Shown here one piece after another: positions 1-64,000 of a stretch of 64,000 nucleotides of DNA (position 1 is its first letter; each line of letters begins with the position of its first letter). Origin of the DNA: Planctomycetota bacterium (GTDB taxonomy: Bacteria > Planctomycetota > Phycisphaerae > Phycisphaerales > Phycisphaeraceae); the NCBI GenBank assembly GCA_016350165.1, contig CP066225.1, forward strand, positions 558,001 to 622,000, written 5' to 3'. The notes beneath the pieces are model-generated. The model was given only the letters and a program-made list of their open reading frames with translations, searched no databases and was not told the DNA's origin. Position numbers and translations under genes: made by a program.

Positions 1-1
1 A

Positions 2-91
2 CCGAATCCTTTAGGATTAGACGAAACGATGCCGGGCGAAACAAAGGCGTTTATTGATTCGGTTGTGAGGTTTACGGAAAGCCGTTGCTAA
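2..91 (+). CDS. C-terminal end of a gene entering from the left (partial)
   Basis: An open frame runs from the window edge to a TAA at 89-91 and gives 29 residues ending in VVRFTESRC. The residues look protein-like, but no family can be recognised from so little. It converges with the lipoprotein gene on the other strand, only about 10 bases away. The call is tentative because a short open frame at an edge can arise by chance. Confidence 0.4.
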   Translation, partial: PNPLGLDETMPGETKAFIDSVVRFTESRC

Positions 92-101
92 ATGAATGTG
101 A

Positions 102-1589
102 TTATGGACGAGAGATTGTGCCAAGGTCGATGACAACGCCGCCAGGCTGATAGTAATCAACGTTGAGTGTATTCTTGTCGATGAACGTGAAGACAACGGC
201 ATGTGTGCCTAGACGATTGGCGAAACTAAGATCACCTTTGCCAGGACCAGCATACGTCGCATTTTCGTGATCTTGCGCATGAAAGTGGTAGTGTGCTAGA
301 CCGGTGTACATCGATTCTATGAGTTGATTAGAAGCATAGAATTTGCGATCGTGAGCTTTGATTTCTGGTGCGAATGGTTGTGCAATTGGTTGATTGTTTG
401 AATCCCAGGTGAGGACGCCGCCAAGTTCGGTTGTATTATCGAGAATATCATCATCTGCTTGATTGAAGAGAGTTTGGCGAACTAAGGGGGTATTGATGGT
501 TTGAATGACGTGCATAAGAACGATGTAATCCGCTTGTGAAATTAGCTGCGTTTGCAAGTCGATGGTTTCATTGTCTTTGTGTGGATGATCGACTCGAGGG
601 TAGCGTTGCTGCTTAGCAACATACTGCTTAACCAATGACATAGGGATCGCACGATTAGGACCAGTGCGGACGTTATGAAGTACTGATGGGATGTGGCGAA
701 CTTGCAGTTCTTTTTTGGGTGATGATTCAGGCTTAAATTGAAGCAGATCATCGAAATTATCAGAGTTGCCAAGGCGCGTTTGTTGGTGAAGAATAAAGTT
801 AAGCCATAACAGTCCTTCACGCTCTTTGGGAAGCTGTGATAAATATTGTTTCATCGTAAAGAGGTCATCAGCGATTATTGAATTACGTTTCGATTCACTA
901 AGCGCTGCATAGAGATCTTGTTCTGACATGATGCGTGTGAGGACAATCCATGCTGCGATCTGATGACGTTGTGTGATATTGAATGTAGGGTTGGTTGAAT
1001 TGGCTTTGTAGTTACCAAGGAAAATGTCTAGTAGTACTTTTTCGGTTTGCTGATCAGGGTTGAGTGTTTCGATGAGCTTACGTTCAGGGCGAACATCATC
1101 AGAATAAAGCTGTGAAGTGCGAGCCCATGAATGAGTTGCTGCGATTGTGTAGGATTTCCAATTTTCTTGAATTGCTAATTCAAAAAGATAGTTGAGCATG
1201 TTCCATTGATCGACAATGGTGATGAGATCGTTTGAAGTTTCGAGAAATGCTTGTTTGTTTATATTGAGTAGTGTTTTTGTTGCTTTTTGTCTGATTTCTA
1301 AGGGGTGCGAGTCATTCCAAACGAGGCCGTTGAGAGATTTGATGTAGCGTTTACTCTGTTGTGGCGTGAATTGCTGTTGCTGTTCTTCAATTTGTATCAT
1401 TGCTTTAAGGCGTGAACTGCCAGGACGTGAGGTGTCGAGCATGACGGAAATAGGATCAGCATAAGGCTTCGTTACACAGCCTGTGAAGATGAGTGCGAGT
1501 GTACTCAGACAAAGGATGAGCAAGTTGTTTGTGAACTTGTGACTCAAAATGAGTTCCGATATGTATGAGTGATTAAAAAAGAAACCCAT
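102..1589 (-). CDS. putative lipoprotein of unknown function (495 aa)
   Basis: The N-terminus has a hydrophobic stretch (LLILCLSTLALIFTGC) that ends in a lipobox-like Cys, so the product is probably a lipid-anchored envelope protein. The rest is soluble, rather Gln- and Asn-rich, and shows no motif I recognise. The start is uncertain. The ATG at 1589 lies in the 3' arm of a strong terminator hairpin and its next codons (Phe-Phe-Phe) are the terminator's T-run. A TTG at 1547 would give a more normal signal peptide (MSHKFTNN then the hydrophobic core). The gene lies 75 bp downstream of the 181-aa membrane protein gene on the same strand, but the terminator between them suggests separate or attenuated expression. 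Confidence 0.6.
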   Translation of the reverse strand: MGFFFNHSYISELILSHKFTNNLLILCLSTLALIFTGCVTKPYADPISVMLDTSRPGSSRLKAMIQIEEQQQQFTPQQSKRYIKSLNGLVWNDSHPLEIRQKATKTLLNINKQAFLETSNDLITIVDQWNMLNYLFELAIQENWKSYTIAATHSWARTSQLYSDDVRPERKLIETLNPDQQTEKVLLDIFLGNYKANSTNPTFNITQRHQIAAWIVLTRIMSEQDLYAALSESKRNSIIADDLFTMKQYLSQLPKEREGLLWLNFILHQQTRLGNSDNFDDLLQFKPESSPKKELQVRHIPSVLHNVRTGPNRAIPMSLVKQYVAKQQRYPRVDHPHKDNETIDLQTQLISQADYIVLMHVIQTINTPLVRQTLFNQADDDILDNTTELGGVLTWDSNNQPIAQPFAPEIKAHDRKFYASNQLIESMYTGLAHYHFHAQDHENATYAGPGKGDLSFANRLGTHAVVFTFIDKNTLNVDYYQPGGVVIDLGTISRP

Positions 1590-1611
1590 GCTACCTGATC
1601 GGCAGCATGGG
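1572..1611 (-). terminator. rho-independent terminator after the 181-aa gene
   Basis: On the minus strand an 11-bp stem (CCCATGCTGCC pairing with GGTAGCATGGG, one G-T pair, 5-nt loop) is followed by TTTCTTTTTT. It lies about 55 bp beyond the stop of the 1665-2210 gene and overlaps the annotated ATG of the next gene. Confidence 0.8.
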
Positions 1612-1664
1612 GGATTTATCTTTTGAAAGCATTGCAATTCGCCATGCTGAGTGTTGATTATGTA

Positions 1665-2210
1665 TTAGCGAGCAATACACATTTTAGCACCGTCTGGACA
1701 CTTGCTTTGAACACTTTGGACAACGCCCATACCTGCACGGCTGTTTTGGCTAACCCATTTGGTTGCTTTTGCATCGCTGTACTGGTAACCATTCTGTGAA
1801 AGCTGCATTTCGACCATCATGAGATCTTGGCCTGCTGCTTTTGCTTTTTCGAGCATCTTCTTGGCTTTAGGATCGAGACGCTGTGTGTACCCGATGAATG
1901 CATCTGCACCTTGAACGCCTGCTTCGTCAAGACCTGCATAGTCGTCTGCACATTCGCCACATGTGTAGATGAATGCACGAACGCCTTCTTTGCCTGAAGG
2001 AGCTTTAATCGGAGCTTGTTCTGAAATACCACCACGGAAGATTTGCTTTGTGCCGGTATCAAGGAAGTAAGCTTCACGAACACCGGTACCCCTTGAGCCA
2101 CCGAGTAAACCGGACTGCAAAGCGATTACGGCGATAGCGATAACGAGAACAACCACCGCACCGATTGCTGCAGCAGTTGGATTTTGTTCAATTTTTTCAC
2201 GCAAACTCAT
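1665..2210 (-). CDS. single-pass membrane protein of unknown function (181 aa)
   Basis: Residues 1-12 are polar, and residues 13-36 form one strong transmembrane helix (AAAIGAVVVLVIAIAVIAL). A soluble domain of about 145 residues follows, probably outside the cytoplasm. That domain has a CGEC pair near residue 84 and a second Cys pair near the C-terminus (KCPDGAKMC), so disulphides or metal binding are possible. I recognise no family. Similar short anchored proteins are common in planctomycetes, but this is a general impression. It is first in a two-gene minus-strand cluster and is followed by a good terminator. Confidence 0.7.
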   Translation of the reverse strand: MSLREKIEQNPTAAAIGAVVVLVIAIAVIALQSGLLGGSRGTGVREAYFLDTGTKQIFRGGISEQAPIKAPSGKEGVRAFIYTCGECADDYAGLDEAGVQGADAFIGYTQRLDPKAKKMLEKAKAAGQDLMMVEMQLSQNGYQYSDAKATKWVSQNSRAGMGVVQSVQSKCPDGAKMCIAR

Positions 2211-2485
2211 TCATCTAACCCTTTCAAGAGTGCGGGGCCTGATCTGAAGGCACATATTTTTGGATATTTGGTACGTTGCGAATTCAGTTCGGCATGATAC
2301 TTGGATGTGGGATGAATAAGGTGTTGAAATAAAACGAATGTAAAAATAACACACCTGTTTGAGGAATCCCACGCAGTATGGAGATAAGAATCACGCGAAC
2401 TGCTCTGTTGACAGTATCTTAACAACGGAATGACATGCCCACAACAACAAAGGAGGGAAACTTGTCCGCTGTTCTATTTCATCCT

Positions 2486-3595
2486 CTAGTTGAGTTTCAT
2501 TTGATAAGCGAGACGGATTTGAGACATTTCAGTCACCCATGACCTGACACGGTCAGAATCCATCGTAGGCAAATTCTGAGATGAAGCACCGAGCAACGAT
2601 AGCAAGCCAGGTTGGGGGCTGGTCATCTCTGTCACATGAGGGGTGATATTCTGAGCAATTCCAGCTTGTTTTTTAGCGATATCGATTGCCTGATCGAGAT
2701 AACCGATGGTGTCAGCGAGACCGTTATCGACAGCTTCAGTCGCTGTGAAAACTTTACCTGTTGCGAGTTCACGTACCTGCTCAATGGTGAGTTTACGTGT
2801 TTTTCCATCAAATGTGATTTCTTTACGGCCTTCGTATACGACATCGACAAATTGCTCATATGCATTATTGAGAATGTGCGTGAGGAATTCGTAGTCCTTT
2901 GGCGACCATTCCCGGAATGGGGAAAGCTCATCTTTGTCGGTGGAGTCGGTGGAGGTGACGATCTGCGGAGTGACGCCGATTTTGGTCATTAGTTCATCAA
3001 CAGTAAAGCCTTGAGCAATGACACCGATGGAGCCTGTAAGGCCGGTGCGTTCGATGACAACAGTATCAGCTGGTGCTGAGAGGTAATACGCTCCAGAAGC
3101 AGCGACGCCGCCAAAGGATGCGATGACAGGGATGTTGTGTTTCTCTTTGAATTCTGAGATTTGATGCCAAATCTGGTCAGAGGCGTTGACGTAACCGCCG
3201 CCGGAATTCACGCGAAGCACAATCGCCTTGGGTAGATCTTTAGCAAGTTGATCGAGTGATTTGCGCACGAAATCGTACATTGTGCCATCTACAGTGCCGT
3301 TGATTGGAATAATTACGATGCGATTTTCGTGTGAACCTTCGGTGTACAGTTTTTCATACGGGCCTGACTGGATAGAGGCTTTGATGATGAAGAACATGTA
3401 GACATTGAGGATGAGTGAGAATATAAGCAACGATCCGATGAGTTTACGGGCGAATTTGCCCTTCTCTTTAGGTTGCTGAACGATTACTTGCGAATAGCCG
3501 CCGGGAGGTGGAGGTGGGGTGACTGCCCCCTGCCCTGAAATGGGTGGTCTTGGTGAAGACTGGTCACCGGTTGGCGGTGTTTGATCATTGGTCAT
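2486..3595 (-). CDS. sppA: signal peptide peptidase SppA, short form (S49 family)
   Basis: A 369-aa membrane serine protease that degrades leftover signal peptides. The order is a Pro-rich cytosolic tail (residues 1-45), one membrane helix at about 52-71, then the S49 fold. The nucleophile is Ser167 in GGVAASGAYY. A Lys at 221, 54 residues further on, matches the Ser-Lys dyad spacing of the single-domain Bacillus-type enzyme. The GLTGSIGV motif is present. The start at 3595 was chosen because an upstream in-frame extension has no domain and a non-protein-like sequence, and because the ATG follows a usable ribosome-binding site. It is divergent from larC, with a 110-bp shared upstream region. 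A second, longer SppA lies at 24.5 kb. Confidence 0.93.
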   Translation of the reverse strand: MTNDQTPPTGDQSSPRPPISGQGAVTPPPPPGGYSQVIVQQPKEKGKFARKLIGSLLIFSLILNVYMFFIIKASIQSGPYEKLYTEGSHENRIVIIPINGTVDGTMYDFVRKSLDQLAKDLPKAIVLRVNSGGGYVNASDQIWHQISEFKEKHNIPVIASFGGVAASGAYYLSAPADTVVIERTGLTGSIGVIAQGFTVDELMTKIGVTPQIVTSTDSTDKDELSPFREWSPKDYEFLTHILNNAYEQFVDVVYEGRKEITFDGKTRKLTIEQVRELATGKVFTATEAVDNGLADTIGYLDQAIDIAKKQAGIAQNITPHVTEMTSPQPGLLSLLGASSQNLPTMDSDRVRSWVTEMSQIRLAYQMKLN

Positions 3596-3705
3596 CGTGC
3601 GGTACTCCTGGTATGAAGTTGCAAACGTAATATAAAATGCCCAGTGAGGCAGGAATGTTGGAAAATCCAAGCAGAGAACAACTCCGATAGGTATCATCGT
3701 CCAAT

Positions 3706-4533
3706 ATGAGCAGACATCTACACATTGACGCGTTTTCCGGCATCGCAGGCGACATGTTTTTAGGCGCCTTGATTGATCTGGGTGCAGATCCGAAAGAAAT
3801 CCAGCGTCGTTTACAAAATTTGCCCGTCGAGAAGCCGTGGAGTCTGAAAATTGACCGTGTTTCACGTCATGCCATCGGAGCGATTGATCTTAAAGTGCTC
3901 ACAGAGAATGCTCATGAACATCATCACCATGTTCATAATCATGACCACGCTCATTCACATGTACATAAGCATGAGCACTCGCACCACCATCACCACACCA
4001 ACTATCACGACATCATGCACATGATCGATCATCTGGAAACGACTGATCGAGGCAAATCGCGTGCGAAGCGTGTAGTGACACTTCTAGCTGAATCTGAAGC
4101 CAAGGTTCACCAAACAACACTCGACAAAATCCATTTTCATGAAGTTGGTGCTGTCGATTCAATCGTCGATATGTTAGGCAGTATCGTAGCTGTCGAAATG
4201 CTTGAGATTGAATCTTTCTCATGTGGCCCGCTGCCTATTTCACGTGGGTTTGTGAAATGTGACCATGGACGCATGCCCATCCCAGCGCCCGCGACTGCGT
4301 ATTTGCTGGAAGGCACGCTCACCATCGGCGTTGATCGTGTTGGTGAACTTATCACACCAACAGGTGCTGCACTGGTTAAAGGTTTGTGTGAATCCTTCGG
4401 CCCACAACCTGGCATGGTCATCGAAAACATCGGTTACGGTGCAGGCGATCGTGAAGATGAACTGATTCCAAATCTATTACGTCTTTTCATTGGCGAACTA
4501 TCAAGTCCAAAACGATTAATGCCTACGGTATAA
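3706..4533 (+). CDS. larC: LarC-type nickel-pincer cofactor protein, LarC1 region only
   Basis: LarC inserts nickel into the pyridinium-bisthiocarboxylate cofactor of lactate racemase and related enzymes. The start HIDAFSGIAGDMFLGAL is the family signature. Residues 70-105 form a His-rich loop (over 20 His), the expected nickel-binding segment. The end (NIGYGAGDREDELIPNLLR) corresponds to the end of the N-terminal LarC1 region. Full LarC proteins are about 400 aa and continue into a CTP-using LarC2 domain. Here the frame stops at 275 aa and the M48 gene starts 11 bp later, so LarC2 is absent locally. No larA, larB or larE is visible in the window. Family membership is clear; activity is uncertain. 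Confidence 0.85.
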   Translation: MSRHLHIDAFSGIAGDMFLGALIDLGADPKEIQRRLQNLPVEKPWSLKIDRVSRHAIGAIDLKVLTENAHEHHHHVHNHDHAHSHVHKHEHSHHHHHTNYHDIMHMIDHLETTDRGKSRAKRVVTLLAESEAKVHQTTLDKIHFHEVGAVDSIVDMLGSIVAVEMLEIESFSCGPLPISRGFVKCDHGRMPIPAPATAYLLEGTLTIGVDRVGELITPTGAALVKGLCESFGPQPGMVIENIGYGAGDREDELIPNLLRLFIGELSSPKRLMPTV

Positions 4534-4543
4534 AGACACGCTC

Positions 4544-6082
4544 ATGGTTCAAATGCTCATTATTCTGTTGGTTTTAGCGGTGTTCCTGAACGATACGATT
4601 GAGGTGCCAACGGCTATCGATTCAACCGAATCAAAATGGATCATGGGCATGTGGATTACCTCACTAATACTCAGCGGCCTGCTCTATTTAATCCTCAGCA
4701 AAATCACATACCTCAAGCTCGGCACAGGTAAAGAACGCTCAACATTAAAGCGATTTGATCGCTTCACGATGGTTTACCGCATTCTGATTACTGGCATCAC
4801 GTTCGGTGCGATGATTGGCGGGACACTCAACATCATCCGCAATTGGTTCGGTTCATTTTTCTACATCCCTGATCTTATATTCATCGCCCCTGCCATCGGC
4901 TTATACATTTGGGGTTGGATGTGTCACTATCCGATTGATAGACGCCTGCGTGAATCATCTTTAATACGTATGATTGATGACGATCAAACCATCAGCAACT
5001 TACCAAGTATGCGAACCTTTATCTTCAACCACGTCCGGCATGAAGTACTACTTGTGTTAGTACCTTTAATGTTGATCTTGTTATGGGCACAGCTCACAGA
5101 GTTTGTCTTTTTGCCTTGGTTATACGAAGGTAACAACAGCAATGCACTCGATATGCTCTCACAAAACCCAAATGAAGCGATTGATACAGGAACAGCAATC
5201 ACAATGCTGGGTGCGGTATCGATTTTCGTGATGACACCACTTCTCGTCAGATGGGTTTGGGATACAACTCCTCTTGCACATGGTACAGTGCGAGATCGTC
5301 TTACCAACCTTTGTAAACAACATCGTGTTGGTGTTTCTGAAATGCTCTTATGGCGTACAACTGGTACGATGATCAACGCCGCGGTCATCGGTATCTCATC
5401 TAAACTTCGCTACATTCTCTTGAGTGATGCGTTGCTCGATATGATGCCGACACGTCAACTTGAAGCGGTCATGGCTCATGAAATCGCTCACATCCGTAAA
5501 AAACACATCTTTTGGTTAATCATTTCAGCAATCAGTTTGATTGGATCGCTTGAGTTTATTTTTACGATGATCTTCGAACAAATGAGTAATCTCATCAGCA
5601 CATTGATGGTTTTAGCTGGTAGTGAAAATGGGGTTTGGCAACAATATCTTCCGGCCCAAATAAGTGGCGATGATCTTATTTTCCTGTTAGCAATTCTCTG
5701 CACACTAAGTCTATGGGTTATCCTTTTTGGCTACATCTCACGGATCGCGGAGAGGCAAGCTGATACTTTTGCAGCAAAGCACATGACTAAGGTTTTAGCT
5801 GCTGAAAAAGCTGACAATGATCAACAAAATAATATCATCAGTTCCGAAGGAGCTATGATAATGATCTCTGCTTTACAACTGGTAGCAGATCTCAATCACA
5901 TGCCCACCCAAAAACACAATTGGCGGCACGGCTCCATCATCTATCGCCAAGACTATCTCCGTACTTTGATTGGCAAAGATATGAACAATTTAGATGTCGA
6001 TCGAAAAATGCGATGGGTTAACTTGGGATGCTTGGCACTTCTAGTTTTGACATTAGTCGCTCAATATTGGCTGGTTTATTAA
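4544..6082 (+). CDS. M48-family membrane zinc metalloprotease
   Basis: A 512-aa multi-spanning membrane protein with helices at both ends. It has the zinc motif HEIAH at residues 312-316 and a later glutamate motif (ERQADTFAAKH) that supplies the third ligand and the usual downstream Asp. This matches M48 peptidases (HtpX and Ste24 group), which cleave membrane proteins or prenylated substrates. The long hydrophobic region before the motif resembles Ste24 more than the 290-aa HtpX. The natural substrate is unknown. It starts 11 bp after larC, so the two are probably co-transcribed, although no functional link is obvious. Confidence 0.85.
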   Translation: MVQMLIILLVLAVFLNDTIEVPTAIDSTESKWIMGMWITSLILSGLLYLILSKITYLKLGTGKERSTLKRFDRFTMVYRILITGITFGAMIGGTLNIIRNWFGSFFYIPDLIFIAPAIGLYIWGWMCHYPIDRRLRESSLIRMIDDDQTISNLPSMRTFIFNHVRHEVLLVLVPLMLILLWAQLTEFVFLPWLYEGNNSNALDMLSQNPNEAIDTGTAITMLGAVSIFVMTPLLVRWVWDTTPLAHGTVRDRLTNLCKQHRVGVSEMLLWRTTGTMINAAVIGISSKLRYILLSDALLDMMPTRQLEAVMAHEIAHIRKKHIFWLIISAISLIGSLEFIFTMIFEQMSNLISTLMVLAGSENGVWQQYLPAQISGDDLIFLLAILCTLSLWVILFGYISRIAERQADTFAAKHMTKVLAAEKADNDQQNNIISSEGAMIMISALQLVADLNHMPTQKHNWRHGSIIYRQDYLRTLIGKDMNNLDVDRKMRWVNLGCLALLVLTLVAQYWLVY

Positions 6083-6118
6083 GTAAAAAACACGGTTTTT
6101 AAGCCCCTGCACCTCTTC

Positions 6119-6148
6119 TTGAGCGAGAGGGTGGATATGATTTATAAT
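6119..6148 (+). promoter_or_regulatory. probable sigma70-type promoter of dapF
   Basis: A -35-like TTGAGC (6119-6124) and a perfect TATAAT (6143-6148) are separated by 18 bases. They lie 34 bp before the dapF ATG. An AGGAG ribosome-binding site lies between the promoter and the start. Confidence 0.5.
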
Positions 6149-6181
6149 TAAGCTTTCGACGCTTTGACAGGAGTAGAATAT

Positions 6182-7042
6182 ATGCGTTTTACGAAGATGC
6201 ACGGAATTGGCAACGACTATGTGTACGTCAACGGTTTTGAAGAAACGGTTGAACGTCCCGAAGAACTTGCGCAAGTCATTGCAGATCGACACTTCGGCGT
6301 CGGTGGCGATGGGCTTATCCTTTTACTCCCTGCTGAAGAGGGTGTCGATGCTGATTGTCGCATGCGTATGTTCAATGCGGACGGCTCAGAGTCGGAAATG
6401 TGCGGCAACGGCGTTCGCTGTGTCTGCAAACTCGCTCATGACCGAGATGTCGTCAAGTCCAACCCCATGAAAATTCAAACCGGTGCAGGTGTACTCACAC
6501 TCGCCTACGAACTCGATGATGAAGGCAAAGTCAGCGAAGTCACTGTCGATATGGGTAAACCGATTCTTGAGCCAACAAAAGTGCCGGTTCTACCAGATAA
6601 AATGAAGAGCACCGACGACAAACACACCTTTGTCCTCGACTTCATGGATTCAGGCGAACTCTTCACAGCAACGATGGTCAGCATGGGCAATCCTCATGCA
6701 ACCGTCTTCGTGCCTGACGTAGAAGCTATCGATCTCGAACGCATCGGACCTAAACTTGAAAACCATCCTGCATTCCCAAATCGTATGAACATCCACTTTG
6801 TTCAGCATCATTCAAGCAATGAAGTCACCATGCGTACTTGGGAACGTGGTTCAGGCATTACACTTGCGTGTGGCACTGGTGCATCCGCTGTTTGCATCTC
6901 AGGTGTACTCACAGAACGCAATGAAAAGAAAATCCTCGCTCATCTTCCGGGTGGCGATCTCACACTTGAATGGCGTGACGATGGTCATCTCTACATGACC
7001 GGTACAGCGACCGAAGTCTTTACCGGCGAATGGCCTCTGTAA
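6182..7042 (+). CDS. dapF: diaminopimelate epimerase
   Basis: A cofactor-independent racemase converting LL- to meso-diaminopimelate for lysine and peptidoglycan. Both catalytic cysteines are visible: Cys74 in MCGNGVRC and the second in LACGTGAS near residue 223. The N-terminus MRFTKMHGIGNDY is typical, as is the length (286 aa). The start at 6182 was chosen over an upstream TTG because of the AGGAG 11 bases before it. It is expressed on its own, with a promoter before it and a terminator after it. Its presence supports a DAP-type peptidoglycan in the host. Confidence 0.97.
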   Translation: MRFTKMHGIGNDYVYVNGFEETVERPEELAQVIADRHFGVGGDGLILLLPAEEGVDADCRMRMFNADGSESEMCGNGVRCVCKLAHDRDVVKSNPMKIQTGAGVLTLAYELDDEGKVSEVTVDMGKPILEPTKVPVLPDKMKSTDDKHTFVLDFMDSGELFTATMVSMGNPHATVFVPDVEAIDLERIGPKLENHPAFPNRMNIHFVQHHSSNEVTMRTWERGSGITLACGTGASAVCISGVLTERNEKKILAHLPGGDLTLEWRDDGHLYMTGTATEVFTGEWPL

Positions 7043-7064
7043 ACAAACATCAGAATAACAATCA

Positions 7065-7091
7065 AGGCTCAAGTCACGCTTGAGCCTTTTT
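7065..7091 (+). terminator. rho-independent terminator after dapF
   Basis: A 9-bp perfect stem (AGGCTCAAG with CTTGAGCCT, 5-nt loop) is followed by TTTT, 22 bp after the dapF stop. Confidence 0.85.
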
Positions 7092-7112
7092 CATAGCTAA
7101 AAGATAAGCATC

Positions 7113-8054
7113 ATGAGTACACCTCAACAGAAAATTCTTTACATCACGGATACCCACCTCGGCGCATCTCTCACCGAGGGTTATTTCATGCAACCACGCT
7201 GTCTTGATGTTTGGGACCAAATCCTCGAATCACTTCGTACTTACGTCAAAGAGAACCAAATCGACTTGGTTTTACATGGTGGCGACCTTATCGATACCGC
7301 AACGAATGATCTGATTAAACAAGCTGCAAACGATATGCGATCACTCGGCGTCCCCGTTCAACTCTGCCTCGGCAATCACGATCTTGACAAAAGCGATGCA
7401 CTCAAACGTTGGCTTGAAATCGCCCCAGATCTATTTCCTCAGTCAACTCATACCAGTGGCATCAAAGGTGAGCACGCAAACATCTTCATCATCGGGCATC
7501 ACTACGCTTCAAATAATCCCCCACACTTTTGGGATATGACAAAACCCGAAGCACAGATTCCAATCATCGACGTAACACAACGCGCAACGCTCGAACTCTT
7601 CACCAACATATCCGATAAACCTGTCATCATCGTCACACACTGTCCAGTTCATGGTATCAGTAGCGAACAAACCGGCAATGATATCTTCCACCCAGCAAAC
7701 CAACCTTACGCGCAATATCTCATCAACCTCGCTCAACAATCTGGTAAAATTCCTCTCATTCTCTCAGCACATAATCACGTCAGTTCCGTCACAAAACATC
7801 ACAACCTCATTACCATGACTACTGGCTCATTCACTGAAGCCCCCTGCACCGCGCGCCTTCTCACAATCAATCAGGATCAAATGACCGTCGATCAAATCAA
7901 CTTCGCCGAGCAACTCAAACTCACTGATCGCTTCGATAATAGCAACGCATGGGTTGGTGGCACACCTTCCACTCAATCAATCAAAATCAAGATGCAAATC
8001 CAATCCCCACAGCAACCCCAACAATCCCCGTCATCAATGCCTCCATTCATGTAA
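7113..8054 (+). CDS. calcineurin-like metallophosphoesterase
   Basis: A 313-aa protein with the ordered metal-ligand motifs of the family: DTHLG near residue 12, GGDLID near 57, GNHD near 91, then single His motifs (THCPVHG and SAHNHVSS). The fold hydrolyses phosphomonoesters or diesters with two metals. The layout resembles the 3',5'-cAMP phosphodiesterase CpdA group, but that is only a suggestion. No signal peptide is seen, so it is cytosolic. The last 25 residues are Gln- and Pro-rich (SPQQPQQSPSSM) and probably disordered. It stands alone between two terminators. Confidence 0.85.
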   Translation: MSTPQQKILYITDTHLGASLTEGYFMQPRCLDVWDQILESLRTYVKENQIDLVLHGGDLIDTATNDLIKQAANDMRSLGVPVQLCLGNHDLDKSDALKRWLEIAPDLFPQSTHTSGIKGEHANIFIIGHHYASNNPPHFWDMTKPEAQIPIIDVTQRATLELFTNISDKPVIIVTHCPVHGISSEQTGNDIFHPANQPYAQYLINLAQQSGKIPLILSAHNHVSSVTKHHNLITMTTGSFTEAPCTARLLTINQDQMTVDQINFAEQLKLTDRFDNSNAWVGGTPSTQSIKIKMQIQSPQQPQQSPSSMPPFM

Positions 8055-8076
8055 ATCATACAATAAAACCAATGAA

Positions 8077-8106
8077 AAAAGGCGACCATTACCGGCCGCC
8101 TTTTAT
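8077..8106. terminator. bidirectional terminator between the phosphoesterase gene and accC
   Basis: An 8-bp stem (AAAAGGCG with CGCCTTTT) has A-runs on one side and T-runs on the other. It lies between two convergent genes and can serve both. Confidence 0.7.
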
Positions 8107-8125
8107 AATTTCATTCACTATCATA

Positions 8126-9472
8126 TCACTCAAGATCAAGTAATCGCTCTACATAATTAATGTCAATTTCACTCTTTAAGAAACCATCGTCATGCAGCAA
8201 ATCATCATGCAGTGGAATCGTTGTCTTGATCGGCGAAACTTCAAATTCTTTCAATGCACGACGTAGCAAATGAATCACCTCATCACGTGTATTGGCATGA
8301 CCAATCAACTTCGCAATCATCGAATCATAATTTGGCGGAATGCGATATCCCGAAACTACGTGCGTATCAAGCCGAATACCAAAACCGCCTGGCGGATCAA
8401 ACATATCGACCGTACCTGCACATGGAATAAAATTATTCCGAGGATCTTCTGCATTGATACGTAATTCAATTGCATGTCCCTTGGGCTTAATATCTTTCTG
8501 TTCAAATCCAAGCTCTTCACCAGCAGCAATACGGATCTGTGTCTTCACAATATCAATACCCGTAATCGCTTCGGAAACCGGATGTTCAACTTGAACACGT
8601 GTATTAACTTCCATCAAGTAAAATTGCTTGTCACTATCCATCAAAAACTCAACTGTTCCTGCGGAATAATAACCGGCCGCTTTACACAAACGTGCTGCAG
8701 ACTTACATATCTTGTCACGCTCTGTTTTATCAAGCACAGGACACGGCGCTTCTTCAATCAGTTTCTGTTTACGTCTTTGCATCGAACAATCACGTTCATA
8801 CAAGTGAACAACGTTGCCCTGCTTATCACCAATCACCTGCACTTCAACATGCCGTGCATTCTGAATAAACTTCTCAAGATATACCGTACCATTGCCAAAC
8901 GCATTCTCTGCTTCAGCAATCGCTGCACGCATCCCCTGTCGCAATGAATTATCATCATGTGCAAGACGCATACCACGGCCACCACCACCAGCTGCCGCTT
9001 TCACCATCACTGGATAACCAATTTCATTGGCGACCTCGACAGCTTTCTCTTCTGATTCAATTGCACCCTTTGACCCCGGTGACGTCGGCACACGTTGCTT
9101 GATCGCAAGTTTTTTACATTGGACCTTATCACCTAACAGGCGCATCGCCTCAGCAGAAGGACCAATAAACTCATAGTTACACTCGCGACAAACATCTGCA
9201 AAATGAGCATTTTCCGCTAAAAAACCATATCCCGGATGAATCGCCTGCGCGCCACTCACTTCTGCTGCTGCAATAATACGCGAAATATTCAGATAGGATT
9301 CATTCGGTGCAGGCGGCCCAATACAGATCGCTTGATCAGCCATGCGTACATGCTTCGAATCACGGTCCGCTTCAGAATAGATCGCAACCGTTTCAATACC
9401 AAGTTCGCGTGCTGCACGAATGATTCGAACAGCAATCTCACCTCGGTTTGCTATTAAGATTCGTGAGAACAT
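8126..9472 (-). CDS. accC: acetyl-CoA carboxylase, biotin carboxylase subunit
   Basis: The enzyme carboxylates the biotin on AccB using ATP and bicarbonate, the first step of fatty-acid synthesis. It is 448 aa, the usual size. Visible motifs are the N-terminal [16 protein letters not shown], the ATP-grasp glycine loop [14 protein letters not shown], the ERDCSMQRR segment and the active-site [14 protein letters not shown]. The start was placed at the ATG at 9472; an in-frame GTG three codons earlier is possible. It lies downstream of accB on the same strand (about 90 bp apart), the classic accBC pair. No transcription stop is seen between them. Confidence 0.97.
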
Positions 9473-9561
9473 TTTCTTCACTCTTTAGATAAAGGTTAAT
9501 CGTTCATCTATTGCTGCATCCAATCACATGAATGCAAGCAAACAACCGAACTATTCATTGA

Positions 9562-10047
9562 TTAGTCCGGTTTCACGAGGAAGAGTGGCTGACCAAACTC
9601 TACTGCTTGGCCGTTCTCTACAAGACGCTTAACAACTGTACCTTTAACCTCAGCCTTGATCTCATTGAAGACTTTCATCGCTTCAACAATACATACCACT
9701 GATGATTCGGTAACTGCATCGCCAATCGATATAAAATCTTTCGCATCAGGTGATGAAGCTGTATAGAAAGAGCCAACCATGGGCGATGTAATTTCCAATA
9801 AACCTTCATCCGCAGAAGCTTCTGCTTCTGGTGCAACCGGTGCAGGTGGCTGAACTGGTGCGTGAGCAGGAACCATCGGTGCTGCATGAGCTTGTGGCAT
9901 GATCCCTTGCGCAGGAATAATCTGCACATCCTCACCAATCTTGCGCTTCAATTTAACCTTGTCGTTTTCACCTTCGATATCAAGCTCAGTCAAATCATTA
10001 TCGACCATGAGCTTGACCAGCTGCTTGAGCTTTTTCAGATCTGTCAT
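9562..10047 (-). CDS. accB: biotin carboxyl carrier protein of acetyl-CoA carboxylase
   Basis: A 161-aa carrier whose biotinylated Lys is residue 125 in VEAMKVFNEI (EAMKM/V motif). The N-terminal 40 residues are a charged helical domain. Residues about 50-78 are a Pro- and Ala-rich flexible linker, and the last 80 residues are the biotinyl domain. It is first of the accB-accC pair. The M24 peptidase gene upstream on the same strand (250 bp away) recalls the pepQ-efp-accBC cluster of many bacteria, with efp missing here. Confidence 0.96.
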   Translation of the reverse strand: MTDLKKLKQLVKLMVDNDLTELDIEGENDKVKLKRKIGEDVQIIPAQGIMPQAHAAPMVPAHAPVQPPAPVAPEAEASADEGLLEITSPMVGSFYTASSPDAKDFISIGDAVTESSVVCIVEAMKVFNEIKAEVKGTVVKRLVENGQAVEFGQPLFLVKPD

Positions 10048-10296
10048 TGTTCTTGTGTTCCGTTTTAACTTACAACATTTCCTTCATGCAATCCCAAGAC
10101 AACAAAGCAACTCCCTCTTCCCCTTACCTTGCATCTAGTCACGTTCAACGAATCGTTAATCTCCAAATACAACGACTTGCTGAATACAGATTGCAGTTTC
10201 TCGCTCGACTCTCCCAAGTCGATGGAAAACTGAACTCTTATCACATATGTCTTTTACCAGCAGACCCAAAACTATCTGCTGCCATTGTTTTCAGCC

Positions 10297-11436
10297 CTAA
10301 ATGATCGCCGATTCAAGCGATTTGGGCAAATCCGATAGGACCTGATGGCCCTTTGATGTAACGAGTATATCGTCTTCTATTCGTACACCACCAACTCCTG
10401 GCAAATAAATCCCAGGCTCAACCGTCACAATTTGACCTTCTTCCAACACACCTTTACTACTTGCCGCAAGCCGAGGCTCTTCGTGGATATCCAACCCCAA
10501 GCCATGTCCAAGCGAGTGTCCAAACTCCTTGCCATACCCAGCTTTCGTAATCACATCACGTGCAACCTTATCAACATCACTCAGCTTAATACCAGGCTTA
10601 ATCACATCAATCGCAGCCATCTGTGCATCCAATGTGATCTGATAAATCTCACGCATCTTAGGCTTCATCTTCCCGAGCGCAACAACACGCGTCATATCTG
10701 AACAATACCCGTTATAACTCGCCCCCCAGTCAATCAAAATAATTCCGCCAGCCTTAACCTTCTTCTTTCCCGGTATCGCATGTGGCAAAGACGCATTCGC
10801 ATCCGCTGCAATAATCGTATTAAACGATGGACCATCAGCACCTAAAAATCGCATCTTATATTCAAGCAAAGCTGCGATCTCATACTCCGTCATGCCCGGC
10901 TCTATCTCTGCGATAGTCTGATTAAATGCACACTGTTGTATAACAAGTGCTTCCTTAATTGTCTTCACTTCATCAGCCGTCTTAATCGAACGCTGTTGTA
11001 TCAACTTGTCATCAAACTCAATCACATTGCGAGCACCAACCTTATTCGCAATCGCTTTACGTGTTGCAAGCGTCGTATAGTCAGGCTGCAAAATTACTTT
11101 GCCAAACTTACGCTTATCCATCGTTTCTTTAAGCGTCACTGCAAGTGATTTCGTTCGCATCACAGCTTTCGCTTGCGGCGCTTCAATCTGAATTTGTTCT
11201 TCAAATCTTCGATCACTCAAAATCGTAATCACACTGCCGCGCATTGGAACCAGTGCCCACGAGTCATCGCCAACAAAACCAGTTAGATAACGAATATCTT
11301 TAGGATTGGTAATCAGAAGTGCATCTGCAGCCGCTTCATCTTTTTTGATTCGTTTCTGCAGTGTACTGGTACGTGATTTATAAAGTTCAACAACTTTAGC
11401 TTCTTTACCTGTTTGACGAGAAGTCCGTTTCGCCAT
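10297..11436 (-). CDS. Xaa-Pro aminopeptidase-like M24 metallopeptidase
   Basis: A 379-aa pita-bread-fold peptidase that removes an N-terminal residue before proline. Its two-metal ligands are in DWGASYNGYCSDMTR (two Asp), GHSLGHGLGLDIHE (His), VTVEPGIYLPG (Glu) and GVRIEDD (Glu). Residues 1-140 are the N-terminal creatinase-like domain. The start at 11436 was chosen because AGGAGGA precedes it; the longer in-frame extension is not protein-like. It is not close enough to hisI to share a transcript, since a strong terminator lies between them. It may be co-expressed with accB and accC downstream. Confidence 0.9.
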   Translation of the reverse strand: MAKRTSRQTGKEAKVVELYKSRTSTLQKRIKKDEAAADALLITNPKDIRYLTGFVGDDSWALVPMRGSVITILSDRRFEEQIQIEAPQAKAVMRTKSLAVTLKETMDKRKFGKVILQPDYTTLATRKAIANKVGARNVIEFDDKLIQQRSIKTADEVKTIKEALVIQQCAFNQTIAEIEPGMTEYEIAALLEYKMRFLGADGPSFNTIIAADANASLPHAIPGKKKVKAGGIILIDWGASYNGYCSDMTRVVALGKMKPKMREIYQITLDAQMAAIDVIKPGIKLSDVDKVARDVITKAGYGKEFGHSLGHGLGLDIHEEPRLAASSKGVLEEGQIVTVEPGIYLPGVGGVRIEDDILVTSKGHQVLSDLPKSLESAII

Positions 11437-11683
11437 GATGGTCCTCCTGATTGCCGCATGTTTATGAGCGAGGGAGATTGATGTTAACCCAGAAAATCCT
11501 GACGAACCCTGCTCAAGCGTATGCGTTACGCATCGGAATATCGCTGCATTGTCGCACAAAGATGTCGATTTCTCAATACAAACCTGTAATCAGGGGTGGC
11601 CCTACCCTTAACAAACCTCAACCATCCATTTGAATTAGCACTCAACAGATCACCCTATCCCCTGATTAGTAGCTTTATCTCCA

Positions 11684-11719
11684 ATCAAAAAAGCAGCCTA
11701 ATCAATGATTAGGCTGCTT
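11684..11719 (-). terminator. rho-independent terminator after hisI
   Basis: A perfect 13-bp stem (AAGCAGCCTAATC with GATTAGGCTGCTT, 3-nt loop) is followed on the minus strand by TTTTTTG. Confidence 0.9.
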
Positions 11720-11747
11720 CATTTTAAGCTATGCAAATTGTCTAAAA

Positions 11748-12146
11748 TTAGTAGACATCCTTTGGATCGAACACTTTAGTTTCAACTGTATCCAAAGTCT
11801 TCGGATCTGTAATCTTACGATAGAAGCAAGATTTGTATCCAACGTGGCAACATGGACCATGTGAGATGCATTTGAGAATGACAACATCCTGGTCACAGTC
11901 AGTACGTGCTTCCACAACTTCCTGTGTGTGGCCAGACGACTCGCCCTTAACCCACATCTTCTGACGTGAGCGTGAGTAGAACGTCGCAACCTTGTTTTCG
12001 ATTGTTTGCTTCAGCGCTTCTTCGTTCATCCAGCCCATCATCAGGATTTCGCCAGATTCATGGTCCTGAACGATCGCCGGCACCAAACCATCGCCATCAA
12101 ACTTAATATCCAGTACGTTGCCTTCTTCTCGCTGTGGGTCAGCCAT
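11748..12146 (-). CDS. hisI: phosphoribosyl-AMP cyclohydrolase
   Basis: The third step of histidine synthesis: hydrolytic opening of the purine ring of PR-AMP. The product is 132 aa and matches the stand-alone HisI type, with no HisE domain. The visible zinc and active-site motifs are SGHTQEV, TDCDQD and HGPCCHVGYKSCFYR. The ATG at 12146 was chosen because GGAGATG lies just upstream; a start six codons earlier would not have a site. No other his gene is nearby, and it has its own terminator. Confidence 0.95.
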   Translation of the reverse strand: MADPQREEGNVLDIKFDGDGLVPAIVQDHESGEILMMGWMNEEALKQTIENKVATFYSRSRQKMWVKGESSGHTQEVVEARTDCDQDVVILKCISHGPCCHVGYKSCFYRKITDPKTLDTVETKVFDPKDVY

Positions 12147-12586
12147 TTTTACATCTCCGTTCAATTTTCCAGATACCGAGCCTTACGCCCGTACCTCAGT
12201 ACCCACGATCATTAATTAATAAACATTTCAGTAAGTCGAGCATTATATATAGCCACGCCATTTCATGCGCGTTCACACGTTCCCATACCTCACTTCTCAC
12301 CATCCGCTCTCCACATTTCCCACAGATGGGGCTCTTTTTCAAAAATCTTTACCAAATCACCTCCCTCCCAACTCGCAAGCTTGCCAACGGTTATCTATAC
12401 TTCGTAAACATGGCATTTTGCCCCGTTTGACACAAAAGCACCCAACCAGCAATTTGAGAAAGAACCTCCCCGTAGCAGAACATAAGCATTGACAGTAATT
12501 TGCTTTAGTTCAACAAAGCCCATTTTTCGACCAACAGGTCAACGAGGACAACATTTCGCAAATCGCTTCTAAAGGATGTATTAAGA
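12147..12586. other. gene-free stretch between hisI and the DUF1844 gene
   Basis: This is the divergent upstream region of hisI (minus) and the DUF1844 gene (plus). Short open frames exist but have no ribosome-binding sites or protein-like sequence. No repeat or RNA fold stands out. Confidence 0.5.
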
Positions 12587-12982
12587 ATGACTGACTCCGA
12601 ATCACCCAAGATTCATATCGACAGTGACTGGAAAGCTCAAGCCCAAGCAGAAAAAGAAAAACTCACCGAAGCCTCGAAGAGTAAGGAATCAGATAATCAG
12701 GCTACAGCCGGCCCCGGCGAGATGCCACCTGCGAATTTCGATACCCTCCTCGGTACATTCGTGACACAAGCTCTCTTCTCACTCGGCGCGATCGCTGACC
12801 CCCGAACAGGTCAGCCATCCCTCAACCTTGATCTCGCACGTCACAGCATCGATATGCTCAGTGTTCTCGACGAAAAAACCAAAGGCAACCTCTCCAAAGA
12901 AGAGGAAGAAAACCTTGCATCAACGCTCTACGAATTGCGTACGCGTTACATGCAAATTTCACAAGCCGCACGCCAAGCGTAA
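12587..12982 (+). CDS. DUF1844 protein (131 aa)
   Basis: Residues 1-45 are highly charged and probably disordered. The remainder (FDTLLGTFVTQALFSLG, then LDLARHSIDMLSVL and a Glu-rich end) matches the short DUF1844 domain, which occurs in planctomycetes, acidobacteria and other phyla. The function is unknown. The conserved NLDLARHSIDML segment suggests a helical partner-binding surface. It precedes the sdh operon by 216 bp and may be transcribed separately. Confidence 0.8.
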   Translation: MTDSESPKIHIDSDWKAQAQAEKEKLTEASKSKESDNQATAGPGEMPPANFDTLLGTFVTQALFSLGAIADPRTGQPSLNLDLARHSIDMLSVLDEKTKGNLSKEEEENLASTLYELRTRYMQISQAARQA

Positions 12983-13198
12983 CAATCTAATTGCGAACCT
13001 GTCTCAATTGCTAACTTTCTGTGGGTGCAAATGCTTATGGAATTTGACGCAAGTAAAGACAGGAGTATCCTTTGTAGTGTTAAGGCTCAAAAAGACCTGT
13101 GTTGTCCTACCTAACTTGGACGTCTGAGCCATAACTTATTCTCCTATTGACAGTACCCCTCCTCATTTTCCTAGTGTACGGTGAAAGGATCCCCTGCC

Positions 13199-14101
13199 GT
13201 GTCTGATTCAACAGTCGCCCTAGCAGAACCGAATAGCGCATTCGGCAAATACCACTTCCTGCTACGCAGATTGCATTCGCTGTCTGGTATCATCCCGATC
13301 GGCCTGTTCGTTTGTGTACACCTCTTCACAAACGCCCAGATGATCTTGCATACCTTGTTCGGGGTGAACCCCGCAACTGGCGAAAGCTACTTCCAGCATG
13401 AAGTCAACTTCATTCACGCCATGCCCGCACTCGAGCTCATCGAGTACGCGTTATGGGCTAGCATTGCATTCCATGCTGTGCTTGGTTTTGTTTACATCTT
13501 CAATTCGAAGTGGAACACCACCCAATACAAGTATGAAGCAAATTACCGCTACACAATGCAGCGTGTAACTGGCATCATCGCCATCATCTTCATCTTCTTC
13601 CACATCGCTACACTTCGCTGGCGTTGGGATATCGGTGGATTCTGGTACACACCATTCTGGGGACATGGCGGCGAACTCGCTGACAATTCCACCATCGGTA
13701 TGGGTGACATGAAGCACGTACCAATGTCTCTCCCATACACCGCTTACGCACTCCAGTTCCACTGGGTTGTCCTCGCCTTCTACGTCGTCGGTGTCCTCGC
13801 TGCAATCTTCCACTGGGCTAACGGCCTCTGGACCGCTGCAATCACTTGGGGCCTCACAATCACTGCCGCTTCACAAAAGCGTTGGGGCGTAGTTTGTTGG
13901 GCACTGGGTATCGGCCTCACCTTTGCAATGACCGCTGCACTCATCGGTGCAATGACCTACAACTTCAAGGACATGACCGTTGACCAGAAGACTGTCTTCA
14001 CACATGTTCTTCCACAAGATCAGGTCACTCGATTCCTCGGTGAAGGCGTTACCAAGGCTGACTTCCCACTAGAAGCAATCATGGAAAAAGCTGAACACTA
14101 A
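13199..14101 (+). CDS. sdhC: succinate dehydrogenase / fumarate reductase cytochrome b subunit
   Basis: The single membrane subunit of a b558-type (three-gene) complex II: about 300 aa with five hydrophobic helices. Conserved heme-ligand-type His residues fall in RRLHSLSG, VHLFTNAQ, AFHAVLG, FFHIATL and AIFHWANG. It anchors SdhA and SdhB and passes electrons to quinone. The GTG at 13199 was chosen because AAAGGAT lies 8 bases upstream; a GTG at 13181 lies before this site. It is first of sdhC-sdhA-sdhB, the order typical for this class (no separate sdhD). Confidence 0.93.
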   Translation: MSDSTVALAEPNSAFGKYHFLLRRLHSLSGIIPIGLFVCVHLFTNAQMILHTLFGVNPATGESYFQHEVNFIHAMPALELIEYALWASIAFHAVLGFVYIFNSKWNTTQYKYEANYRYTMQRVTGIIAIIFIFFHIATLRWRWDIGGFWYTPFWGHGGELADNSTIGMGDMKHVPMSLPYTAYALQFHWVVLAFYVVGVLAAIFHWANGLWTAAITWGLTITAASQKRWGVVCWALGIGLTFAMTAALIGAMTYNFKDMTVDQKTVFTHVLPQDQVTRFLGEGVTKADFPLEAIMEKAEH

Positions 14102-14188
14102 ATAACCACCCCACGACACCCGTTTTTAAATAAGTCAAAAATTCATCCCTTCAGCATCGAAGGGCATCAATAAAAGGTATTGAAAACA

Positions 14189-16045
14189 ATGTCTGATCAT
14201 CCAAGAGTCATAGTCGTCGGCGGCGGTTTGGCAGGTCTGGCAGCGACCGTCCGTATCGCTGAACAAGGCGTTCCCGTCGACCTCTTCTCAATGATTCCAG
14301 TTAAACGATCACACTCCGTGTGTGCTCAGGGCGGCATCAACGCCTGTAACGAAGTTGCTCGTCAGCAAGGCTACTCTGAGTGGCAGCACATGGACGAGAC
14401 GCTCTACGGTGGTGACTTCCTCAACCACCAGCCTCCTGTATACGAAATGACCCACTGGGCTCCGAAGATCATCGATCTTCTCGACCGCATGGGCGTTCCA
14501 TTCAACCGTACTGCTGAAGGCTTCCGTGACCTCCGTCTCTTCGGTGGCTCACTCTTCAAGCGTACACACTTCTCTGGCGCATCAACCGGTCAGCAGCTCC
14601 TATACGCTCTGGACGAGCAAACTCGTCGCTACGAAGACAAAGGCCTCGTAGAAAACTACGAATTCTGGGAATTCCTCTGGCCTGTCCTCGACGAAAACGG
14701 CGTCTGTAAGGGCATCATCGCTCAAGACCAGCGCACAATGGAAATGAAAGCTTTCCGTGCTGACGCAGTCGTTATGGCAACCGGCGGTTGCGGCGTCATC
14801 TACGGTAAATCAACAATGTCCGTCATCTGCACCGGTGCTGCAGCAGCTCGCTGCTACGAAGCTGGTGTCAAGCTCGGCAACCCTGAAATGATTCAGGTTC
14901 ACCCAACCGCGATCCCAGGCGAAGACAAATGTCGTCTCATGTCTGAATCAGCTCGTGGCGAAGGTGGCCGTGTCTGGGTCCCACGCAAGAAGGGTGACGA
15001 CCGTAAGCCAACTGACATCCCTGAAGAAGAACGCTGGTACTTCCTCGAGGAACGTTATCCAAAATACGGCAACCTCGTCCCACGTGACATCGCGACTCGC
15101 GAAATTTTCTCCGTCTGCGAAGAAGGTTACGGCGTCGGTGGCGGCCGCATGGCATACCTCGACATTACCCACCTCCCAATGGAAACCAAGGACAAGCTCG
15201 CTGCGATCCTCGAGATCTACGAGAAGTTCACTGGCGACGACCCACGTTTCGTCCCAATGAAAATCTTCCCAGCGGTCCACTACTCCATGGGTGGCCTCTA
15301 CACCGAATACGAAATGGAAGAACGTAAGCCTGTCCCAGGTGACAAGCTCGACGACGTTTGGGGTATGAAGGACGGCGATCCTAAGAACATGATGACCAAC
15401 ATCGAAGGCCTCTACGCTTTCGGTGAAGTCAACTACCAGTACCACGGTGCAACTCGCCTCGGTGCTAACGCCCTGCTCTCCTGCATCTTCGACGGCCTCT
15501 TCTGTGGCTCTTCCGTATCAAACTACGTTAAGGATATTGAAGACAAAGCTGCCGATAAGCCAGAAGCTCTCTACCAGAAGTATCTGGATCAGGAAAAGGC
15601 AAAGATCGACAAGCTCATCAGCCAAAACGGCAAGTTCAATCCTTACGAAATCCACGCTCGCCTAGGCGACGAAATGACCGCTTCCTGCACCGTTGTCAAA
15701 AACGAAGAGCGTATGCTCCAGTGCTACGAAGCTCTCAACGAGATGAAAGCTCAGTACAAAGACCTCAAGCTCTCCGACACAGGCGAATACACCAACGCTA
15801 ACTTGGTCTTCTCCCGTGCACTCGGCGACATGCTCGTCTACGCTGAAGCCATCCTCCACGCTTCTATCGAACGTAAGGAATCACGTGGTTCACACTTCCG
15901 CAGCGACTTCCCTGATCGTATCGACGATCCATTCCACAAGACTGCTGTCGTCTCCTACGATGTAGAAAACGACAAGCCTGTTCTTGATTGGGAAGAAATC
16001 CCAATGCCAATGGTTGAACTGCGTAAACGCGACTACTCCAAGTAA
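14189..16045 (+). CDS. sdhA: succinate dehydrogenase / fumarate reductase flavoprotein subunit
   Basis: A 618-aa catalytic subunit oxidising succinate to fumarate. The FAD-binding GGGLAGLAAT is at residues 11-20. The FAD-linked His is His42 in RSHSVCAQGGINA. Later motifs include FSGASTGQQ, HPTAIPG and the helical C-terminal domain. A TTG three codons earlier is possible, but the ATG is preferred. It lies 87 bp after sdhC and 132 bp before sdhB. Confidence 0.96.
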   Translation: MSDHPRVIVVGGGLAGLAATVRIAEQGVPVDLFSMIPVKRSHSVCAQGGINACNEVARQQGYSEWQHMDETLYGGDFLNHQPPVYEMTHWAPKIIDLLDRMGVPFNRTAEGFRDLRLFGGSLFKRTHFSGASTGQQLLYALDEQTRRYEDKGLVENYEFWEFLWPVLDENGVCKGIIAQDQRTMEMKAFRADAVVMATGGCGVIYGKSTMSVICTGAAAARCYEAGVKLGNPEMIQVHPTAIPGEDKCRLMSESARGEGGRVWVPRKKGDDRKPTDIPEEERWYFLEERYPKYGNLVPRDIATREIFSVCEEGYGVGGGRMAYLDITHLPMETKDKLAAILEIYEKFTGDDPRFVPMKIFPAVHYSMGGLYTEYEMEERKPVPGDKLDDVWGMKDGDPKNMMTNIEGLYAFGEVNYQYHGATRLGANALLSCIFDGLFCGSSVSNYVKDIEDKAADKPEALYQKYLDQEKAKIDKLISQNGKFNPYEIHARLGDEMTASCTVVKNEERMLQCYEALNEMKAQYKDLKLSDTGEYTNANLVFSRALGDMLVYAEAILHASIERKESRGSHFRSDFPDRIDDPFHKTAVVSYDVENDKPVLDWEEIPMPMVELRKRDYSK

Positions 16046-16177
16046 GTCCCAAACTGTCGACACTGGCCCTGGAAGAACTCAATAACTTCCGGGGGTCGCC
16101 TTCTAGAATTTAGTAAATAACAGGTAACACCTGAATTTAATAAAACAACAAGTACCCTGATTGAAGGTACCTCGAAA

Positions 16178-16942
16178 ATGTCAACGAAAACATTTAAAGT
16201 CAAAGTTAAGCGTCAGGACGAAGCTGCCTCAGCATCCTACTGGCAGACCTTTGATGTCGATTACACTCCGAACATGAACGTCATCTCAACCCTTCAGAAG
16301 ATCGCTGCTAAGCCAGTGACTGCTGACGGCAAAGACGTTGCTCCAGTCGTTTGGGACTGTGGCTGCCTCGAAGAAGTCTGCGGTGCATGCACCATGGTCA
16401 TCAACGGCCGCGCATGCCAAGCATGTTCAACACTCGTCGATGAACTGCTTGAAGAAAACCCAGTCATCCAAATCGAACCTATGAGCAAATTCCCAGTCGT
16501 CCGCGACCTCTGGGTTGACCGCTCACGCATGTTCAACAACCTCAAACGCATCAAGGGCTGGGTCCCAACCGACGGCACATACGACCTCGGCGCAGGCCCA
16601 CAAGAAACCCAAGAAGAGCAAGACCTCCGTTATGCATACTCACGTTGCATGACCTGTGGCTGCTGCCTCGAAGCTTGTCCTCAATTCACCAAGGACAACG
16701 ACTTCATGGGTGCTCAGTCATTCGCTCAGACTGACTACTTCAACTCACACGCAACTGGCAAGCTCCTCGCTGATGAACGCCTCGACGTCATCATGGGCCC
16801 AGGCGGTATCTCAGACTGTGGTAACTCACAGAACTGTGTACAAGTCTGCCCGAAAGAGCTCCCACTGCTCACTGCTATCGCAAGCGTCGGCCGTCAAGCT
16901 ACGATCTACTCGATCAAACGCTTCTTCACCGGCAAAAAATAA
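16178..16942 (+). CDS. sdhB: succinate dehydrogenase / fumarate reductase iron-sulfur subunit
   Basis: A 254-aa electron-transfer subunit. The N-terminal ferredoxin domain has the [2Fe-2S] cysteines in CGCLEEVCGAC and a later Cys (RACQAC). The C-terminal domain has CMTCGCCLEACP and CGNSQNCVQVCPKE for the 4Fe-4S and 3Fe-4S centres. It ends the sdh operon and is followed by a strong terminator. Confidence 0.96.
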   Translation: MSTKTFKVKVKRQDEAASASYWQTFDVDYTPNMNVISTLQKIAAKPVTADGKDVAPVVWDCGCLEEVCGACTMVINGRACQACSTLVDELLEENPVIQIEPMSKFPVVRDLWVDRSRMFNNLKRIKGWVPTDGTYDLGAGPQETQEEQDLRYAYSRCMTCGCCLEACPQFTKDNDFMGAQSFAQTDYFNSHATGKLLADERLDVIMGPGGISDCGNSQNCVQVCPKELPLLTAIASVGRQATIYSIKRFFTGKK

Positions 16943-16963
16943 GCGATTGCTTAAAAACAACCA

Positions 16964-16997
16964 CAAAAAGGCTGACGCCTCAAAACGTCAGCCTTTT
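16964..16997 (+). terminator. rho-independent terminator of the sdh operon
   Basis: The stem AAAAAGGCTGACG pairs with CGTCAGCCTTTTT, with an 8-nt loop and a T-run, 22 bp after the sdhB stop. Confidence 0.9.
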
Positions 16998-17431
16998 TTA
17001 TTTGCATAAACCCATCATACACAACACCTTCAAACCCATTTAAAACTTTCCGCCGTCCCAAACGTCTAACCCTATAGATGACTTATAAACCCACTAACCT
17101 CACAACCCACATCATCCCCCGTATTATCGGGTCGCTCATCTCTCCCCCCTCCCCCACCTCAAAAATAACCCTCAAGAATACCACCAAATCTTCTCCCCCT
17201 ACTCTCTCCCCTCAGTTTTTATCACACTGTAACCAACACCACCCTTCTAATCTTCGATTAGACATACGCCCCCGCTCGCACAAGTTTAATTTTTACCCCA
17301 GCGTTTTACCCCAATCAGGTTTTACTCGCATCACTCATCTTCACCATACAAAAATTGCCGATACATTTTCTAGCGGGAGTTGTTGGTTAAACTTAAATCC
17401 AAATTCAAACTACACGGGGAGCCTGTTACCC
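16998..17431 (+). other. pyrimidine-rich upstream region
   Basis: No gene is supported. An in-frame extension of the next gene from 17078 reads as Pro-, Thr- and Ser-rich noise and lacks a ribosome-binding site. The plus strand is strikingly C- and T-rich at 17130-17230. The region probably holds the promoter of the downstream pair. Confidence 0.5.
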
Positions 17432-18202
17432 ATGTCTTGTGATCTTCGCCTCGCATCGGTATCACCACAGATTCGCTATGTCGATAGTGATCGTGCCATC
17501 GTTGATGTTCATTTTTCTGTCTCACCTATCGATCTCACTGACCCAAAATACAATTCTTCAACACGCGTTGAAGTCTTACTCGACATCGACGGCGCCGACG
17601 GCTTCCACGATGAAGGCCGCGCCCATGTCACACTCAATAACTCACTTGGCTGTGTTCGCTTTGAAATCGTTCACCCACAACGCTGGTGGCCAGCCAATAT
17701 GGGTGAACAGCCTCTTTACGAACTCACCATTGGCATTCTCGTCGATCAAGTCATCACCGACTCCACAGGCATCCTCTTCGGCCTCTCCTCGGTCCGACAA
17801 GATCCTTTCACCGAAATGTCTCTCGACCCCACACTCCTCGTCAACGGCGAAGTCTGTGACATCGAATCCGTTGTCATCGTTGATGAATATGAAGATCAAT
17901 CACTGCTTCCACAAAACGGGGGCTCCGTCCTCGTCGTTCGCGACCACTACGGCCCCGAAGTACTCTACGAAGCCGCTGATCGTGCAGGAATTCTCATGAT
18001 CCAGTGCGTCCCTGATCTTGATAAAAACATAACCGACGACCAAGTCGCCGCAGCGATACATCGCATCACGCCTCACCCCTCACTCGCCGGCTGGTACGTC
18101 GGTAACCACGGCAAAAACTCCCAGGACATCGCTGACAAAATCAAAAAAATCGACCCCTCGCATACAATCTTCCACGAGTTTCCACTCGAGTATGCTGCCT
18201 GA
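17432..18202 (+). CDS. GH2-like (beta-mannosidase-related) fragmentary protein (256 aa)
   Basis: Residues about 80-100 contain PQRWWPANMGEQPLYELT, the typical segment at the end of the immunoglobulin-like domain of family 2 glycosidases. The following part (LLVNGEVCDIESV, then YEAADRAGILMIQCVP) resembles the start of the GH2 barrel. However, the protein stops near residue 256, without a full barrel or any visible catalytic Glu pair. It is therefore likely a non-catalytic relic or a binding protein. No signal peptide is seen. GGGGAG precedes the ATG. It ends 14 bp before the LolA-fold gene, so the two form an operon. Confidence 0.5.
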   Translation: MSCDLRLASVSPQIRYVDSDRAIVDVHFSVSPIDLTDPKYNSSTRVEVLLDIDGADGFHDEGRAHVTLNNSLGCVRFEIVHPQRWWPANMGEQPLYELTIGILVDQVITDSTGILFGLSSVRQDPFTEMSLDPTLLVNGEVCDIESVVIVDEYEDQSLLPQNGGSVLVVRDHYGPEVLYEAADRAGILMIQCVPDLDKNITDDQVAAAIHRITPHPSLAGWYVGNHGKNSQDIADKIKKIDPSHTIFHEFPLEYAA

Positions 18203-18216
18203 TAGAATATTGAATC

Positions 18217-18993
18217 ATGAAAAAGCTTAACCAAACCCTCACTGCTTTCTTCTGCCTTTGCACTCTCCTCATCGCAGCAAGCTGCGCCATCGCTCAAGAC
18301 AAATCCGACGACAAAGAACCCACACTCGATCAATGGCTTACCAAACTCGAAAACAAAGCCAACCAGATCAAGTCACTCACCGCCACCATCCGCTACGATC
18401 GCATCAACGAATTACTAGACAGCAAAGAAATACGCACTGGTGATTTTTTCTATCAAGCAGGCCCTCCTCGCAACTTCGCCGCACACTTTACATTCCAACT
18501 ATCCAACCGTCGTGGCGAAAAAATCGACAAATGGTGGATCTATGACGGCCACTGGTTAGTCGAAAAAAATATCACCGAAAAATTCTTCAAACGCTACGAA
18601 GTCAACCCACCTTCCGACAGTGATGAAAAACAAACCGATGTTCTCGAGCTAGGCCAAGGCCCATTCGCCGTACCAATCGACTTCAACAAAGCATCACTCC
18701 TCAAAAAATTCAAAGTCGAACTCATCGAAGCCTCAGAAGGCGGCCCCAAAAACACCATCCACCTTCGTCTCATCCCAAAGAATAAAAAAGAAATCGAAGA
18801 GACCTACATTGATCTCTGGTACGATCGCGATTCACTTTTGCCATCAATGGTCGAAACAGTCAACGAAGACCAGGAAACACGTTCCATCTTCAAGCTCACC
18901 AAAACAAAGTTGAATGCCAAGATCGACAAAGACACATTCGATACCGATCCACCAAAAGAAAAGGGCTGGACCATCGACCAACAATCCAGCTAA
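18217..18993 (+). CDS. LolA-fold outer-membrane lipoprotein-sorting-like protein
   Basis: A 258-aa exported protein with a signal peptide (residues 1-26, ending near SCAIAQ). The SC in LLIAASCAIAQ could also be a lipobox, so lipid anchoring is possible. The mature part follows the LolA/LolB-type pattern: an N-terminal helix (LDQWLTKLENKANQIKSL), then beta strands (GDFFYQAGPPRNFAAHF, WWIYDGHWLVEK) and a C-terminal strand with a short Asp-rich end. LolA shuttles lipoproteins to the outer membrane. Planctomycete homologues of this shape are numerous and mostly uncharacterised, so the role is inferred only from the fold. Confidence 0.65.
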   Translation: MKKLNQTLTAFFCLCTLLIAASCAIAQDKSDDKEPTLDQWLTKLENKANQIKSLTATIRYDRINELLDSKEIRTGDFFYQAGPPRNFAAHFTFQLSNRRGEKIDKWWIYDGHWLVEKNITEKFFKRYEVNPPSDSDEKQTDVLELGQGPFAVPIDFNKASLLKKFKVELIEASEGGPKNTIHLRLIPKNKKEIEETYIDLWYDRDSLLPSMVETVNEDQETRSIFKLTKTKLNAKIDKDTFDTDPPKEKGWTIDQQSS

Positions 18994-19512
18994 TACAACA
19001 CACAAAACCAACAACTCAACGATAGCCGGCGAGCCACGCTCACCGTGCCCACCCCTCAAACCTCCTCACCTCACATAACCAACACATGTCCTACAACTCC
19101 AATAGCCGCGACCTGACAGGTCGCCGGTCTTCTGACCCCCAACACACAAAACACTCTAGTAACACATCCACACCCTCACTTCCTCTGACACACCTAATCT
19201 TCAGACCCTAGCCCCACACAGCAAAACACATACCAAACCACCCCCATCACAAAACGTGCGCAAAAACCTGCATCACCCCTCAAAATTACTGCAATTCTTT
19301 GACTATTTCTAACCATTCTTAACCCATTCCGCGCCATTCTTAAGCATTTCTTACCTGTTTCTGATCATTCTTGACTACGGGTAAATCATCAAAATTCAAA
19401 AAGCGCGCGCACAAAAGCGAAAACACTCACCTGTTTTCATCAATTTTCTTCATCATTCCAACTTAAAACGAACCAATTCAACACAGTTCCAATCAATCCC
19501 CCACAAATACCC
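18994..19512. other. gene-free stretch after the LolA-fold gene
   Basis: No gene is supported. It includes a short perfect stem (GCGACCT, 3-nt loop, AGGTCGC) near 19110 without a T-run. At 19300-19375 there is a run of loosely repeated CATTCTTAA/CATTTCTTA units of about 15-17 bases. Both are too short or imperfect to name. Confidence 0.45.
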
Positions 19513-19541
19513 ATAAAAAAATGGCCATATTTCAGGCCATT
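19513..19541 (-). terminator. rho-independent terminator after the aminotransferase gene
   Basis: A 7-bp stem (AATGGCC with GGCCATT, 8-nt loop) is followed on the minus strand by TTTTTTT. Confidence 0.65.
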
Positions 19542-19585
19542 CAAAATCCAACTTTCAAAATTTTCGTGCGCGCTATTTCAAAAAC

Positions 19586-20749
19586 TCAAACCTCTGGCAG
19601 CGCATCCACAAACTTCGCAATATGCTCCGCCGTGTTATAGAAATGCGGACTCACGCGCAAACGACCTTCACGCAACGCAATCACCACACCCGCTTTCTCA
19701 AGATCCCCCACAATCTTCGCGTGCATCTCCGGTTTGCCCGGCACCTCAAAAATCAAAATCCCACTTCGCTCACTCTCAACATCCCGTGGCGAAAATACCT
19801 TGTACCCCTTCTCAATCAAACCTCTCTCCGCAATCGCCAACAGCGCATCGACCCGTTTCCAGATCGTCTCAACCCCAACCTTCAAAATCAGCTCCAAACT
19901 CGCGCCCATCCCTAGTACCCCAGCCACGTTCGTCGAACCCGGCTCAAACCGTCTTGCATCCTTCAACAATTCAAACTGATAGTTCCCATAGTTGTCCGCG
20001 TCTTCCATGTTCATCCAACCCACAACCGTCGGATACAGCTTCTCTGCCAAATCTTTCTTGCAGTAGAAAATGCCCAATCCTTCAGGTGCGAGCATCCACT
20101 TGTGGCCATCCGCACTCAGGAAGTCAATCCCAAGGGCCTGTACATCCACAGGAAGCACACCCACGCTCTGGATACCGTCAACACACAGATACCCACCTTT
20201 GGCGTGTATTGCGTCGCTGACGGGCTTCAGATCGATTCTGTGCCCCGAGGCAAACTGTACGTGAGAAAGTGACACAACGCGTGTACTGTCCTCGATCACA
20301 TTCAGTACATCTTCAACGTGGATACGAGAATCGTCACGTTGTTTCACTTCAATGAGTTTCACGCCTTTGGTTTTCGCAAGGTTTTCCCACGGATACCGGT
20401 TCGCAGGATATTCAACGTTGCTGATGACGACGCTGTCGCCTTCATTCCATTCCAAACCATTCGCGACCATTGCAAGCCCGGTCGTGGTGTTGGGGATAAA
20501 CGCGATCTCTTCTCTACCCTGTGCGTTAATCAATTTCGCAGCAACATCACGCACATTATCAATCTTGTGTGAGTACCAGCCACTTCCCACATACGCGGCT
20601 TCTGCTGCTTGATCGGCGTAACCCCGCATTGCATCGGCGGAGGGCCCGCTTATCGGAGCCACAGCTGCATGATTCAAAAACACCATCTTCTCTGAAATTG
20701 GAAACAGGTGTGTGTAATCTTGTTCGCTTAGTAATTGTTCTTCTCGCAT
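19586..20749 (-). CDS. class V PLP-dependent aminotransferase (cysteine desulfurase / isopenicillin N epimerase-like)
   Basis: A 387-aa protein with the fold-type I pattern of class V. It has the substrate-end motif FLNHAAVAP, the cofactor Asp191 in CVDGIQS, Lys217 in SADGHKW as the Schiff-base residue, and RFEPGSTN. The loop carrying the catalytic Cys of true desulfurases (SufS/NifS) is not evident. A desulfurase role is therefore less likely than an aminotransferase, lyase or epimerase role on an amino acid. No suf or isc genes are nearby. It is monocistronic, with a terminator downstream. Confidence 0.8.
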   Translation of the reverse strand: MREEQLLSEQDYTHLFPISEKMVFLNHAAVAPISGPSADAMRGYADQAAEAAYVGSGWYSHKIDNVRDVAAKLINAQGREEIAFIPNTTTGLAMVANGLEWNEGDSVVISNVEYPANRYPWENLAKTKGVKLIEVKQRDDSRIHVEDVLNVIEDSTRVVSLSHVQFASGHRIDLKPVSDAIHAKGGYLCVDGIQSVGVLPVDVQALGIDFLSADGHKWMLAPEGLGIFYCKKDLAEKLYPTVVGWMNMEDADNYGNYQFELLKDARRFEPGSTNVAGVLGMGASLELILKVGVETIWKRVDALLAIAERGLIEKGYKVFSPRDVESERSGILIFEVPGKPEMHAKIVGDLEKAGVVIALREGRLRVSPHFYNTAEHIAKFVDALPEV

Positions 20750-20881
20750 AACAAAAGCCGATCCTTACAGTAGCGTTACGTGTTGGGTACTGGTTTCATC
20801 CCTCTCCTCATTTCAGCTTCGCTATTCTACCGCGTTCGTTCATATTTGTTTGCAGTGCGAAGCCTAAACATCTGAATAATC

Positions 20882-23572
20882 ATGCACAAACGCAATAAAA
20901 CTATCGCATTCGTACTGTTTTTGCCGCTGCTGGTTGCTGTATGGGTACAGTCCATCTCACAGCCGATCTATGCGGAGTCACCTGAAAACAAACCCGCAGT
21001 AGCGCCGTCTCAATTGTTGCTGCAGGTGTTGGAAGATCCAATCAATACGTCCAAAGATATGCGCAGGCTTGCGCTGTTCCATGGACGGTATGATCTGCTG
21101 ACTGATAAACAACTCAGCGCAACCGAAGCGGCACAGGTTGCCTTGATCAAATTTGATCTGCAGCACCCCGCATTATCTGATCCTAATACCCCTGTAACAT
21201 TACGCGCAAAGGCGGCGTTATTTCGCGGCGAACCTGATCAGACAATCAAACTGATCAACGATCCAAAATCGATCATCGAAAAACATCTTTTCGCGCAAGC
21301 ACAACTTGATCTTGGTCAGACAACCAATGCGATTCGTACATTGCAATCTATTCGCAAGATAGCGGGTGAGCGTAAACTGTTATCGCCAGCAAATATGATC
21401 GCAGCAGCAGAGTCACTTGTTTTGCTTGCACGTCTTGAAGGTAGACCTGCACAAGATTGGCAACTAGCGCTTGATATGCTGACCAAATCTCATCAGGAAG
21501 TTGATCCGCTTTATTGGCCTGCCTATATCGCTGAAGCAAAACTGCTTTACATGAAGGATAATCGCCCGGAAGCGATTGATGCTTTGATGACTGCCTTGTC
21601 ATTCAACATCGAAGCATCGGAAGCGTGGTATTACCTGGGGCTGATGTCTGGGGAATCGTTTGATTTTGATCGCGCGTTTGATGCTGCGAGTCGATTACGT
21701 GCGAATGCACCGACGAATCCGCTTGCTGCGATTGTTGAAACGCGTGCGTATATGACGCAGCGCGATCATAAACGTGCGCGAAGTGTTGTAAAAGAAGCAC
21801 TTGAAGTATTTCCAACAAATCGGCAATTGATTGCAATTAAAGCTGCGACACATGCGTGTTCATTTGAAGCTGCGGATTATCAGTTAACAATTCGCAAGTT
21901 GGATCGATTGATGCCGAACTCGCACATGGGGTATTTAGAAGCGGGTCGGTATTTATCTTTGGATCGTCAGTATGGATTATCTGAAAGTGCATTAAAAAAA
22001 GCGGTAACACGATTGCCGAATGATTCTGAACCAGTGATTGAATTGGGTTTATTGCAGATACAGGATGGGAAATTGGAAGATGCTCATCGTGCACTGACAC
22101 GTGCAGTGCAGCTTGATCCATTCAATCGTCGTGCAGTGAATTCGTTGCAGTTAGTGCAGGATCTCCTGACGTATGAAACGATTGAGACGGATCACTTTAT
22201 CATTCGTTACAAAGCAGGAATCGATCACGTTCTTGCAAATGACATGGCGCAGCAGGTTGAGAAAATTTATGATGCGGTGACAGGATTTTATAGACATAAA
22301 CCAACTCGTAAAACGCAGATTGATATTTTGCCTGATGAAGAATATTTCGGTGTTCGCATTACAGGGATGCCGGAGATTTGGACTGTTGCTGCAGCGACGG
22401 GCGATGTGATTGCGTTGACGCCACCTCGAAGTGGCGCGAAGCAGCGTGGTGCTTATGACTGGTATAACGTGATTCAACATGAGTTCACGCATACGGTAAC
22501 GTTGTCACTGACGAATAACAGGATACCGCATTGGTTGACTGAAGCATGCGCGGTGGAGTTGGAGATTGCAGAACGTGATTTTGAAACATGCAAGCTGCTC
22601 GCGTGGGCGTTGAATGAAGAGAAACTATTTGAGTATGAAAATATCAACTGGGGGTTTGTAAGACCTAAGACGGATTATGATCGATCGCTTGCGTATGCTC
22701 AGGCGAATTGGATGTTGCAATACATCATCGAAAAATACTCACATCAAAAAATGCTTGATTTACTTGCACTTTATGGCAAAGGAATATCGGATCGCGATGG
22801 TCTAAAACGTGTGACGGGTTTATCGACGACAGAGTTCATGACGAACTTCAAGACATGGGCTCAAGATGAAATTGAGGAATGGGGATTGATGCCACTTCCG
22901 AGTGATCAGAAGGCGATGAATGCTGAAGCGTTAAAGGAAATGTCGGCTGATGGTTTGCGAGATCAACTCAAGAAAACACCTGACAATCCGCTTGTGATTC
23001 ATACGCTTTCTACGCAAATTCACAAAAAGATCAAAGAGTTGCGTGGGTATCCGACATTGAAGTCGATCGAGCAGCAACATGAATTGGAAGAAGAGTTGGC
23101 AGCGTTATTGGATCACTATGAAAAACTTCGGCCGATTGATAGCTGGCCTGCGAGATTACAGGCTGAGCTTGCACTTAGCAGTTCGACATCTATGCAACTC
23201 ATAGAATCTTTAAAGCAGCTTGATTCGACTGAACAAACAAGAGGGGATTGGGCGTTTAAGTTATCGAAATTGTTCAGAAAGAAATCGAATTATCCTGAAG
23301 CTTATACGTATATTTTCAGAGCACTACACCGTGAGCCTTTTAATCCTGCGTATAGACAGTTAGCGGCTGCGCTTGCGATTCAGAATAAGAAATTGGATGA
23401 GGCAGAGCATCATTTGAATATGATGACGTACTTGGAGCCTCGGCAGTCAGTGCATCATTTGAGAATGGCTGCGTTTTTCAAGAAGACTGGAAAGATGAGG
23501 AAGGCGCTTGAAAGTGTGAAGCAAGCACAGAAGTTGAACCCGAATGTTGATATCACGCCATATTTGGAATAG
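20882..23572 (+). CDS. exported TPR protein with a gluzincin (peptidase MA-like) domain
   Basis: An 896-aa protein. Residues 1-31 form a signal peptide (VQSISQPIYAES). Residues about 40-430 and 700-890 are tetratricopeptide repeats. Between them is a metalloprotease-like domain with QHEFTHTVTL near residue 533 and the Glu-containing PHWLTEACAVELE about 22 residues on, the HExxH...E layout of gluzincins. The combination matches the peptidase MA family often fused to TPRs. Substrate and partners are unknown. It converges with ispD, with only 7 bp between the stop codons. Confidence 0.75.
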   Translation: MHKRNKTIAFVLFLPLLVAVWVQSISQPIYAESPENKPAVAPSQLLLQVLEDPINTSKDMRRLALFHGRYDLLTDKQLSATEAAQVALIKFDLQHPALSDPNTPVTLRAKAALFRGEPDQTIKLINDPKSIIEKHLFAQAQLDLGQTTNAIRTLQSIRKIAGERKLLSPANMIAAAESLVLLARLEGRPAQDWQLALDMLTKSHQEVDPLYWPAYIAEAKLLYMKDNRPEAIDALMTALSFNIEASEAWYYLGLMSGESFDFDRAFDAASRLRANAPTNPLAAIVETRAYMTQRDHKRARSVVKEALEVFPTNRQLIAIKAATHACSFEAADYQLTIRKLDRLMPNSHMGYLEAGRYLSLDRQYGLSESALKKAVTRLPNDSEPVIELGLLQIQDGKLEDAHRALTRAVQLDPFNRRAVNSLQLVQDLLTYETIETDHFIIRYKAGIDHVLANDMAQQVEKIYDAVTGFYRHKPTRKTQIDILPDEEYFGVRITGMPEIWTVAAATGDVIALTPPRSGAKQRGAYDWYNVIQHEFTHTVTLSLTNNRIPHWLTEACAVELEIAERDFETCKLLAWALNEEKLFEYENINWGFVRPKTDYDRSLAYAQANWMLQYIIEKYSHQKMLDLLALYGKGISDRDGLKRVTGLSTTEFMTNFKTWAQDEIEEWGLMPLPSDQKAMNAEALKEMSADGLRDQLKKTPDNPLVIHTLSTQIHKKIKELRGYPTLKSIEQQHELEEELAALLDHYEKLRPIDSWPARLQAELALSSSTSMQLIESLKQLDSTEQTRGDWAFKLSKLFRKKSNYPEAYTYIFRALHREPFNPAYRQLAAALAIQNKKLDEAEHHLNMMTYLEPRQSVHHLRMAAFFKKTGKMRKALESVKQAQKLNPNVDITPYLE

Positions 23573-23579
23573 ATGATTC

Positions 23580-24419
23580 TCAATCATCATCGTCAGCAAA
23601 AAGACGTTTTTTGGCTAAGTCTGATGCCACTGCTTTCTCACGTTTTTCGAGTAGTGCAATTGCGATCTCTGCATCTTCAGTACGTGTAATTTTGAAGTTG
23701 GTACTTTCACCTTCAACGACGTGAACATCGTGATTCATTGCTTCGATAAGTGAAGCATCGTCAGTGATGCCATGGCCGTCGAGCTTACCTTGACTAATCT
23801 GCGAATAGGCTTGTTTGATGAGATTAATTTCGATAACCTGAGGGGTTTGCACTTCGATCATGTTTGAACGATCAATGGTCTGAACAACTTTTTTGATAGG
23901 TGTTTCGACCTTGCCTGCTGTGCCGAGGATTGCATCAGCGAGAACGTCATCAACACCACCAATTTCGGAACCTGCATCTTCAACTTTTTTGAGCGTCGCA
24001 TTCACGGCTACACCTGGGATAACAGCGTTGTGACGCTCACTAGCCGTAAAGACACGCTCGATCATCTCACCGCTTGCAAGTGGGCGTGCAGCGTCGTGAA
24101 CGGCAACGTGTGTGACTGAAGCATCAACAGCTTCGAGCGCTTTTTGGACGGTTTCCCAACGTTCTTTTTTGCCTCCGGGTACGACTTTGACACCCATGAA
24201 GCCGAGCTTGTCACCCCAACGGAGTTTGAATTCTTCAACGCGATCTGGATTCACAGCGAGGATGATCTGACGAACATCGTGATGATGCATGAAGAGTTCG
24301 ATTGCGCGAAGGAAAACAGGCTTACCTGCAAGCTCCATTTCAATTTTGCTCGGGCCTTCAGTGTTGACGGAGAAACGTTTTCCGATACCTGCGGCTGGGA
24401 TGATGACTGCAATTTTCAT
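23580..24419 (-). CDS. ispD: 2-C-methyl-D-erythritol 4-phosphate cytidylyltransferase
   Basis: Transfers CMP from CTP to methylerythritol phosphate in the MEP isoprenoid pathway. Motifs present are the nucleotide-binding IIPAAGIGKRF (usual AAGxGxRM variant), the VAVHDAARPL segment with the catalytic Asp, and TPQVIEINLI followed by TDDASLIEA. It is 279 aa, longer than the usual 230. The extra residues include an insert near 145-175 and an acidic tail (LFADDDD). The ATG at 24419 has GAGGAC upstream; a start six codons earlier is less likely. IspG of the same pathway lies at 59 kb, but IspF is not seen here. Confidence 0.9.
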   Translation of the reverse strand: MKIAVIIPAAGIGKRFSVNTEGPSKIEMELAGKPVFLRAIELFMHHHDVRQIILAVNPDRVEEFKLRWGDKLGFMGVKVVPGGKKERWETVQKALEAVDASVTHVAVHDAARPLASGEMIERVFTASERHNAVIPGVAVNATLKKVEDAGSEIGGVDDVLADAILGTAGKVETPIKKVVQTIDRSNMIEVQTPQVIEINLIKQAYSQISQGKLDGHGITDDASLIEAMNHDVHVVEGESTNFKITRTEDAEIAIALLEKREKAVASDLAKKRLFADDDD

Positions 24420-24502
24420 GGTGGTGTCCTCGCTCAATCGCGTTGCGTTGCTGTCTACATGATACCAAGTTGAATTGGCTGGGACAGTAGGTGGGGCGCA
24501 AG

Positions 24503-24530
24503 AAAAAACCCACAGACGTTGCTGTGGGTT
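24503..24530 (-). terminator. rho-independent terminator after the long sppA
   Basis: A 9-bp stem (AACCCACAG with CTGTGGGTT, 6-nt loop) is followed on the minus strand by TTTTTTCTT. Confidence 0.85.
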
Positions 24531-24552
24531 TGTAATGGTTATGTGAGGTAAG

Positions 24553-26430
24553 TTATTTGATGACGATGCCGACGGGAAGAAGTGTGAGAGTCGGCTCGTG
24601 CTGAAGAATCATGATACCATCAAGGACGTTGCTAACGCTTCGCCAAGCACGCTCACCGAGGACACTCTTGACGCTTTGAGCGATGAGCTGTTTTTGAACA
24701 TTGATTGACTTTGACTGCACGTTGAAGTTTGAGTTGATGAATTCAGGGAGACTCATCGGCTCAGGGTAGTGCTTGATGTCGAAGCTATCGTCAGCTAATG
24801 AGAGATCTGAAACGATCGCGTCGATGGTTTCATTGAGGTTACCAATCTGATCGGCCATGCCATTTTTTACAGCTTGTTTGCCTGTGAAAAGCATACCTTC
24901 ATCAACTTGATTTATATCAATCAAACGAGAGCCGCGTCCTTTGGCAACGCGATCTTTGAACTGAACATAAACATTGGTCATAGATTGCTTGACTAGTTTG
25001 CGTTGTTCTTGATTGAATGGTTCGACGGAGTTGAAGAGGTCACCGAAGTTGCCACGACTACGACGGGTTACTTGAACGCCGATTTTATTGTAAAGATCAC
25101 CGAGAACGATTTTGCCGCCGACGACGCCGATGGAGCCGACGACGCTTGAAGGTGAAACAAAAATTTCATCGCCTGCACAAGCCATGTAGTAGCCACCGCT
25201 CGCAGCCATGCCACCGATGCTGACGTAGACCGGTTTTTTTTCGCCAAGTTCGCGGATTGATTGCCACATCATTTCACTTGCAAGAGCACTGCCGCCGGGT
25301 GAATCGATGCGTAGGATGACACCTTTGATGTACTCGTCGGCTTTGAGACGAGCGAGTGTTTTGGTGACAGTTTTGCTGCCGATTTGATCTTCACTGAACA
25401 TGCCATCACTGCGAGAGGAACGGCCGCTGTGAATAGGGCCCATGCAGTGAACGACGGCGATGGTGTCGCGTTGTGTGATGTTTGGTTTTTGCTGGAAAAG
25501 AAGCTGGAAGATAGCAAGCGGGTTGTTGCCACTACCAAGGCCGCCGCCTTGATTCTCGTGCCCCATATCTTTATCCCATTGAAAATCTTCACCAAACTCA
25601 ACTTCCGTTACGCTGATGAGATCGCGCTTGACGAGTTTATCGATAAGACCCGCTTCAACGAGTTCTTCGTCGGTCATTGTCCATGTGCGACCAATGAGAT
25701 TTTCTATCTTATCGATAGATATATTACGACCAAAAGAGACATGCTTGACGATCTGTGAATGTAGATCATCAAGTAAGCCATCAATGTTTTGGCTCCATGC
25801 GTCACTTGGTTGTTTGCGCGTGAGTGTTTCGTTTGCGCCTTTGTATTGGCCGACTTGAATGAGTTCAGCTTTAGCACCAACTTTTTCGAGTAGACCTGCG
25901 AGGTACATTTCTTCTACTGAGACACTGGAGAAATCGAGTTCACCTTTGTGTTGAAGGCAAATGATGTCAGCGTTGCTTGCGAGCATGTAACCCATGGTGT
26001 TGTACATTTCACCGAATGCAACGATACGTTTGCCAGCGTTCTTAACTTCGTTCAGTTCTTTGGCAAGTGTTTGTATTTCTGTGTAACTGAGCGATGGGTA
26101 GTTCATGAAAAGGACGAGGCCTTTGTAACGAACGTCATCGCGAACAGTGCGAAGTTGATTGACGATTGATTCAAGTGAAGGGCCAAGTTCGTCTTCGCTC
26201 ATCCATGCAAAAGGGATAGGACCAGAACGCAGGCTACCTGAAAGTTCAAGCCAACCGACGAGGTATTGGATATCACTTGTTGCGCCTTCATCAGTCTCAC
26301 TATCTTGCGCATAGACGTTGGCAGTGTTAACAGAAAACATGCTTGCGCATAACAGAACCGATAAGAGCGTACACCAGAATCCTCTAGCCACGACGTGTTC
26401 CTTTTTGAATGTCGGAATCGGTAATTTCAC
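24553..26430 (-). CDS. sppA: signal peptide peptidase SppA, long (67K) form
   Basis: A 625-aa protein with a signal peptide (ending near ANVYAQD) and two S49 halves, like the E. coli enzyme. The C-terminal half carries the nucleophile Ser in GGMAASGGYYMA and the GSIGVVGGKI motif. The degenerate N-terminal half should supply the Lys, although I cannot identify that residue with certainty. The GTG at 26430 was chosen as start because GGAGG lies about 9 bases upstream, which makes the signal peptide begin MKLPIPTFKK. A TTG- or ATG-started extension would include the ribosome-binding site. It is the second SppA in the window and is divergent from hpf. Confidence 0.9.
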   Translation of the reverse strand: MKLPIPTFKKEHVVARGFWCTLLSVLLCASMFSVNTANVYAQDSETDEGATSDIQYLVGWLELSGSLRSGPIPFAWMSEDELGPSLESIVNQLRTVRDDVRYKGLVLFMNYPSLSYTEIQTLAKELNEVKNAGKRIVAFGEMYNTMGYMLASNADIICLQHKGELDFSSVSVEEMYLAGLLEKVGAKAELIQVGQYKGANETLTRKQPSDAWSQNIDGLLDDLHSQIVKHVSFGRNISIDKIENLIGRTWTMTDEELVEAGLIDKLVKRDLISVTEVEFGEDFQWDKDMGHENQGGGLGSGNNPLAIFQLLFQQKPNITQRDTIAVVHCMGPIHSGRSSRSDGMFSEDQIGSKTVTKTLARLKADEYIKGVILRIDSPGGSALASEMMWQSIRELGEKKPVYVSIGGMAASGGYYMACAGDEIFVSPSSVVGSIGVVGGKIVLGDLYNKIGVQVTRRSRGNFGDLFNSVEPFNQEQRKLVKQSMTNVYVQFKDRVAKGRGSRLIDINQVDEGMLFTGKQAVKNGMADQIGNLNETIDAIVSDLSLADDSFDIKHYPEPMSLPEFINSNFNVQSKSINVQKQLIAQSVKSVLGERAWRSVSNVLDGIMILQHEPTLTLLPVGIVIK

Positions 26431-26762
26431 GAGATAAATACCTCCGGAAAATGCGACAGTCATACGTGTCGATACAAAGGGGTCAGTTCAACACAGCATA
26501 ACCGAAAATCGTGTCTAACACAGTTGATTTCTTGCTTTTTTCAGTTTTGCGAAAGGTTGGTTTGATATTCCTAAACCTGCATTGCGACTAACGTTATTAT
26601 AATTTTCAGTCGGTATGACTGGCTTTCCCTAATGAAAATTGGTGAACCGATGGAAAAAACAGGCGTACCATTTACAGCTTCCTACTGGAATCCGCATCAC
26701 CCTCGAATAAAAACACACGAATAACAGTTCAGTTAAGGAAGTTATTAAGGAGTTTTTTTGAA
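26431..26762. other. divergent upstream region of sppA and hpf
   Basis: No gene or clear regulatory motif is seen. The hpf start is preceded by AAGGAG at about 12 bases. The promoter elements cannot be assigned with confidence. Confidence 0.45.
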
Positions 26763-27131
26763 ATGTATTGGCAAATTAGAGGAACTAATATTCGTATTTC
26801 AAATGCCTTGAAACAGCATACTGAAAGTAAGCTCATTAAGCCGTTGGGCAAGTTTGCATCAGCGGTCAATAAGATTGTTGTCCGATTCAGCGACGTTGAT
26901 CTTTCTAATCGTAAATCAGAGATCAAAGCGAAGGCGCTAGTTGTGTTGAACAACGGACGCATCATTGAGATTGAGCAAAAAGATCATGATTACTACAGCG
27001 CGATCAATCATTTGGCGGACCGTATTAAGCTGAATGTTACAAAGAGCGTCAGTAAGCAACGTGATAAACAACGCCGTGCGGGTATCAGACGCATTGGTAA
27101 TATTCTCAAGAAACGTAAACTCTCTCACTAA
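26763..27131 (+). CDS. hpf: ribosome hibernation-promoting factor, short form (HPF/RaiA family)
   Basis: A 122-aa protein starting YWQIRGTNIRISNALKQH, the typical HPF/RaiA beginning in which a small alpha-beta domain binds the ribosome decoding region. The following VRFSDVD segment and the helix DHDYYSAINHLADRI fit, and the C-terminal tail is basic. It lacks the long-form dimerisation domain, so it is the short type that works with a separate partner in some bacteria. It is expressed alone, with a terminator right after it. Confidence 0.87.
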   Translation: MYWQIRGTNIRISNALKQHTESKLIKPLGKFASAVNKIVVRFSDVDLSNRKSEIKAKALVVLNNGRIIEIEQKDHDYYSAINHLADRIKLNVTKSVSKQRDKQRRAGIRRIGNILKKRKLSH

Positions 27132-27186
27132 TGATTAGTGAACATAATCCAACATTGCAACAGATTGCGGTGTTACTTTGCGACGA

Positions 27187-27218
27187 GACACGCTCCCTGC
27201 ACGGAGCGTGTCTTTTTT
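27187..27218 (+). terminator. rho-independent terminator after hpf
   Basis: A perfect 10-bp stem (GACACGCTCC with GGAGCGTGTC, 6-nt loop) is followed by TTTTTT. Confidence 0.9.
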
Positions 27219-27254
27219 AATGCGTTTTGCTGTGATGTGTGTTTATGACAGTCA

Positions 27255-27284
27255 TAAAAAAGACGTCGCGAGATGCGACGTCTT
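27255..27284 (-). terminator. rho-independent terminator after metH
   Basis: A perfect 10-bp stem (AAGACGTCGC with GCGACGTCTT, 5-nt loop) is followed by a T-run on the minus strand. Confidence 0.9.
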
Positions 27285-27336
27285 AAGTAGGTTGGTTTAT
27301 TGTCAGCAGGTTTAGTGCCCTGCTCTACTTCAATGA

Positions 27337-30300
27337 TTAGACATTGAAGTACTTGGCTTCTGGGTGGTGGACGATGATTGCGCTGGTGGATTGCTCTGGA
27401 TCAATCTGCCAGTTTTCGGTGAGATTGCAGCCGATGCGTTCTGGCTTGAGGAGGCCGAAGAGTTTTTCCTGGTCGCTCATTTCAGGGACTGCAGGGTAGC
27501 CGAAGCTGTACCGTGAGCCGCGATATTTTTGGGTAAAAAGTTCGCGGATTTTTGGTGCGTCGTCGCCATCAATACCCATTTCCTGACGCATGCGTTTGTG
27601 CCACATTTCTGCGCAACCTTCAGCGGATTCTACGCCGAGGCCGTGGGTGTAGAGGTACTGCTGGTACTCGTTTGCGTCGTAGAGTTGCTTGGCAACTTTG
27701 GAAACCTTGCTGCCCATGGTGACGCAGCTGAGGCCGATGACGTCTTTTTCGCCGCTTTCGACGGACTTGAAGAAGTCACTGACGCAGAGACGTTTTTTGT
27801 CACGCTGACGTGGCCATGTAAAACGCTCGATTTCTTTGTCCTGATCTTCTGGGTCGAAGATGATGAGGTCGTCGCCGTCGGATTGGCATGGCCAGTATCC
27901 GTAGACGACTTTGGGCTGCAGGATGTTTTCTTCTTTGAACATCTTGCACATGTCTTTGAAAAGTGGGCGGACTTCGTCTTCGAGCTGGGCAGCAAATTCT
28001 TCGTCAGTTTTCTTGCCCTTCTTGAACTGCCACTGACCACGGAAGAGTGCGACTTCGTTGATGAACGGATAGACCTGATCGAGGTCGATATCTTCAACAA
28101 CGCGGCTGCCGAGGAAAGGTACCTTTGGTACAGACACGTCGGTTGCAACGTCACTCTTTACAGCGGTTGCGGTGCTGCCTTCAGCTTCTGCAGCTGCGAT
28201 ACGTGCTTCTTTCTTAGCTGCGATTTCAGCAAGTTTTTTGTCAGTTTGAGCACGCTTGCCGAGACGTGTTTCGATCTCGTTTTCCAGGTCATCACGCTTG
28301 TCTTCGTGGAGCATGTCCATGATACGAAGACCTTCAAACGCGTCGGTGCCATGATAAACGTCACCGTTGTATGTGCTGCGGAGATGCGTTTCACAGTATG
28401 GACGTGAGAGAGCAGCGCCGCCGAGGATCATGGGGACGTCGATATCGAGGTCGTTGAGTTCCTTTAGGTACTCTTCCATGACGTTGACGGATTTAACGAG
28501 AAGGCCTGAGAGACCAATGACATCTGGCTTGAGCTCTTTGTATTTTTCGACGATCTCGTTGATTGGCACTTTGATGCCGATGTTGTGAACGGTGTAGCCG
28601 TTGTTTGAGAGAATGATGTCAACGAGATTCTTACCGATGTCATGAACGTCGCCGCGGACAGTTGCGAGGAGCATTGTACCTTTGGTTGTACCATCGACTT
28701 TTTCCATGAACTGCTCAAGGTAAGCGACCGCAGTTTTCATGACTTCAGCGGATTGAAGTACGAATGGAAGCTGCATCTGACCTGAACCGAAAAGTTCGCC
28801 GACAACTTTCATACCTTCGAGAAGATGTTCGTTGATGATTTGTACTGGTGTGTACTTTTTCATCGCTTCGTCGAGGTTTGTTTCGAGGTCACGCTTTTCG
28901 CCATCAATGATGTGCTTTTGCAAACGTTCTTCGAGTGGGAGGTCGGCTATGTCGACTTTATTTGAAACGACAGCGGCATCATCGTCGAAGAGGTCAACGA
29001 AGATCTGTAGTGGGTCTTTGGTTTCAGTGCCGTCTTGAAGCTTGACGGATTGATCGGCCCACTTGTCGTAGATCAGGTCGATCGCTGCGTCCCATTGTTT
29101 TTCATCAATACGTGTTTTAGGCAGAATCTTTGTGACGTGAAGGATGGCGGAGTTCATGCCAACCTTGACGAGTTCTGCGAGGAATGCGGAGTTGAGTACT
29201 TGGCGCGCGGCGGGTTTAAGGCCGAAGGAAACGTTGGAGAGGCCACAGGTGAGTTGACATTCTGGCATCTGCTCGTGAATACGTTTTGTGCCTTCGATTG
29301 TTTCGAGTGCTGAACGACGGTCCTTGTCCATACCTGTAGAGATAGGCAGAACGAGTGGGTCGAACATAAGATCGGAAGCGTCTAATCCATACTTAGAGGT
29401 GGCTAGATCGTACATACGCTTAGCGATTTCGATCTTGCGATCGGCGGTACGAGCCATGGCCTCTTCTGGATCTTCATCGATACAACCGAGAACGAGACCG
29501 GCATTGTATTTCTTGGCGAGTTCACACATGGTTGCGAACTTTGCTTCGCCGTCTTCGAGGTTGGCTGAGTTGATAATGCACTTACCGCCTGCACATTTGA
29601 GGCCCGCTTCGATGGTTGCAGGTTGTGTGGAGTCGAGCATAAGTGGCGCGTTGACTTGGTTAACAAGTTGCTTGACGACTGTCTGCATGTCGGCCTGGTT
29701 ATCGCGGCCTGCATAGTCGACGTTGACGTCAACAACGTGTGAACCTTCACGAACCATTTCTTTTGCGAGGGACATGATTTCGTCCCAGTTTTCTTCTTCG
29801 AGAAGACGCTTGAATTTGCGTGAGCCTGAAGCGTTGGTGCGTTCACCGATGTTGAGGATGGAGGTGTCCTGATTGTAGGCGACTGCACCCATGAGTGAAG
29901 AAACACTCGGTGATTGCAGGTCTTTTTTGACTTGTACTGGTTCTTGATCACTAACTTTTTCGACGAGTGCTTTGATGTGGTCTGGTGTTGTGCCACAGCA
30001 GCCGCCGACGATATTGAGGCCGTATTTGGTGACGAACTCGCCGACTTTTTCAGCGAATGGTTGTGGCTCAAGTGGGAAGACGGTTTCGCCTTGGACGAGG
30101 GTTGGAAGACCTGCGTTTGGAAGAAGACTGATACGCTTGTCCCAGTTTTCACTGAGCCATTGAACGTGTTCAGACATCTCGGTTGGGCCAGTCGCACAGT
30201 TCATGCCGACGGAAAGGATTGGGTATCCTTTGAGTGCAGCAGCAACACCTGCGATGTCTGTGCCGACGAGTGTTGTGCCGAACTGCTCAATGGTGACCTG

Positions 30301-30891
30301 AACCATAATTGGGATGTCACCTTCACCATCAACGTCTGGTTTGAGGTTGAGTTCTGCGAGTGCTTCGATAGCTGCATTGACAGTGCACTTAACTTGAAGG
30401 ATGTCTTGAGCAGTTTCGATAAGGAGGACATCGGTGCCGCCTTCGACGAGACCTTTGACTTGCTCTTTATAGCTGTCGGTCATTTCATCCCAAGTAATTT
30501 GGCCGAGGGAGATGAGCTTGGTACCGGGTCCGATTGAGCCGACAACGAAGCGAGGCTTTTCAGGAGTTGCAAATTTATCGCAAGCTTTCTTAGCGGTCTC
30601 AGCGGCGAGCTTGTTCAGTTCATAAACGCGATCAGAAAGATCCTGATCTTCCATCGTGTGAATGGATGCGTTGAATGAGTCTGTTTCGACAGCATCAGAA
30701 CCGGCTTCGAGGTATTCCTCGTGGATCTGTTGGATGAGTTCAGGGCGAGTGAGGAGGAGGACTTCAGTGCAGTTCTCGCGGCCGAGGTAGTCCTTCTCAA
30801 GGTCGAGGCCTTTGATCTTGTGGATGCTGGTGCCCATCGCTCCGTCGAGAAAGAGCACACGCTTTTTCAGTTGTTCAACAAACTGGCTCAT
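27337..30891 (-). CDS. metH: cobalamin-dependent methionine synthase
   Basis: A 1184-aa, four-module enzyme that methylates homocysteine using methyl-B12 and methyltetrahydrofolate. The homocysteine domain (1-320) has zinc ligands Cys232 and the Cys298-Cys299 pair in GGCCGTTPDH. The pterin domain is at about 340-620. The cobalamin domain has DVHDIGKN at 748-755, with His750 as the lower ligand. The C-terminal activation domain (about 850-1184) has the RYSFGYPAVPE segment that binds S-adenosylmethionine. The start at 30891 was chosen because the Met begins a sequence typical of the family. The unannotated leader is over 300 bp long. Confidence 0.97.
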   Translation of the reverse strand: MSQFVEQLKKRVLFLDGAMGTSIHKIKGLDLEKDYLGRENCTEVLLLTRPELIQQIHEEYLEAGSDAVETDSFNASIHTMEDQDLSDRVYELNKLAAETAKKACDKFATPEKPRFVVGSIGPGTKLISLGQITWDEMTDSYKEQVKGLVEGGTDVLLIETAQDILQVKCTVNAAIEALAELNLKPDVDGEGDIPIMVQVTIEQFGTTLVGTDIAGVAAALKGYPILSVGMNCATGPTEMSEHVQWLSENWDKRISLLPNAGLPTLVQGETVFPLEPQPFAEKVGEFVTKYGLNIVGGCCGTTPDHIKALVEKVSDQEPVQVKKDLQSPSVSSLMGAVAYNQDTSILNIGERTNASGSRKFKRLLEEENWDEIMSLAKEMVREGSHVVDVNVDYAGRDNQADMQTVVKQLVNQVNAPLMLDSTQPATIEAGLKCAGGKCIINSANLEDGEAKFATMCELAKKYNAGLVLGCIDEDPEEAMARTADRKIEIAKRMYDLATSKYGLDASDLMFDPLVLPISTGMDKDRRSALETIEGTKRIHEQMPECQLTCGLSNVSFGLKPAARQVLNSAFLAELVKVGMNSAILHVTKILPKTRIDEKQWDAAIDLIYDKWADQSVKLQDGTETKDPLQIFVDLFDDDAAVVSNKVDIADLPLEERLQKHIIDGEKRDLETNLDEAMKKYTPVQIINEHLLEGMKVVGELFGSGQMQLPFVLQSAEVMKTAVAYLEQFMEKVDGTTKGTMLLATVRGDVHDIGKNLVDIILSNNGYTVHNIGIKVPINEIVEKYKELKPDVIGLSGLLVKSVNVMEEYLKELNDLDIDVPMILGGAALSRPYCETHLRSTYNGDVYHGTDAFEGLRIMDMLHEDKRDDLENEIETRLGKRAQTDKKLAEIAAKKEARIAAAEAEGSTATAVKSDVATDVSVPKVPFLGSRVVEDIDLDQVYPFINEVALFRGQWQFKKGKKTDEEFAAQLEDEVRPLFKDMCKMFKEENILQPKVVYGYWPCQSDGDDLIIFDPEDQDKEIERFTWPRQRDKKRLCVSDFFKSVESGEKDVIGLSCVTMGSKVSKVAKQLYDANEYQQYLYTHGLGVESAEGCAEMWHKRMRQEMGIDGDDAPKIRELFTQKYRGSRYSFGYPAVPEMSDQEKLFGLLKPERIGCNLTENWQIDPEQSTSAIIVHHPEAKYFNV

Positions 30892-31311
30892 TTGTTCCCT
30901 TTTCCTGTTCTTTAGAGCGTCTTTCGTGATCATTAACTCGTTGACCAGTAGGTCGATTGCGATACTTGAGTAATGTTGAGCAGTCTGGCTGCTTGGATTA
31001 CAACTCAAGTCCTATCAATTTCACGCGAATTGCTCTATCTATTCAGCCACTGATTTCCCTGTCAGCAGCCAATCTTATTCTTTCGGGTAGTTGTATCAGA
31101 ATCTCCCCGCCTGCAAATAATCCCAGATCAGCCGAGATTATTTCATCCGTCCATCCGGATATATGGATATTACGACCAAAAGTTGGATTTTTCAACCTGC
31201 GTGATGCTCTAACCCTCATTTAACTGCCTGAAAGGGCATTTTGACGCGCAAAGCGGGGAAATATCGGCTAGGCTATCGATCTCGATTTGGGAAATAGCGA
31301 AAGGATTGCAT
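30892..31311. other. long leader between metH and uppP
   Basis: About 420 bp without a gene. It holds divergent promoters. On the metH strand I looked for a cobalamin or SAM riboswitch, since such switches often precede metH. I saw weak, inconclusive resemblance (GACAGGGAAATCAGTGG) but not the full conserved boxes. A short stem GTTG-AAAAATC-CAAC and the palindrome-like ATCCATATATCCGGAT lie in the same stretch. Confidence 0.4.
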
Positions 31312-32229
31312 ATGACTTGGTGGGAAGCCATCATTCTGGGCATTGTGGAGGGGATTACAGAATATCTGCCTGTGTCGTCAACTGGGCACCTGATTCTGAC
31401 ACAGAAGGCATTGGGGCTGCTGGATGATGAAGCTGCGAATGCATACGCGATCTGTATTCAAGCGGGGGCGATTATTGCGGTATTGGGGTTGTACTGGAAA
31501 CGGTTTATCCAGATGACGCGTGGGTTTTGGTTGCGGCCACTGGGATTGCTTAAGGGCGCGAGTGAAGAACAACAAATTTTGGATGCTGCGGGGCTGAAGC
31601 TTGCGGTCAATATTATTGTTGCGTTTATGCCTGCGGCGGTGATTGGGTTGATGTTTGATGATCTAATTGAAGAAAAGTTGTTTGGGTTGTATCCCGTTAC
31701 TGCGGCGTGGTTCTTTGGTGGTTTAGCAATTCTGATAACTGTATGGATAAAGAAATTCAAAGCGAAAAGAGATGGTCTTAGTACGCTTGAATTGAAGCAA
31801 GCGACAAATGCTGGAAATCCGATCGAGTCGTTAACAGCATTACAAGCACTTGTGATTGGTTTTATTCAGTGCATCGCGATGTGGCCCGGTACATCAAGGT
31901 CATTGGTAACGATTGTAGGTGGATTGATTATTGGATTATCTGCAGCAGCGGCTGTTGAGTTTTCGTTTTTACTTGGTGTTGTGACATTGTGCGCAGCAAC
32001 TGTTTACAAAGCGAAAACACATGGGCCGATTATGGTTGAGGCGTATGGATGGACACCGATGATTATTGGTTCATTTGCTGCATGGATATCAGCGGCATTG
32101 TCTATTAAGTGGTTAGTCGGCTACCTGAAATCGCATGGTTTGCAGGTTTTTGGTTATTACAGAATTGTCTTGGCGATTGTCACATTGTTACTTCTTCTTA
32201 CGCATATCATTCAGAATACGGAATCCTGA
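31312..32229 (+). CDS. uppP: undecaprenyl-diphosphate phosphatase
   Basis: A 305-aa membrane enzyme that recycles the undecaprenyl carrier for peptidoglycan and other envelope polymers. The two signature segments are EGITEYLPVSSTGHLIL near the start and PGTSRSLVTIVGG near residue 190. The helices between them match the BacA/UppP fold. The ATG at 31312 follows AAAGGA; a TTG two codons earlier is not needed. It is a single gene and works on the same pathway as DapF (cell wall). Confidence 0.96.
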   Translation: MTWWEAIILGIVEGITEYLPVSSTGHLILTQKALGLLDDEAANAYAICIQAGAIIAVLGLYWKRFIQMTRGFWLRPLGLLKGASEEQQILDAAGLKLAVNIIVAFMPAAVIGLMFDDLIEEKLFGLYPVTAAWFFGGLAILITVWIKKFKAKRDGLSTLELKQATNAGNPIESLTALQALVIGFIQCIAMWPGTSRSLVTIVGGLIIGLSAAAAVEFSFLLGVVTLCAATVYKAKTHGPIMVEAYGWTPMIIGSFAAWISAALSIKWLVGYLKSHGLQVFGYYRIVLAIVTLLLLLTHIIQNTES

Positions 32230-32494
32230 GACTTTTGCTGAATTAAACTGATCATCATTGTCTTTTCAATTTTATCATTTTTGCTTTGTTTTTAGCGATC
32301 CGGATGAACATGCGCCATGCTGCATATGCCTTTAAATTCGCGTTGAGTGGTTTACTATGCGCTGAACGAATATACTATCATGAACCTCGCCCAACACATC
32401 GAATCACAGGCAATTCAACATATACTAGTTTGTTACAAAATACAGCACACCAAACAAGTGTTCAACAAATATTCGTAGTGGTAAGACTAATAGA

Positions 32495-33295
32495 CTATTT
32501 CAAAACATTAATGCCGAAAGGGGCATAATAATCTTCGCCTTCAATTTGTATCTGCACATAAAGCCTCAAATAGCCGGCCTTTTCCGGTTGCAAATGAAAT
32601 GCGAGATTGGGTCCACCACGCTGCGACTTGCTGGTTGGTTCTTTACCTACAGGATGAGCATGGGCAATGGTATTGAAATCATCATAGAACCCGATCATGT
32701 GTGAATATGCACCCATCACAGGTTCGAGAGAATCAACAGGTTTGCCATCTTTCTTGACGACAATATCAATCATTGCATCATCGCCAACCTTCAATGGCTT
32801 ATCATCTTGAAGTGTAAATTCGTAGTCATTTACATTAGCTTTTTTATTTATGAAATAATCTATCTTGCCATTGCATGATTTATTGCTGTTTAGATTGACG
32901 GGTATAAAAATTTGTTTGCCGCCAACTGGAGTTACATCAATCCACATCTTGTACGCACAGTTTTCACTGGGGGTAAAATCGAATCGGTATTCACCTTCTG
33001 CAATCTGTGTAGGATGCACGTGGTGATAATCTTTGTAATTTGTATCCAGTATGACGACATGAATTGGTTGTGTATGGACAACTTCGAATGCACTAATATC
33101 TAAAGGCCACCCTTTTTCATCTTCCATACGAAAGATAATTTCATTTTCTACACCGGGTACCAGCTTCGTGTTAATCTCTGGCACATTAACATAAACGGCT
33201 TTGCCATCGATGCCGCCGTGCCCTTCATCTGCGTTTAATGTTGGTGCTAGAAAGAATAAAATTATGATGAAAGTGATTCGTGTTGTTTGCTTCAT
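32495..33295 (-). CDS. periplasmic two-domain metal-type protein (YtkA/FixH-like resemblance)
   Basis: A 266-aa exported protein with a signal peptide (residues 1-22, ending LAPTLNADE). There is a His-containing segment near the mature N-terminus (EGHGGIDGK). Two similar beta domains each carry a His cluster: HTQPIHVVILDTNYKDYHHVHPT and GAYSHMIGFYDDFNTIAHAHP. The pattern resembles YtkA/FixH-like and copper-associated periplasmic proteins, but I cannot confirm the family. Copper or another soft metal is a reasonable guess. No efflux pump lies nearby. Confidence 0.5.
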   Translation of the reverse strand: MKQTTRITFIIILFFLAPTLNADEGHGGIDGKAVYVNVPEINTKLVPGVENEIIFRMEDEKGWPLDISAFEVVHTQPIHVVILDTNYKDYHHVHPTQIAEGEYRFDFTPSENCAYKMWIDVTPVGGKQIFIPVNLNSNKSCNGKIDYFINKKANVNDYEFTLQDDKPLKVGDDAMIDIVVKKDGKPVDSLEPVMGAYSHMIGFYDDFNTIAHAHPVGKEPTSKSQRGGPNLAFHLQPEKAGYLRLYVQIQIEGEDYYAPFGINVLK

Positions 33296-33748
33296 GGGTT
33301 AATCATAGAACGAGTCCAACATGGCTAAACGTTATGTATACCCTATTTTTCTAGTGTTTTTGTTAAGTCAGCACTACTTAAGCAGCAAATACACATTAGT
33401 CGATCACACCAAACCATCTCAAAAGACAAACCCATCCTCTTAATTACTGCAATCTCGTTGTTACAGTCTTGCCCATTTTTACATTTTGAATGAAATCGGC
33501 TTGTATGCATTTTTTGGATCGCTAAACTGCGCCCTTGTGTTGGCTAATGTATGCCACACGAAAGATTCACGAGAGTATGCGTTACATCGCAAATCACTCA
33601 GCATCGACCCCCGCCCCACCCCGCTAACATTCGCAACTATGCGCTAGTTAGACAAACAACAGCATTAGCATAATTCAGCACCAATCGTTTGGTGCATGCT
33701 ATCCCTTTAACTTCGATAGCGATGACGATACTCACAAGGAGATAACGT
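33296..33748. other. gene-free stretch upstream of the LPMO gene
   Basis: No gene is supported. It contains a perfect 7-bp inverted repeat at 33678-33695 and a clear AAGGAG before the next gene. It likely carries the control region of the monooxygenase gene. Confidence 0.5.
33678..33695. promoter_or_regulatory. candidate operator palindrome upstream of the LPMO gene
   Basis: GCACCAA-TCGT-TTGGTGC is a perfect 7-bp inverted repeat, not followed by a T-run, 54 bp before the start codon. It could be a regulator site, but it could also be chance. Confidence 0.3.
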
Positions 33749-34480
33749 ATGAAGCTTTCACTCTATCTATCCGCTGCACTGGCAATGGTTATTACAACAA
33801 CCTCTGCATTTGGCCATGGTACTGTTACGTCACCTGCGTCACGTGTATGGCTTGTTCGTCAAAGCAATCCGGAGAACCCAAGCTTTGAACTTGCTCGAAA
33901 AGCAATTGAGATGGATGGTAAAAATGCTTACTACACGTGGAACCAAGTTTCACAAAACATTCCTCAAGCGGTACAGGCTGGCTTGCCAGAAGGCTTTGAT
34001 TACTCGCCATACGTACCAGATGGCCAGATCGCATCAGGCGGCAACAGCAGCTACTCAGGTTTGAATCAGGTCAGCGATCAATGGCAAACCACTGATGTAA
34101 CAGCAGGCGAATCACTAGCTATCGATTTCTATGCAACTGCACCGCATAATCCATCTGTTTTTGACGTCTGGATGACGACTGAAGATTGGGATCCAAACAC
34201 AGCTTTGAATTGGGATCAAATGGAGTTTCTCGAAAGAGCTGATGTGACACAGGAAGGTAATCACTATCTCTTCGACCTCGATATTCCAGAAGACCGATCA
34301 GGACACCATGTTCTTTGGATTGCATGGCAACGTAATGACCCTGTCGGCGAAGTATTCTTCTCAACTTCTGATTTGATGATTGCACCTTCTTCAAACGTAC
34401 CAGAACCAGCATCACTTGCGTTATTTGGTTTAGCTGGTGCACCATTATTGCTGAGACGTCGCCGTCAGCGCAGCAAATAA
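33749..34480 (+). CDS. AA10-type lytic polysaccharide monooxygenase with PEP-CTERM anchor
   Basis: A 243-aa exported copper enzyme that would oxidatively cut chitin or cellulose. The signal peptide (1-22) should be cut so that His23 becomes the N-terminus: SAFG followed by HGTVTSPASRVW, the hallmark of AA10 (HG...P.SR). His133 in YATAPHNP is the second brace His, and the later GEVFFSTSDLM supplies the axial aromatic. Residues about 217-243 are VPEPASLALFGLAGAPLLL plus RRRR, a PEP-CTERM sorting tail. Family and anchoring are motif-based; substrate is unknown. It has AAGGAG before the start and a terminator after it. Confidence 0.85.
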   Translation: MKLSLYLSAALAMVITTTSAFGHGTVTSPASRVWLVRQSNPENPSFELARKAIEMDGKNAYYTWNQVSQNIPQAVQAGLPEGFDYSPYVPDGQIASGGNSSYSGLNQVSDQWQTTDVTAGESLAIDFYATAPHNPSVFDVWMTTEDWDPNTALNWDQMEFLERADVTQEGNHYLFDLDIPEDRSGHHVLWIAWQRNDPVGEVFFSTSDLMIAPSSNVPEPASLALFGLAGAPLLLRRRRQRSK

Positions 34481-34510
34481 TCTAAACAGGTCATTTCTAA
34501 ACTCTCTTTA

Positions 34511-34537
34511 CAACCCGGTTTCTACCGGGTTGTTTTT
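34511..34537 (+). terminator. rho-independent terminator after the LPMO gene
   Basis: An 8-bp stem (CAACCCGG with CCGGGTTG, 6-nt loop) is followed by TTTTTT. Confidence 0.88.
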
Positions 34538-34641
34538 TCGTTGGCCTACATACGTATGATGATTGTTGATTTGCGAATCAAATCTATTGAACTGTTTTCC
34601 ACAGCAAAAATTTAGCAATTCTGGACGTTTTAACCTGAGAA

Positions 34642-35622
34642 TCACGGCTCAAGCAGTACTTTGATCGCACCAGTCTTGGCGACAGCAATTGCAGATTCGC
34701 CATCACTGAGTTTCATTCTTCTGCTGATCAAACTTACCACATCTACTTTTTCAGCAGAGAGCGCTTCGAGTGCGATCGGGAAAGGACCACAGCGACTACC
34801 GATCACTTTAATCTCATTGATCACCAAAGGTGAAAGATCCAAGTGATCTAACATGTCTTCTTTCTTTGGAGTTGCAACAGTCGTTTTCATAACGATGGTG
34901 CCACGCGGACGAACCATACCCATTGCTACTCTCATACCATCCTGACTGCCAGTGCAATCAACGACAATATCCTGATCCATTCGCAAGCCAACGTCACTGA
35001 GTAAACGATGCTTTACACCCCATTTTTCACAAAGCGCTAATTTTTCTGGATGTTTGCCGATGCATCTAACCGTCGCATTGAGTTGGCTAAGAACTTGAGC
35101 ACATAGAAGTCCTAAACGACCATCACCTAATACTGTGACGAAAGGACGGCCTTCGATCGTTAATTGCTGAAGAATTTGATATGCAGCGGCTAACGGCTCT
35201 GTGAAAACGGCGTGATCATCATCAACATTGCCAGGTACTTCAAGAAGATTCATGGCAGGTAAACAGAATTTATCCGCAAAACAACCATCACGATTGAGGA
35301 TGCCAAGGACAGTGCGATCACGGCAATGTTCTTTCAAACCTGCTTTACACATATCACATTTGCCACAAACACAATTGATCGTGCCAACTACACGTTTACC
35401 AATCCAATGCTCATTTTTTTTATCTGCGACTTCTTCAACGATGCCAACAAATTCATGACCAAGAACACCGTTATAACCCATATAACCCTTACAGAGCTCA
35501 ATATCGGTCGAGCAAACACCCAAGCGAGTAGGACGAATCAAAACCTCGCCAGCTTCAGGTTTTGGGTCTGGATAATTCGCATCGTATTTCAACGCTTTGC
35601 CATCAAAATAAAGTGCCTGCAC
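34642..35622 (-). CDS. zinc-dependent medium-chain alcohol dehydrogenase-like protein
   Basis: A 326-aa MDR-family dehydrogenase. The catalytic zinc ligands are Cys37 (GVCSTD) and His56-Glu57 (GHEFVG). The structural zinc is bound by Cys86, Cys89, Cys92 and Cys100 in the CVCGKCDMCKAGLKEHC segment. The nucleotide fold is at LGDGRLGLLCAQVL. Related enzymes act on sugars, polyols or threonine, and the true substrate cannot be told from sequence. It starts 161 bp before nadK, which is divergent. Confidence 0.82.
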   Translation of the reverse strand: MQALYFDGKALKYDANYPDPKPEAGEVLIRPTRLGVCSTDIELCKGYMGYNGVLGHEFVGIVEEVADKKNEHWIGKRVVGTINCVCGKCDMCKAGLKEHCRDRTVLGILNRDGCFADKFCLPAMNLLEVPGNVDDDHAVFTEPLAAAYQILQQLTIEGRPFVTVLGDGRLGLLCAQVLSQLNATVRCIGKHPEKLALCEKWGVKHRLLSDVGLRMDQDIVVDCTGSQDGMRVAMGMVRPRGTIVMKTTVATPKKEDMLDHLDLSPLVINEIKVIGSRCGPFPIALEALSAEKVDVVSLISRRMKLSDGESAIAVAKTGAIKVLLEP

Positions 35623-35783
35623 GTTCTATCCTCGTTTCTGGTCTTTCTTGCCTGATCTACGGCATCCTGTGGGATCGATCACACTACGAGCAGCATACAG
35701 CCACTACGGAGATTTAGCCGATTGTATTATCATCATTCGGCTTATTTCTGCCACCACACGACATAGAGCGTTACAATATCGGC

Positions 35784-36722
35784 ATGAGCGACGAGCATAC
35801 CCGGCATAATCCCGAAGTACCCAACAAACCGCGCATTCTGATTCTAGCGAACAGGATCAAGCCGCAGGTTGTTGAAGCAATGCACTCCTTCAGGCCTTGG
35901 CTTGAAGATCGTGCAGAGATTGTCGCGGAACCTGATACAAAAATGCTGTTCAGAGAAGATGCTGCGGAATTGCCTAAAGCTGATTTTGCGATCGTGCTTG
36001 GCGGCGATGGCACCCTGCTCTCTCAAGCTCGTACACTGGTCGATCTGGAAATCCCAATGATCGGTGTCAATTTTGGCAAAGTTGGTTTCCTTGCTGAGTT
36101 TTCAATTGCTGATATCAAACGCCATTGGAAGTGCATTTGCAGTGGCGGCTGTCGCATGTCACATCGGTTGATGCTTGATGTGATGATTTTCGCAACAGGA
36201 ACACCAGAATGGGGGGATGGTGAAGATGAAATGCCTGAGCCGATTTTCCGTTCGGTGTCGCTTAATGATGCAGCTGTCGTAGCAGGCCCACCCTTCAGAA
36301 TGATTGAAATAGAACTTGCTATTGAACCTAAAATCACACGTTCTTCAGCAACGACTATCAATGGCGATGGCCTCATCGTCGCAACACCCTCTGGATCAAC
36401 TGCATATAACCTGGCTGCTGGTGGCCCGATTGTTTCGCCTGGCATTGATGGCATTTGCATCTCAGCAATCGCACCGCAATCAATTGCATTCAGGCCGATC
36501 GTCTTCGATGCGGATTGCGATGTGTGGCTCTCACTCAAGCACACTAACCCTGGTACTGAGCTTGTTTTGGATGGCCAGGAATCATGCCGACTTGAACAAG
36601 GCCAGCAAATACTGATTAAGAAGCACCCGCGCGTTCTGAAACTCGTACATAACCCAGACATGAACTACTGGGGCTTACTTGCTAAGAAAATGCACTGGGC
36701 CGCTCGCCCATCTCGTGATTAA
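35784..36722 (+). CDS. nadK: NAD kinase
   Basis: A 312-aa ATP-NAD kinase making NADP. The GGDGT motif is at residues 73-77. The second signature is NGDGLIVATPSGSTAYNLAAGGP, with PIVSPGIDG and QSIAFRP after it. Residues 1-60 form an N-terminal extension with a Rossmann-type beginning (ILILANRIKPQ). The protein is cytosolic. It stands alone, and the next gene (DUF2007) begins about 240 bp later. Confidence 0.95.
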   Translation: MSDEHTRHNPEVPNKPRILILANRIKPQVVEAMHSFRPWLEDRAEIVAEPDTKMLFREDAAELPKADFAIVLGGDGTLLSQARTLVDLEIPMIGVNFGKVGFLAEFSIADIKRHWKCICSGGCRMSHRLMLDVMIFATGTPEWGDGEDEMPEPIFRSVSLNDAAVVAGPPFRMIEIELAIEPKITRSSATTINGDGLIVATPSGSTAYNLAAGGPIVSPGIDGICISAIAPQSIAFRPIVFDADCDVWLSLKHTNPGTELVLDGQESCRLEQGQQILIKKHPRVLKLVHNPDMNYWGLLAKKMHWAARPSRD

Positions 36723-36961
36723 CAAAAATACAAGCGCAATTTGTGTATATTCGGATTCTTTAGCCTCAAGTGAAAGAATGTACGCAAATACAGTTACCTG
36801 ATCAGGATCAATCGCTATCTGAGTGTTTATTTCCATATCATATTTCCTGATAAGTCTTTCAGATTCCAGCAGTTTTTTGTTAGCCTATTATTTGAAGTAC
36901 GACAGCGGTATGGCTTGAAGGCATATTGTTGGTGACGCACACAGCTGAAGGAGAACGTTTG

Positions 36962-37252
36962 ATGGGCGAGAATAATCCAGCAGAAGAAACTGTCATCCTG
37001 ATTCAACTTCAAACAGAAATTGAGGCAGCAATGTTGGTTGATGCACTGAATGAGCAGGGCATCCAAGCTGTTGCATCCGGCGGCATATCATCAGGATTCC
37101 GGACCGAAGCTCCCGGCTATGTAAATGTACTTGTGCACCAAAAAGATATTGAGCAAGCTCGTATCGCTGCTGAGGAATTCAACAACGAACACTTCAACAT
37201 CGATTGGGACAACGTCGATATCGACGGGGATATGCCTGACGAAGAGGCTTAG
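36962..37252 (+). CDS. DUF2007-type small signalling domain protein (96 aa)
   Basis: The body (LIQLQTEIEAAMLVDALNEQ, then GYVNVLVHQKDIEQARIA) matches the small alpha-beta DUF2007 domain, once described as a putative signal-transducing protein. An acidic tail follows (DWDNVDIDGDMPDEEA). GAAGGAGA lies before the ATG at 36962. The function is unknown. It is the last chromosomal gene before the tRNA-Ala insertion site. Confidence 0.8.
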   Translation: MGENNPAEETVILIQLQTEIEAAMLVDALNEQGIQAVASGGISSGFRTEAPGYVNVLVHQKDIEQARIAAEEFNNEHFNIDWDNVDIDGDMPDEEA

Positions 37253-37455
37253 ACGCTAACTCCAAACATATTTATCCCTTTGCTGAACATTCTGCTTATT
37301 TTGCCATGTGCATACGGTGCTATGTGAAATTGTGATTGTCACGATAGATCAGGTACGAATTTGCGAAGTTCTGATGAGTAAATAAGGATGAATTGCTCTA
37401 ACCCATTGAGTTTTCCACGATTTATGATGCAGCCAACAACAGCGAATGCATCAAC

Positions 37456-37483
37456 TTGCCATGCAGGAAAATCCGGTTAAAAT
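37456..37483 (+). promoter_or_regulatory. probable promoter of the tRNA-Ala gene
   Basis: TTGCCA (37456-37461) and TAAAAT (37478-37483) are separated by 16 bases. They lie 15 bases before the first tRNA base, the usual distance for a short tRNA leader. Confidence 0.55.
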
Positions 37484-37497
37484 ATCTGCTCACTTAA

Positions 37498-37570
37498 GGG
37501 GCCTTAGCTCAGTTGGGAGAGCGACTGGTTTGCAACCAGTAGGTCAGCGGTTCGAGCCCGCTAGGCTCCA
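37498..37570 (+). tRNA. tRNA-Ala (TGC anticodon)
   Basis: A complete 73-nt cloverleaf. The acceptor GGGGCCT pairs with AGGCTCC (one G-T pair) and the discriminator base is A. The D-stem is GCTC/GAGC. The anticodon stem ACTGG/CCAGT carries loop TTTGCAA, so the anticodon is TGC. The T-arm is AGCGG-TTCGAGC-CCGCT. CCA is not encoded. The 3' half from the anticodon onward is the left end of a 105-bp repeat found again at 48.5 kb, so this gene is the integration site. The tRNA stays intact. Confidence 0.97.
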
Positions 37571-37632
37571 TTAAAAAGACGGAAATAGTCAGCCAAAGTG
37601 GATAACTCCACGTTGGCTTATTTTCGTTGACA
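37528..37632 (+). repeat. att repeat copy 1 (left attachment site)
   Basis: A 105-bp segment from the anticodon loop of tRNA-Ala through its terminator. By hand alignment it matches 48517-48621 at about 98 of 105 positions, without gaps. It defines one end of the inovirus prophage. Confidence 0.9.
37592..37624 (+). terminator. tRNA-Ala terminator (inside the att repeat)
   Basis: The stem GCCAA-a-GTGGA pairs with TCCAC-g-TTGGC, followed by TTATTTT. It is also present in the right att copy, with small changes. Confidence 0.7.
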
Positions 37633-37666
37633 TTCACGACATTATCGGCATAATTGCAAAAAATAA

Positions 37667-37730
37667 CGCTCAGACAGCCTGCAAGCTGTGTGAGCGTATT
37701 GATCCTCGGCGATGGTGGAACATCCCGAGG
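37667..37730 (+). other. tandem hairpin pair in the phage intergenic region
   Basis: Hairpin 1 at 37667-37696 pairs CGCTCAGACAGC with GCTGTGTGAGCG (11 of 12 bp, 6-nt loop). Hairpin 2 at 37704-37730 pairs CCTCGG with CCGAGG plus an inner GATG/CATC. No gene overlaps them convincingly. In the circular form they lie between the late and replication genes, as the origin and packaging hairpins do in M13. The function is inferred from position and shape only. Confidence 0.5.
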
Positions 37731-37797
37731 CACGATCACGCTACATAAGAGGTGCAGCGAGACAGATGTATTATACCGCGCATAAATCGAAATTAGA

Positions 37798-37832
37798 AGC
37801 ACAACCACTCACAGGTGGTCGTGCTTTATTTT
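37798..37832 (+). terminator. terminator-like hairpin in the phage intergenic region
   Basis: The stem AGCACAACCAC pairs with GTGGTCGTGCT (one mismatch, 6-nt loop), followed by TTATTTTTT. In the circular phage it would end late transcription that passes the attachment site. Confidence 0.7.
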
Positions 37833-37941
37833 TTGCCCATTTCGCTTCTCGTAGCCTGATCACCCAAATCCATACTTCATCACCTGCGGAGTCGATGAAT
37901 TTTGCCCTATGCTCCTGCCTAGTTAGTTGAGGCGGGAGCTA

Positions 37942-38130
37942 TTAAAAGAAATCCTTAATTTTCACACGAAAAACTAAGGCGATGATAAATACAACCAAAA
38001 CTACACAAGCAAGCATTCCTACTGGCGACATAAAAAGCTGCAAAACAGGCCTAAGAGGTATCATCCCCAACTCAATTAACTCTCCGACAGATTTATCTAT
38101 CAGAAGCGGCGCTGATTGCATGCTCAACAT
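37942..38130 (-). CDS. small membrane protein of the prophage (62 aa)
   Basis: It lies on the minus strand, opposite to the other phage genes. The ATG at 38130 has GAGGG upstream. A hydrophobic segment near the end (VGMLACVVLVVFIIALVF) is followed by a basic tail (RVKIKDFF). The size and single helix suit a regulator, a superinfection-exclusion protein or a minor virion protein, but no family is recognised. It could still be a chance frame. Confidence 0.45.
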   Translation of the reverse strand: MLSMQSAPLLIDKSVGELIELGMIPLRPVLQLFMSPVGMLACVVLVVFIIALVFRVKIKDFF

Positions 38131-38253
38131 CACAAAACCCTCATAAAAAAACCAAACATGTACAAGGTAACAACACAAACTAACAAAAACCAGAATTGCA
38201 CAAGTTCGGGGATTGCGTAGAAGTTGAGAAAGGTGGTTGGTCGCCTTCCAATA

Positions 38254-38268
38254 GCCCGCGAAGCGGGC
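38254..38268. other. small GC hairpin before the ssDNA-binding gene
   Basis: GCCCGC-GAA-GCGGGC is a perfect 6-bp stem with a 3-nt loop. It lies between the small minus-strand gene and the ssDNA-binding gene, on the path from the intergenic region to the replication genes. No T-run follows. Confidence 0.4.
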
Positions 38269-38346
38269 AACCTTAAATATTCATAGCGTTCGATCGTTCC
38301 GCGTGATCGGTGCGCGCCTACGAAACTCGCGGATGGAGAAAACACC

Positions 38347-38613
38347 ATGATTGAAGGCCTTAAATTGAGCGTAGACGCTGCAAAGGTACTGGACTGCAAC
38401 AGCTTTCAAACAGAAGACGGCGAAGCGATGGCATACGTCAAGCTCGCATACTTCGGCGGCATTACAACGATTCTCGTTGATCCGATGACCGTTGAAAAAT
38501 TCATGCAACACAAGGACAAGATGGTCAAGGCAGAGGGTGCACTTTGGGTCGAACAAAAACCCAAGGGTGTGAAAGTTAAGTTCGACCTCGCAAACATCAC
38601 AGCAATCAAGTAA
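38347..38613 (+). CDS. probable phage ssDNA-binding protein (gpV-like)
   Basis: An 88-aa acidic-to-neutral beta-rich protein (LKLSVDAAKVLDC, AYVKLAYFGGITTILVD, GVKVKFDLANITAIK). Its length nearly equals M13 gpV (87 aa), and it lies directly before the replication initiator, as gpV-type genes often do. I see no sharp motif, so the call rests on size, composition and position. ATGGAGAAAAC lies just before the start. The first in-frame start of the next gene follows the stop at once. Confidence 0.6.
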   Translation: MIEGLKLSVDAAKVLDCNSFQTEDGEAMAYVKLAYFGGITTILVDPMTVEKFMQHKDKMVKAEGALWVEQKPKGVKVKFDLANITAIK

Positions 38614-38737
38614 TTGGGGCGGCGGCAAGCGATGAGCAGTGCAAACCTATTCGAACGTGTGGAGTGGAGAAGGACGCAGACGCTGGAGTCCGGAGCGAGC
38701 GATGCGCAGCGAGCGAGGGACGACAGCGGCTTCGCCG

Positions 38738-38761
38738 CCCCCCCTTTACTAATAGGGGGGG
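38738..38761. other. C7/G7 hairpin before the replication gene
   Basis: Seven C, ten other bases (TTTACTAATA), then seven G: a very stable hairpin 21 bp before the chosen Rep start. It may be a translational control element or part of a replication origin. The preceding 100 bp holds repeated GAGCGA words. Confidence 0.45.
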
Positions 38762-38781
38762 TAAATTCCCAGAGAGAGCAA

Positions 38782-39840
38782 ATGTCAACCGATGCTGATG
38801 GCTACGTTGGCATTCACTGGGTCCAAGGCACGATTCCACACGATCGAGAAAAGGAAGTACTGGAATACTTAAGCATGCTATTTGAGCGTAAGCCAATCAA
38901 GCATGATTACGGCCGCTTTCGATACAACATGTGTTATGAGTTTGAGCCGTTCGGTGTGTTTTTATATTGCGATGACACAAAAGAACGCAACAAACAAATT
39001 CACAACGGGCGAATCACACTCGTGCTTCCAGGCTCATGTCTCGATCAATTCACAGCTGATGGATTACACAAGCTATGCAAGGACTTGATTTTAAAATTCT
39101 GGTTTTTAGCGACACGAATCGACGTTTTCTGGGATGACTACCGACGCATCATCGAGCCTAATCAAGTCATAGACGATGCAGACAAAGGCAATATCAGCGG
39201 TTTCAGAAAATGGCAGGGATACGGGGAACGCAGTTTCAGAGATGGGGAGCTAGTAAGGCATGGGGATACCGCCTGTTTTGGCCGTCGAGGGAGCGATGGC
39301 AGTGGCAAGTATTTGCGTGTGTATGACAAATACCTTGAATCAGACGGAGAAATGGACTGCGTACACTGGGAGGTTGAGTTTAGCCAAGAGCGAGGGAAGA
39401 AGGTAATGCTCAATCTGGCAATGGCGGAGGATGTAGAAAGAATGTCGGGGATGATCGGGGCAGTGATTGGTGGCGTGGTTGATTTCGTAGATCGAGAAGC
39501 TAAACGACGAGAGAAAAACATTCCACGCCTTAACCAGCTTGAATGGTGGGCAAGAATTATAGACATTCTCGGCGTATGCAAATTACGCAACCCAACACCA
39601 GAAAAGAGCGTAGAAAAATCAGCCATATGGGTCGAGCGTTCAGTTTCAGTCACACTTGGGATGCTTCGATTAGCAGCCGGTGAACAGAAATTCTGGGAAT
39701 GGATCGAGAATGTCATTCAGGATGGGGAACAAAACATGAAATCAAGGCAGGAAGCGGTGCTTGAAGAATATTACAAGCAACATGGTGTTCCTGTAGACGC
39801 ATGCAGAGGCTCTAACAATGCATTAGAGATACCGTTTTAA
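38782..39840 (+). CDS. phage replication initiation protein (Rep_trans / gpII-like)
   Basis: A 352-aa protein starting near GYVGIHWVQGTIPHD. It contains the segment KYLRVYDKYLE followed by CVHWEVEFSQERGK, the LRVYDK...w.ElEf pattern of the Rep_trans family used by filamentous phages and rolling-circle plasmids. Such proteins nick the plus origin to start rolling-circle replication. The catalytic Tyr cannot be assigned by eye. An upstream TTG (38614) gives a 408-aa version, but the extension is Arg- and Ala-rich, overlaps the C7/G7 hairpin and is unlike a protein. AGAGAGAGC lies before the ATG at 38782. Confidence 0.78.
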   Translation: MSTDADGYVGIHWVQGTIPHDREKEVLEYLSMLFERKPIKHDYGRFRYNMCYEFEPFGVFLYCDDTKERNKQIHNGRITLVLPGSCLDQFTADGLHKLCKDLILKFWFLATRIDVFWDDYRRIIEPNQVIDDADKGNISGFRKWQGYGERSFRDGELVRHGDTACFGRRGSDGSGKYLRVYDKYLESDGEMDCVHWEVEFSQERGKKVMLNLAMAEDVERMSGMIGAVIGGVVDFVDREAKRREKNIPRLNQLEWWARIIDILGVCKLRNPTPEKSVEKSAIWVERSVSVTLGMLRLAAGEQKFWEWIENVIQDGEQNMKSRQEAVLEEYYKQHGVPVDACRGSNNALEIPF

Positions 39841-39850
39841 GGTGGACAAA

Positions 39851-39961
39851 ATGACTGAATTTGAAGTCTTTACATGGTTAGCGGGTGGTGGTGTGGTTGT
39901 GAGTATTGTTTTTTATTCGCTCGGATATGTTTCGGGCTGTTGGAAGTGGTACGTTCAGTAA
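39851..39961 (+). CDS. tiny membrane protein, possibly a pVII/pIX-type minor coat protein (36 aa)
   Basis: It starts MTEFEVFTWLAGGG, then has a hydrophobic helix (VVVSIVFYSLGYVSG) and ends WKWYVQ. M13's end-cap proteins pVII (33 aa) and pIX (32 aa) have the same size, helix and location just before the coat gene. It starts 10 bp after the rep stop with AGGTGGAC upstream. The match is by position and shape, not sequence. Confidence 0.6.
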   Translation: MTEFEVFTWLAGGGVVVSIVFYSLGYVSGCWKWYVQ

Positions 39962-40009
39962 TTCGGTGGCGTGCTTCAATATTTATATAACCGAATGGAG
40001 AAAAAAGAG

Positions 40010-40297
40010 ATGAAACAGGTATTTATCAATCTTGGTCGTAAGGCTACTTCTGAGGAAGTTTCAAAGGCAGCAAAGAAGGTCGCAGGCTTCGGCTTCACAG
40101 CTATGGCAGTATGCGGCGGTATCTTGTTGATTCAAACAGAATCACATGCAGCCCTGCCCGACCTTGGCGTTGACTTTGGCACTATGGTCAGTGACATGGC
40201 TACCGCGATGGGCGGTTACATCGGTACGGTGATTGGTCTTGCTGCTGCAGGTATCGCAGCGTTGATTGGCCTCAAGTGGCTCCGTCGTGCTGGCTAA
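40010..40297 (+). CDS. major coat protein of the filamentous phage (gpVIII-like)
   Basis: A 95-aa precursor. Residues 1-27 are a basic leader and residues 28-42 the hydrophobic core, with cleavage expected after Ala47 (ESHA, then ALPD). That leaves about 48 residues, close to the 50 of mature M13 coat. The mature part is acidic (LPDLGVDFGTMVSDM), then a Gly- and Ala-rich helix (VIGLAAAGIAALIGL), then the basic end KWLRRAG that binds DNA. The ATG at 40010 was chosen because GGAG lies 10 bases upstream; an ATG at 39995 and a GTG at 39971 are possible. This is the strongest single sign that the element is an inovirus. Confidence 0.88.
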   Translation: MKQVFINLGRKATSEEVSKAAKKVAGFGFTAMAVCGGILLIQTESHAALPDLGVDFGTMVSDMATAMGGYIGTVIGLAAAGIAALIGLKWLRRAG

Positions 40298-40315
40298 TAG
40301 CACTCGATCTAGGGT

Positions 40316-40347
40316 AGATACACATGGCTTAACGGCTGTGTGTATCT
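40316..40347 (+). terminator. hairpin after the coat gene (likely partial terminator)
   Basis: AGATACACA pairs perfectly with TGTGTATCT (14-nt loop), followed by TTA, and ends 2 bases before the next start codon. M13 has a central terminator after gene VIII that helps make the coat the most abundant protein. This hairpin is in the same place and could also mask the next ribosome-binding site. Confidence 0.55.
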
Positions 40348-40349
40348 TT

Positions 40350-41054
40350 ATGAAAAATGCTTCATATATAGCGTTTATATTCTGTTTTTTAATGTGTAGC
40401 CAAACATATGGCGCCGTAGATTTTCAATCTGATTTGTGGGTTTCGCGTGCCGAGTATGACGGCAATGTTTTGGCTGTTGGTACAAAAGTTAGGGGCGTTG
40501 GACCTGCTGAAAATCTATCAAGTACAGTTTTGTATTTATATTGTGGCCTCGTACCAGCGAACAGAGGCGTGGAAGTCGTTGAGCAAATTGCTAGCCGCTC
40601 AGTGAGTTGGTGTTATTTCGACATCACATACGATGACGTGCAAAATGTCATCGCGATTAATTACCACAACATGGCTGGCGATGATTTAGCGAGAGTGAAT
40701 ATTATTAAAAATGCTCTAGAAACTGAGCCATATATTGATGCGGATATAAAACGATTCTTAAAAATCTTCATCACCCAAGAAACGGATGAAGTAGGCCAAT
40801 ATGTAAAGCAAATTCATCTGGCTGATGCACAAGAGGAAGTTGATATACACGACATCGGCGATAGTTTACCGACCGACTATTCAAGTCCCGAAGACGTCAA
40901 CGAGCAACTAGCAAATCTAGTTGAGACGATCCAAGCCGCAACGGATGAAATACGTTTTTACATTGCTGTCACAGCTATAGCCACATCTTTTGTGGCTGGT
41001 TTATCACTCTTTCGGATTACGGTTTTAGGCAAGAATCAGAGGACGACATGGTAA
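40350..41054 (+). CDS. exported phage protein of unknown function (234 aa)
   Basis: A signal peptide (ASYIAFIFCFLMCSQTYGA) and a C-terminal membrane helix (YIAVTAIATSFVAGLSLF) with a basic tail bracket a domain that should face the periplasm. The ATG at 40350 was chosen because it begins the signal peptide; an upstream extension from 40266 would overlap the coat gene. No family is recognised. It lies between the coat gene and the adhesin gene. In other inoviruses this slot holds a minor coat or adhesin subunit. Its last codons overlap the next start (ATGGTAA). Confidence 0.7.
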   Translation: MKNASYIAFIFCFLMCSQTYGAVDFQSDLWVSRAEYDGNVLAVGTKVRGVGPAENLSSTVLYLYCGLVPANRGVEVVEQIASRSVSWCYFDITYDDVQNVIAINYHNMAGDDLARVNIIKNALETEPYIDADIKRFLKIFITQETDEVGQYVKQIHLADAQEEVDIHDIGDSLPTDYSSPEDVNEQLANLVETIQAATDEIRFYIAVTAIATSFVAGLSLFRITVLGKNQRTTW

Positions 41055-42181
41055 GAGCAAAAACGATTCTTAATTCAATTTTTGCATTAGTAACGATGGT
41101 AACTCTGACAACAGGTGCTAATGCGGCGGTTGTTGCTCAATGGGATTTTCAAACCGAGCACAACGGCGAAATAATCAATTGGGAAGCTGAAATTCAGGTC
41201 AATGGTGCAAAGCGTGTCGGTTGGTTTAGTACTGAATTTATACTTCACGGCAACGGTGCGGAGTACAGGTATTATCGCAAAGAAACAAAAGTTGTTAGTG
41301 GTCCAAATGCTGGAAGCGTATCAAATGTTTCATCAAAAGATATGAATACATGGGACAATCCAGAACAATCACTTTATGCATATTATCCTGAACTGTTTGA
41401 TCACTTCGTTGATGGCATGGACGATAGTTCATTGTCAGAAGTCACGCAAAATATGATCAACATTTCAGAAGATGACCCGACAACAGATGCGTTAGGTGAG
41501 TTCTTAGATACCTGTATCGAGAATGACGACATACCGGATGTTGATCTTGTAGATGATGGAGGCCAATGGCTTATAGGCAATGGTCCGTCAATGATCGAAG
41601 ACACTGACGGAGATGGATTGGTCGATGTGTACGATGATGACCTTGATGGTGATGGTGTTCTCAATACAGAGGACAACGACACCGATGGCGACGGCGTAAA
41701 CGATTCAGTAGAAAACGGCCAAGGCACAAACCCCTATAAACAAAGTGATTTTCTCGACGATGATGGTGATGGAAAATACGACTTTGGCGATGATGACGGG
41801 GATGGCGTGAGTAACTCGGCTGAGCATGCCGCGGGGACAGATCCGGACGATGCGAATGATTTCAACGACTTGCAGAATGATGGTATCGCTGATCCGAGTT
41901 TCGGGAGTGTCATATCAGAAGTTGAGGCGGCGGTCATGTCGCGTATCGGTTTAAGCCAATTGTTTGGTTACGGCGTGATTGATGACTATGAAAAATCATT
42001 TGATGCTGAAATTGCTTTGCCTGCAGGGCATTCGGTGAATGTTGCATTTTCAACAGGTGCAGGAAGTGGCCCATATGCTTCTCTAGTGCAAAGTGCGAGA
42101 GATGCAATACGTGGGATTCTTGTTGTTGGTGTTTATGTCATGTTTGCAGTTGGAATTCTAAAGGTACTTAGACAATGGTAA
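41048..42181 (+). CDS. pIII-like adsorption protein with Ca-binding repeats (377 aa)
   Basis: A signal peptide (1-27, ending NANAA-like at TGANAA) leads into a beta-rich domain (30-180). Residues 185-275 form a chain of thrombospondin type 3-like repeats (EDTDGDGLVDVYDDDLDGDG, DNDTDGDGVNDS, DDDGDGVSN). Then comes a C-terminal domain ending in one helix with a basic tail (GILVVGVYVMFAVGILKVLRQW), the anchor expected for the pIII class. M13 pIII has glycine-rich linkers here, not Ca sites. The place (before the pVI-like gene) and topology support a receptor-binding role. It overlaps both neighbours by 4-7 nt. Confidence 0.72.
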   Translation: MVRAKTILNSIFALVTMVTLTTGANAAVVAQWDFQTEHNGEIINWEAEIQVNGAKRVGWFSTEFILHGNGAEYRYYRKETKVVSGPNAGSVSNVSSKDMNTWDNPEQSLYAYYPELFDHFVDGMDDSSLSEVTQNMINISEDDPTTDALGEFLDTCIENDDIPDVDLVDDGGQWLIGNGPSMIEDTDGDGLVDVYDDDLDGDGVLNTEDNDTDGDGVNDSVENGQGTNPYKQSDFLDDDGDGKYDFGDDDGDGVSNSAEHAAGTDPDDANDFNDLQNDGIADPSFGSVISEVEAAVMSRIGLSQLFGYGVIDDYEKSFDAEIALPAGHSVNVAFSTGAGSGPYASLVQSARDAIRGILVVGVYVMFAVGILKVLRQW

Positions 42182-42483
42182 CGCTCTTACTCGAAGAAGA
42201 CCCAACTTGGGTGGGCGAAGTTATCCAGCACACTTTAAGTGTTTGGTATACGTGGCTAATTTCATTTGCGGACAGCATTGTTAAGCCGCTCATGATTGAT
42301 CTGATTGAGAAGATACCAATCATTCCGATCGTTCCTACCGGTATTGATGAAATGTTATCAATCGTCAATTACTGGCTTCCTGTCACTGAATTTGTTCATT
42401 GTTTTGAGCTATACATTACGTTCACAATCGCATTTATTGCTATCAAATATCCTATTAAATGGCTTTTGCCAGGACTCGGTTAA
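42175..42483 (+). CDS. pVI-like minor coat protein (102 aa)
   Basis: A short, very hydrophobic protein with two or three helices (VWYTWLISFADSIV, IPIIPIVPTGI, YITFTIAFIAIKYPI), located between the pIII-like gene and the Zot gene, as gene VI is in M13. It overlaps the previous gene (ATGGTAA) and its stop overlaps the next start (TAATG). No sequence match to a known family was seen; the role is inferred from order and shape. Confidence 0.68.
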   Translation: MVTLLLEEDPTWVGEVIQHTLSVWYTWLISFADSIVKPLMIDLIEKIPIIPIVPTGIDEMLSIVNYWLPVTEFVHCFELYITFTIAFIAIKYPIKWLLPGLG

Positions 42484-43103
42484 TGTTAACAGTTATTGAA
42501 TTAACAACAGGTGTTCCGGGTGCGGGCAAGTCTTATCGAAGATGTGCGCATTACCTCGTCAACGATTGGCTTAAAGATAAAGAAAACCGTATCCACTACA
42601 GCAATTTTCCTGTCGATATCGAAGCTATCGCGGAGTATACAAGTAGGCGTGATGTCGATGAGCATATCAAGGAAATACCGGAGGATGTGATTGAGACATG
42701 GCTGGAGGGTCGGTCGGGGCCGTGGGAATATTTTCAAGATACAGATTTAGCTTGTTGCCATATTGCACTTGATGAATTCGACCACTTTTGCAGTACAAAT
42801 CACAAGAAGGAAATCCGTACTCAGTGGGCTGCATGGCTTAAAGAGATTCGGCACCAAGGAGCAACGGTCGAGTTTATAACTCAGGATCATCAAGCCGTAG
42901 CAAAAGAGGTCGAGCGAAAAGTAGCGGTGCGAAGATCATTAACGGTTGGTGCTGATCGACGCGATCCATATTTTAAGATCAAGATGTACGACTGGTATCA
43001 GCTGCGAAGCAAGTTGATCAATCGGCAAGTACAGACGGTCATTGAAACTGAATACAGAAAACATGATGGACGGTGGAAGGCGGAAGATGCAAGCGGAGGA
43101 TGA
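42483..43103 (+). CDS. Zot/pI-like assembly ATPase (206 aa)
   Basis: The product that drives coat assembly and export through the envelope. Walker A is TGVPGAGKSY near residue 10 and Walker B is CCHIALDEFDHF near 90, followed by a WAAWLKEIRHQGATVEFITQ segment, as in Zot proteins. It ends after the ATPase domain with a short basic stretch (WKAEDASGG). The membrane helix and periplasmic domain of M13 pI (about 350 aa) are not present, which is unusual. The start overlaps the previous stop (TAATG), and the stop overlaps the secretin start (ATGA). Confidence 0.85.
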   Translation: MLTVIELTTGVPGAGKSYRRCAHYLVNDWLKDKENRIHYSNFPVDIEAIAEYTSRRDVDEHIKEIPEDVIETWLEGRSGPWEYFQDTDLACCHIALDEFDHFCSTNHKKEIRTQWAAWLKEIRHQGATVEFITQDHQAVAKEVERKVAVRRSLTVGADRRDPYFKIKMYDWYQLRSKLINRQVQTVIETEYRKHDGRWKAEDASGG

Positions 43104-44305
43104 AAGCGGTGAAGTATATACATTGTCTATTGATTAGTGCCCTGCTCTGTGGATGTGCGGCTCAACCAAAAGAAATAACGACGGTTAACCTTGATGAAAT
43201 TTACGAGGCAGTCGAAGAACTACGAAACCAAGCACAAGCAAGTGATGAGCATGAAGAGAAGATGATTTCATGCGTGGTTAACGACATGAAAGTAACCGCT
43301 TTGTGTAGATATTTAGCTTCTGAGTATGGCGTTTCGATTGTGACTCAAGAAGGCTTAGACGATCAGGTCGTCAATATCACGGTCGAGAATCAGCCGGTTG
43401 AAGATGTTGTTGCGGTGTTTGCTCGTCGTGTTGGTGCTCAATTAACCAGAGTCGGCGAGGTGTATTACATTGGAAATTTGCGGCCAGAGGATAAAGGCGT
43501 TTTAGTTGATCGCGTAACTAATCGAGATGTTGTAACGATTGAAAATGCTATTAAAACAGTGCTTTCCGAGTATGGGCGATGCACTGTGTTTCCGGATGGT
43601 ACAGTTGTTGTCGGCGATACGGTTGAAGTCATCAGACGAGTTAACGAGATCATCCGCACAATCAACAAGCAGCATATCGCAACGTGGTACGTTCAATTGA
43701 TTGTGATTACAAAGCAGATGAAAGATGAACGTGGCTATGGCATTTCAATCAATGACGAAATTAATTTAACGAAATTAATTGCTGATGCCGCATCAAGAAA
43801 CATTTCAGTTAGCCTTCTTGCTGAACGATATATCAATGCAGCTATAAAGATGTCTGCAAATTCCGAGTTTATTACGATCTCACAAACTCCAGCGGTGATT
43901 GTAAACGGGGCAACGGTCGCAAGGATCGAATGCAGTGATAATATTCCTGTCCCCAAAAAAGCAGTCAATAATGAAGGTGAGATCATCGCCACAACTGAAT
44001 ACCAAGATGTAAGCGCGGGTATGATCGCGGAGATCATGGTTTCATCAGTTGTAACCGGCGGGCATAGTTTGGATGTGATGATTGAGAGTTCAGATGTCAT
44101 CGGCATGAACGATGAAGCGCCTATCGTGCGTCGTCATAAACTCGACACCACAGCCAACATGGGGAATGAGCAGCTTTATCTGATTGGTGTGTACTACAAG
44201 AATCGAACAGAGAACGGTTTTACAGGTGGGTTCTCCAACTACACCAGCAAAACCAAGGAGGCTTTAGCTGTGGAGGTGTGGGCCAACGTACAGCAAATAC
44301 GTTGA
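43100..44305 (+). CDS. phage secretin (pIV-like outer-membrane channel)
   Basis: A 401-aa exported lipoprotein-like secretin. The signal ends at a lipobox-type Cys (SALLCGCAAQ). Residues about 55-135 form the N0/STN-type domain (VVNDMKVTALCRYLAS, NITVENQPVEDV). A N1-like segment follows (NAIKTVLSEYGRC... VIRRVNEIIRTINKQH), then the beta-barrel secretin domain. It would form the pore through which phage leave without killing the cell. The GGAGG before the ATG at 43100 sets the start. It overlaps the Zot stop by 4 nt. Confidence 0.82.
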   Translation: MKAVKYIHCLLISALLCGCAAQPKEITTVNLDEIYEAVEELRNQAQASDEHEEKMISCVVNDMKVTALCRYLASEYGVSIVTQEGLDDQVVNITVENQPVEDVVAVFARRVGAQLTRVGEVYYIGNLRPEDKGVLVDRVTNRDVVTIENAIKTVLSEYGRCTVFPDGTVVVGDTVEVIRRVNEIIRTINKQHIATWYVQLIVITKQMKDERGYGISINDEINLTKLIADAASRNISVSLLAERYINAAIKMSANSEFITISQTPAVIVNGATVARIECSDNIPVPKKAVNNEGEIIATTEYQDVSAGMIAEIMVSSVVTGGHSLDVMIESSDVIGMNDEAPIVRRHKLDTTANMGNEQLYLIGVYYKNRTENGFTGGFSNYTSKTKEALAVEVWANVQQIR

Positions 44306-44338
44306 TCATTTTCACAGCCGAATCACGGATGTGACACG

Positions 44339-45214
44339 ATGAAACTCGAACAACTAATCAAGCAATATGAAGATCACGCACGAGAATACTATCGCAAACC
44401 TAAATCAGGTAGGTTAACCTCCGAGGTAGCGAGCATAAAACAGGCAACCAGCCAACTGATAACCTTCTGTGGAAATATCCACATTGAAGAGCTTAGACCA
44501 TTGAAGCTTCGAGGCTTCATGGATTCATTGGTCAGGCGTGGGAATTCTAGAAAGACCATCAACGATAAGATTGACAGAATCCGCCGTATGTACCGCTGGG
44601 CAGCTTCCTATGAAATGATCCAACCAGAGCATGTCTACGCCCTCAAACAGGTTCCACGACTACAGAGGGGCCGTACAAGAGCCAAGGAAAACAGAACCAT
44701 TGAACCCGTACCGGCAAAAGACCTAATCAAATCAATGCTGCACATGGATAAAACAATGCGCAACATGGTTAGAGTCCATTATCTTACAGGTATGAGGCCC
44801 AGTGAACTACTCACAATGCGTTGGGAAAACATCACTTATGAAAATGGCATTCTGTTATATCGTCCCAACGAACACAAAACAGACTGGAGAGGTACGGAAA
44901 GAATTGTTCCGCTAGGTAGACGTGTTCAAAAACTGATTGGTTACGGCGATACAGGCTATGTTTTTACAAACATTAGAGGTCAGCAATATACAATTTGTGG
45001 CTATCGTTCCAACGTAAAAAACGCTTGTAATCGAGCTAAAATTACTATCTGGTCACCACTTCAACTTAGACATAATGCTGCTACTAGATTTGAAAATAAA
45101 CTAGGCACTAAAGAAGCTCAGATTTTGTTAGGTCACAGCAAGCCATCGACTACTGAAATATACATTTCAAGAAGTTTTCGAAAATCATTAAAAAATATCA
45201 CACAGTATTTATAG
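44339..45214 (+). CDS. tyrosine recombinase (phage integrase)
   Basis: A 291-aa enzyme of the phage integrase family. The N-terminal 100 residues form the core-binding SAM-like domain (QLITFCGNIHIEELRPL). The catalytic residues are Arg in TGMRPSELLTMRW (near 152), Lys in EHKT, the Arg-His pair in LQLRHNAATR (near 243), His in LGHSKPS (near 265) and Tyr in STTEIYI (near 273). It would recombine the tRNA-Ala attachment sites. It lies 33 bp after the secretin. Filamentous phages often use the host XerCD instead, so an own integrase is notable. Confidence 0.92.
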   Translation: MKLEQLIKQYEDHAREYYRKPKSGRLTSEVASIKQATSQLITFCGNIHIEELRPLKLRGFMDSLVRRGNSRKTINDKIDRIRRMYRWAASYEMIQPEHVYALKQVPRLQRGRTRAKENRTIEPVPAKDLIKSMLHMDKTMRNMVRVHYLTGMRPSELLTMRWENITYENGILLYRPNEHKTDWRGTERIVPLGRRVQKLIGYGDTGYVFTNIRGQQYTICGYRSNVKNACNRAKITIWSPLQLRHNAATRFENKLGTKEAQILLGHSKPSTTEIYISRSFRKSLKNITQYL

Positions 45215-45268
45215 CAATTTACTACTATGTAAATGTAGAAACGATTCCTTTAATTCGGGTGAAATTGT

Positions 45269-48200
45269 ATGGCTAAATCAAAAAGTAAACACGCAAAATA
45301 CTATCCAATTGATCTTCATGTTCATAGCGTAGCATCTGTAGATTTTAAATATCAGGATGTGATTACATTGCCTGAAGAAATCGAATCATGTAAAGACAAT
45401 GTTGAACGTGAAAGAAAACTTATTGAAAATAAATTATATGAAGATTGGTACAAGATTCTTGTTGATAGAAAAAATAAGGTCTATGAATCATTAGAATCTG
45501 CACAGCCTCAACAGTGGGGTATTATTGGCATAACGGATCATAACTTATATCGATTTGCTACATACTTATCAAAATTTGCATGGGATAATAAAGATGAACA
45601 TAATTTAATAATTCTGCCTGGAATTGAATTAGAAGTTAGGTTCGACTTAAAAGGAAAAGAGTGCCGTGTACATATTTTATGTCTTTTCGAACCTGAAGCA
45701 GATGCTGAAAAAATCAGCAATATTATACGAACATCAACACCTGAAGGAATTCATTGGGAGTATGGCTCACCGATTCAATTAGATAGCTTTCATAAATTTA
45801 TACATAATCTAAGGAACAACAAAGCAGGATCTGTTATATGTGTGGCAGCTCATATTAGTTCTACAAAAGGATTATCGAACGAGACAAAAGAGGCCATCTT
45901 ATCTGATATTGATGCGCAAATTTCGAAAATCAACATGGAAATTGATTCAATAACAGCTAGTAATCTAAAAGAGGTAAAGAAAGAGAAAAAAATTTCCAAA
46001 CTAAATGATGAGATTGAGACATTAAACATACAAAGAAATAATGCCGATGCTATTTCATTAGAAGTTCTACGAGAAATAGGCAAATGCGGCTTTGATGCAT
46101 TGCAGGTAAGCCGCTTTCAGGACAGAAAGCATTATAGATTCTTACATCGTTTTAGAGAAAAGTATGGTCGTTCAATAACAATTCAATGTTCTGATGCACA
46201 CAAAGTGGATTTGATATTTTTATGCAATGAAAATATACCACATATAAAAATTCAAAATTTAAACACAACAACAAAATCTTCTGATTTTTTCAAAGATTTA
46301 ACAAATAAAGCATTACGTTACGGCGAAACAAGATATAGATACCAGAAGCCGGATCAAACCAGATACTGGATAGAATCAATTACAATTGATCATGATGATG
46401 CTGAAGGAATGAAATTCTGGCATACATCTGATTCAACATCAAATACCATATCTTTTTCCCAGAATTTAAATTGCATTATTGGGGGACGCGGTTCAGGTAA
46501 AAGTTCTTTAATAGAAGCATTAAGTTTTGCGTGCAACAACGATGATTACTTATCTACGATGAAGGATCGTGATTACTATCAACGCGCCACATATACTTTA
46601 TCTGGTAACAATGTAAATATAAACTGGAAGCTTTTTCGCCACCCAGAGCTAAAAGATATTACAAATGGGAAAATGGCTACGAAAAGATATTTTGATCCAA
46701 AGTTTAATCATGATTTCATAACCTGCTACGAAGATAAAAATAAGATCAATATTGAGAAATCACATCTTCCCAAAATTAGTGTCTATCGTTTAAATGAAAT
46801 TGAAAAACAATCTGAACCCCACAATTTACGTGAATTAATTGACAATGTTAAACCACAAACGATGCTAGAATTTTCACAAGAAGAAAATAGCTATAGAACT
46901 AAGCTAATAGAAAACAGGACTAAAATTGTAAATAAAGCAAAAGCAATCAATGACCTCACTTCAAACGATACACCTCTTTCAAACTACTGCATCAGAAAAA
47001 AAGCATTCAATCAAGTTAATACAGATGAGATGATTCAAACATATAAAAAGATAGATAAATTAACTTCAGCAAAAATTGCAACAAGTGATTTACTCACTTT
47101 TTTAAACCAACAGCTAAATGACTTCAAAATCAATTTTCAAAATGAATTTGATAAAACAAAAAAAGATATTATCGATCACTTAGCACGAGAAGATTCAGCT
47201 AATAATACTATATTCAAAGATATTCACGATTACGTTTATAGTAATGATAGTGAATTTCAAGAACTAAACTCGGTTTATCAAACTTTTATAAATGGATTAA
47301 ACTTAAATATTGAAAAGCTGAATGGCATCAATTCAACAATTGAAAAAAGTCTTGCTATTGAAAATAAAACATTAGAAGAGAATGGATTACCTAAAGGCAC
47401 ACTCAGTCGAAACAAAAAACGAGAAGCACTATTAACAGCGGAAAAACAATTAAGAGAATATTTTGATTTAGTAGATGATTATGACAACCTATTAGAGGAA
47501 AGAAAATCACTATACAAACAATACAAAGACGCTTTTGAATCAAAAAGAATAGCCAGAAATGAAATAATAAGTAATTTAAATACAACATTATCAGAAAGTA
47601 TCAATACAGATATGTTTGATATCTCAATTCATCTAGATGAAAATTTCGAAGCAGAGAATCATGTTGAAAATCTACAACAAATAATAATGCTTTCGGGCAA
47701 AAAATATACATTGAACCGTGCTCGTAACATATTCAAAATTAATGCTAACAGGAATATTGAAGAAATTGTTGAGATGTTTTTACATGGCAACATGGATATG
47801 AGAAACATAATTATTGACACCCGCTATGCCGCAGTAACTGGTGGAATTGACGAGAAATCAGCAATCGAAATAATACAAAGCGCTGCTTGCTATGAACGTA
47901 TCGACATGCCAGCAATTGAACATATCGTTGATGATACTGAAAATTATGATAAATTAAAAAATGGTTTACTAGTATTTACAAATACCAAACCAAGCAAGCT
48001 AACAATCGACACTGTCCTTAAACTTCATGAATCTAGATTTCATGATATGCCAAGTGTCACATTAAAAGATATGTCTAACGGTAACTCTGTAATTTCAAGT
48101 ACATTGACAAATATGTCACCAGGTCAAAAATGCAGTGCAATGCTTCCAATTATTATTATGCTCAGTAATTCTCCATTAATTCTAGATCAACCTGAAGACA

Positions 48201-48502
48201 ACTTAGATAATAGACTGCTACGCCAGATTATTGTAAACACCCTTAGCGCTATAAAACTAAAAAGACAAATAATTATCGCAACACATAATCCGAATATTCC
48301 GGTATTAGGTGATTCTGAACAAATTCATATTTTACGTAGCACGAACAACAAAAGCACCACAATAGATACTTCGGGTGATTTGGATTCTCGCAATGTCATT
48401 AAGCACATAACTGATTTAATGGAAGGTGGACGAGAAGCATTTCAATTCAGACAAACCATATACCAGTCACATTGGAATGATGATTTTGTTTTTGAGGATT
48501 AA
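45269..48502 (+). CDS. PHP-domain SMC-like ATPase (TrlF-like), probable defence cargo
   Basis: A 1077-aa protein. Residues 10-350 form a PHP phosphoesterase-like domain: YYPIDLHVHSVASVDF near the start, GIITDHN-type motif (IGITDHNLYRF) near 87, then a long helical insert. An SMC/ABC-type ATPase follows: Walker A IIGGRGSGKSSLIEAL near 406, a coiled-coil middle at about 440-900, the signature MSPGQKCSAM near 948, and Walker B PLILDQPEDNLDNRLL near 967. Such fusions are known as TrlF-family proteins and resemble anti-phage systems. The gene is clearly A+T-rich compared with its neighbours, so it likely arrived separately. A promoter of its own is not seen. Confidence 0.78.
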   Translation: MAKSKSKHAKYYPIDLHVHSVASVDFKYQDVITLPEEIESCKDNVERERKLIENKLYEDWYKILVDRKNKVYESLESAQPQQWGIIGITDHNLYRFATYLSKFAWDNKDEHNLIILPGIELEVRFDLKGKECRVHILCLFEPEADAEKISNIIRTSTPEGIHWEYGSPIQLDSFHKFIHNLRNNKAGSVICVAAHISSTKGLSNETKEAILSDIDAQISKINMEIDSITASNLKEVKKEKKISKLNDEIETLNIQRNNADAISLEVLREIGKCGFDALQVSRFQDRKHYRFLHRFREKYGRSITIQCSDAHKVDLIFLCNENIPHIKIQNLNTTTKSSDFFKDLTNKALRYGETRYRYQKPDQTRYWIESITIDHDDAEGMKFWHTSDSTSNTISFSQNLNCIIGGRGSGKSSLIEALSFACNNDDYLSTMKDRDYYQRATYTLSGNNVNINWKLFRHPELKDITNGKMATKRYFDPKFNHDFITCYEDKNKINIEKSHLPKISVYRLNEIEKQSEPHNLRELIDNVKPQTMLEFSQEENSYRTKLIENRTKIVNKAKAINDLTSNDTPLSNYCIRKKAFNQVNTDEMIQTYKKIDKLTSAKIATSDLLTFLNQQLNDFKINFQNEFDKTKKDIIDHLAREDSANNTIFKDIHDYVYSNDSEFQELNSVYQTFINGLNLNIEKLNGINSTIEKSLAIENKTLEENGLPKGTLSRNKKREALLTAEKQLREYFDLVDDYDNLLEERKSLYKQYKDAFESKRIARNEIISNLNTTLSESINTDMFDISIHLDENFEAENHVENLQQIIMLSGKKYTLNRARNIFKINANRNIEEIVEMFLHGNMDMRNIIIDTRYAAVTGGIDEKSAIEIIQSAACYERIDMPAIEHIVDDTENYDKLKNGLLVFTNTKPSKLTIDTVLKLHESRFHDMPSVTLKDMSNGNSVISSTLTNMSPGQKCSAMLPIIIMLSNSPLILDQPEDNLDNRLLRQIIVNTLSAIKLKRQIIIATHNPNIPVLGDSEQIHILRSTNNKSTTIDTSGDLDSRNVIKHITDLMEGGREAFQFRQTIYQSHWNDDFVFED

Positions 48503-48516
48503 AGAATCTGAAGCTC

Positions 48517-48621
48517 GTTTGCAACCAATAGGTCAGCGGTTCAAGCCCGCTAGGCTCCATTAAAAAGTCGGAAATAACCAGCCAAAGTAGATAACTTCAC
48601 GTTGGCTTATTTTCGTTGACA
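48517..48621 (+). repeat. att repeat copy 2 (right attachment site)
   Basis: A 105-bp copy of the tRNA-Ala 3' half and terminator, 15 bp after the ATPase stop. It lacks the 5' half of the tRNA, so it is not a functional tRNA. The seven differences from copy 1 are mostly single transitions (my count). Confidence 0.9.
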
Positions 48622-48681
48622 GGAATTTACATTTCGAGACAAATAAAGGACTTACTGGTGGGATCAATTGATGTGTTGTAA

Positions 48682-51600
48682 TTAAAAACTAATTCTAACA
48701 CCTGCATAGATATTGTTGACAATAAAATCTTCCGGAATAAATTCAACGTTGTATTGTACAGTAAAACTAATCGGAGCTTCATGACTGATACCGATGAGAT
48801 TGACCCCGATAAGGCCAGAGTCACGGCCGGGGCCGATGCCACTGTATGCAAATGATTCGTCGCCAGCTGGTACACCTACATTTACCGTAGCAATCGGATC
48901 AAGGTATTCGTGCTCCCAAAAGCCTACTAATTCCGGCACAAGCAGCATCGCTGACGTGTCGTATTCATAAGTCGCGCGGAAGCCAAGGCGCGTCACAAAT
49001 GAATTGCCGTTGAATGCGCCAACATCAAGATTCAAACTGTCAGCACCGGTTTCATTGTGCGAACCAATCTGAAGATTGACCCACTGTAATGCAAGCTGTG
49101 GACCAAAGCCCCAATTGCCAGATTTAAACTCATAACCACCTGTTGCCAGTGCCTGCAGGTAGAAGCCGGTCGGATCACTTTCAGCTACACGGTCAATACC
49201 GGGTGAAATAATGCGGCGATTGTTTTCATAAAAGTTTACACCGCCGCCAAATAGTCCTGATGCATAGAATCCGTCTTCGTTGAACCATGTCATGTACATG
49301 CCGGTATTGATGCTGTTGAATGAACTGGTTCCTTGGCCGCTATCGACGGTGATGCCTGTGTTTGAATAACCAACGAACGCACCAGCCGCGAGCATATCGA
49401 GAATGCGATAGTCAAAACCAAGTGTCACACCACCCGTATTGAATTCGTAGCCTGCTTGGCTTGAGGTTGAATCAAAATCGCCAAACGTACCGAATCCATT
49501 GACCCATGCACCCCAGATGTCTTTGCCAGCACCTGAGAAGCGGTTGGTTTCCTGTTGCTGCTCAAGTGTTTGTTGCGTCTGCATTGCAAGCATCATCGCG
49601 AATTCTGGGTCAGCGGATTCGCTTGCATTGGTATTTTCTGGTGTGTTCACATTAAGGTTGTTCGACCAAAGCTTTGGCAAGCCATTACGCAATTCATTGA
49701 GTCGACCATTAAAGTTATTGTTCTGTACGTCAATCCCTTTAAAGGTTGCTTCGGCTTGCGACACTAGATAGTTTGGCACGATCTGCTCAAAGGCAACGAC
49801 CAGTTCCGTGTCAGTGAGATTTTGAAGTTGCGTAATCACAGTTGCCATGTCACCAGTGGGGCTACTATCTGCTATTCGCGCAAATGCTTCTGCTGCTGAA
49901 AAAAGGTTACGTTGTGTCACAACATCTGTAAACGGAACTCCAATCAATTCAATGATGATATCATTTGCATTGTAAGTTGCTTCGATATTGAATGAGCCGA
50001 AGTTGTCGGTGATTGAACTGAAGGTGCCACTAACCCCATCGTCTGCAGTAAGGATGGTAAATGTATCACCATTTGTTGGGCTATAACCAGCCAGTCTAAG
50101 TACGTTCAGCGTACCGTCTATTGCAGCAGCGCCGGTCACATCGATAAAGTCGTTGCCGGTACCGGGACCCGCTGTGGAAGCGATCTCCATGTCATAAATA
50201 CTTGTACTGGTCAGTGTAAGGCTGCCGCCAACGGTCATGGTTCCCGGGCTAGTTCCGGGTGCCATCGTGCCTGAGTTGGTGTAGTTGCCTGCAAAGTTCA
50301 TAACGCCGCCTAGCGTCGCGCCACTAGCCACGTTGATATTTGAACTGGCGAGGCTTCCGTTTATGATTAACGTACCCGCATTGACGGTGGTATCACCAGT
50401 GTATGTATTTGAATCATTGCTGAGTGTGACAGTACTTGAACCTGTTTTTGTTAAAGCGCCATCGCCACTAATGACACCTGAAAGCTCAAAATCACTACTA
50501 CCACCTGTGGTGAGAGTGTCGCCGAGTGTAACCTCAATATTATTGCTAACCGCGCGTGCATCATCGTCAGACTCTATTGTTGAGTTGCTGGTGACAAGCA
50601 TATCGCTTGTGCCTAGTGCATTGTTATGACCGAGAATCAACGAACCACCTGTAAGCGAGGTACCTCCAGTGTAGGTATTGTTACCACTGAGTGTTAAGGT
50701 ACCTAGATGTGCTTTTCTCAGTCCACCATCGCCTGAGATCACCCCGTTGAGTTGTAAATCTGAAGTGCCAGAAACGTAAAGTGTGTGTGTATCTGCTATA
50801 GATATCGTGTTGTCAACTGAACGGACATCGTCATCAGACTGGATTGTTGCAGTTGAAGCAATTGTTAGGTTACCTATACCAATCGCATTATTATGGCCAA
50901 GTACAAGCGTACCAGTTGACAGCGTTGTTCCTCCTGAATAGGTACTATCGCCACTAAGCGTGACAGTAGAGCCATCTAGATCCATGAAAATTGCTAAAGC
51001 ACCATCGCCCACAATTCTGTCTGTCATCTCAAGATCATTTGCACCATCAACCGTTAATGTAGCCCCTGAACCGATTGTAACGCTGTTCGCTATCGAACGC
51101 GCATCATCAGTCGATTGTATATTCGCATCGCCATCTACTGCAAGCAAAGCCGTTCCCAACGCATTATCATGACCGAGTATGATCGTACCATTCGATAGTT
51201 GGGTACCACCTTCATAGGTATTGTTTCCTGTAAGCGTTAGCGTTCCGGTACTGGCATGTCCAAGTCCACCACTACCTAAGATGAGGCCTGTGAGTGCAAG
51301 GTCATTACTGCCACTAACCGTCAGTATATTACCGACGCCAATATCGATCGTATTTCCGATCGTGCGTGCATCATCATTCGATTGAATCGCACTTTCGCCA
51401 ATCACCGCCATAGCACCAGTACCCAATGCACTATCGTTACCCAGTACAATCGTGCCGTTAGAAAGTGTTGTGCCACCAGTGTATGTATTGCTACCCGTAA
51501 GTGTGAGTAGGCTGTCTCCATTATTACTTAATGCACCATCACCGAAAATCGTACCTGTTATCGTTAGATCGTTAATACCCCTCCGAGTGAGTGTCGCGCC

Positions 51601-54201
51601 AGTATTAAGCAATACGAAATTACTGAATGATCGTTCATCGTCATCAGACGCAAGAGCTGCATTACTGGCCACAACTAACGCCCCCGAGCCCAAAGCGTTA
51701 TCGTTACCCATAACGAGTGTACCAGCGTTTAGCATGGTATCACCGGTATGTGTGTTGTTTCCCCCCAAGGTTAATGAACCAGTCGTGTTGACCTGAATTT
51801 CAAAAGACGCAGTACTTGATATGTCACCGTTCAGGGTTAGACCATTACTACCAGCAACGTTTAGATTTCCTCCTTGGAGTGCAATGTTATTATTAATAAC
51901 TCGTACACTGTTATCAGATTCAATGGTTCCATTATCTGTAACAGATAATGAACCTGTTCCCAGTGCATTATCATGGCCAAGCACAAGCGTACCTGCATTA
52001 AGTGTTGTACCACCAGAGTATATATTATTGCCGCTGAGCGTAAGTGTGCTACTACCTGTTTTGGTTAAGCTACCTGTGTTACTTATTGTGCCGGTCAGAG
52101 CAAGATCATTACTACCACTTATTGTCAGTCCACTTACGAGTCCAATGGTATTATTGATCGATCTTGCATCATCATTTGATTCGAGGCTTGAAGTACCCGT
52201 TACAATTAACGTTGCTGTTCCTAACGCATCATCATTCCCCAGCACAATTGTGCCAGCAGATAACGACGAGGTTCCACTAAACGTATTTGATCCGGTTAGT
52301 GTTACAACCGTATTCGTATCCTTGGCAAGACCGCCAGTACCTGAAATTACACCACTTAAAGTTAGATCATTATCACCCAGAAAGCCAAGGGTCGCACTTC
52401 CTGTCAGACTAAAGTTATTACTAATAGACCGCGAATCATCATCAGACTCAACACTTGAATTTACAATTAAATTTACACCACCGGTACCAAATGCATTGTC
52501 ATGACCAAGAACCGTTATTCCACCATTGATCGTTGTTCCGCCGGAATATGTGTTGTTACCATTTAGCCTAAGTCGATTATTACCTCCATTTATTGTTATG
52601 CTTCCATTACTACTGATGACACCATCTAAAGTGATATTATTATTATTCGATAAATCTAAGGTGAGGCTGCCGTTCGCATCCAGATCGATTTGATTACCAA
52701 CTGTCAAAAACTCAATACCAGAACTAATCGTGCCTCCGTCCGTTTCTACAAACAATCGGCCAACACCTAATGCATCATCATTACCAAGAACAAGATTAGC
52801 CCCCCCCGTCAAAAGCGTGTTGCCACTATATGTATTCGCGCCATTTAGCGTCAACGTACCCGAACCACTATCAGTAATCGCAACACGGCCGGCCCCAGAA
52901 ATCACACCGTCCAATGTCAGGTCATTGCTCCCCGAATAAAAAAGTGTACCCCCGTTACCAACTGAAAAATTATTGCTAATCGCACGCGCATCATTATTAG
53001 ATTGAAGATCTATATTATTTACGGTGACATCACCTGTACTAAACGCATTATCATTGCCAAGTACAACAGTGCCAGCTGAAAGCGTCGTACCGCCAGTATA
53101 TATATTGTTGCCTGTAAGTGTGAGTGCACCGGTTCCAATCTTACTGAGCCCACCAGTACCGGAAATCGTATTTACCATCGCCAGATCGTTACTACCACCC
53201 ACTGTGAGCGTGGCGCCATTACCCACATTTATTTGATTGCTAATCGTTCGTGCATCATTATCTGATTCAAGGGTTGCACTGCCAGTCATTTGAACACCAC
53301 TCGCTCCCAAAGCATTGCCGCTGCCAACGACAACTGTACCTGAATTCAGGAGCATATCACCATTAATTGTATTGTTTCCAGTCAGTGTTAATGTACCTGT
53401 TGTATCAATAATCACTCCCGTAAACGAGCCTGTAATATCGCCGTTCAGCGTCAAATCATTACTACCACCTATAGTTAAATTACCTGACGCAACATTAATA
53501 TCATTGTCAATCACTCGTGCATCGTTATCAGATTCAATTGTTCCACTACTTGACATGATTAAAGAACCTGTTCCCAGTGCATTATCATGGCCAAGCACGA
53601 GCGTCCCGGTATCGACAACAGTACCACCTGCGTGAGTGTTGTTACCTGAAAGTGTAAGTGTATTGGAACCCAGAAGTTCAACATTCCCCCCAGTGCCTGA
53701 AACGATGCCAGAAACCTCAACGTCGTTGTTGCCATCAACAGCCAGAATCACCCCTCCCCCATCACTTAAATCGACATTACCTGATATCAAAATATTCCCT
53801 GTAGTGGCATCCACCGCTAGCTCGGAACCAGTTCCAATCAAATCAACATCAATAGTCATTATGCCGGTTTTTTCATTCTCAATGCCTGCGGAGTTATTCA
53901 TCGTAAACGAACCGCTACCGGCCAACGTATAATCGCCGTCCGCACCTGTATTGCTAAGGACGAGACCATTGATATTGGTATAGTTAAGGTCGATCCCGGT
54001 TAAAGAGAATGGCGAGGAGCCATTACCGGACTGCATCGTGATTGTGCCATCGACATTAGCAGCGGGAGCACTCCCACCAACCCAGTTAGCATCTACTGTC
54101 CAAACATTGCTTGTACCACCAGTAAACGTAACGTTTGCCGCTTGTGTCATTGTTGAGCTGAAGGTACATATTGATAGCAAAAGCGCAGAATAGCATTTCA
54201 T
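48682..54201 (-). CDS. giant autotransporter with PATR repeats (1839 aa)
   Basis: A signal peptide (residues 1-21, ending STMTQA) leads into a beta-helix passenger built from about twelve 88-aa repeats, each with TLTLTGNNTYxGGT, VLGHDNALGTG, SDDDAR and NDLxLTGxI elements (autotransporter-associated beta strand repeats). A linker (SSPTGDMATVITQLQ) precedes a C-terminal barrel of about 260 aa (GAWVNGFGTFGDF... NIYAGVRISF) that ends in Phe. It should be exported by type V secretion and act at the cell surface, as an adhesin or similar. It occupies almost the whole unit between att copies 2 and 3. The repeats invite recombination and length variation. Confidence 0.88.
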   Translation of the reverse strand: MKCYSALLLSICTFSSTMTQAANVTFTGGTSNVWTVDANWVGGSAPAANVDGTITMQSGNGSSPFSLTGIDLNYTNINGLVLSNTGADGDYTLAGSGSFTMNNSAGIENEKTGIMTIDVDLIGTGSELAVDATTGNILISGNVDLSDGGGVILAVDGNNDVEVSGIVSGTGGNVELLGSNTLTLSGNNTHAGGTVVDTGTLVLGHDNALGTGSLIMSSSGTIESDNDARVIDNDINVASGNLTIGGSNDLTLNGDITGSFTGVIIDTTGTLTLTGNNTINGDMLLNSGTVVVGSGNALGASGVQMTGSATLESDNDARTISNQINVGNGATLTVGGSNDLAMVNTISGTGGLSKIGTGALTLTGNNIYTGGTTLSAGTVVLGNDNAFSTGDVTVNNIDLQSNNDARAISNNFSVGNGGTLFYSGSNDLTLDGVISGAGRVAITDSGSGTLTLNGANTYSGNTLLTGGANLVLGNDDALGVGRLFVETDGGTISSGIEFLTVGNQIDLDANGSLTLDLSNNNNITLDGVISSNGSITINGGNNRLRLNGNNTYSGGTTINGGITVLGHDNAFGTGGVNLIVNSSVESDDDSRSISNNFSLTGSATLGFLGDNDLTLSGVISGTGGLAKDTNTVVTLTGSNTFSGTSSLSAGTIVLGNDDALGTATLIVTGTSSLESNDDARSINNTIGLVSGLTISGSNDLALTGTISNTGSLTKTGSSTLTLSGNNIYSGGTTLNAGTLVLGHDNALGTGSLSVTDNGTIESDNSVRVINNNIALQGGNLNVAGSNGLTLNGDISSTASFEIQVNTTGSLTLGGNNTHTGDTMLNAGTLVMGNDNALGSGALVVASNAALASDDDERSFSNFVLLNTGATLTRRGINDLTITGTIFGDGALSNNGDSLLTLTGSNTYTGGTTLSNGTIVLGNDSALGTGAMAVIGESAIQSNDDARTIGNTIDIGVGNILTVSGSNDLALTGLILGSGGLGHASTGTLTLTGNNTYEGGTQLSNGTIILGHDNALGTALLAVDGDANIQSTDDARSIANSVTIGSGATLTVDGANDLEMTDRIVGDGALAIFMDLDGSTVTLSGDSTYSGGTTLSTGTLVLGHNNAIGIGNLTIASTATIQSDDDVRSVDNTISIADTHTLYVSGTSDLQLNGVISGDGGLRKAHLGTLTLSGNNTYTGGTSLTGGSLILGHNNALGTSDMLVTSNSTIESDDDARAVSNNIEVTLGDTLTTGGSSDFELSGVISGDGALTKTGSSTVTLSNDSNTYTGDTTVNAGTLIINGSLASSNINVASGATLGGVMNFAGNYTNSGTMAPGTSPGTMTVGGSLTLTSTSIYDMEIASTAGPGTGNDFIDVTGAAAIDGTLNVLRLAGYSPTNGDTFTILTADDGVSGTFSSITDNFGSFNIEATYNANDIIIELIGVPFTDVVTQRNLFSAAEAFARIADSSPTGDMATVITQLQNLTDTELVVAFEQIVPNYLVSQAEATFKGIDVQNNNFNGRLNELRNGLPKLWSNNLNVNTPENTNASESADPEFAMMLAMQTQQTLEQQQETNRFSGAGKDIWGAWVNGFGTFGDFDSTSSQAGYEFNTGGVTLGFDYRILDMLAAGAFVGYSNTGITVDSGQGTSSFNSINTGMYMTWFNEDGFYASGLFGGGVNFYENNRRIISPGIDRVAESDPTGFYLQALATGGYEFKSGNWGFGPQLALQWVNLQIGSHNETGADSLNLDVGAFNGNSFVTRLGFRATYEYDTSAMLLVPELVGFWEHEYLDPIATVNVGVPAGDESFAYSGIGPGRDSGLIGVNLIGISHEAPISFTVQYNVEFIPEDFIVNNIYAGVRISF

Positions 54202-55047
54202 ATTAGTAACCTAATAATCAATATAATAACTTATTGTTAATAAACTAAACCAAACCACCGTTTCAGGAAATTATTAAAACATAAGAATATTAATGCTTAC
54301 TTCTCACCTTCGGTACTTTATTTGAACTAAGTTGAATTGAGAATATAGTTTTATTTATTTCAAAAAAAACGCTTGCAACAACATCCGTACTGCAATCATC
54401 CCATATAAAACAAGCAATAAATTTGTCGGTAATTTTTTATCATTACAAGCCGCCAAGAATAAGAATTACCTTAGATTTCTAGCTAAATAATAAGAATAAC
54501 ATGTAAGAAAAACACTGATTAAAAATGATTATTAGCTTTATTGCTTAAATTTACATGAAATTGAAATAGATCCGCAAACAATATCGAATTAGAGCTATTT
54601 ATAATCAAATAACAATTGATTGTCATTAATAAAACAACAGACCATTTTTATACTAGAAGCATTCTAATCGTTGAATAGTTTTTTAATTTACACCCCTATA
54701 CACTAACGAATCATGTGCGATTCCATATGCGTGTAAAAAAAACGAAGGAAAACAAACCTACCAACTTGCAACTTGTTCGTAGACCACGATGCGCGGCATA
54801 TACCATCATCAACTGCGACTGCAATCAAAAAGAGTGACGTATGCCCTCAATATTATTGAGGTAGTGTAGGTTAAACTATGACTTCGAAAATACCTTAAAT
54901 TCACATTATGGGACGTAGCAATGTATTCATATGTTCTAGACGCGAGATAATAACGAGTAAATAGCAGCTAGTATTTTTTATCGTGCAAACAGAATAGTAG
55001 TGAATGATTGGTTAAATGATCAACTAACTTCAACAAAACTGGTTATT
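54202..55047. other. A+T-rich upstream region of the autotransporter
   Basis: About 850 bp without a gene. It is visibly A+T-rich and includes runs of ATAA and the inverted repeat CCTCAAT-ATT-ATTGAGG at 54845-54861. It probably holds the promoter of the autotransporter (only a weak AGGTT site precedes its ATG). No transposase or recombinase is seen. Confidence 0.5.
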
Positions 55048-55095
55048 GTTTGTAACCAGCGGGCGAGCGGCTCAAGCCCGCTAGGCTCCATTAAA
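55048..55095 (+). repeat. att-like repeat copy 3 (diverged tRNA-Ala 3' end)
   Basis: About 40 of 47 positions match copy 1 by hand alignment. It covers the anticodon-loop side, T-arm and acceptor side of tRNA-Ala up to CCATTAAA. Two changes at 55056-55057 and others keep the T-stem pairing. The 5' half is missing. It marks the end of the second unit, carrying the autotransporter. Confidence 0.7.
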
Positions 55096-55098
55096 TGG

Positions 55099-55135
55099 AA
55101 ACCTCTAAATCGTAATGGTTTAAAGGTTTTTATTT
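55099..55135 (+). terminator. terminator following the third tRNA-like end
   Basis: The imperfect stem AAACCTCTAAAT/GTTTAAAGGTTT (two mismatched or wobble positions) is followed by TTTATTT. Its position right after a tRNA 3' end suggests it was the original tRNA terminator. Confidence 0.6.
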
Positions 55136-55365
55136 CTCCCCCAGACTCTCAGCACATCCTTTAAAACCTTAACACGTCACCTAAATGAATAAATCTGCAC
55201 ATCAAAGTGTTAGATATTTGGCCCCAGTAACTCAGCCACGCACTCGAACACGACTTTCATATTAAAACACTCTTTTTCGCACTAAGAAATACACATGCAG
55301 CACTCGTCTCAGCGCTCAACCCGGCCTATTATCAATTGGTAGCAGTTTTCAGCAGAGGTATAGGT

Positions 55366-56157
55366 ATGCAACAATCTAGCAGCCGAAATCAGCGGCCTCT
55401 TTTCAAGCAATACGGAGTAATTGCAATGATTATCCTGTCATTTGCTGGCTTCTCATGTAGCCGCAAAGATATTGAAACTGCAAGCAAAGCCCCTGACCCA
55501 ATCCTTGATGAGAAATTGGATACACAGGTCGAAACTAAATTAATCACCAAGCAAGACGATGCAGCAATCATGGCAGCTTCCTTCAAGCCAAAGAAAGTTG
55601 TAGAGAATAACAATCCTTCAACGAAATCAGCCATCCTTGCAGGCGGTTGTTTTTGGTGCACCGAAGGTGTTTTCGAACATCTAGATGGTGTCATCAGCGT
55701 AGAGTCAGGCTACACAGGTGGTGACGCAGATACAGCTAATTACCAAGCCGTCACTACAGGCCGCACCAAACACGCTGAAGCAATCAAAGTCGTCTACAAT
55801 CCCAATGTCGTAACCTATGGCCAACTATTAAAAATCTTCTTCACTGTTGCACACGACCCCACAACACTCAACCGCCAAGGCAACGACATCGGCCCACAAT
55901 ATCGTTCTGCTATCTTCTACGAAACACCTCAGCAAAAACAAATCGCAGAGCAATACATCAAACAACTCGAAAGCGAAGGTACCTTCAATAATAAAATCGT
56001 CACCATAATCGAACCCCTTGAAACCTTCTATCCTGCAGAAGCCTACCACCAAGATTACGCAGCCAACAATCCATACCAAGCGTACATCAGGTTTCAAGCT
56101 TTACCAAAAATCGACAAGCTTAAAAAAGCTTTCCCTGATCAATATAAATCCAAATAA
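55366..56157 (+). CDS. msrA: peptide methionine sulfoxide reductase MsrA, exported lipoprotein form
   Basis: A 263-aa protein. Residues 1-30 form a lipoprotein-type signal (MIILSFAGFSC). The catalytic motif is AGGCFWCTEG near residue 93, followed by ESGYTGG, the usual MsrA order. YHQDY near the C-terminus completes the active site. Residues 31-85 are a charged spacer. It repairs methionine-S-sulfoxide; the export suggests repair of envelope proteins. The ATG at 55366 was chosen, since the longer version would begin ten residues earlier without benefit. A terminator follows directly. Confidence 0.92.
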   Translation: MQQSSSRNQRPLFKQYGVIAMIILSFAGFSCSRKDIETASKAPDPILDEKLDTQVETKLITKQDDAAIMAASFKPKKVVENNNPSTKSAILAGGCFWCTEGVFEHLDGVISVESGYTGGDADTANYQAVTTGRTKHAEAIKVVYNPNVVTYGQLLKIFFTVAHDPTTLNRQGNDIGPQYRSAIFYETPQQKQIAEQYIKQLESEGTFNNKIVTIIEPLETFYPAEAYHQDYAANNPYQAYIRFQALPKIDKLKKAFPDQYKSK

Positions 56158-56165
56158 ACATAACA

Positions 56166-56196
56166 AAAGCCCACGCAACAATGTGTGGGCTTTTTC
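56166..56196 (+). terminator. rho-independent terminator after msrA
   Basis: A 9-bp stem (AAAGCCCAC with GTGGGCTTT, 10-nt loop) is followed by TTTCTT, overlapping the convergent gap to the next gene. Confidence 0.85.
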
Positions 56197-56216
56197 TTAT
56201 TAATGTTCTCAATCGT

Positions 56217-56993
56217 TCAAAACGATCGATTAAAATAGTCTGGGAATACTGTTGCTAATCCAAAGTAAGCCGCTCCTCTAGGCACAAACATCAACACCAA
56301 AAATATCCCGGCTTCATTCAATTGCATACCAAACATCAAAGCCGTCGGCACACCACACAAGAAGATGTACGGCGCCATACATGCCGCTAAATACCAAGGA
56401 TCAAACCCAGCAATTGCCATGATCTGCACTAACGCAACATCGCATATCGCTGCAGGCAAAAATGTCAACGCTGCAATCTTTAACAATGTCGTTTTCAAAT
56501 CGGCAAATGCTAAATCAAACCATTTCGCAACAAAAAGCAACGCCCACAAAGCAGTTGGAATAAACAACACAATTTGTGCCGCTATCGCTGCGATCCCAAC
56601 ATACGATCCTGTAGCAGCGTCTCCCATGACGTAAATACTCAACGCCATCGTCACTAACCATCCAACCGGTATACAGATCAAAGGCAAATACCAGTCTTTC
56701 ACAACCGAAGGCGTGATGTCATCAACTCGTTCATCCAATGCACGCTTTACAGCCGATGTTTGACCACAAGCCTGTGCATACAAACCAAACGAATGCTGAG
56801 ACCCACTTTGCCCTTTTACTGCTTCCTGATTCGCTCCAGCCTTACTGCTTTTCTTCACTGAAACTTCTGGATTTTTCGGTATAAATGCATGACCACACGG
56901 GCAGCCTAACTCCTTGCCTGCAAAGTGTGACTTCCATACATACTTCTTACCACACGACGGACACGATACCGTTAGTGATGTTGATGTTGTCAT
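56217..56993 (-). CDS. zinc-ribbon membrane protein of unknown function (258 aa)
   Basis: The N-terminus carries a zinc-ribbon-like Cys pattern (CPSCGKKY, then LGCPCGHAF) of the kind common in planctomycetes. A linker with many Ser, Lys and Gln follows (40-90). At least four or five hydrophobic helices are then seen (YLPLICIPVGWLVTMAL, VLFIPTALWALLF, CMAPYIFLCGVP and others). No enzyme motif is visible. It starts 23 bp upstream of the stop-side neighbour and shares a strand with the 134-aa protein gene, so both are probably one transcript. Confidence 0.65.
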   Translation of the reverse strand: MTTSTSLTVSCPSCGKKYVWKSHFAGKELGCPCGHAFIPKNPEVSVKKSSKAGANQEAVKGQSGSQHSFGLYAQACGQTSAVKRALDERVDDITPSVVKDWYLPLICIPVGWLVTMALSIYVMGDAATGSYVGIAAIAAQIVLFIPTALWALLFVAKWFDLAFADLKTTLLKIAALTFLPAAICDVALVQIMAIAGFDPWYLAACMAPYIFLCGVPTALMFGMQLNEAGIFLVLMFVPRGAAYFGLATVFPDYFNRSF

Positions 56994-57016
56994 AGTATTG
57001 CCACCCTCACTCAGCT

Positions 57017-57421
57017 TTACTGATGCATCGTCCCGTTAAACAGATCTTTCACAGTCTTGGGATGATGAATATTGCTAATATTCCCTTTTTCATCGAAGAA
57101 AACTTCCGTCACTTCATTAGCTGAAAATGCATAGATGAAAATAAACCCATCTTTATAAACATTGTTCTTAACATTATCCTCTACTTCGTCCTTCTTAAAT
57201 TTCAGTTCAGGACCATATCCAAGTCGTGCTTCTGGATTAATCGGTATAAATTTTCGTGGTGCACGTTCATCTACAACGTCCGCCCAGGACATACCGACCT
57301 TGATATTGTTTTCAAAATTTTTCTGCTGCTCAACTGGATCTAGATTTGCAAAACCACCGCCATAGTACAAACCCACCAATGCCAATACGACAAGGATAAA
57401 CACAACTGCTAATGCTTTCAT
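57017..57421 (-). CDS. membrane-anchored small protein with BamE-like segment (134 aa)
   Basis: One N-terminal helix (VVFILVVLALVGLYYGGG) is followed by a soluble domain. The segment NIKVGMSWADVVDERAPRKF recalls the SmpA/BamE-type repeat 'G.s..eV...G.P', but the match is loose. The remainder includes FIFIYAFSANEVTEVFFDEKG. It could be an envelope protein. It is first in a two-gene minus-strand cluster with the zinc-ribbon gene. Confidence 0.6.
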   Translation of the reverse strand: MKALAVVFILVVLALVGLYYGGGFANLDPVEQQKNFENNIKVGMSWADVVDERAPRKFIPINPEARLGYGPELKFKKDEVEDNVKNNVYKDGFIFIYAFSANEVTEVFFDEKGNISNIHHPKTVKDLFNGTMHQ

Positions 57422-57725
57422 TATGATGCTCCCTCAGAGATATAAAATTAGTTTCTTGATTCAGTAAAGAAAAAATGACTATAAAAATACTAACGACAAA
57501 ACAGATGATGATTTGAAATTTACTTCAATGAATGAAGCATGTGTAACAGAATAACAAACACACACCTAACAACAAGATGATTCATCAAATTATTACAAAA
57601 AAATAAACCCTATCATCTCTACCTGATTTCATATTCTACTATTACATTAAAAACAGATATGAGAATTTAACATACAAAATGTGCATCTTTGCCTTTCAAC
57701 CATATCTTCTCTCTACATTAACAAT
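57422..57725. other. gene-free stretch upstream of the 134-aa gene
   Basis: About 300 A+T-rich bases between two minus-strand genes. No gene or clear fold is seen. Confidence 0.4.
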
Positions 57726-58772
57726 TTAAACTCTACGCCGTCTTGTTAACATGCCGCCCAACATAAACAGCATCGATCCCAACGCACTAGGTGTTGGCAC
57801 AGCAACCGGGTTGCCTACCCCCTGCCCTAACAGACTTGGATCAACCTGCCAGCCAATATCTGCAAATACAGCATAATCCAGCGCCGTTAGCAGATTTCGC
57901 TCACCAACACTAATCAAAGGATCTAATGCCAGTTCATTTTCATGCAAACCTTCTTCAAAGTGACCACCACCATCTTCCGTCGACAACGGCACCAAGCTCT
58001 CACCAAACAACTCTGCTGTTGTTTCACCTGTGAAAAACAGTTCGCCATTAATCTCGGTCACCAGATTATCAAACGAATCCGCAAGACCAAAACCAAAAAC
58101 ATGCCCTAATTCATGAACTGCCACCGATAGAAAATCGACATGCGAATTTGTTAAACCATCTGTACCTTCTGAATCCCAATACCAGTCCAGATCAAACCCA
58201 CTTGCAGTAATACTGGAATCAAAAGTAATCTGTCCACCCCACAATGAAAAATCATTTGCTTCCGCACCTAACGTTGTTCCTTGTCCACGACTAAGAACAT
58301 TGTTACCAAACTCTGTATTTGGAAATACCTGATAACCACCAGGCCCCGCAAACGCGGCAGCATCCACATCCTGCGCCCCGACATAAATCAATACTTCATT
58401 TTGGTCTAATTGCAAGTTAGATACAGTTTGCGTACCACCATTTGTCGGATCAGTTAAAACTGCATTCCACGAATTAATACCGCCCGTTGGATTGATTGCA
58501 TTAAGATTATCTGAAAACGCACTTTCATAATACGAAGCCGCCGTTTCCAACGCATTACGTCTCTGCTCACCTGTCGAGCCATCCTCATACGTCACACCTT
58601 CTGTAAAGAAACCTGTGACCGTATTACCATCCGATGTTTGATAGTTGCCTGTATCAAAGCTGTAATCAAAACTGACATTGATCGCGTCCGCCTTCGTAAC
58701 CAAAGCCAAAGGCAAACCAACTCCAAGCGCAACAATAGCGCCCTGCTTAGTAATGATCGCAGCTATAGCCAT
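57726..58772 (-). CDS. PEP-CTERM-like zinc metalloprotease domain protein (348 aa)
   Basis: A signal peptide (1-30, ending LVTKADA) is followed by a soluble domain with a zinc motif SVAVHELGHVFGFG near residue 219-229 (HExxH). The third ligand usual for matrixin-like HExxHxxGxxH is not seen: residue 11 is Leu, not His or Asp. The end has VAVPTPSALGSMLFMLGG then TRRRRV, a PEP-CTERM-like tail with VPTPSA in place of VPEPxx. The ATG at 58772 was chosen for the AGAGG upstream. Activity is therefore uncertain. Confidence 0.75.
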   Translation of the reverse strand: MAIAAIITKQGAIVALGVGLPLALVTKADAINVSFDYSFDTGNYQTSDGNTVTGFFTEGVTYEDGSTGEQRRNALETAASYYESAFSDNLNAINPTGGINSWNAVLTDPTNGGTQTVSNLQLDQNEVLIYVGAQDVDAAAFAGPGGYQVFPNTEFGNNVLSRGQGTTLGAEANDFSLWGGQITFDSSITASGFDLDWYWDSEGTDGLTNSHVDFLSVAVHELGHVFGFGLADSFDNLVTEINGELFFTGETTAELFGESLVPLSTEDGGGHFEEGLHENELALDPLISVGERNLLTALDYAVFADIGWQVDPSLLGQGVGNPVAVPTPSALGSMLFMLGGMLTRRRRV

Positions 58773-58890
58773 ATCATTCCTCTTCTCTATCAATTCAATC
58801 TATATCTTTGATTATTTTTACCGATGCATGTATCCCGAGAGATAAGCCAAGAACTTTAGTGATCAGTCAGTCGAAAAGCAAAGAACATAC

Positions 58891-58920
58891 AAGAAAACCC
58901 CTCCGTAAATCGAAGGGGTT
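58891..58920 (-). terminator. rho-independent terminator after ispG
   Basis: A 10-bp stem with one mismatch (AACCCCTTCG/CGGAGGGGTT) is followed on the minus strand by TTTTCTT. Confidence 0.8.
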
Positions 58921-58948
58921 CATGACTGTTTAGCATTTTCATGACAAT

Positions 58949-60211
58949 TTAGGATTCGCCAATCGTCAGATCCGAAAGCTTGTCTACTTGGCCATCCGCA
59001 ATCTTATCGAATCCCGAGCCCAACTCACCGATAGGATCTGGCGGCGCTATCTCTACAACCTTCTCACCAAGCTTCGCTTCTCCCGACCTCACCTTATCTT
59101 CAAACTTCTTACACTCAGCAAGCAAAGCATCCAGAATCTCTTCTTCCTTCACATTCGCGACTCGCTGACCTTGCACATAAATAATCCCACGCCGGTCACC
59201 TGCAAAAATCGCAACATCCGCGCCTTCCGCTTCCCCCGGCCCATTCACGATACAACCCATCACCGCCACCTTAATCGGTAACTCAATCTCTTCAGCCAAC
59301 ACCTTTCGAACATCCTGAACCAGCGTAAACAGATCAACCTGAATACGACCACATGTCGGGCACGCAATCAGATCAACACCCTTACGTTCACGCAATTCCA
59401 AACAGTACAACATCTCAAGCGCATCTTCGACTTCATATATCGGATCATTCGCATAAGAAATACGCACCGTGTCACCAATACCACTCGCAAGCAGATGCCC
59501 CAAAGGTACAACCGACCGGATGCTCCCCGTCTCACGAGGTCCAGCATGCGTAACACCTAAATGCAATGGATGATCAAACCGTTTTGAAATTTCTGTATAA
59601 GCAGCAATACACAAATTTGGGTCAGGCGATTTCGCACTAATCACCACATCATAAAAATCACGCTCATAAAAAATATCAAGATACTCTTCAAGCTTCGCAA
59701 TCATGATCGCCAAAAAGTGACCATGTTTATTATTCGAGAACACACCACCCAACTCTTTCATTCTTTTCTGTTTGTCTTTACGCTCAATAATCGAGCCTTC
59801 ATTCACCCCAATACGAATCGGCACTCTCTTCTCTTTACAAGCATCAATCACCGCTTCAACTTGCTTGCGATCCGAAATATTACCCGGATTCAAACGGATC
59901 TTATGAACCCCAGCTTCAATCGCGTCCAAAGCTCTCTGAAAATGAAAATGCACATCCGCAACAATCGGCACCTTCACCTGCGGAATGATCTCCTTCAGCG
60001 CATCTGTATCCTTCTTCTCTGGCACTGCGACTCGAACAATATCCGCACCACCCGCTGCCAATTTATTGATCTCAGCAACACACTTATCAATCTCATACGT
60101 ATAGCCCGACGTCATCGTCTGCACACTCACCGGTGCATCGCCGCCAATCTTAACGTAACCATGATGATCTGAGCCAAGTATAACCTGCCGAGTTGGTCTT
60201 CTTTGAGCCAT
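58949..60211 (-). CDS. ispG: 4-hydroxy-3-methylbut-2-en-1-yl diphosphate synthase
   Basis: The 4Fe-4S enzyme (GcpE) that makes HMBPP near the end of the MEP pathway. Motifs are VQTMTSG near the start, IRLNPGNI, RIGVNEGSI, and the cluster cysteines in CPTCGRIQVD and MGCIVNGPGEAEGAD. It is 420 aa, slightly longer than usual, with an acidic tail (KIADGQVDKLSDLTIGES). Together with ispD it shows that isoprenoids come from the MEP pathway. It has its own terminator. Confidence 0.96.
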   Translation of the reverse strand: MAQRRPTRQVILGSDHHGYVKIGGDAPVSVQTMTSGYTYEIDKCVAEINKLAAGGADIVRVAVPEKKDTDALKEIIPQVKVPIVADVHFHFQRALDAIEAGVHKIRLNPGNISDRKQVEAVIDACKEKRVPIRIGVNEGSIIERKDKQKRMKELGGVFSNNKHGHFLAIMIAKLEEYLDIFYERDFYDVVISAKSPDPNLCIAAYTEISKRFDHPLHLGVTHAGPRETGSIRSVVPLGHLLASGIGDTVRISYANDPIYEVEDALEMLYCLELRERKGVDLIACPTCGRIQVDLFTLVQDVRKVLAEEIELPIKVAVMGCIVNGPGEAEGADVAIFAGDRRGIIYVQGQRVANVKEEEILDALLAECKKFEDKVRSGEAKLGEKVVEIAPPDPIGELGSGFDKIADGQVDKLSDLTIGES

Positions 60212-60397
60212 GTCTGGGTAAACCCCTCTGTGTATCTGATATCGAAATCAATACTTCTCGCATAACAATCGCCGCATCCTTCGCAGCATTGCAGACCCAA
60301 GTATAGCTGATATGTACCCGCAACGTCAGACCTTATCGAAACTTCAACACATTCACATTGAATTAATCAACCGTCCCAAACACTATGAATTTAAGAC

Positions 60398-61081
60398 TTA
60401 AAAATCTCCTAATGTATTATTCGTCCCATCAGATGATGGATACTGCAGCCCCCTCAGATTCTCTGGCTGATACGGCCCCGGCCTGAACGGTAACGACGGA
60501 CTCACACCCAACTCTTGCGGATAGGGTTGCCTTCCAAAACGCCACAGATACGTATACAACGGCGAACGATAAATCGAATAGAAACCAACGCCCAACGCCG
60601 CCTGCTGAAAATCATAAAAATGACCCCAAGGTGGGAACAGCGGATTAAACGGAATGTTATTAAACCGATACGGCCCATAACGCTGCAACGTCCGCGCACC
60701 CAGTGGCACAAAATCTGCATTCGAATAAGAACCCAGCCCATATTGCGGCCCATTATAAGGGTTATTACGCAGTCGACTCTCAGCAAAATTGCGCTGCCTG
60801 TAAAACTCAGATTGCCCCCTCAACCGATCAATCGCACCGCCACGAGGCGAATAAACCCCAGGCCCATATCGCTGGATCAAACCAGTCCGCCCCGCACCCG
60901 GCCCCACCAATCCCGGACTACCAACACCACCTCGCCCAATTCCCCCAGCTCCCCCTGCACCGCCACCACCTATCAATTGAGCCACTACAACCTCACCACC
61001 CCACAAACTCATCAACAACACCAACCCGAAAACAAAACCAATTCGAGCTGTTACAGTTCGTTTTTGCTGAAGTTTTACCAT
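60398..61081 (-). CDS. exported glycine-rich protein of unknown function (227 aa)
   Basis: A signal peptide (MSLWGGEVVVAQ) is followed by a Gly-rich segment (GGGGAGGAGGIGRGG). A Tyr-, Pro- and Arg-rich region follows, with repeated YGP words (QRYGPGVYSPRGG, LQRYGPYRFNN). It probably belongs to the envelope or extracellular matrix. No family is recognised. It is likely unstructured or low-complexity and may be a lineage-specific protein. Confidence 0.6.
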   Translation of the reverse strand: MVKLQQKRTVTARIGFVFGLVLLMSLWGGEVVVAQLIGGGGAGGAGGIGRGGVGSPGLVGPGAGRTGLIQRYGPGVYSPRGGAIDRLRGQSEFYRQRNFAESRLRNNPYNGPQYGLGSYSNADFVPLGARTLQRYGPYRFNNIPFNPLFPPWGHFYDFQQAALGVGFYSIYRSPLYTYLWRFGRQPYPQELGVSPSLPFRPGPYQPENLRGLQYPSSDGTNNTLGDF

Positions 61082-61286
61082 GACTAATCATTCCGCACCC
61101 ATCCTGCCGAATCAACGCAGAGAACCATGTAGATAAGCGCGGCGACCCACCTCCCACAACCCTCTCTCCACCTTTGCCTCATTCAAGCCATTCATGTATT
61201 TTGTACTACACTGGATACATTCGTATCGACTGCAAAAATGGGTTATTGCAGTTCATTATTTCTCTATATCAGAAAGTGGTTGATAT

Positions 61287-62327
61287 ATGCCCGGCAGAAA
61301 GCTTTACCCCCTCCGTTTCGCCCCCATATACAAAGAAAAAGTATGGGGCGGCCGCACTCTCAAAGTCCTCGACCGTGAACTCCCCGGCAACGACGACATG
61401 CCCATCGGTGAATCATGGGAACTCGCTGACTTAAACCAAACCTCCATCTCAGGTGGCGGCGGCGGTGCTGAACACTCCCATATTCAAAACGGCGAACTCA
61501 AAGGTCGCACCATTAACGACATCATCAAAGAATTCAAATCCGCCATCACAGGCACCCTCCCCCTCACAGACGACGGCTCATTCCCTCTTCTCGTCAAATT
61601 CCTCGACGCAAACACAAACCTCTCCGTCCAGGTCCATCCCAACCAAGCCTACGCCGACACACATGCCGATGCATTCCTGAAAAGTGAATGCTGGTACGTC
61701 CTCCACGCCGAAGAAGACGCCGTCATCTACAAAGGCGTTAAAGAAGGCACAACCGAGGAACTCTTCCGTCAAGCAATCAAAGAAGACCGTGTCGAAGAAT
61801 TGCTCATAACCGTCCCCGTAAAAGTAGGTGACTGTCACTACGTTCCAAGCGGCACATGCCACGCCTTGGGCGCCGGCATTTTGGCAGCCGAAGTGCAAAC
61901 ACCTTCCGACACAACCTTCCGCGTCTACGACTGGGGCCGTGAAGGCCGTGAACTGCACATCGAACCAGCAATGCAATGCATCAAGTTCGGCCCTGCAGAC
62001 ACAGCAAAAAACGAACCCATGATCACAACCGAAGGTCAATCCTCAATCCGCACGCAACTCATCGAATGTGATTACTTCAAACTCGATCGCTTTATCGCAA
62101 AAACTGATTTCACCGACAACATCAACGAATCAGAACCAGTCGTCTGGATGGTTCTTGAAGGCGAAGGTCACTTCAAATGTGACGCCTCACCTCACGTCGC
62201 TTTTGAAAAAGGTCAAACACTCCTCCTCCCACCCGGTATGAGCAATTGCTCAGTCGAAATGACCGCAGGCACAACTTGGCTTGAAGTCACTTTCCCACAA
62301 GCAGCCAAAGACAACCGCATCGCATAA
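61287..62327 (+). CDS. manA: class I mannose-6-phosphate isomerase
   Basis: A 346-aa cupin enzyme that interconverts mannose 6-phosphate and fructose 6-phosphate. Zinc and active-site motifs are VQVHPNQAYAD, ECWYVL, YVPSGTCHALGAG and the C-terminal LPPGMSNCSV. The N-terminus PLRFAPIYKEKVWGGRTL is typical of the bacterial class I enzyme. It converges with the GH130 gene, 60 bp away across a shared terminator. Both fit mannose metabolism. Confidence 0.95.
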   Translation: MPGRKLYPLRFAPIYKEKVWGGRTLKVLDRELPGNDDMPIGESWELADLNQTSISGGGGGAEHSHIQNGELKGRTINDIIKEFKSAITGTLPLTDDGSFPLLVKFLDANTNLSVQVHPNQAYADTHADAFLKSECWYVLHAEEDAVIYKGVKEGTTEELFRQAIKEDRVEELLITVPVKVGDCHYVPSGTCHALGAGILAAEVQTPSDTTFRVYDWGREGRELHIEPAMQCIKFGPADTAKNEPMITTEGQSSIRTQLIECDYFKLDRFIAKTDFTDNINESEPVVWMVLEGEGHFKCDASPHVAFEKGQTLLLPPGMSNCSVEMTAGTTWLEVTFPQAAKDNRIA

Positions 62328-62350
62328 TATCTAATCATCAATTAGACACT

Positions 62351-62380
62351 AAAAAGGCTCACGTTTTTGTGAGCCTTTTT
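62351..62380. terminator. bidirectional terminator between manA and the GH130 gene
   Basis: A perfect 12-bp stem (AAAAAGGCTCAC with GTGAGCCTTTTT, 6-nt loop). Its A- and T-runs suit both directions. Confidence 0.9.
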
Positions 62381-62385
62381 CATTA

Positions 62386-63456
62386 TCACACTGGCTTCAA
62401 AGCATCAAACACATCACGTTTCTCAAACGCTGTCACCGCCGTATTCTCATCCGCTGCCCCATAATAAACATAAAACAAATCATCCCTTTCAACCACAGCC
62501 GTCGGGAACACCACATTATCGACAAACCCCTTCGTCTCATATTCCTTTTTCGGCAGCATGATCGGCTCCATCGTCTGCATTATGATCTTCGTCGGATCAT
62601 CCTCATCCAACACCAACACACCAGCTGTATACTTCCCAACTCCCTCTTCACCATGCGCCTTATCCGATCCATGATAAAACGTCATGTACCCCATCTTCGT
62701 TAACACTGGAGGCGTCCCCCCACCAATACGATCCCTGTGCACACTTTTCGCCGCACCAAGCAACTGCTCATGTTGCCCCCAATGAATCAAATCATTCGAG
62801 TACGCCATCCATATCTCAGGCCGTGAAAATCCCAACGAGGGCATTGGCCGATGCATCGCAGCAAACTGTCCATTCACTTTCTCCGGAAACAAAATCACAT
62901 CCTTATTATCCGGCGGCAAAATAATCCCATGACGACTAAACGACTTAAAATCCTTCGTCGACATCAACCCCGTCGCAGCTCCATGAGGCGACACCGCAAC
63001 ATACGTCATGTAATACGTATCACCAATCCTCGTAATCCGCGGGTCCTCCAGCCCATAAACCTCATACTCACTCTCAGGACATATCGTCGCCACCTGTTTA
63101 TCAATCGTCTTCCCATCCTTCGACAAAAACACCCTTAAATGCGAGATAAATCGCAACCGAATCAGACCACTACTATTCATCTGATAGAGCCTTGGATCAG
63201 ACAGATCAACATCCTTCTTATCCAACCAATCCACCGCCATTCCATCGCCACCCTCATACACAAACCGAGGCGACGCAAACGCATCATCACGCTTATCCAA
63301 CAACTCCTCCACTACCCTCGCCACAATATAAGTATCACCACTCTCCTCATGCTGCACAACACCCGGATTAAACGCACCCACAACACGCATCCCTTCATGC
63401 GCAGGCCTCAAATCACTCGGCCTCAACATACACTCACTAAACACTCGCTTTAGCAT
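62386..63456 (-). CDS. GH130-family mannoside phosphorylase or mannosidase
   Basis: A 356-aa five-bladed propeller enzyme. Signatures are VGAFNPGVVQHEE, YGLEDPRITRIGD (catalytic Asp region), MHRPMPSL, and VVFPTAVVERDDLFYVYYGAADE. The family cleaves beta-mannosides, often with phosphate to give mannose 1-phosphate, and the exact activity differs between subfamilies. No signal peptide is seen, so it is cytosolic. It lies beside manA in converging orientation, which suggests a mannose or mannan link. Confidence 0.85.
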   Translation of the reverse strand: MLKRVFSECMLRPSDLRPAHEGMRVVGAFNPGVVQHEESGDTYIVARVVEELLDKRDDAFASPRFVYEGGDGMAVDWLDKKDVDLSDPRLYQMNSSGLIRLRFISHLRVFLSKDGKTIDKQVATICPESEYEVYGLEDPRITRIGDTYYMTYVAVSPHGAATGLMSTKDFKSFSRHGIILPPDNKDVILFPEKVNGQFAAMHRPMPSLGFSRPEIWMAYSNDLIHWGQHEQLLGAAKSVHRDRIGGGTPPVLTKMGYMTFYHGSDKAHGEEGVGKYTAGVLVLDEDDPTKIIMQTMEPIMLPKKEYETKGFVDNVVFPTAVVERDDLFYVYYGAADENTAVTAFEKRDVFDALKPV

Positions 63457-63574
63457 CGATGTTCCCCTTATGCTTCTCTTCTAATGCTATCGACCATCAT
63501 CCCGCACCCATACACCATTCTCCACTTAGGAAAATCATAGTGCCCTCCCCCTCCCATTTTTCTCACCTTCCAAT

Positions 63575-63607
63575 AAAAAAACCGCCAGCCTTACGACTAG
63601 CGGTTTT
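63575..63607 (-). terminator. rho-independent terminator after the dipeptidase gene
   Basis: The stem AACCGCTAG/CTGGCGGTT (one G-T pair, 8-nt loop) is followed on the minus strand by TTTTTTTA. Confidence 0.75.
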
Positions 63608-63629
63608 GTTCATTCAATCATTATCTGAA

Positions 63630-64000
63630 TTAGCCCGGCAGATACTTCATCCAGAACCGTGACCAGTTCTTATGGAAGAACTTCTCAATATCACCATCCT
63701 TAAACCCGCGCCCGGACAACACGTCCGCAAACTTCTGCAAATCACGGTACGTATCAACCTCAGTCGGAATCCAATCCGCACCAAAGCCGCCATCCATATC
63801 AGTACCAAAACCAACATGGTCCGTATTCCCAGCCAGATCACAAACCCTCACCACATGATCAGCTAACTCATTGATAGACACATCATGCGGAATCACGCGA
63901 TCAAATTGACCACGAATCATCGACACACAAAGTACCGCACCAATCACACCATCCCTCTCAATAATCGTCTTGAACTGTGCATCCGTCATCTGTCTCGACG
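63630..64000 (-). CDS. membrane dipeptidase (M19 family), C-terminal part, runs off the right edge
   Basis: The frame stays open to the window end. Visible features are SRQMTDAQFKTIIERDGVIG, the segment ending DHVVRVCDLAGNTDHVGFGTDMDGG (GTDxDG motif of the M19 family) and a short tail (RFWMKYLPG). M19 enzymes hydrolyse dipeptides with one or two zinc ions. The N-terminal zinc ligands would lie beyond the window. The ATG at 63989 is probably internal. Confidence 0.85.
   Translation of the reverse strand, partial: SRQMTDAQFKTIIERDGVIGAVLCVSMIRGQFDRVIPHDVSINELADHVVRVCDLAGNTDHVGFGTDMDGGFGADWIPTEVDTYRDLQKFADVLSGRGFKDGDIEKFFHKNWSRFWMKYLPG

Follow-up and report, generated by a model that had tools for sequence, protein, structure and literature searches.

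A gene at 33749-34480 in the window (the whole 64,000-nucleotide stretch analysed here, from the genome of a marine planctomycete, probably Poriferisphaera strain ZRK32) appears to join a lytic polysaccharide monooxygenase (LPMO) to a PEP-CTERM tail, which raises the question of whether the product is an enzyme with an intact copper site and, if so, whether its tail holds it at the cell or only helps it out. The initial annotation had proposed an LPMO tethered to the cell, and on re-reading its coordinates, strand and residues (HGTVTSPASR, His133 and the VPEP tail) all proved exact. Our preferred reading, to which we give a probability of roughly 0.7, is that the gene encodes a secreted copper-dependent AA10 LPMO, most likely directed at chitin, that uses the exosortase/PEP-CTERM route of its host. 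The features on which this reading draws are collected in Table 1.

Table 1. Features of the LPMO gene, its divergent neighbour and the nearby prophage, in window coordinates
Feature	Position	Strand	Basis
Secreted His-rich protein with weak YtkA-like match, divergent neighbour of the LPMO	32495-33295	-	Profile match, P. corsica comparison
Shine-Dalgarno AAGGAG, ATG 7 bases on	33736-33741	+	Sequence reading
AA10 LPMO gene with PEP-CTERM tail, 243 aa	33749-34480	+	ORF reading, Pfam, NCBIfam
Sec signal peptide, residues 1-22	33749-33814	+	By eye; cleavage before His23 placed by AA10 homology
AA10 catalytic domain, residues 23-211, cysteine-free	33815-34381	+	Pfam, alignment, structure model
His23 (mature His1), predicted copper His brace; invariant in 48-sequence alignment	33815-33817	+	
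His133 (mature His111), predicted second His-brace ligand; invariant in 48-sequence alignment	34145-34147	+	
Phe203 (mature Phe181), AA10 axial-position Phe within GEVFFSTSD; invariant in 48-sequence alignment	34355-34357	+	
PEP-CTERM sorting signal, residues 217-240: VPEP, hydrophobic stretch, RRRR	34397-34468	+	Pfam, NCBIfam, comparison with the genome's tails
Terminator-like hairpin, 10 bp stem and T run, 30 bases past stop	34510-34533	+	
Prophage, small coat-like protein	39971-40297		
Prophage, Zot-type ATPase	42459-43103		
Prophage, secretin-like protein	43073-44305		
Prophage, tyrosine integrase	44339-45214		

The catalytic domain is an AA10 LPMO with an intact His brace

In the translated reading frame a signal peptide ending in TTTSAFG precedes a mature protein that would start with HGTVTSPASR; by eye the peptide shows a lysine, a hydrophobic stretch and AFG directly ahead of His23, and the domain match begins at residue 23. 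The second histidine lies in the context FYATAPHNPSVFDVW and the protein ends in VPEPASLALFGLAGAPLLLRRRRQRSK. The complementary frame on the reverse strand is broken by many stops, and terminator-like hairpins occur at chance level (1 found, 1.0 expected in shuffles).

The AA10 profile search that the initial annotation had proposed gave a full-length match to Pfam LPMO_10 (PF03067), with an E-value of 1.1e-37 and 130.9 bits over a cut-off of 23, spanning residues 23-209 and profile positions 1-183 of 183. A structure model of the catalytic domain built from a 48-sequence alignment reached a pLDDT of 96.9 and was used in place of one from 13 close relatives, which was poor (pLDDT 53) and was discarded. 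Over the whole domain the model superimposes on the solved AA10 proteins Tma12 (Z 27.7, as for 6if7 over 179 aligned residues), AsLPMO10B (Z 26.8), CbpD (Z 26.6) and ScLPMO10D (Z 26.4). AA10 structures in general score between 17 and 28, whereas AA9 and AA11 enzymes score only about 9-10; the much greater nearness to AA10 structures, with their immunoglobulin-like beta-sandwich, places the protein in this family.

The 48-sequence alignment shows no variation at mature His1, His111, Glu179, Phe181 and Asp186, and the His brace and axial Phe (H1, H111, F181) line up with those of solved AA10s. A brace that failed to align with AA10 structure had been named in the initial annotation as grounds for abandoning the LPMO assignment; it does align, and profile, structure model and conservation agree on that assignment. 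A defunct brace is ruled out by the invariance of its residues. Judged by profile and model, the product is an AA10 LPMO with a predicted intact His brace. Tma12, CbpD, ScLPMO10D and AsLPMO10B, which are chitin-binding or chitin-active, are also its closest solved relatives by sequence and share its fold (Z 26-28), brace and axial Phe at about 30% identity; to our knowledge none of the four bears a PEP-CTERM tail.

The C-terminus is a genuine PEP-CTERM signal in a host with exosortases

The PEP-CTERM tail proposed initially is borne out by profile matches over cut-off, Pfam PEP-CTERM (PF07589) covering residues 217-238 with 23.4 bits (cut-off 20.7) and NCBIfam PEP_CTERM TIGR02595 giving 24.8 bits (cut-off 16), and by its conservation in relatives; the same two lines rule out a chance PEP motif. 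The host genome holds 99 PEP-CTERM matches with the usual form VPEPASLALLGLGGLALLRRRK, which the LPMO tail, VPEPASLALFGLAGAPLLLRRRR, fits. No LPXTG motif occurs in the 243-aa protein. Elsewhere in the window a Matrixin-like secreted protein (57729-58793, minus strand) ends in VPTPSALGSMLFMLGGMLTRRRRV, a VPTP variant of the tail.

Three exosortase homologues (PF09721 loci) are present in the genome, two of which, read by eye, have the EAC.G.RM motif and, in the expected regions, the downstream Arg and His. The third (L090:2094-2996, minus strand) is by eye without the catalytic Cys, SETGRIMG replacing EAC.G.RM, and lies near an ORF resembling a WecG/TagA-like glycosyltransferase.

The tailed architecture is conserved within one AA10 branch

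The LPMO is the only AA10 of its host. The AA10 of P. corsica, whose published description lists exactly one auxiliary-activity CAZyme (PMC7783415) in agreement with the single AA10 match in that genome, keeps the tail at the same place. In a scan of genome contigs 10 of 13 related loci, mostly from Mariniblastus and other Pirellulaceae, carried the tail, one of them with a dockerin-like stretch (by eye) ahead of the PEP motif. Every tailed AA10 falls within one 12-member branch of the tree (support 100/96). As far as these sequences go, the tail is no accident, being common to P. corsica and ten planctomycete loci of the same AA10 branch. The initial annotation had called the design uncommon, which may hold for LPMOs overall, our survey for PEP-CTERM AA10s having covered Planctomycetota plus one sequence-based scan of genome contigs; within its own branch, however, the tail is the rule.

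The sole untailed member of this branch is a Saprospiraceae-binned sequence (L054:441-1754) with a CBM4/9-type module instead of PEP-CTERM and no exosortase detected in its genome, so that either its tail was exchanged or the sequence was binned wrongly. Exosortase accompanies the tailed AA10 in 9 of 10 genomes, versus 1 of 3 genomes with untailed relatives, a correlation over few, related and mostly incomplete genomes; the one MAG with a tailed AA10 in which no exosortase was found may itself be incomplete.

A second property of this lineage is its scarcity of cysteine. The catalytic domain of the ZRK32 enzyme has none, and of the 20 members of the planctomycete branch in the alignment 19 are likewise cysteine-free, the Saprospiraceae-binned member alone having a single one; many relatives from the window's order have several. 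Both the lack of cysteine and the long branch that sets it off in the tree separate the planctomycete branch from the Tma12-type AA10s.

Of the genomes sampled, 12 of 392 from the phylum, 63 of 400 from the window's order (nearly all in one family) and 7 of 396 from the order to which a Mariniblastus genome belongs had AA10 genes. Within the family of the window AA10 was confined to the two Poriferisphaera genomes, and all 20 other family genomes listed lacked it. AA10 LPMOs of Planctomycetota have been described before, mainly from the SM1A02 group (PMC11131199), in a paper whose main text says nothing of PEP-CTERM or exosortase. These belong to the same phylum and enzyme family, but the 28 AA10s of the window's order whose tails were read are only about 33-44% identical to the ZRK32 protein and have dockerin-like, CBM2-like or other ends, with no PEP-CTERM seen. 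The ZRK32 protein is 60-66% identical to proteins of Pirellulales, another class, and thus horizontal transfer of the gene between planctomycete classes is likely.

The LPMO gene lies in a conserved neighbourhood outside any chitinase cluster

The immediate neighbours of the LPMO are metH, bacA/uppP, a YtkA-like gene, an alcohol-dehydrogenase-like gene and an NAD-kinase-like gene, and the order metH-bacA-YtkA-like-LPMO-ADH-NAD kinase is common to the host and P. corsica. Given this shared neighbourhood, the gene probably predates the split between the two Poriferisphaera species. A CAZyme or chitinase gene cluster is ruled out, as the immediate neighbours include no chitinase or cellulase. The YtkA-like protein has HHVHP and HAHP/HTHP motifs and stands beside the LPMO in P. 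corsica too (50% identity); next to the LPMOs of Pirellulales, where the loci are short, no such gene was found. A role for it as a metal-handling or copper-chaperone partner of the LPMO is speculative.

Chitin is the more likely substrate

From fold and sequence relatives chitin would be the more likely substrate and cellulose a possible one. With identity to the nearest solved enzymes at only about 30%, this assignment is a guess, and the model matches the cellulose enzyme ScLPMO10C (Z 26.0) almost as well as the chitin-type AA10s. Each Poriferisphaera genome has three GH18 genes, one encoding a protein with a CBM2, and there is also a GH5-type match in the genome; none of the three GH18 frames carries a PEP-CTERM tail. 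In a relative from the order (L082:1354-3570, minus strand) an AA10 and a GH18-like region, TIASAGGVDKLENYELAELAQTLDWVNVMAYDF, appear by eye to form one protein; such a fusion would speak for chitin as what that branch attacks.

Either O2 or H2O2 is required for LPMO activity. Isolation and culture of strain ZRK32 were anaerobic (PMC10945688), while P. corsica is aerobic (PMC7783415). The host genome encodes three haem-copper oxidase genes (subunits), and these genes together with the aerobic relative make use of O2 or H2O2 by the host, when oxygen is present, plausible; they likewise weaken the objection that LPMOs are of no use to an anaerobe.

The tail may attach the enzyme outside the cell or only carry it there

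A PEP-CTERM tail is an exosortase signal and is thought to be cut off. Reasoning from homology for every step, we propose that the protein would be exported by Sec and that removal of the signal peptide would expose His1, which together with His111 is predicted, from the invariant residues and the fold, to bind copper. The tail would keep the enzyme in the inner membrane until one of the two plausible exosortases cuts at the PEP motif, and the processed LPMO might then be passed on to the outer surface or the exopolysaccharide, as opposed to being released. There it could oxidise crystalline chitin, possibly cellulose, for the GH18 enzymes of the genome.

Whether the tail ends in attachment is the step on which the literature divides. 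The founding model of the PEP-CTERM system draws on the sortase analogy and lets the protein be handed over to some unknown carrier (PMC1569441), and a study in Nostoc argues for attachment of PEP-CTERM proteins to the outer membrane and exopolysaccharide (PMC12188702). We put attachment of the LPMO outside the cell at about even odds. The same Nostoc study, however, found 12 of 35 PEP-CTERM proteins in the exoproteome, several of them reduced in an exosortase mutant (PMC12188702), and the PEP-CTERM exoprotein ZepA apparently has both its N- and its C-terminal signal removed (PMC10957091). The tail may therefore be a transit device only, exosortase cutting it and the LPMO being released untethered as a diffusible enzyme into the medium or matrix, a reading also favoured by the dockerin-like or CBM-like tails of related planctomycete AA10s without PEP-CTERM. 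The case for attachment just given stands against release, which we regard as a serious candidate of somewhat less than even probability.

A second alternative, that the LPMO attacks the cell's own exopolysaccharide or biofilm matrix and not external chitin or cellulose, finds some support in the company that PEP-CTERM systems keep with exopolysaccharide genes (PMC1569441) and in the location of one exosortase, which by eye adjoins an ORF similar to polysaccharide export proteins. Fold and residues nevertheless fit chitin and cellulose AA10s, and the gene lies outside any exopolysaccharide locus, which makes this alternative very unlikely. We also know of no AA10 that acts on self-made exopolysaccharide. 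Least probable of all is a non-catalytic chitin-binding adhesin on an LPMO fold, displayed by its PEP-CTERM tail. The first AA10 proteins did enter the literature as chitin-binding proteins, and GbpA acts as a colonisation factor, but here every His-brace and axial position is intact and invariant.

Our preferred reading of a secreted, exosortase-routed LPMO can be extended, tentatively and with somewhat less than even confidence, to a cysteine-poor planctomycete AA10 lineage in which the Poriferisphaera/Pirellulales branch displays its LPMO on the outer surface or exopolysaccharide via exosortase, oxidises chitin in a cell-bound ('selfish') manner and has had its tailed enzyme moved between classes by gene transfer. 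If true, exosortase would do here, in a cell with an outer membrane, what LPXTG and GPI anchoring do for other LPMOs. A 1839-aa autotransporter with 11 PATR repeats and an autotransporter beta-domain (48682-54201, minus strand) is evidence for an outer membrane able to display large passengers.

Enzyme and tail are each known, and their pairing appears to be new

Fungi have GPI-anchored LPMOs. Together with LPXTG-tailed AA10 LPMOs, which have been mentioned (PMC8615602), they are a precedent for an LPMO with a C-terminal surface-sorting signal, but the sorting enzymes and envelopes are different and the tails are not homologous. With the exosortase-sorted proteins described to date (PMC1569441; ZepA, PMC10957091; Nostoc CrtB, PMC12188702) the LPMO shares the tripartite tail, the exosortases and the many similar tails in the genome. 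Most known PEP-CTERM cargo has little homology to known proteins (PMC1569441), whereas the cargo here is a defined redox enzyme. A search of open-access papers, which excluded subscription journals and database entries, found none that brings PEP-CTERM and LPMO together. Enzyme and tail being each well known, the pairing is a conserved architectural variant that is apparently undescribed, and the finding as a whole is a real, modest departure from a known enzyme, set in an AA10 lineage of planctomycetes that nearly lacks cysteine.

Its value lies in the assayable nature of the cargo: because most PEP-CTERM proteins are without known activity, the oxidised products and the location of this LPMO would directly test anchoring versus release by exosortase. 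The LPMO also brings exosortase sorting into the range of LPMO architectures, and the nearly cysteine-free AA10 branch is of possible practical use.

Prophage and cargo elsewhere in the window

A filamentous-phage-like prophage occupies 38347-45214 and includes a replication initiation factor (Rep_trans, E 5.6e-22) in addition to the parts in Table 1. The paper on strain ZRK32 describes a chronic phage, said there to be hexagonal and extrachromosomal (PMC10945688), from which this chromosomal inovirus-like element looks to be different; the element would be expected to be chronic itself. Immediately past its integrase, 45269-48502 encodes a 1077-aa protein with an SMC/AAA-type ATPase (AAA_21) and, by eye, a PHP-like N-terminus, which looks like a defence-type cargo gene; the window between 46 and 48 kb is low in GC (31%).
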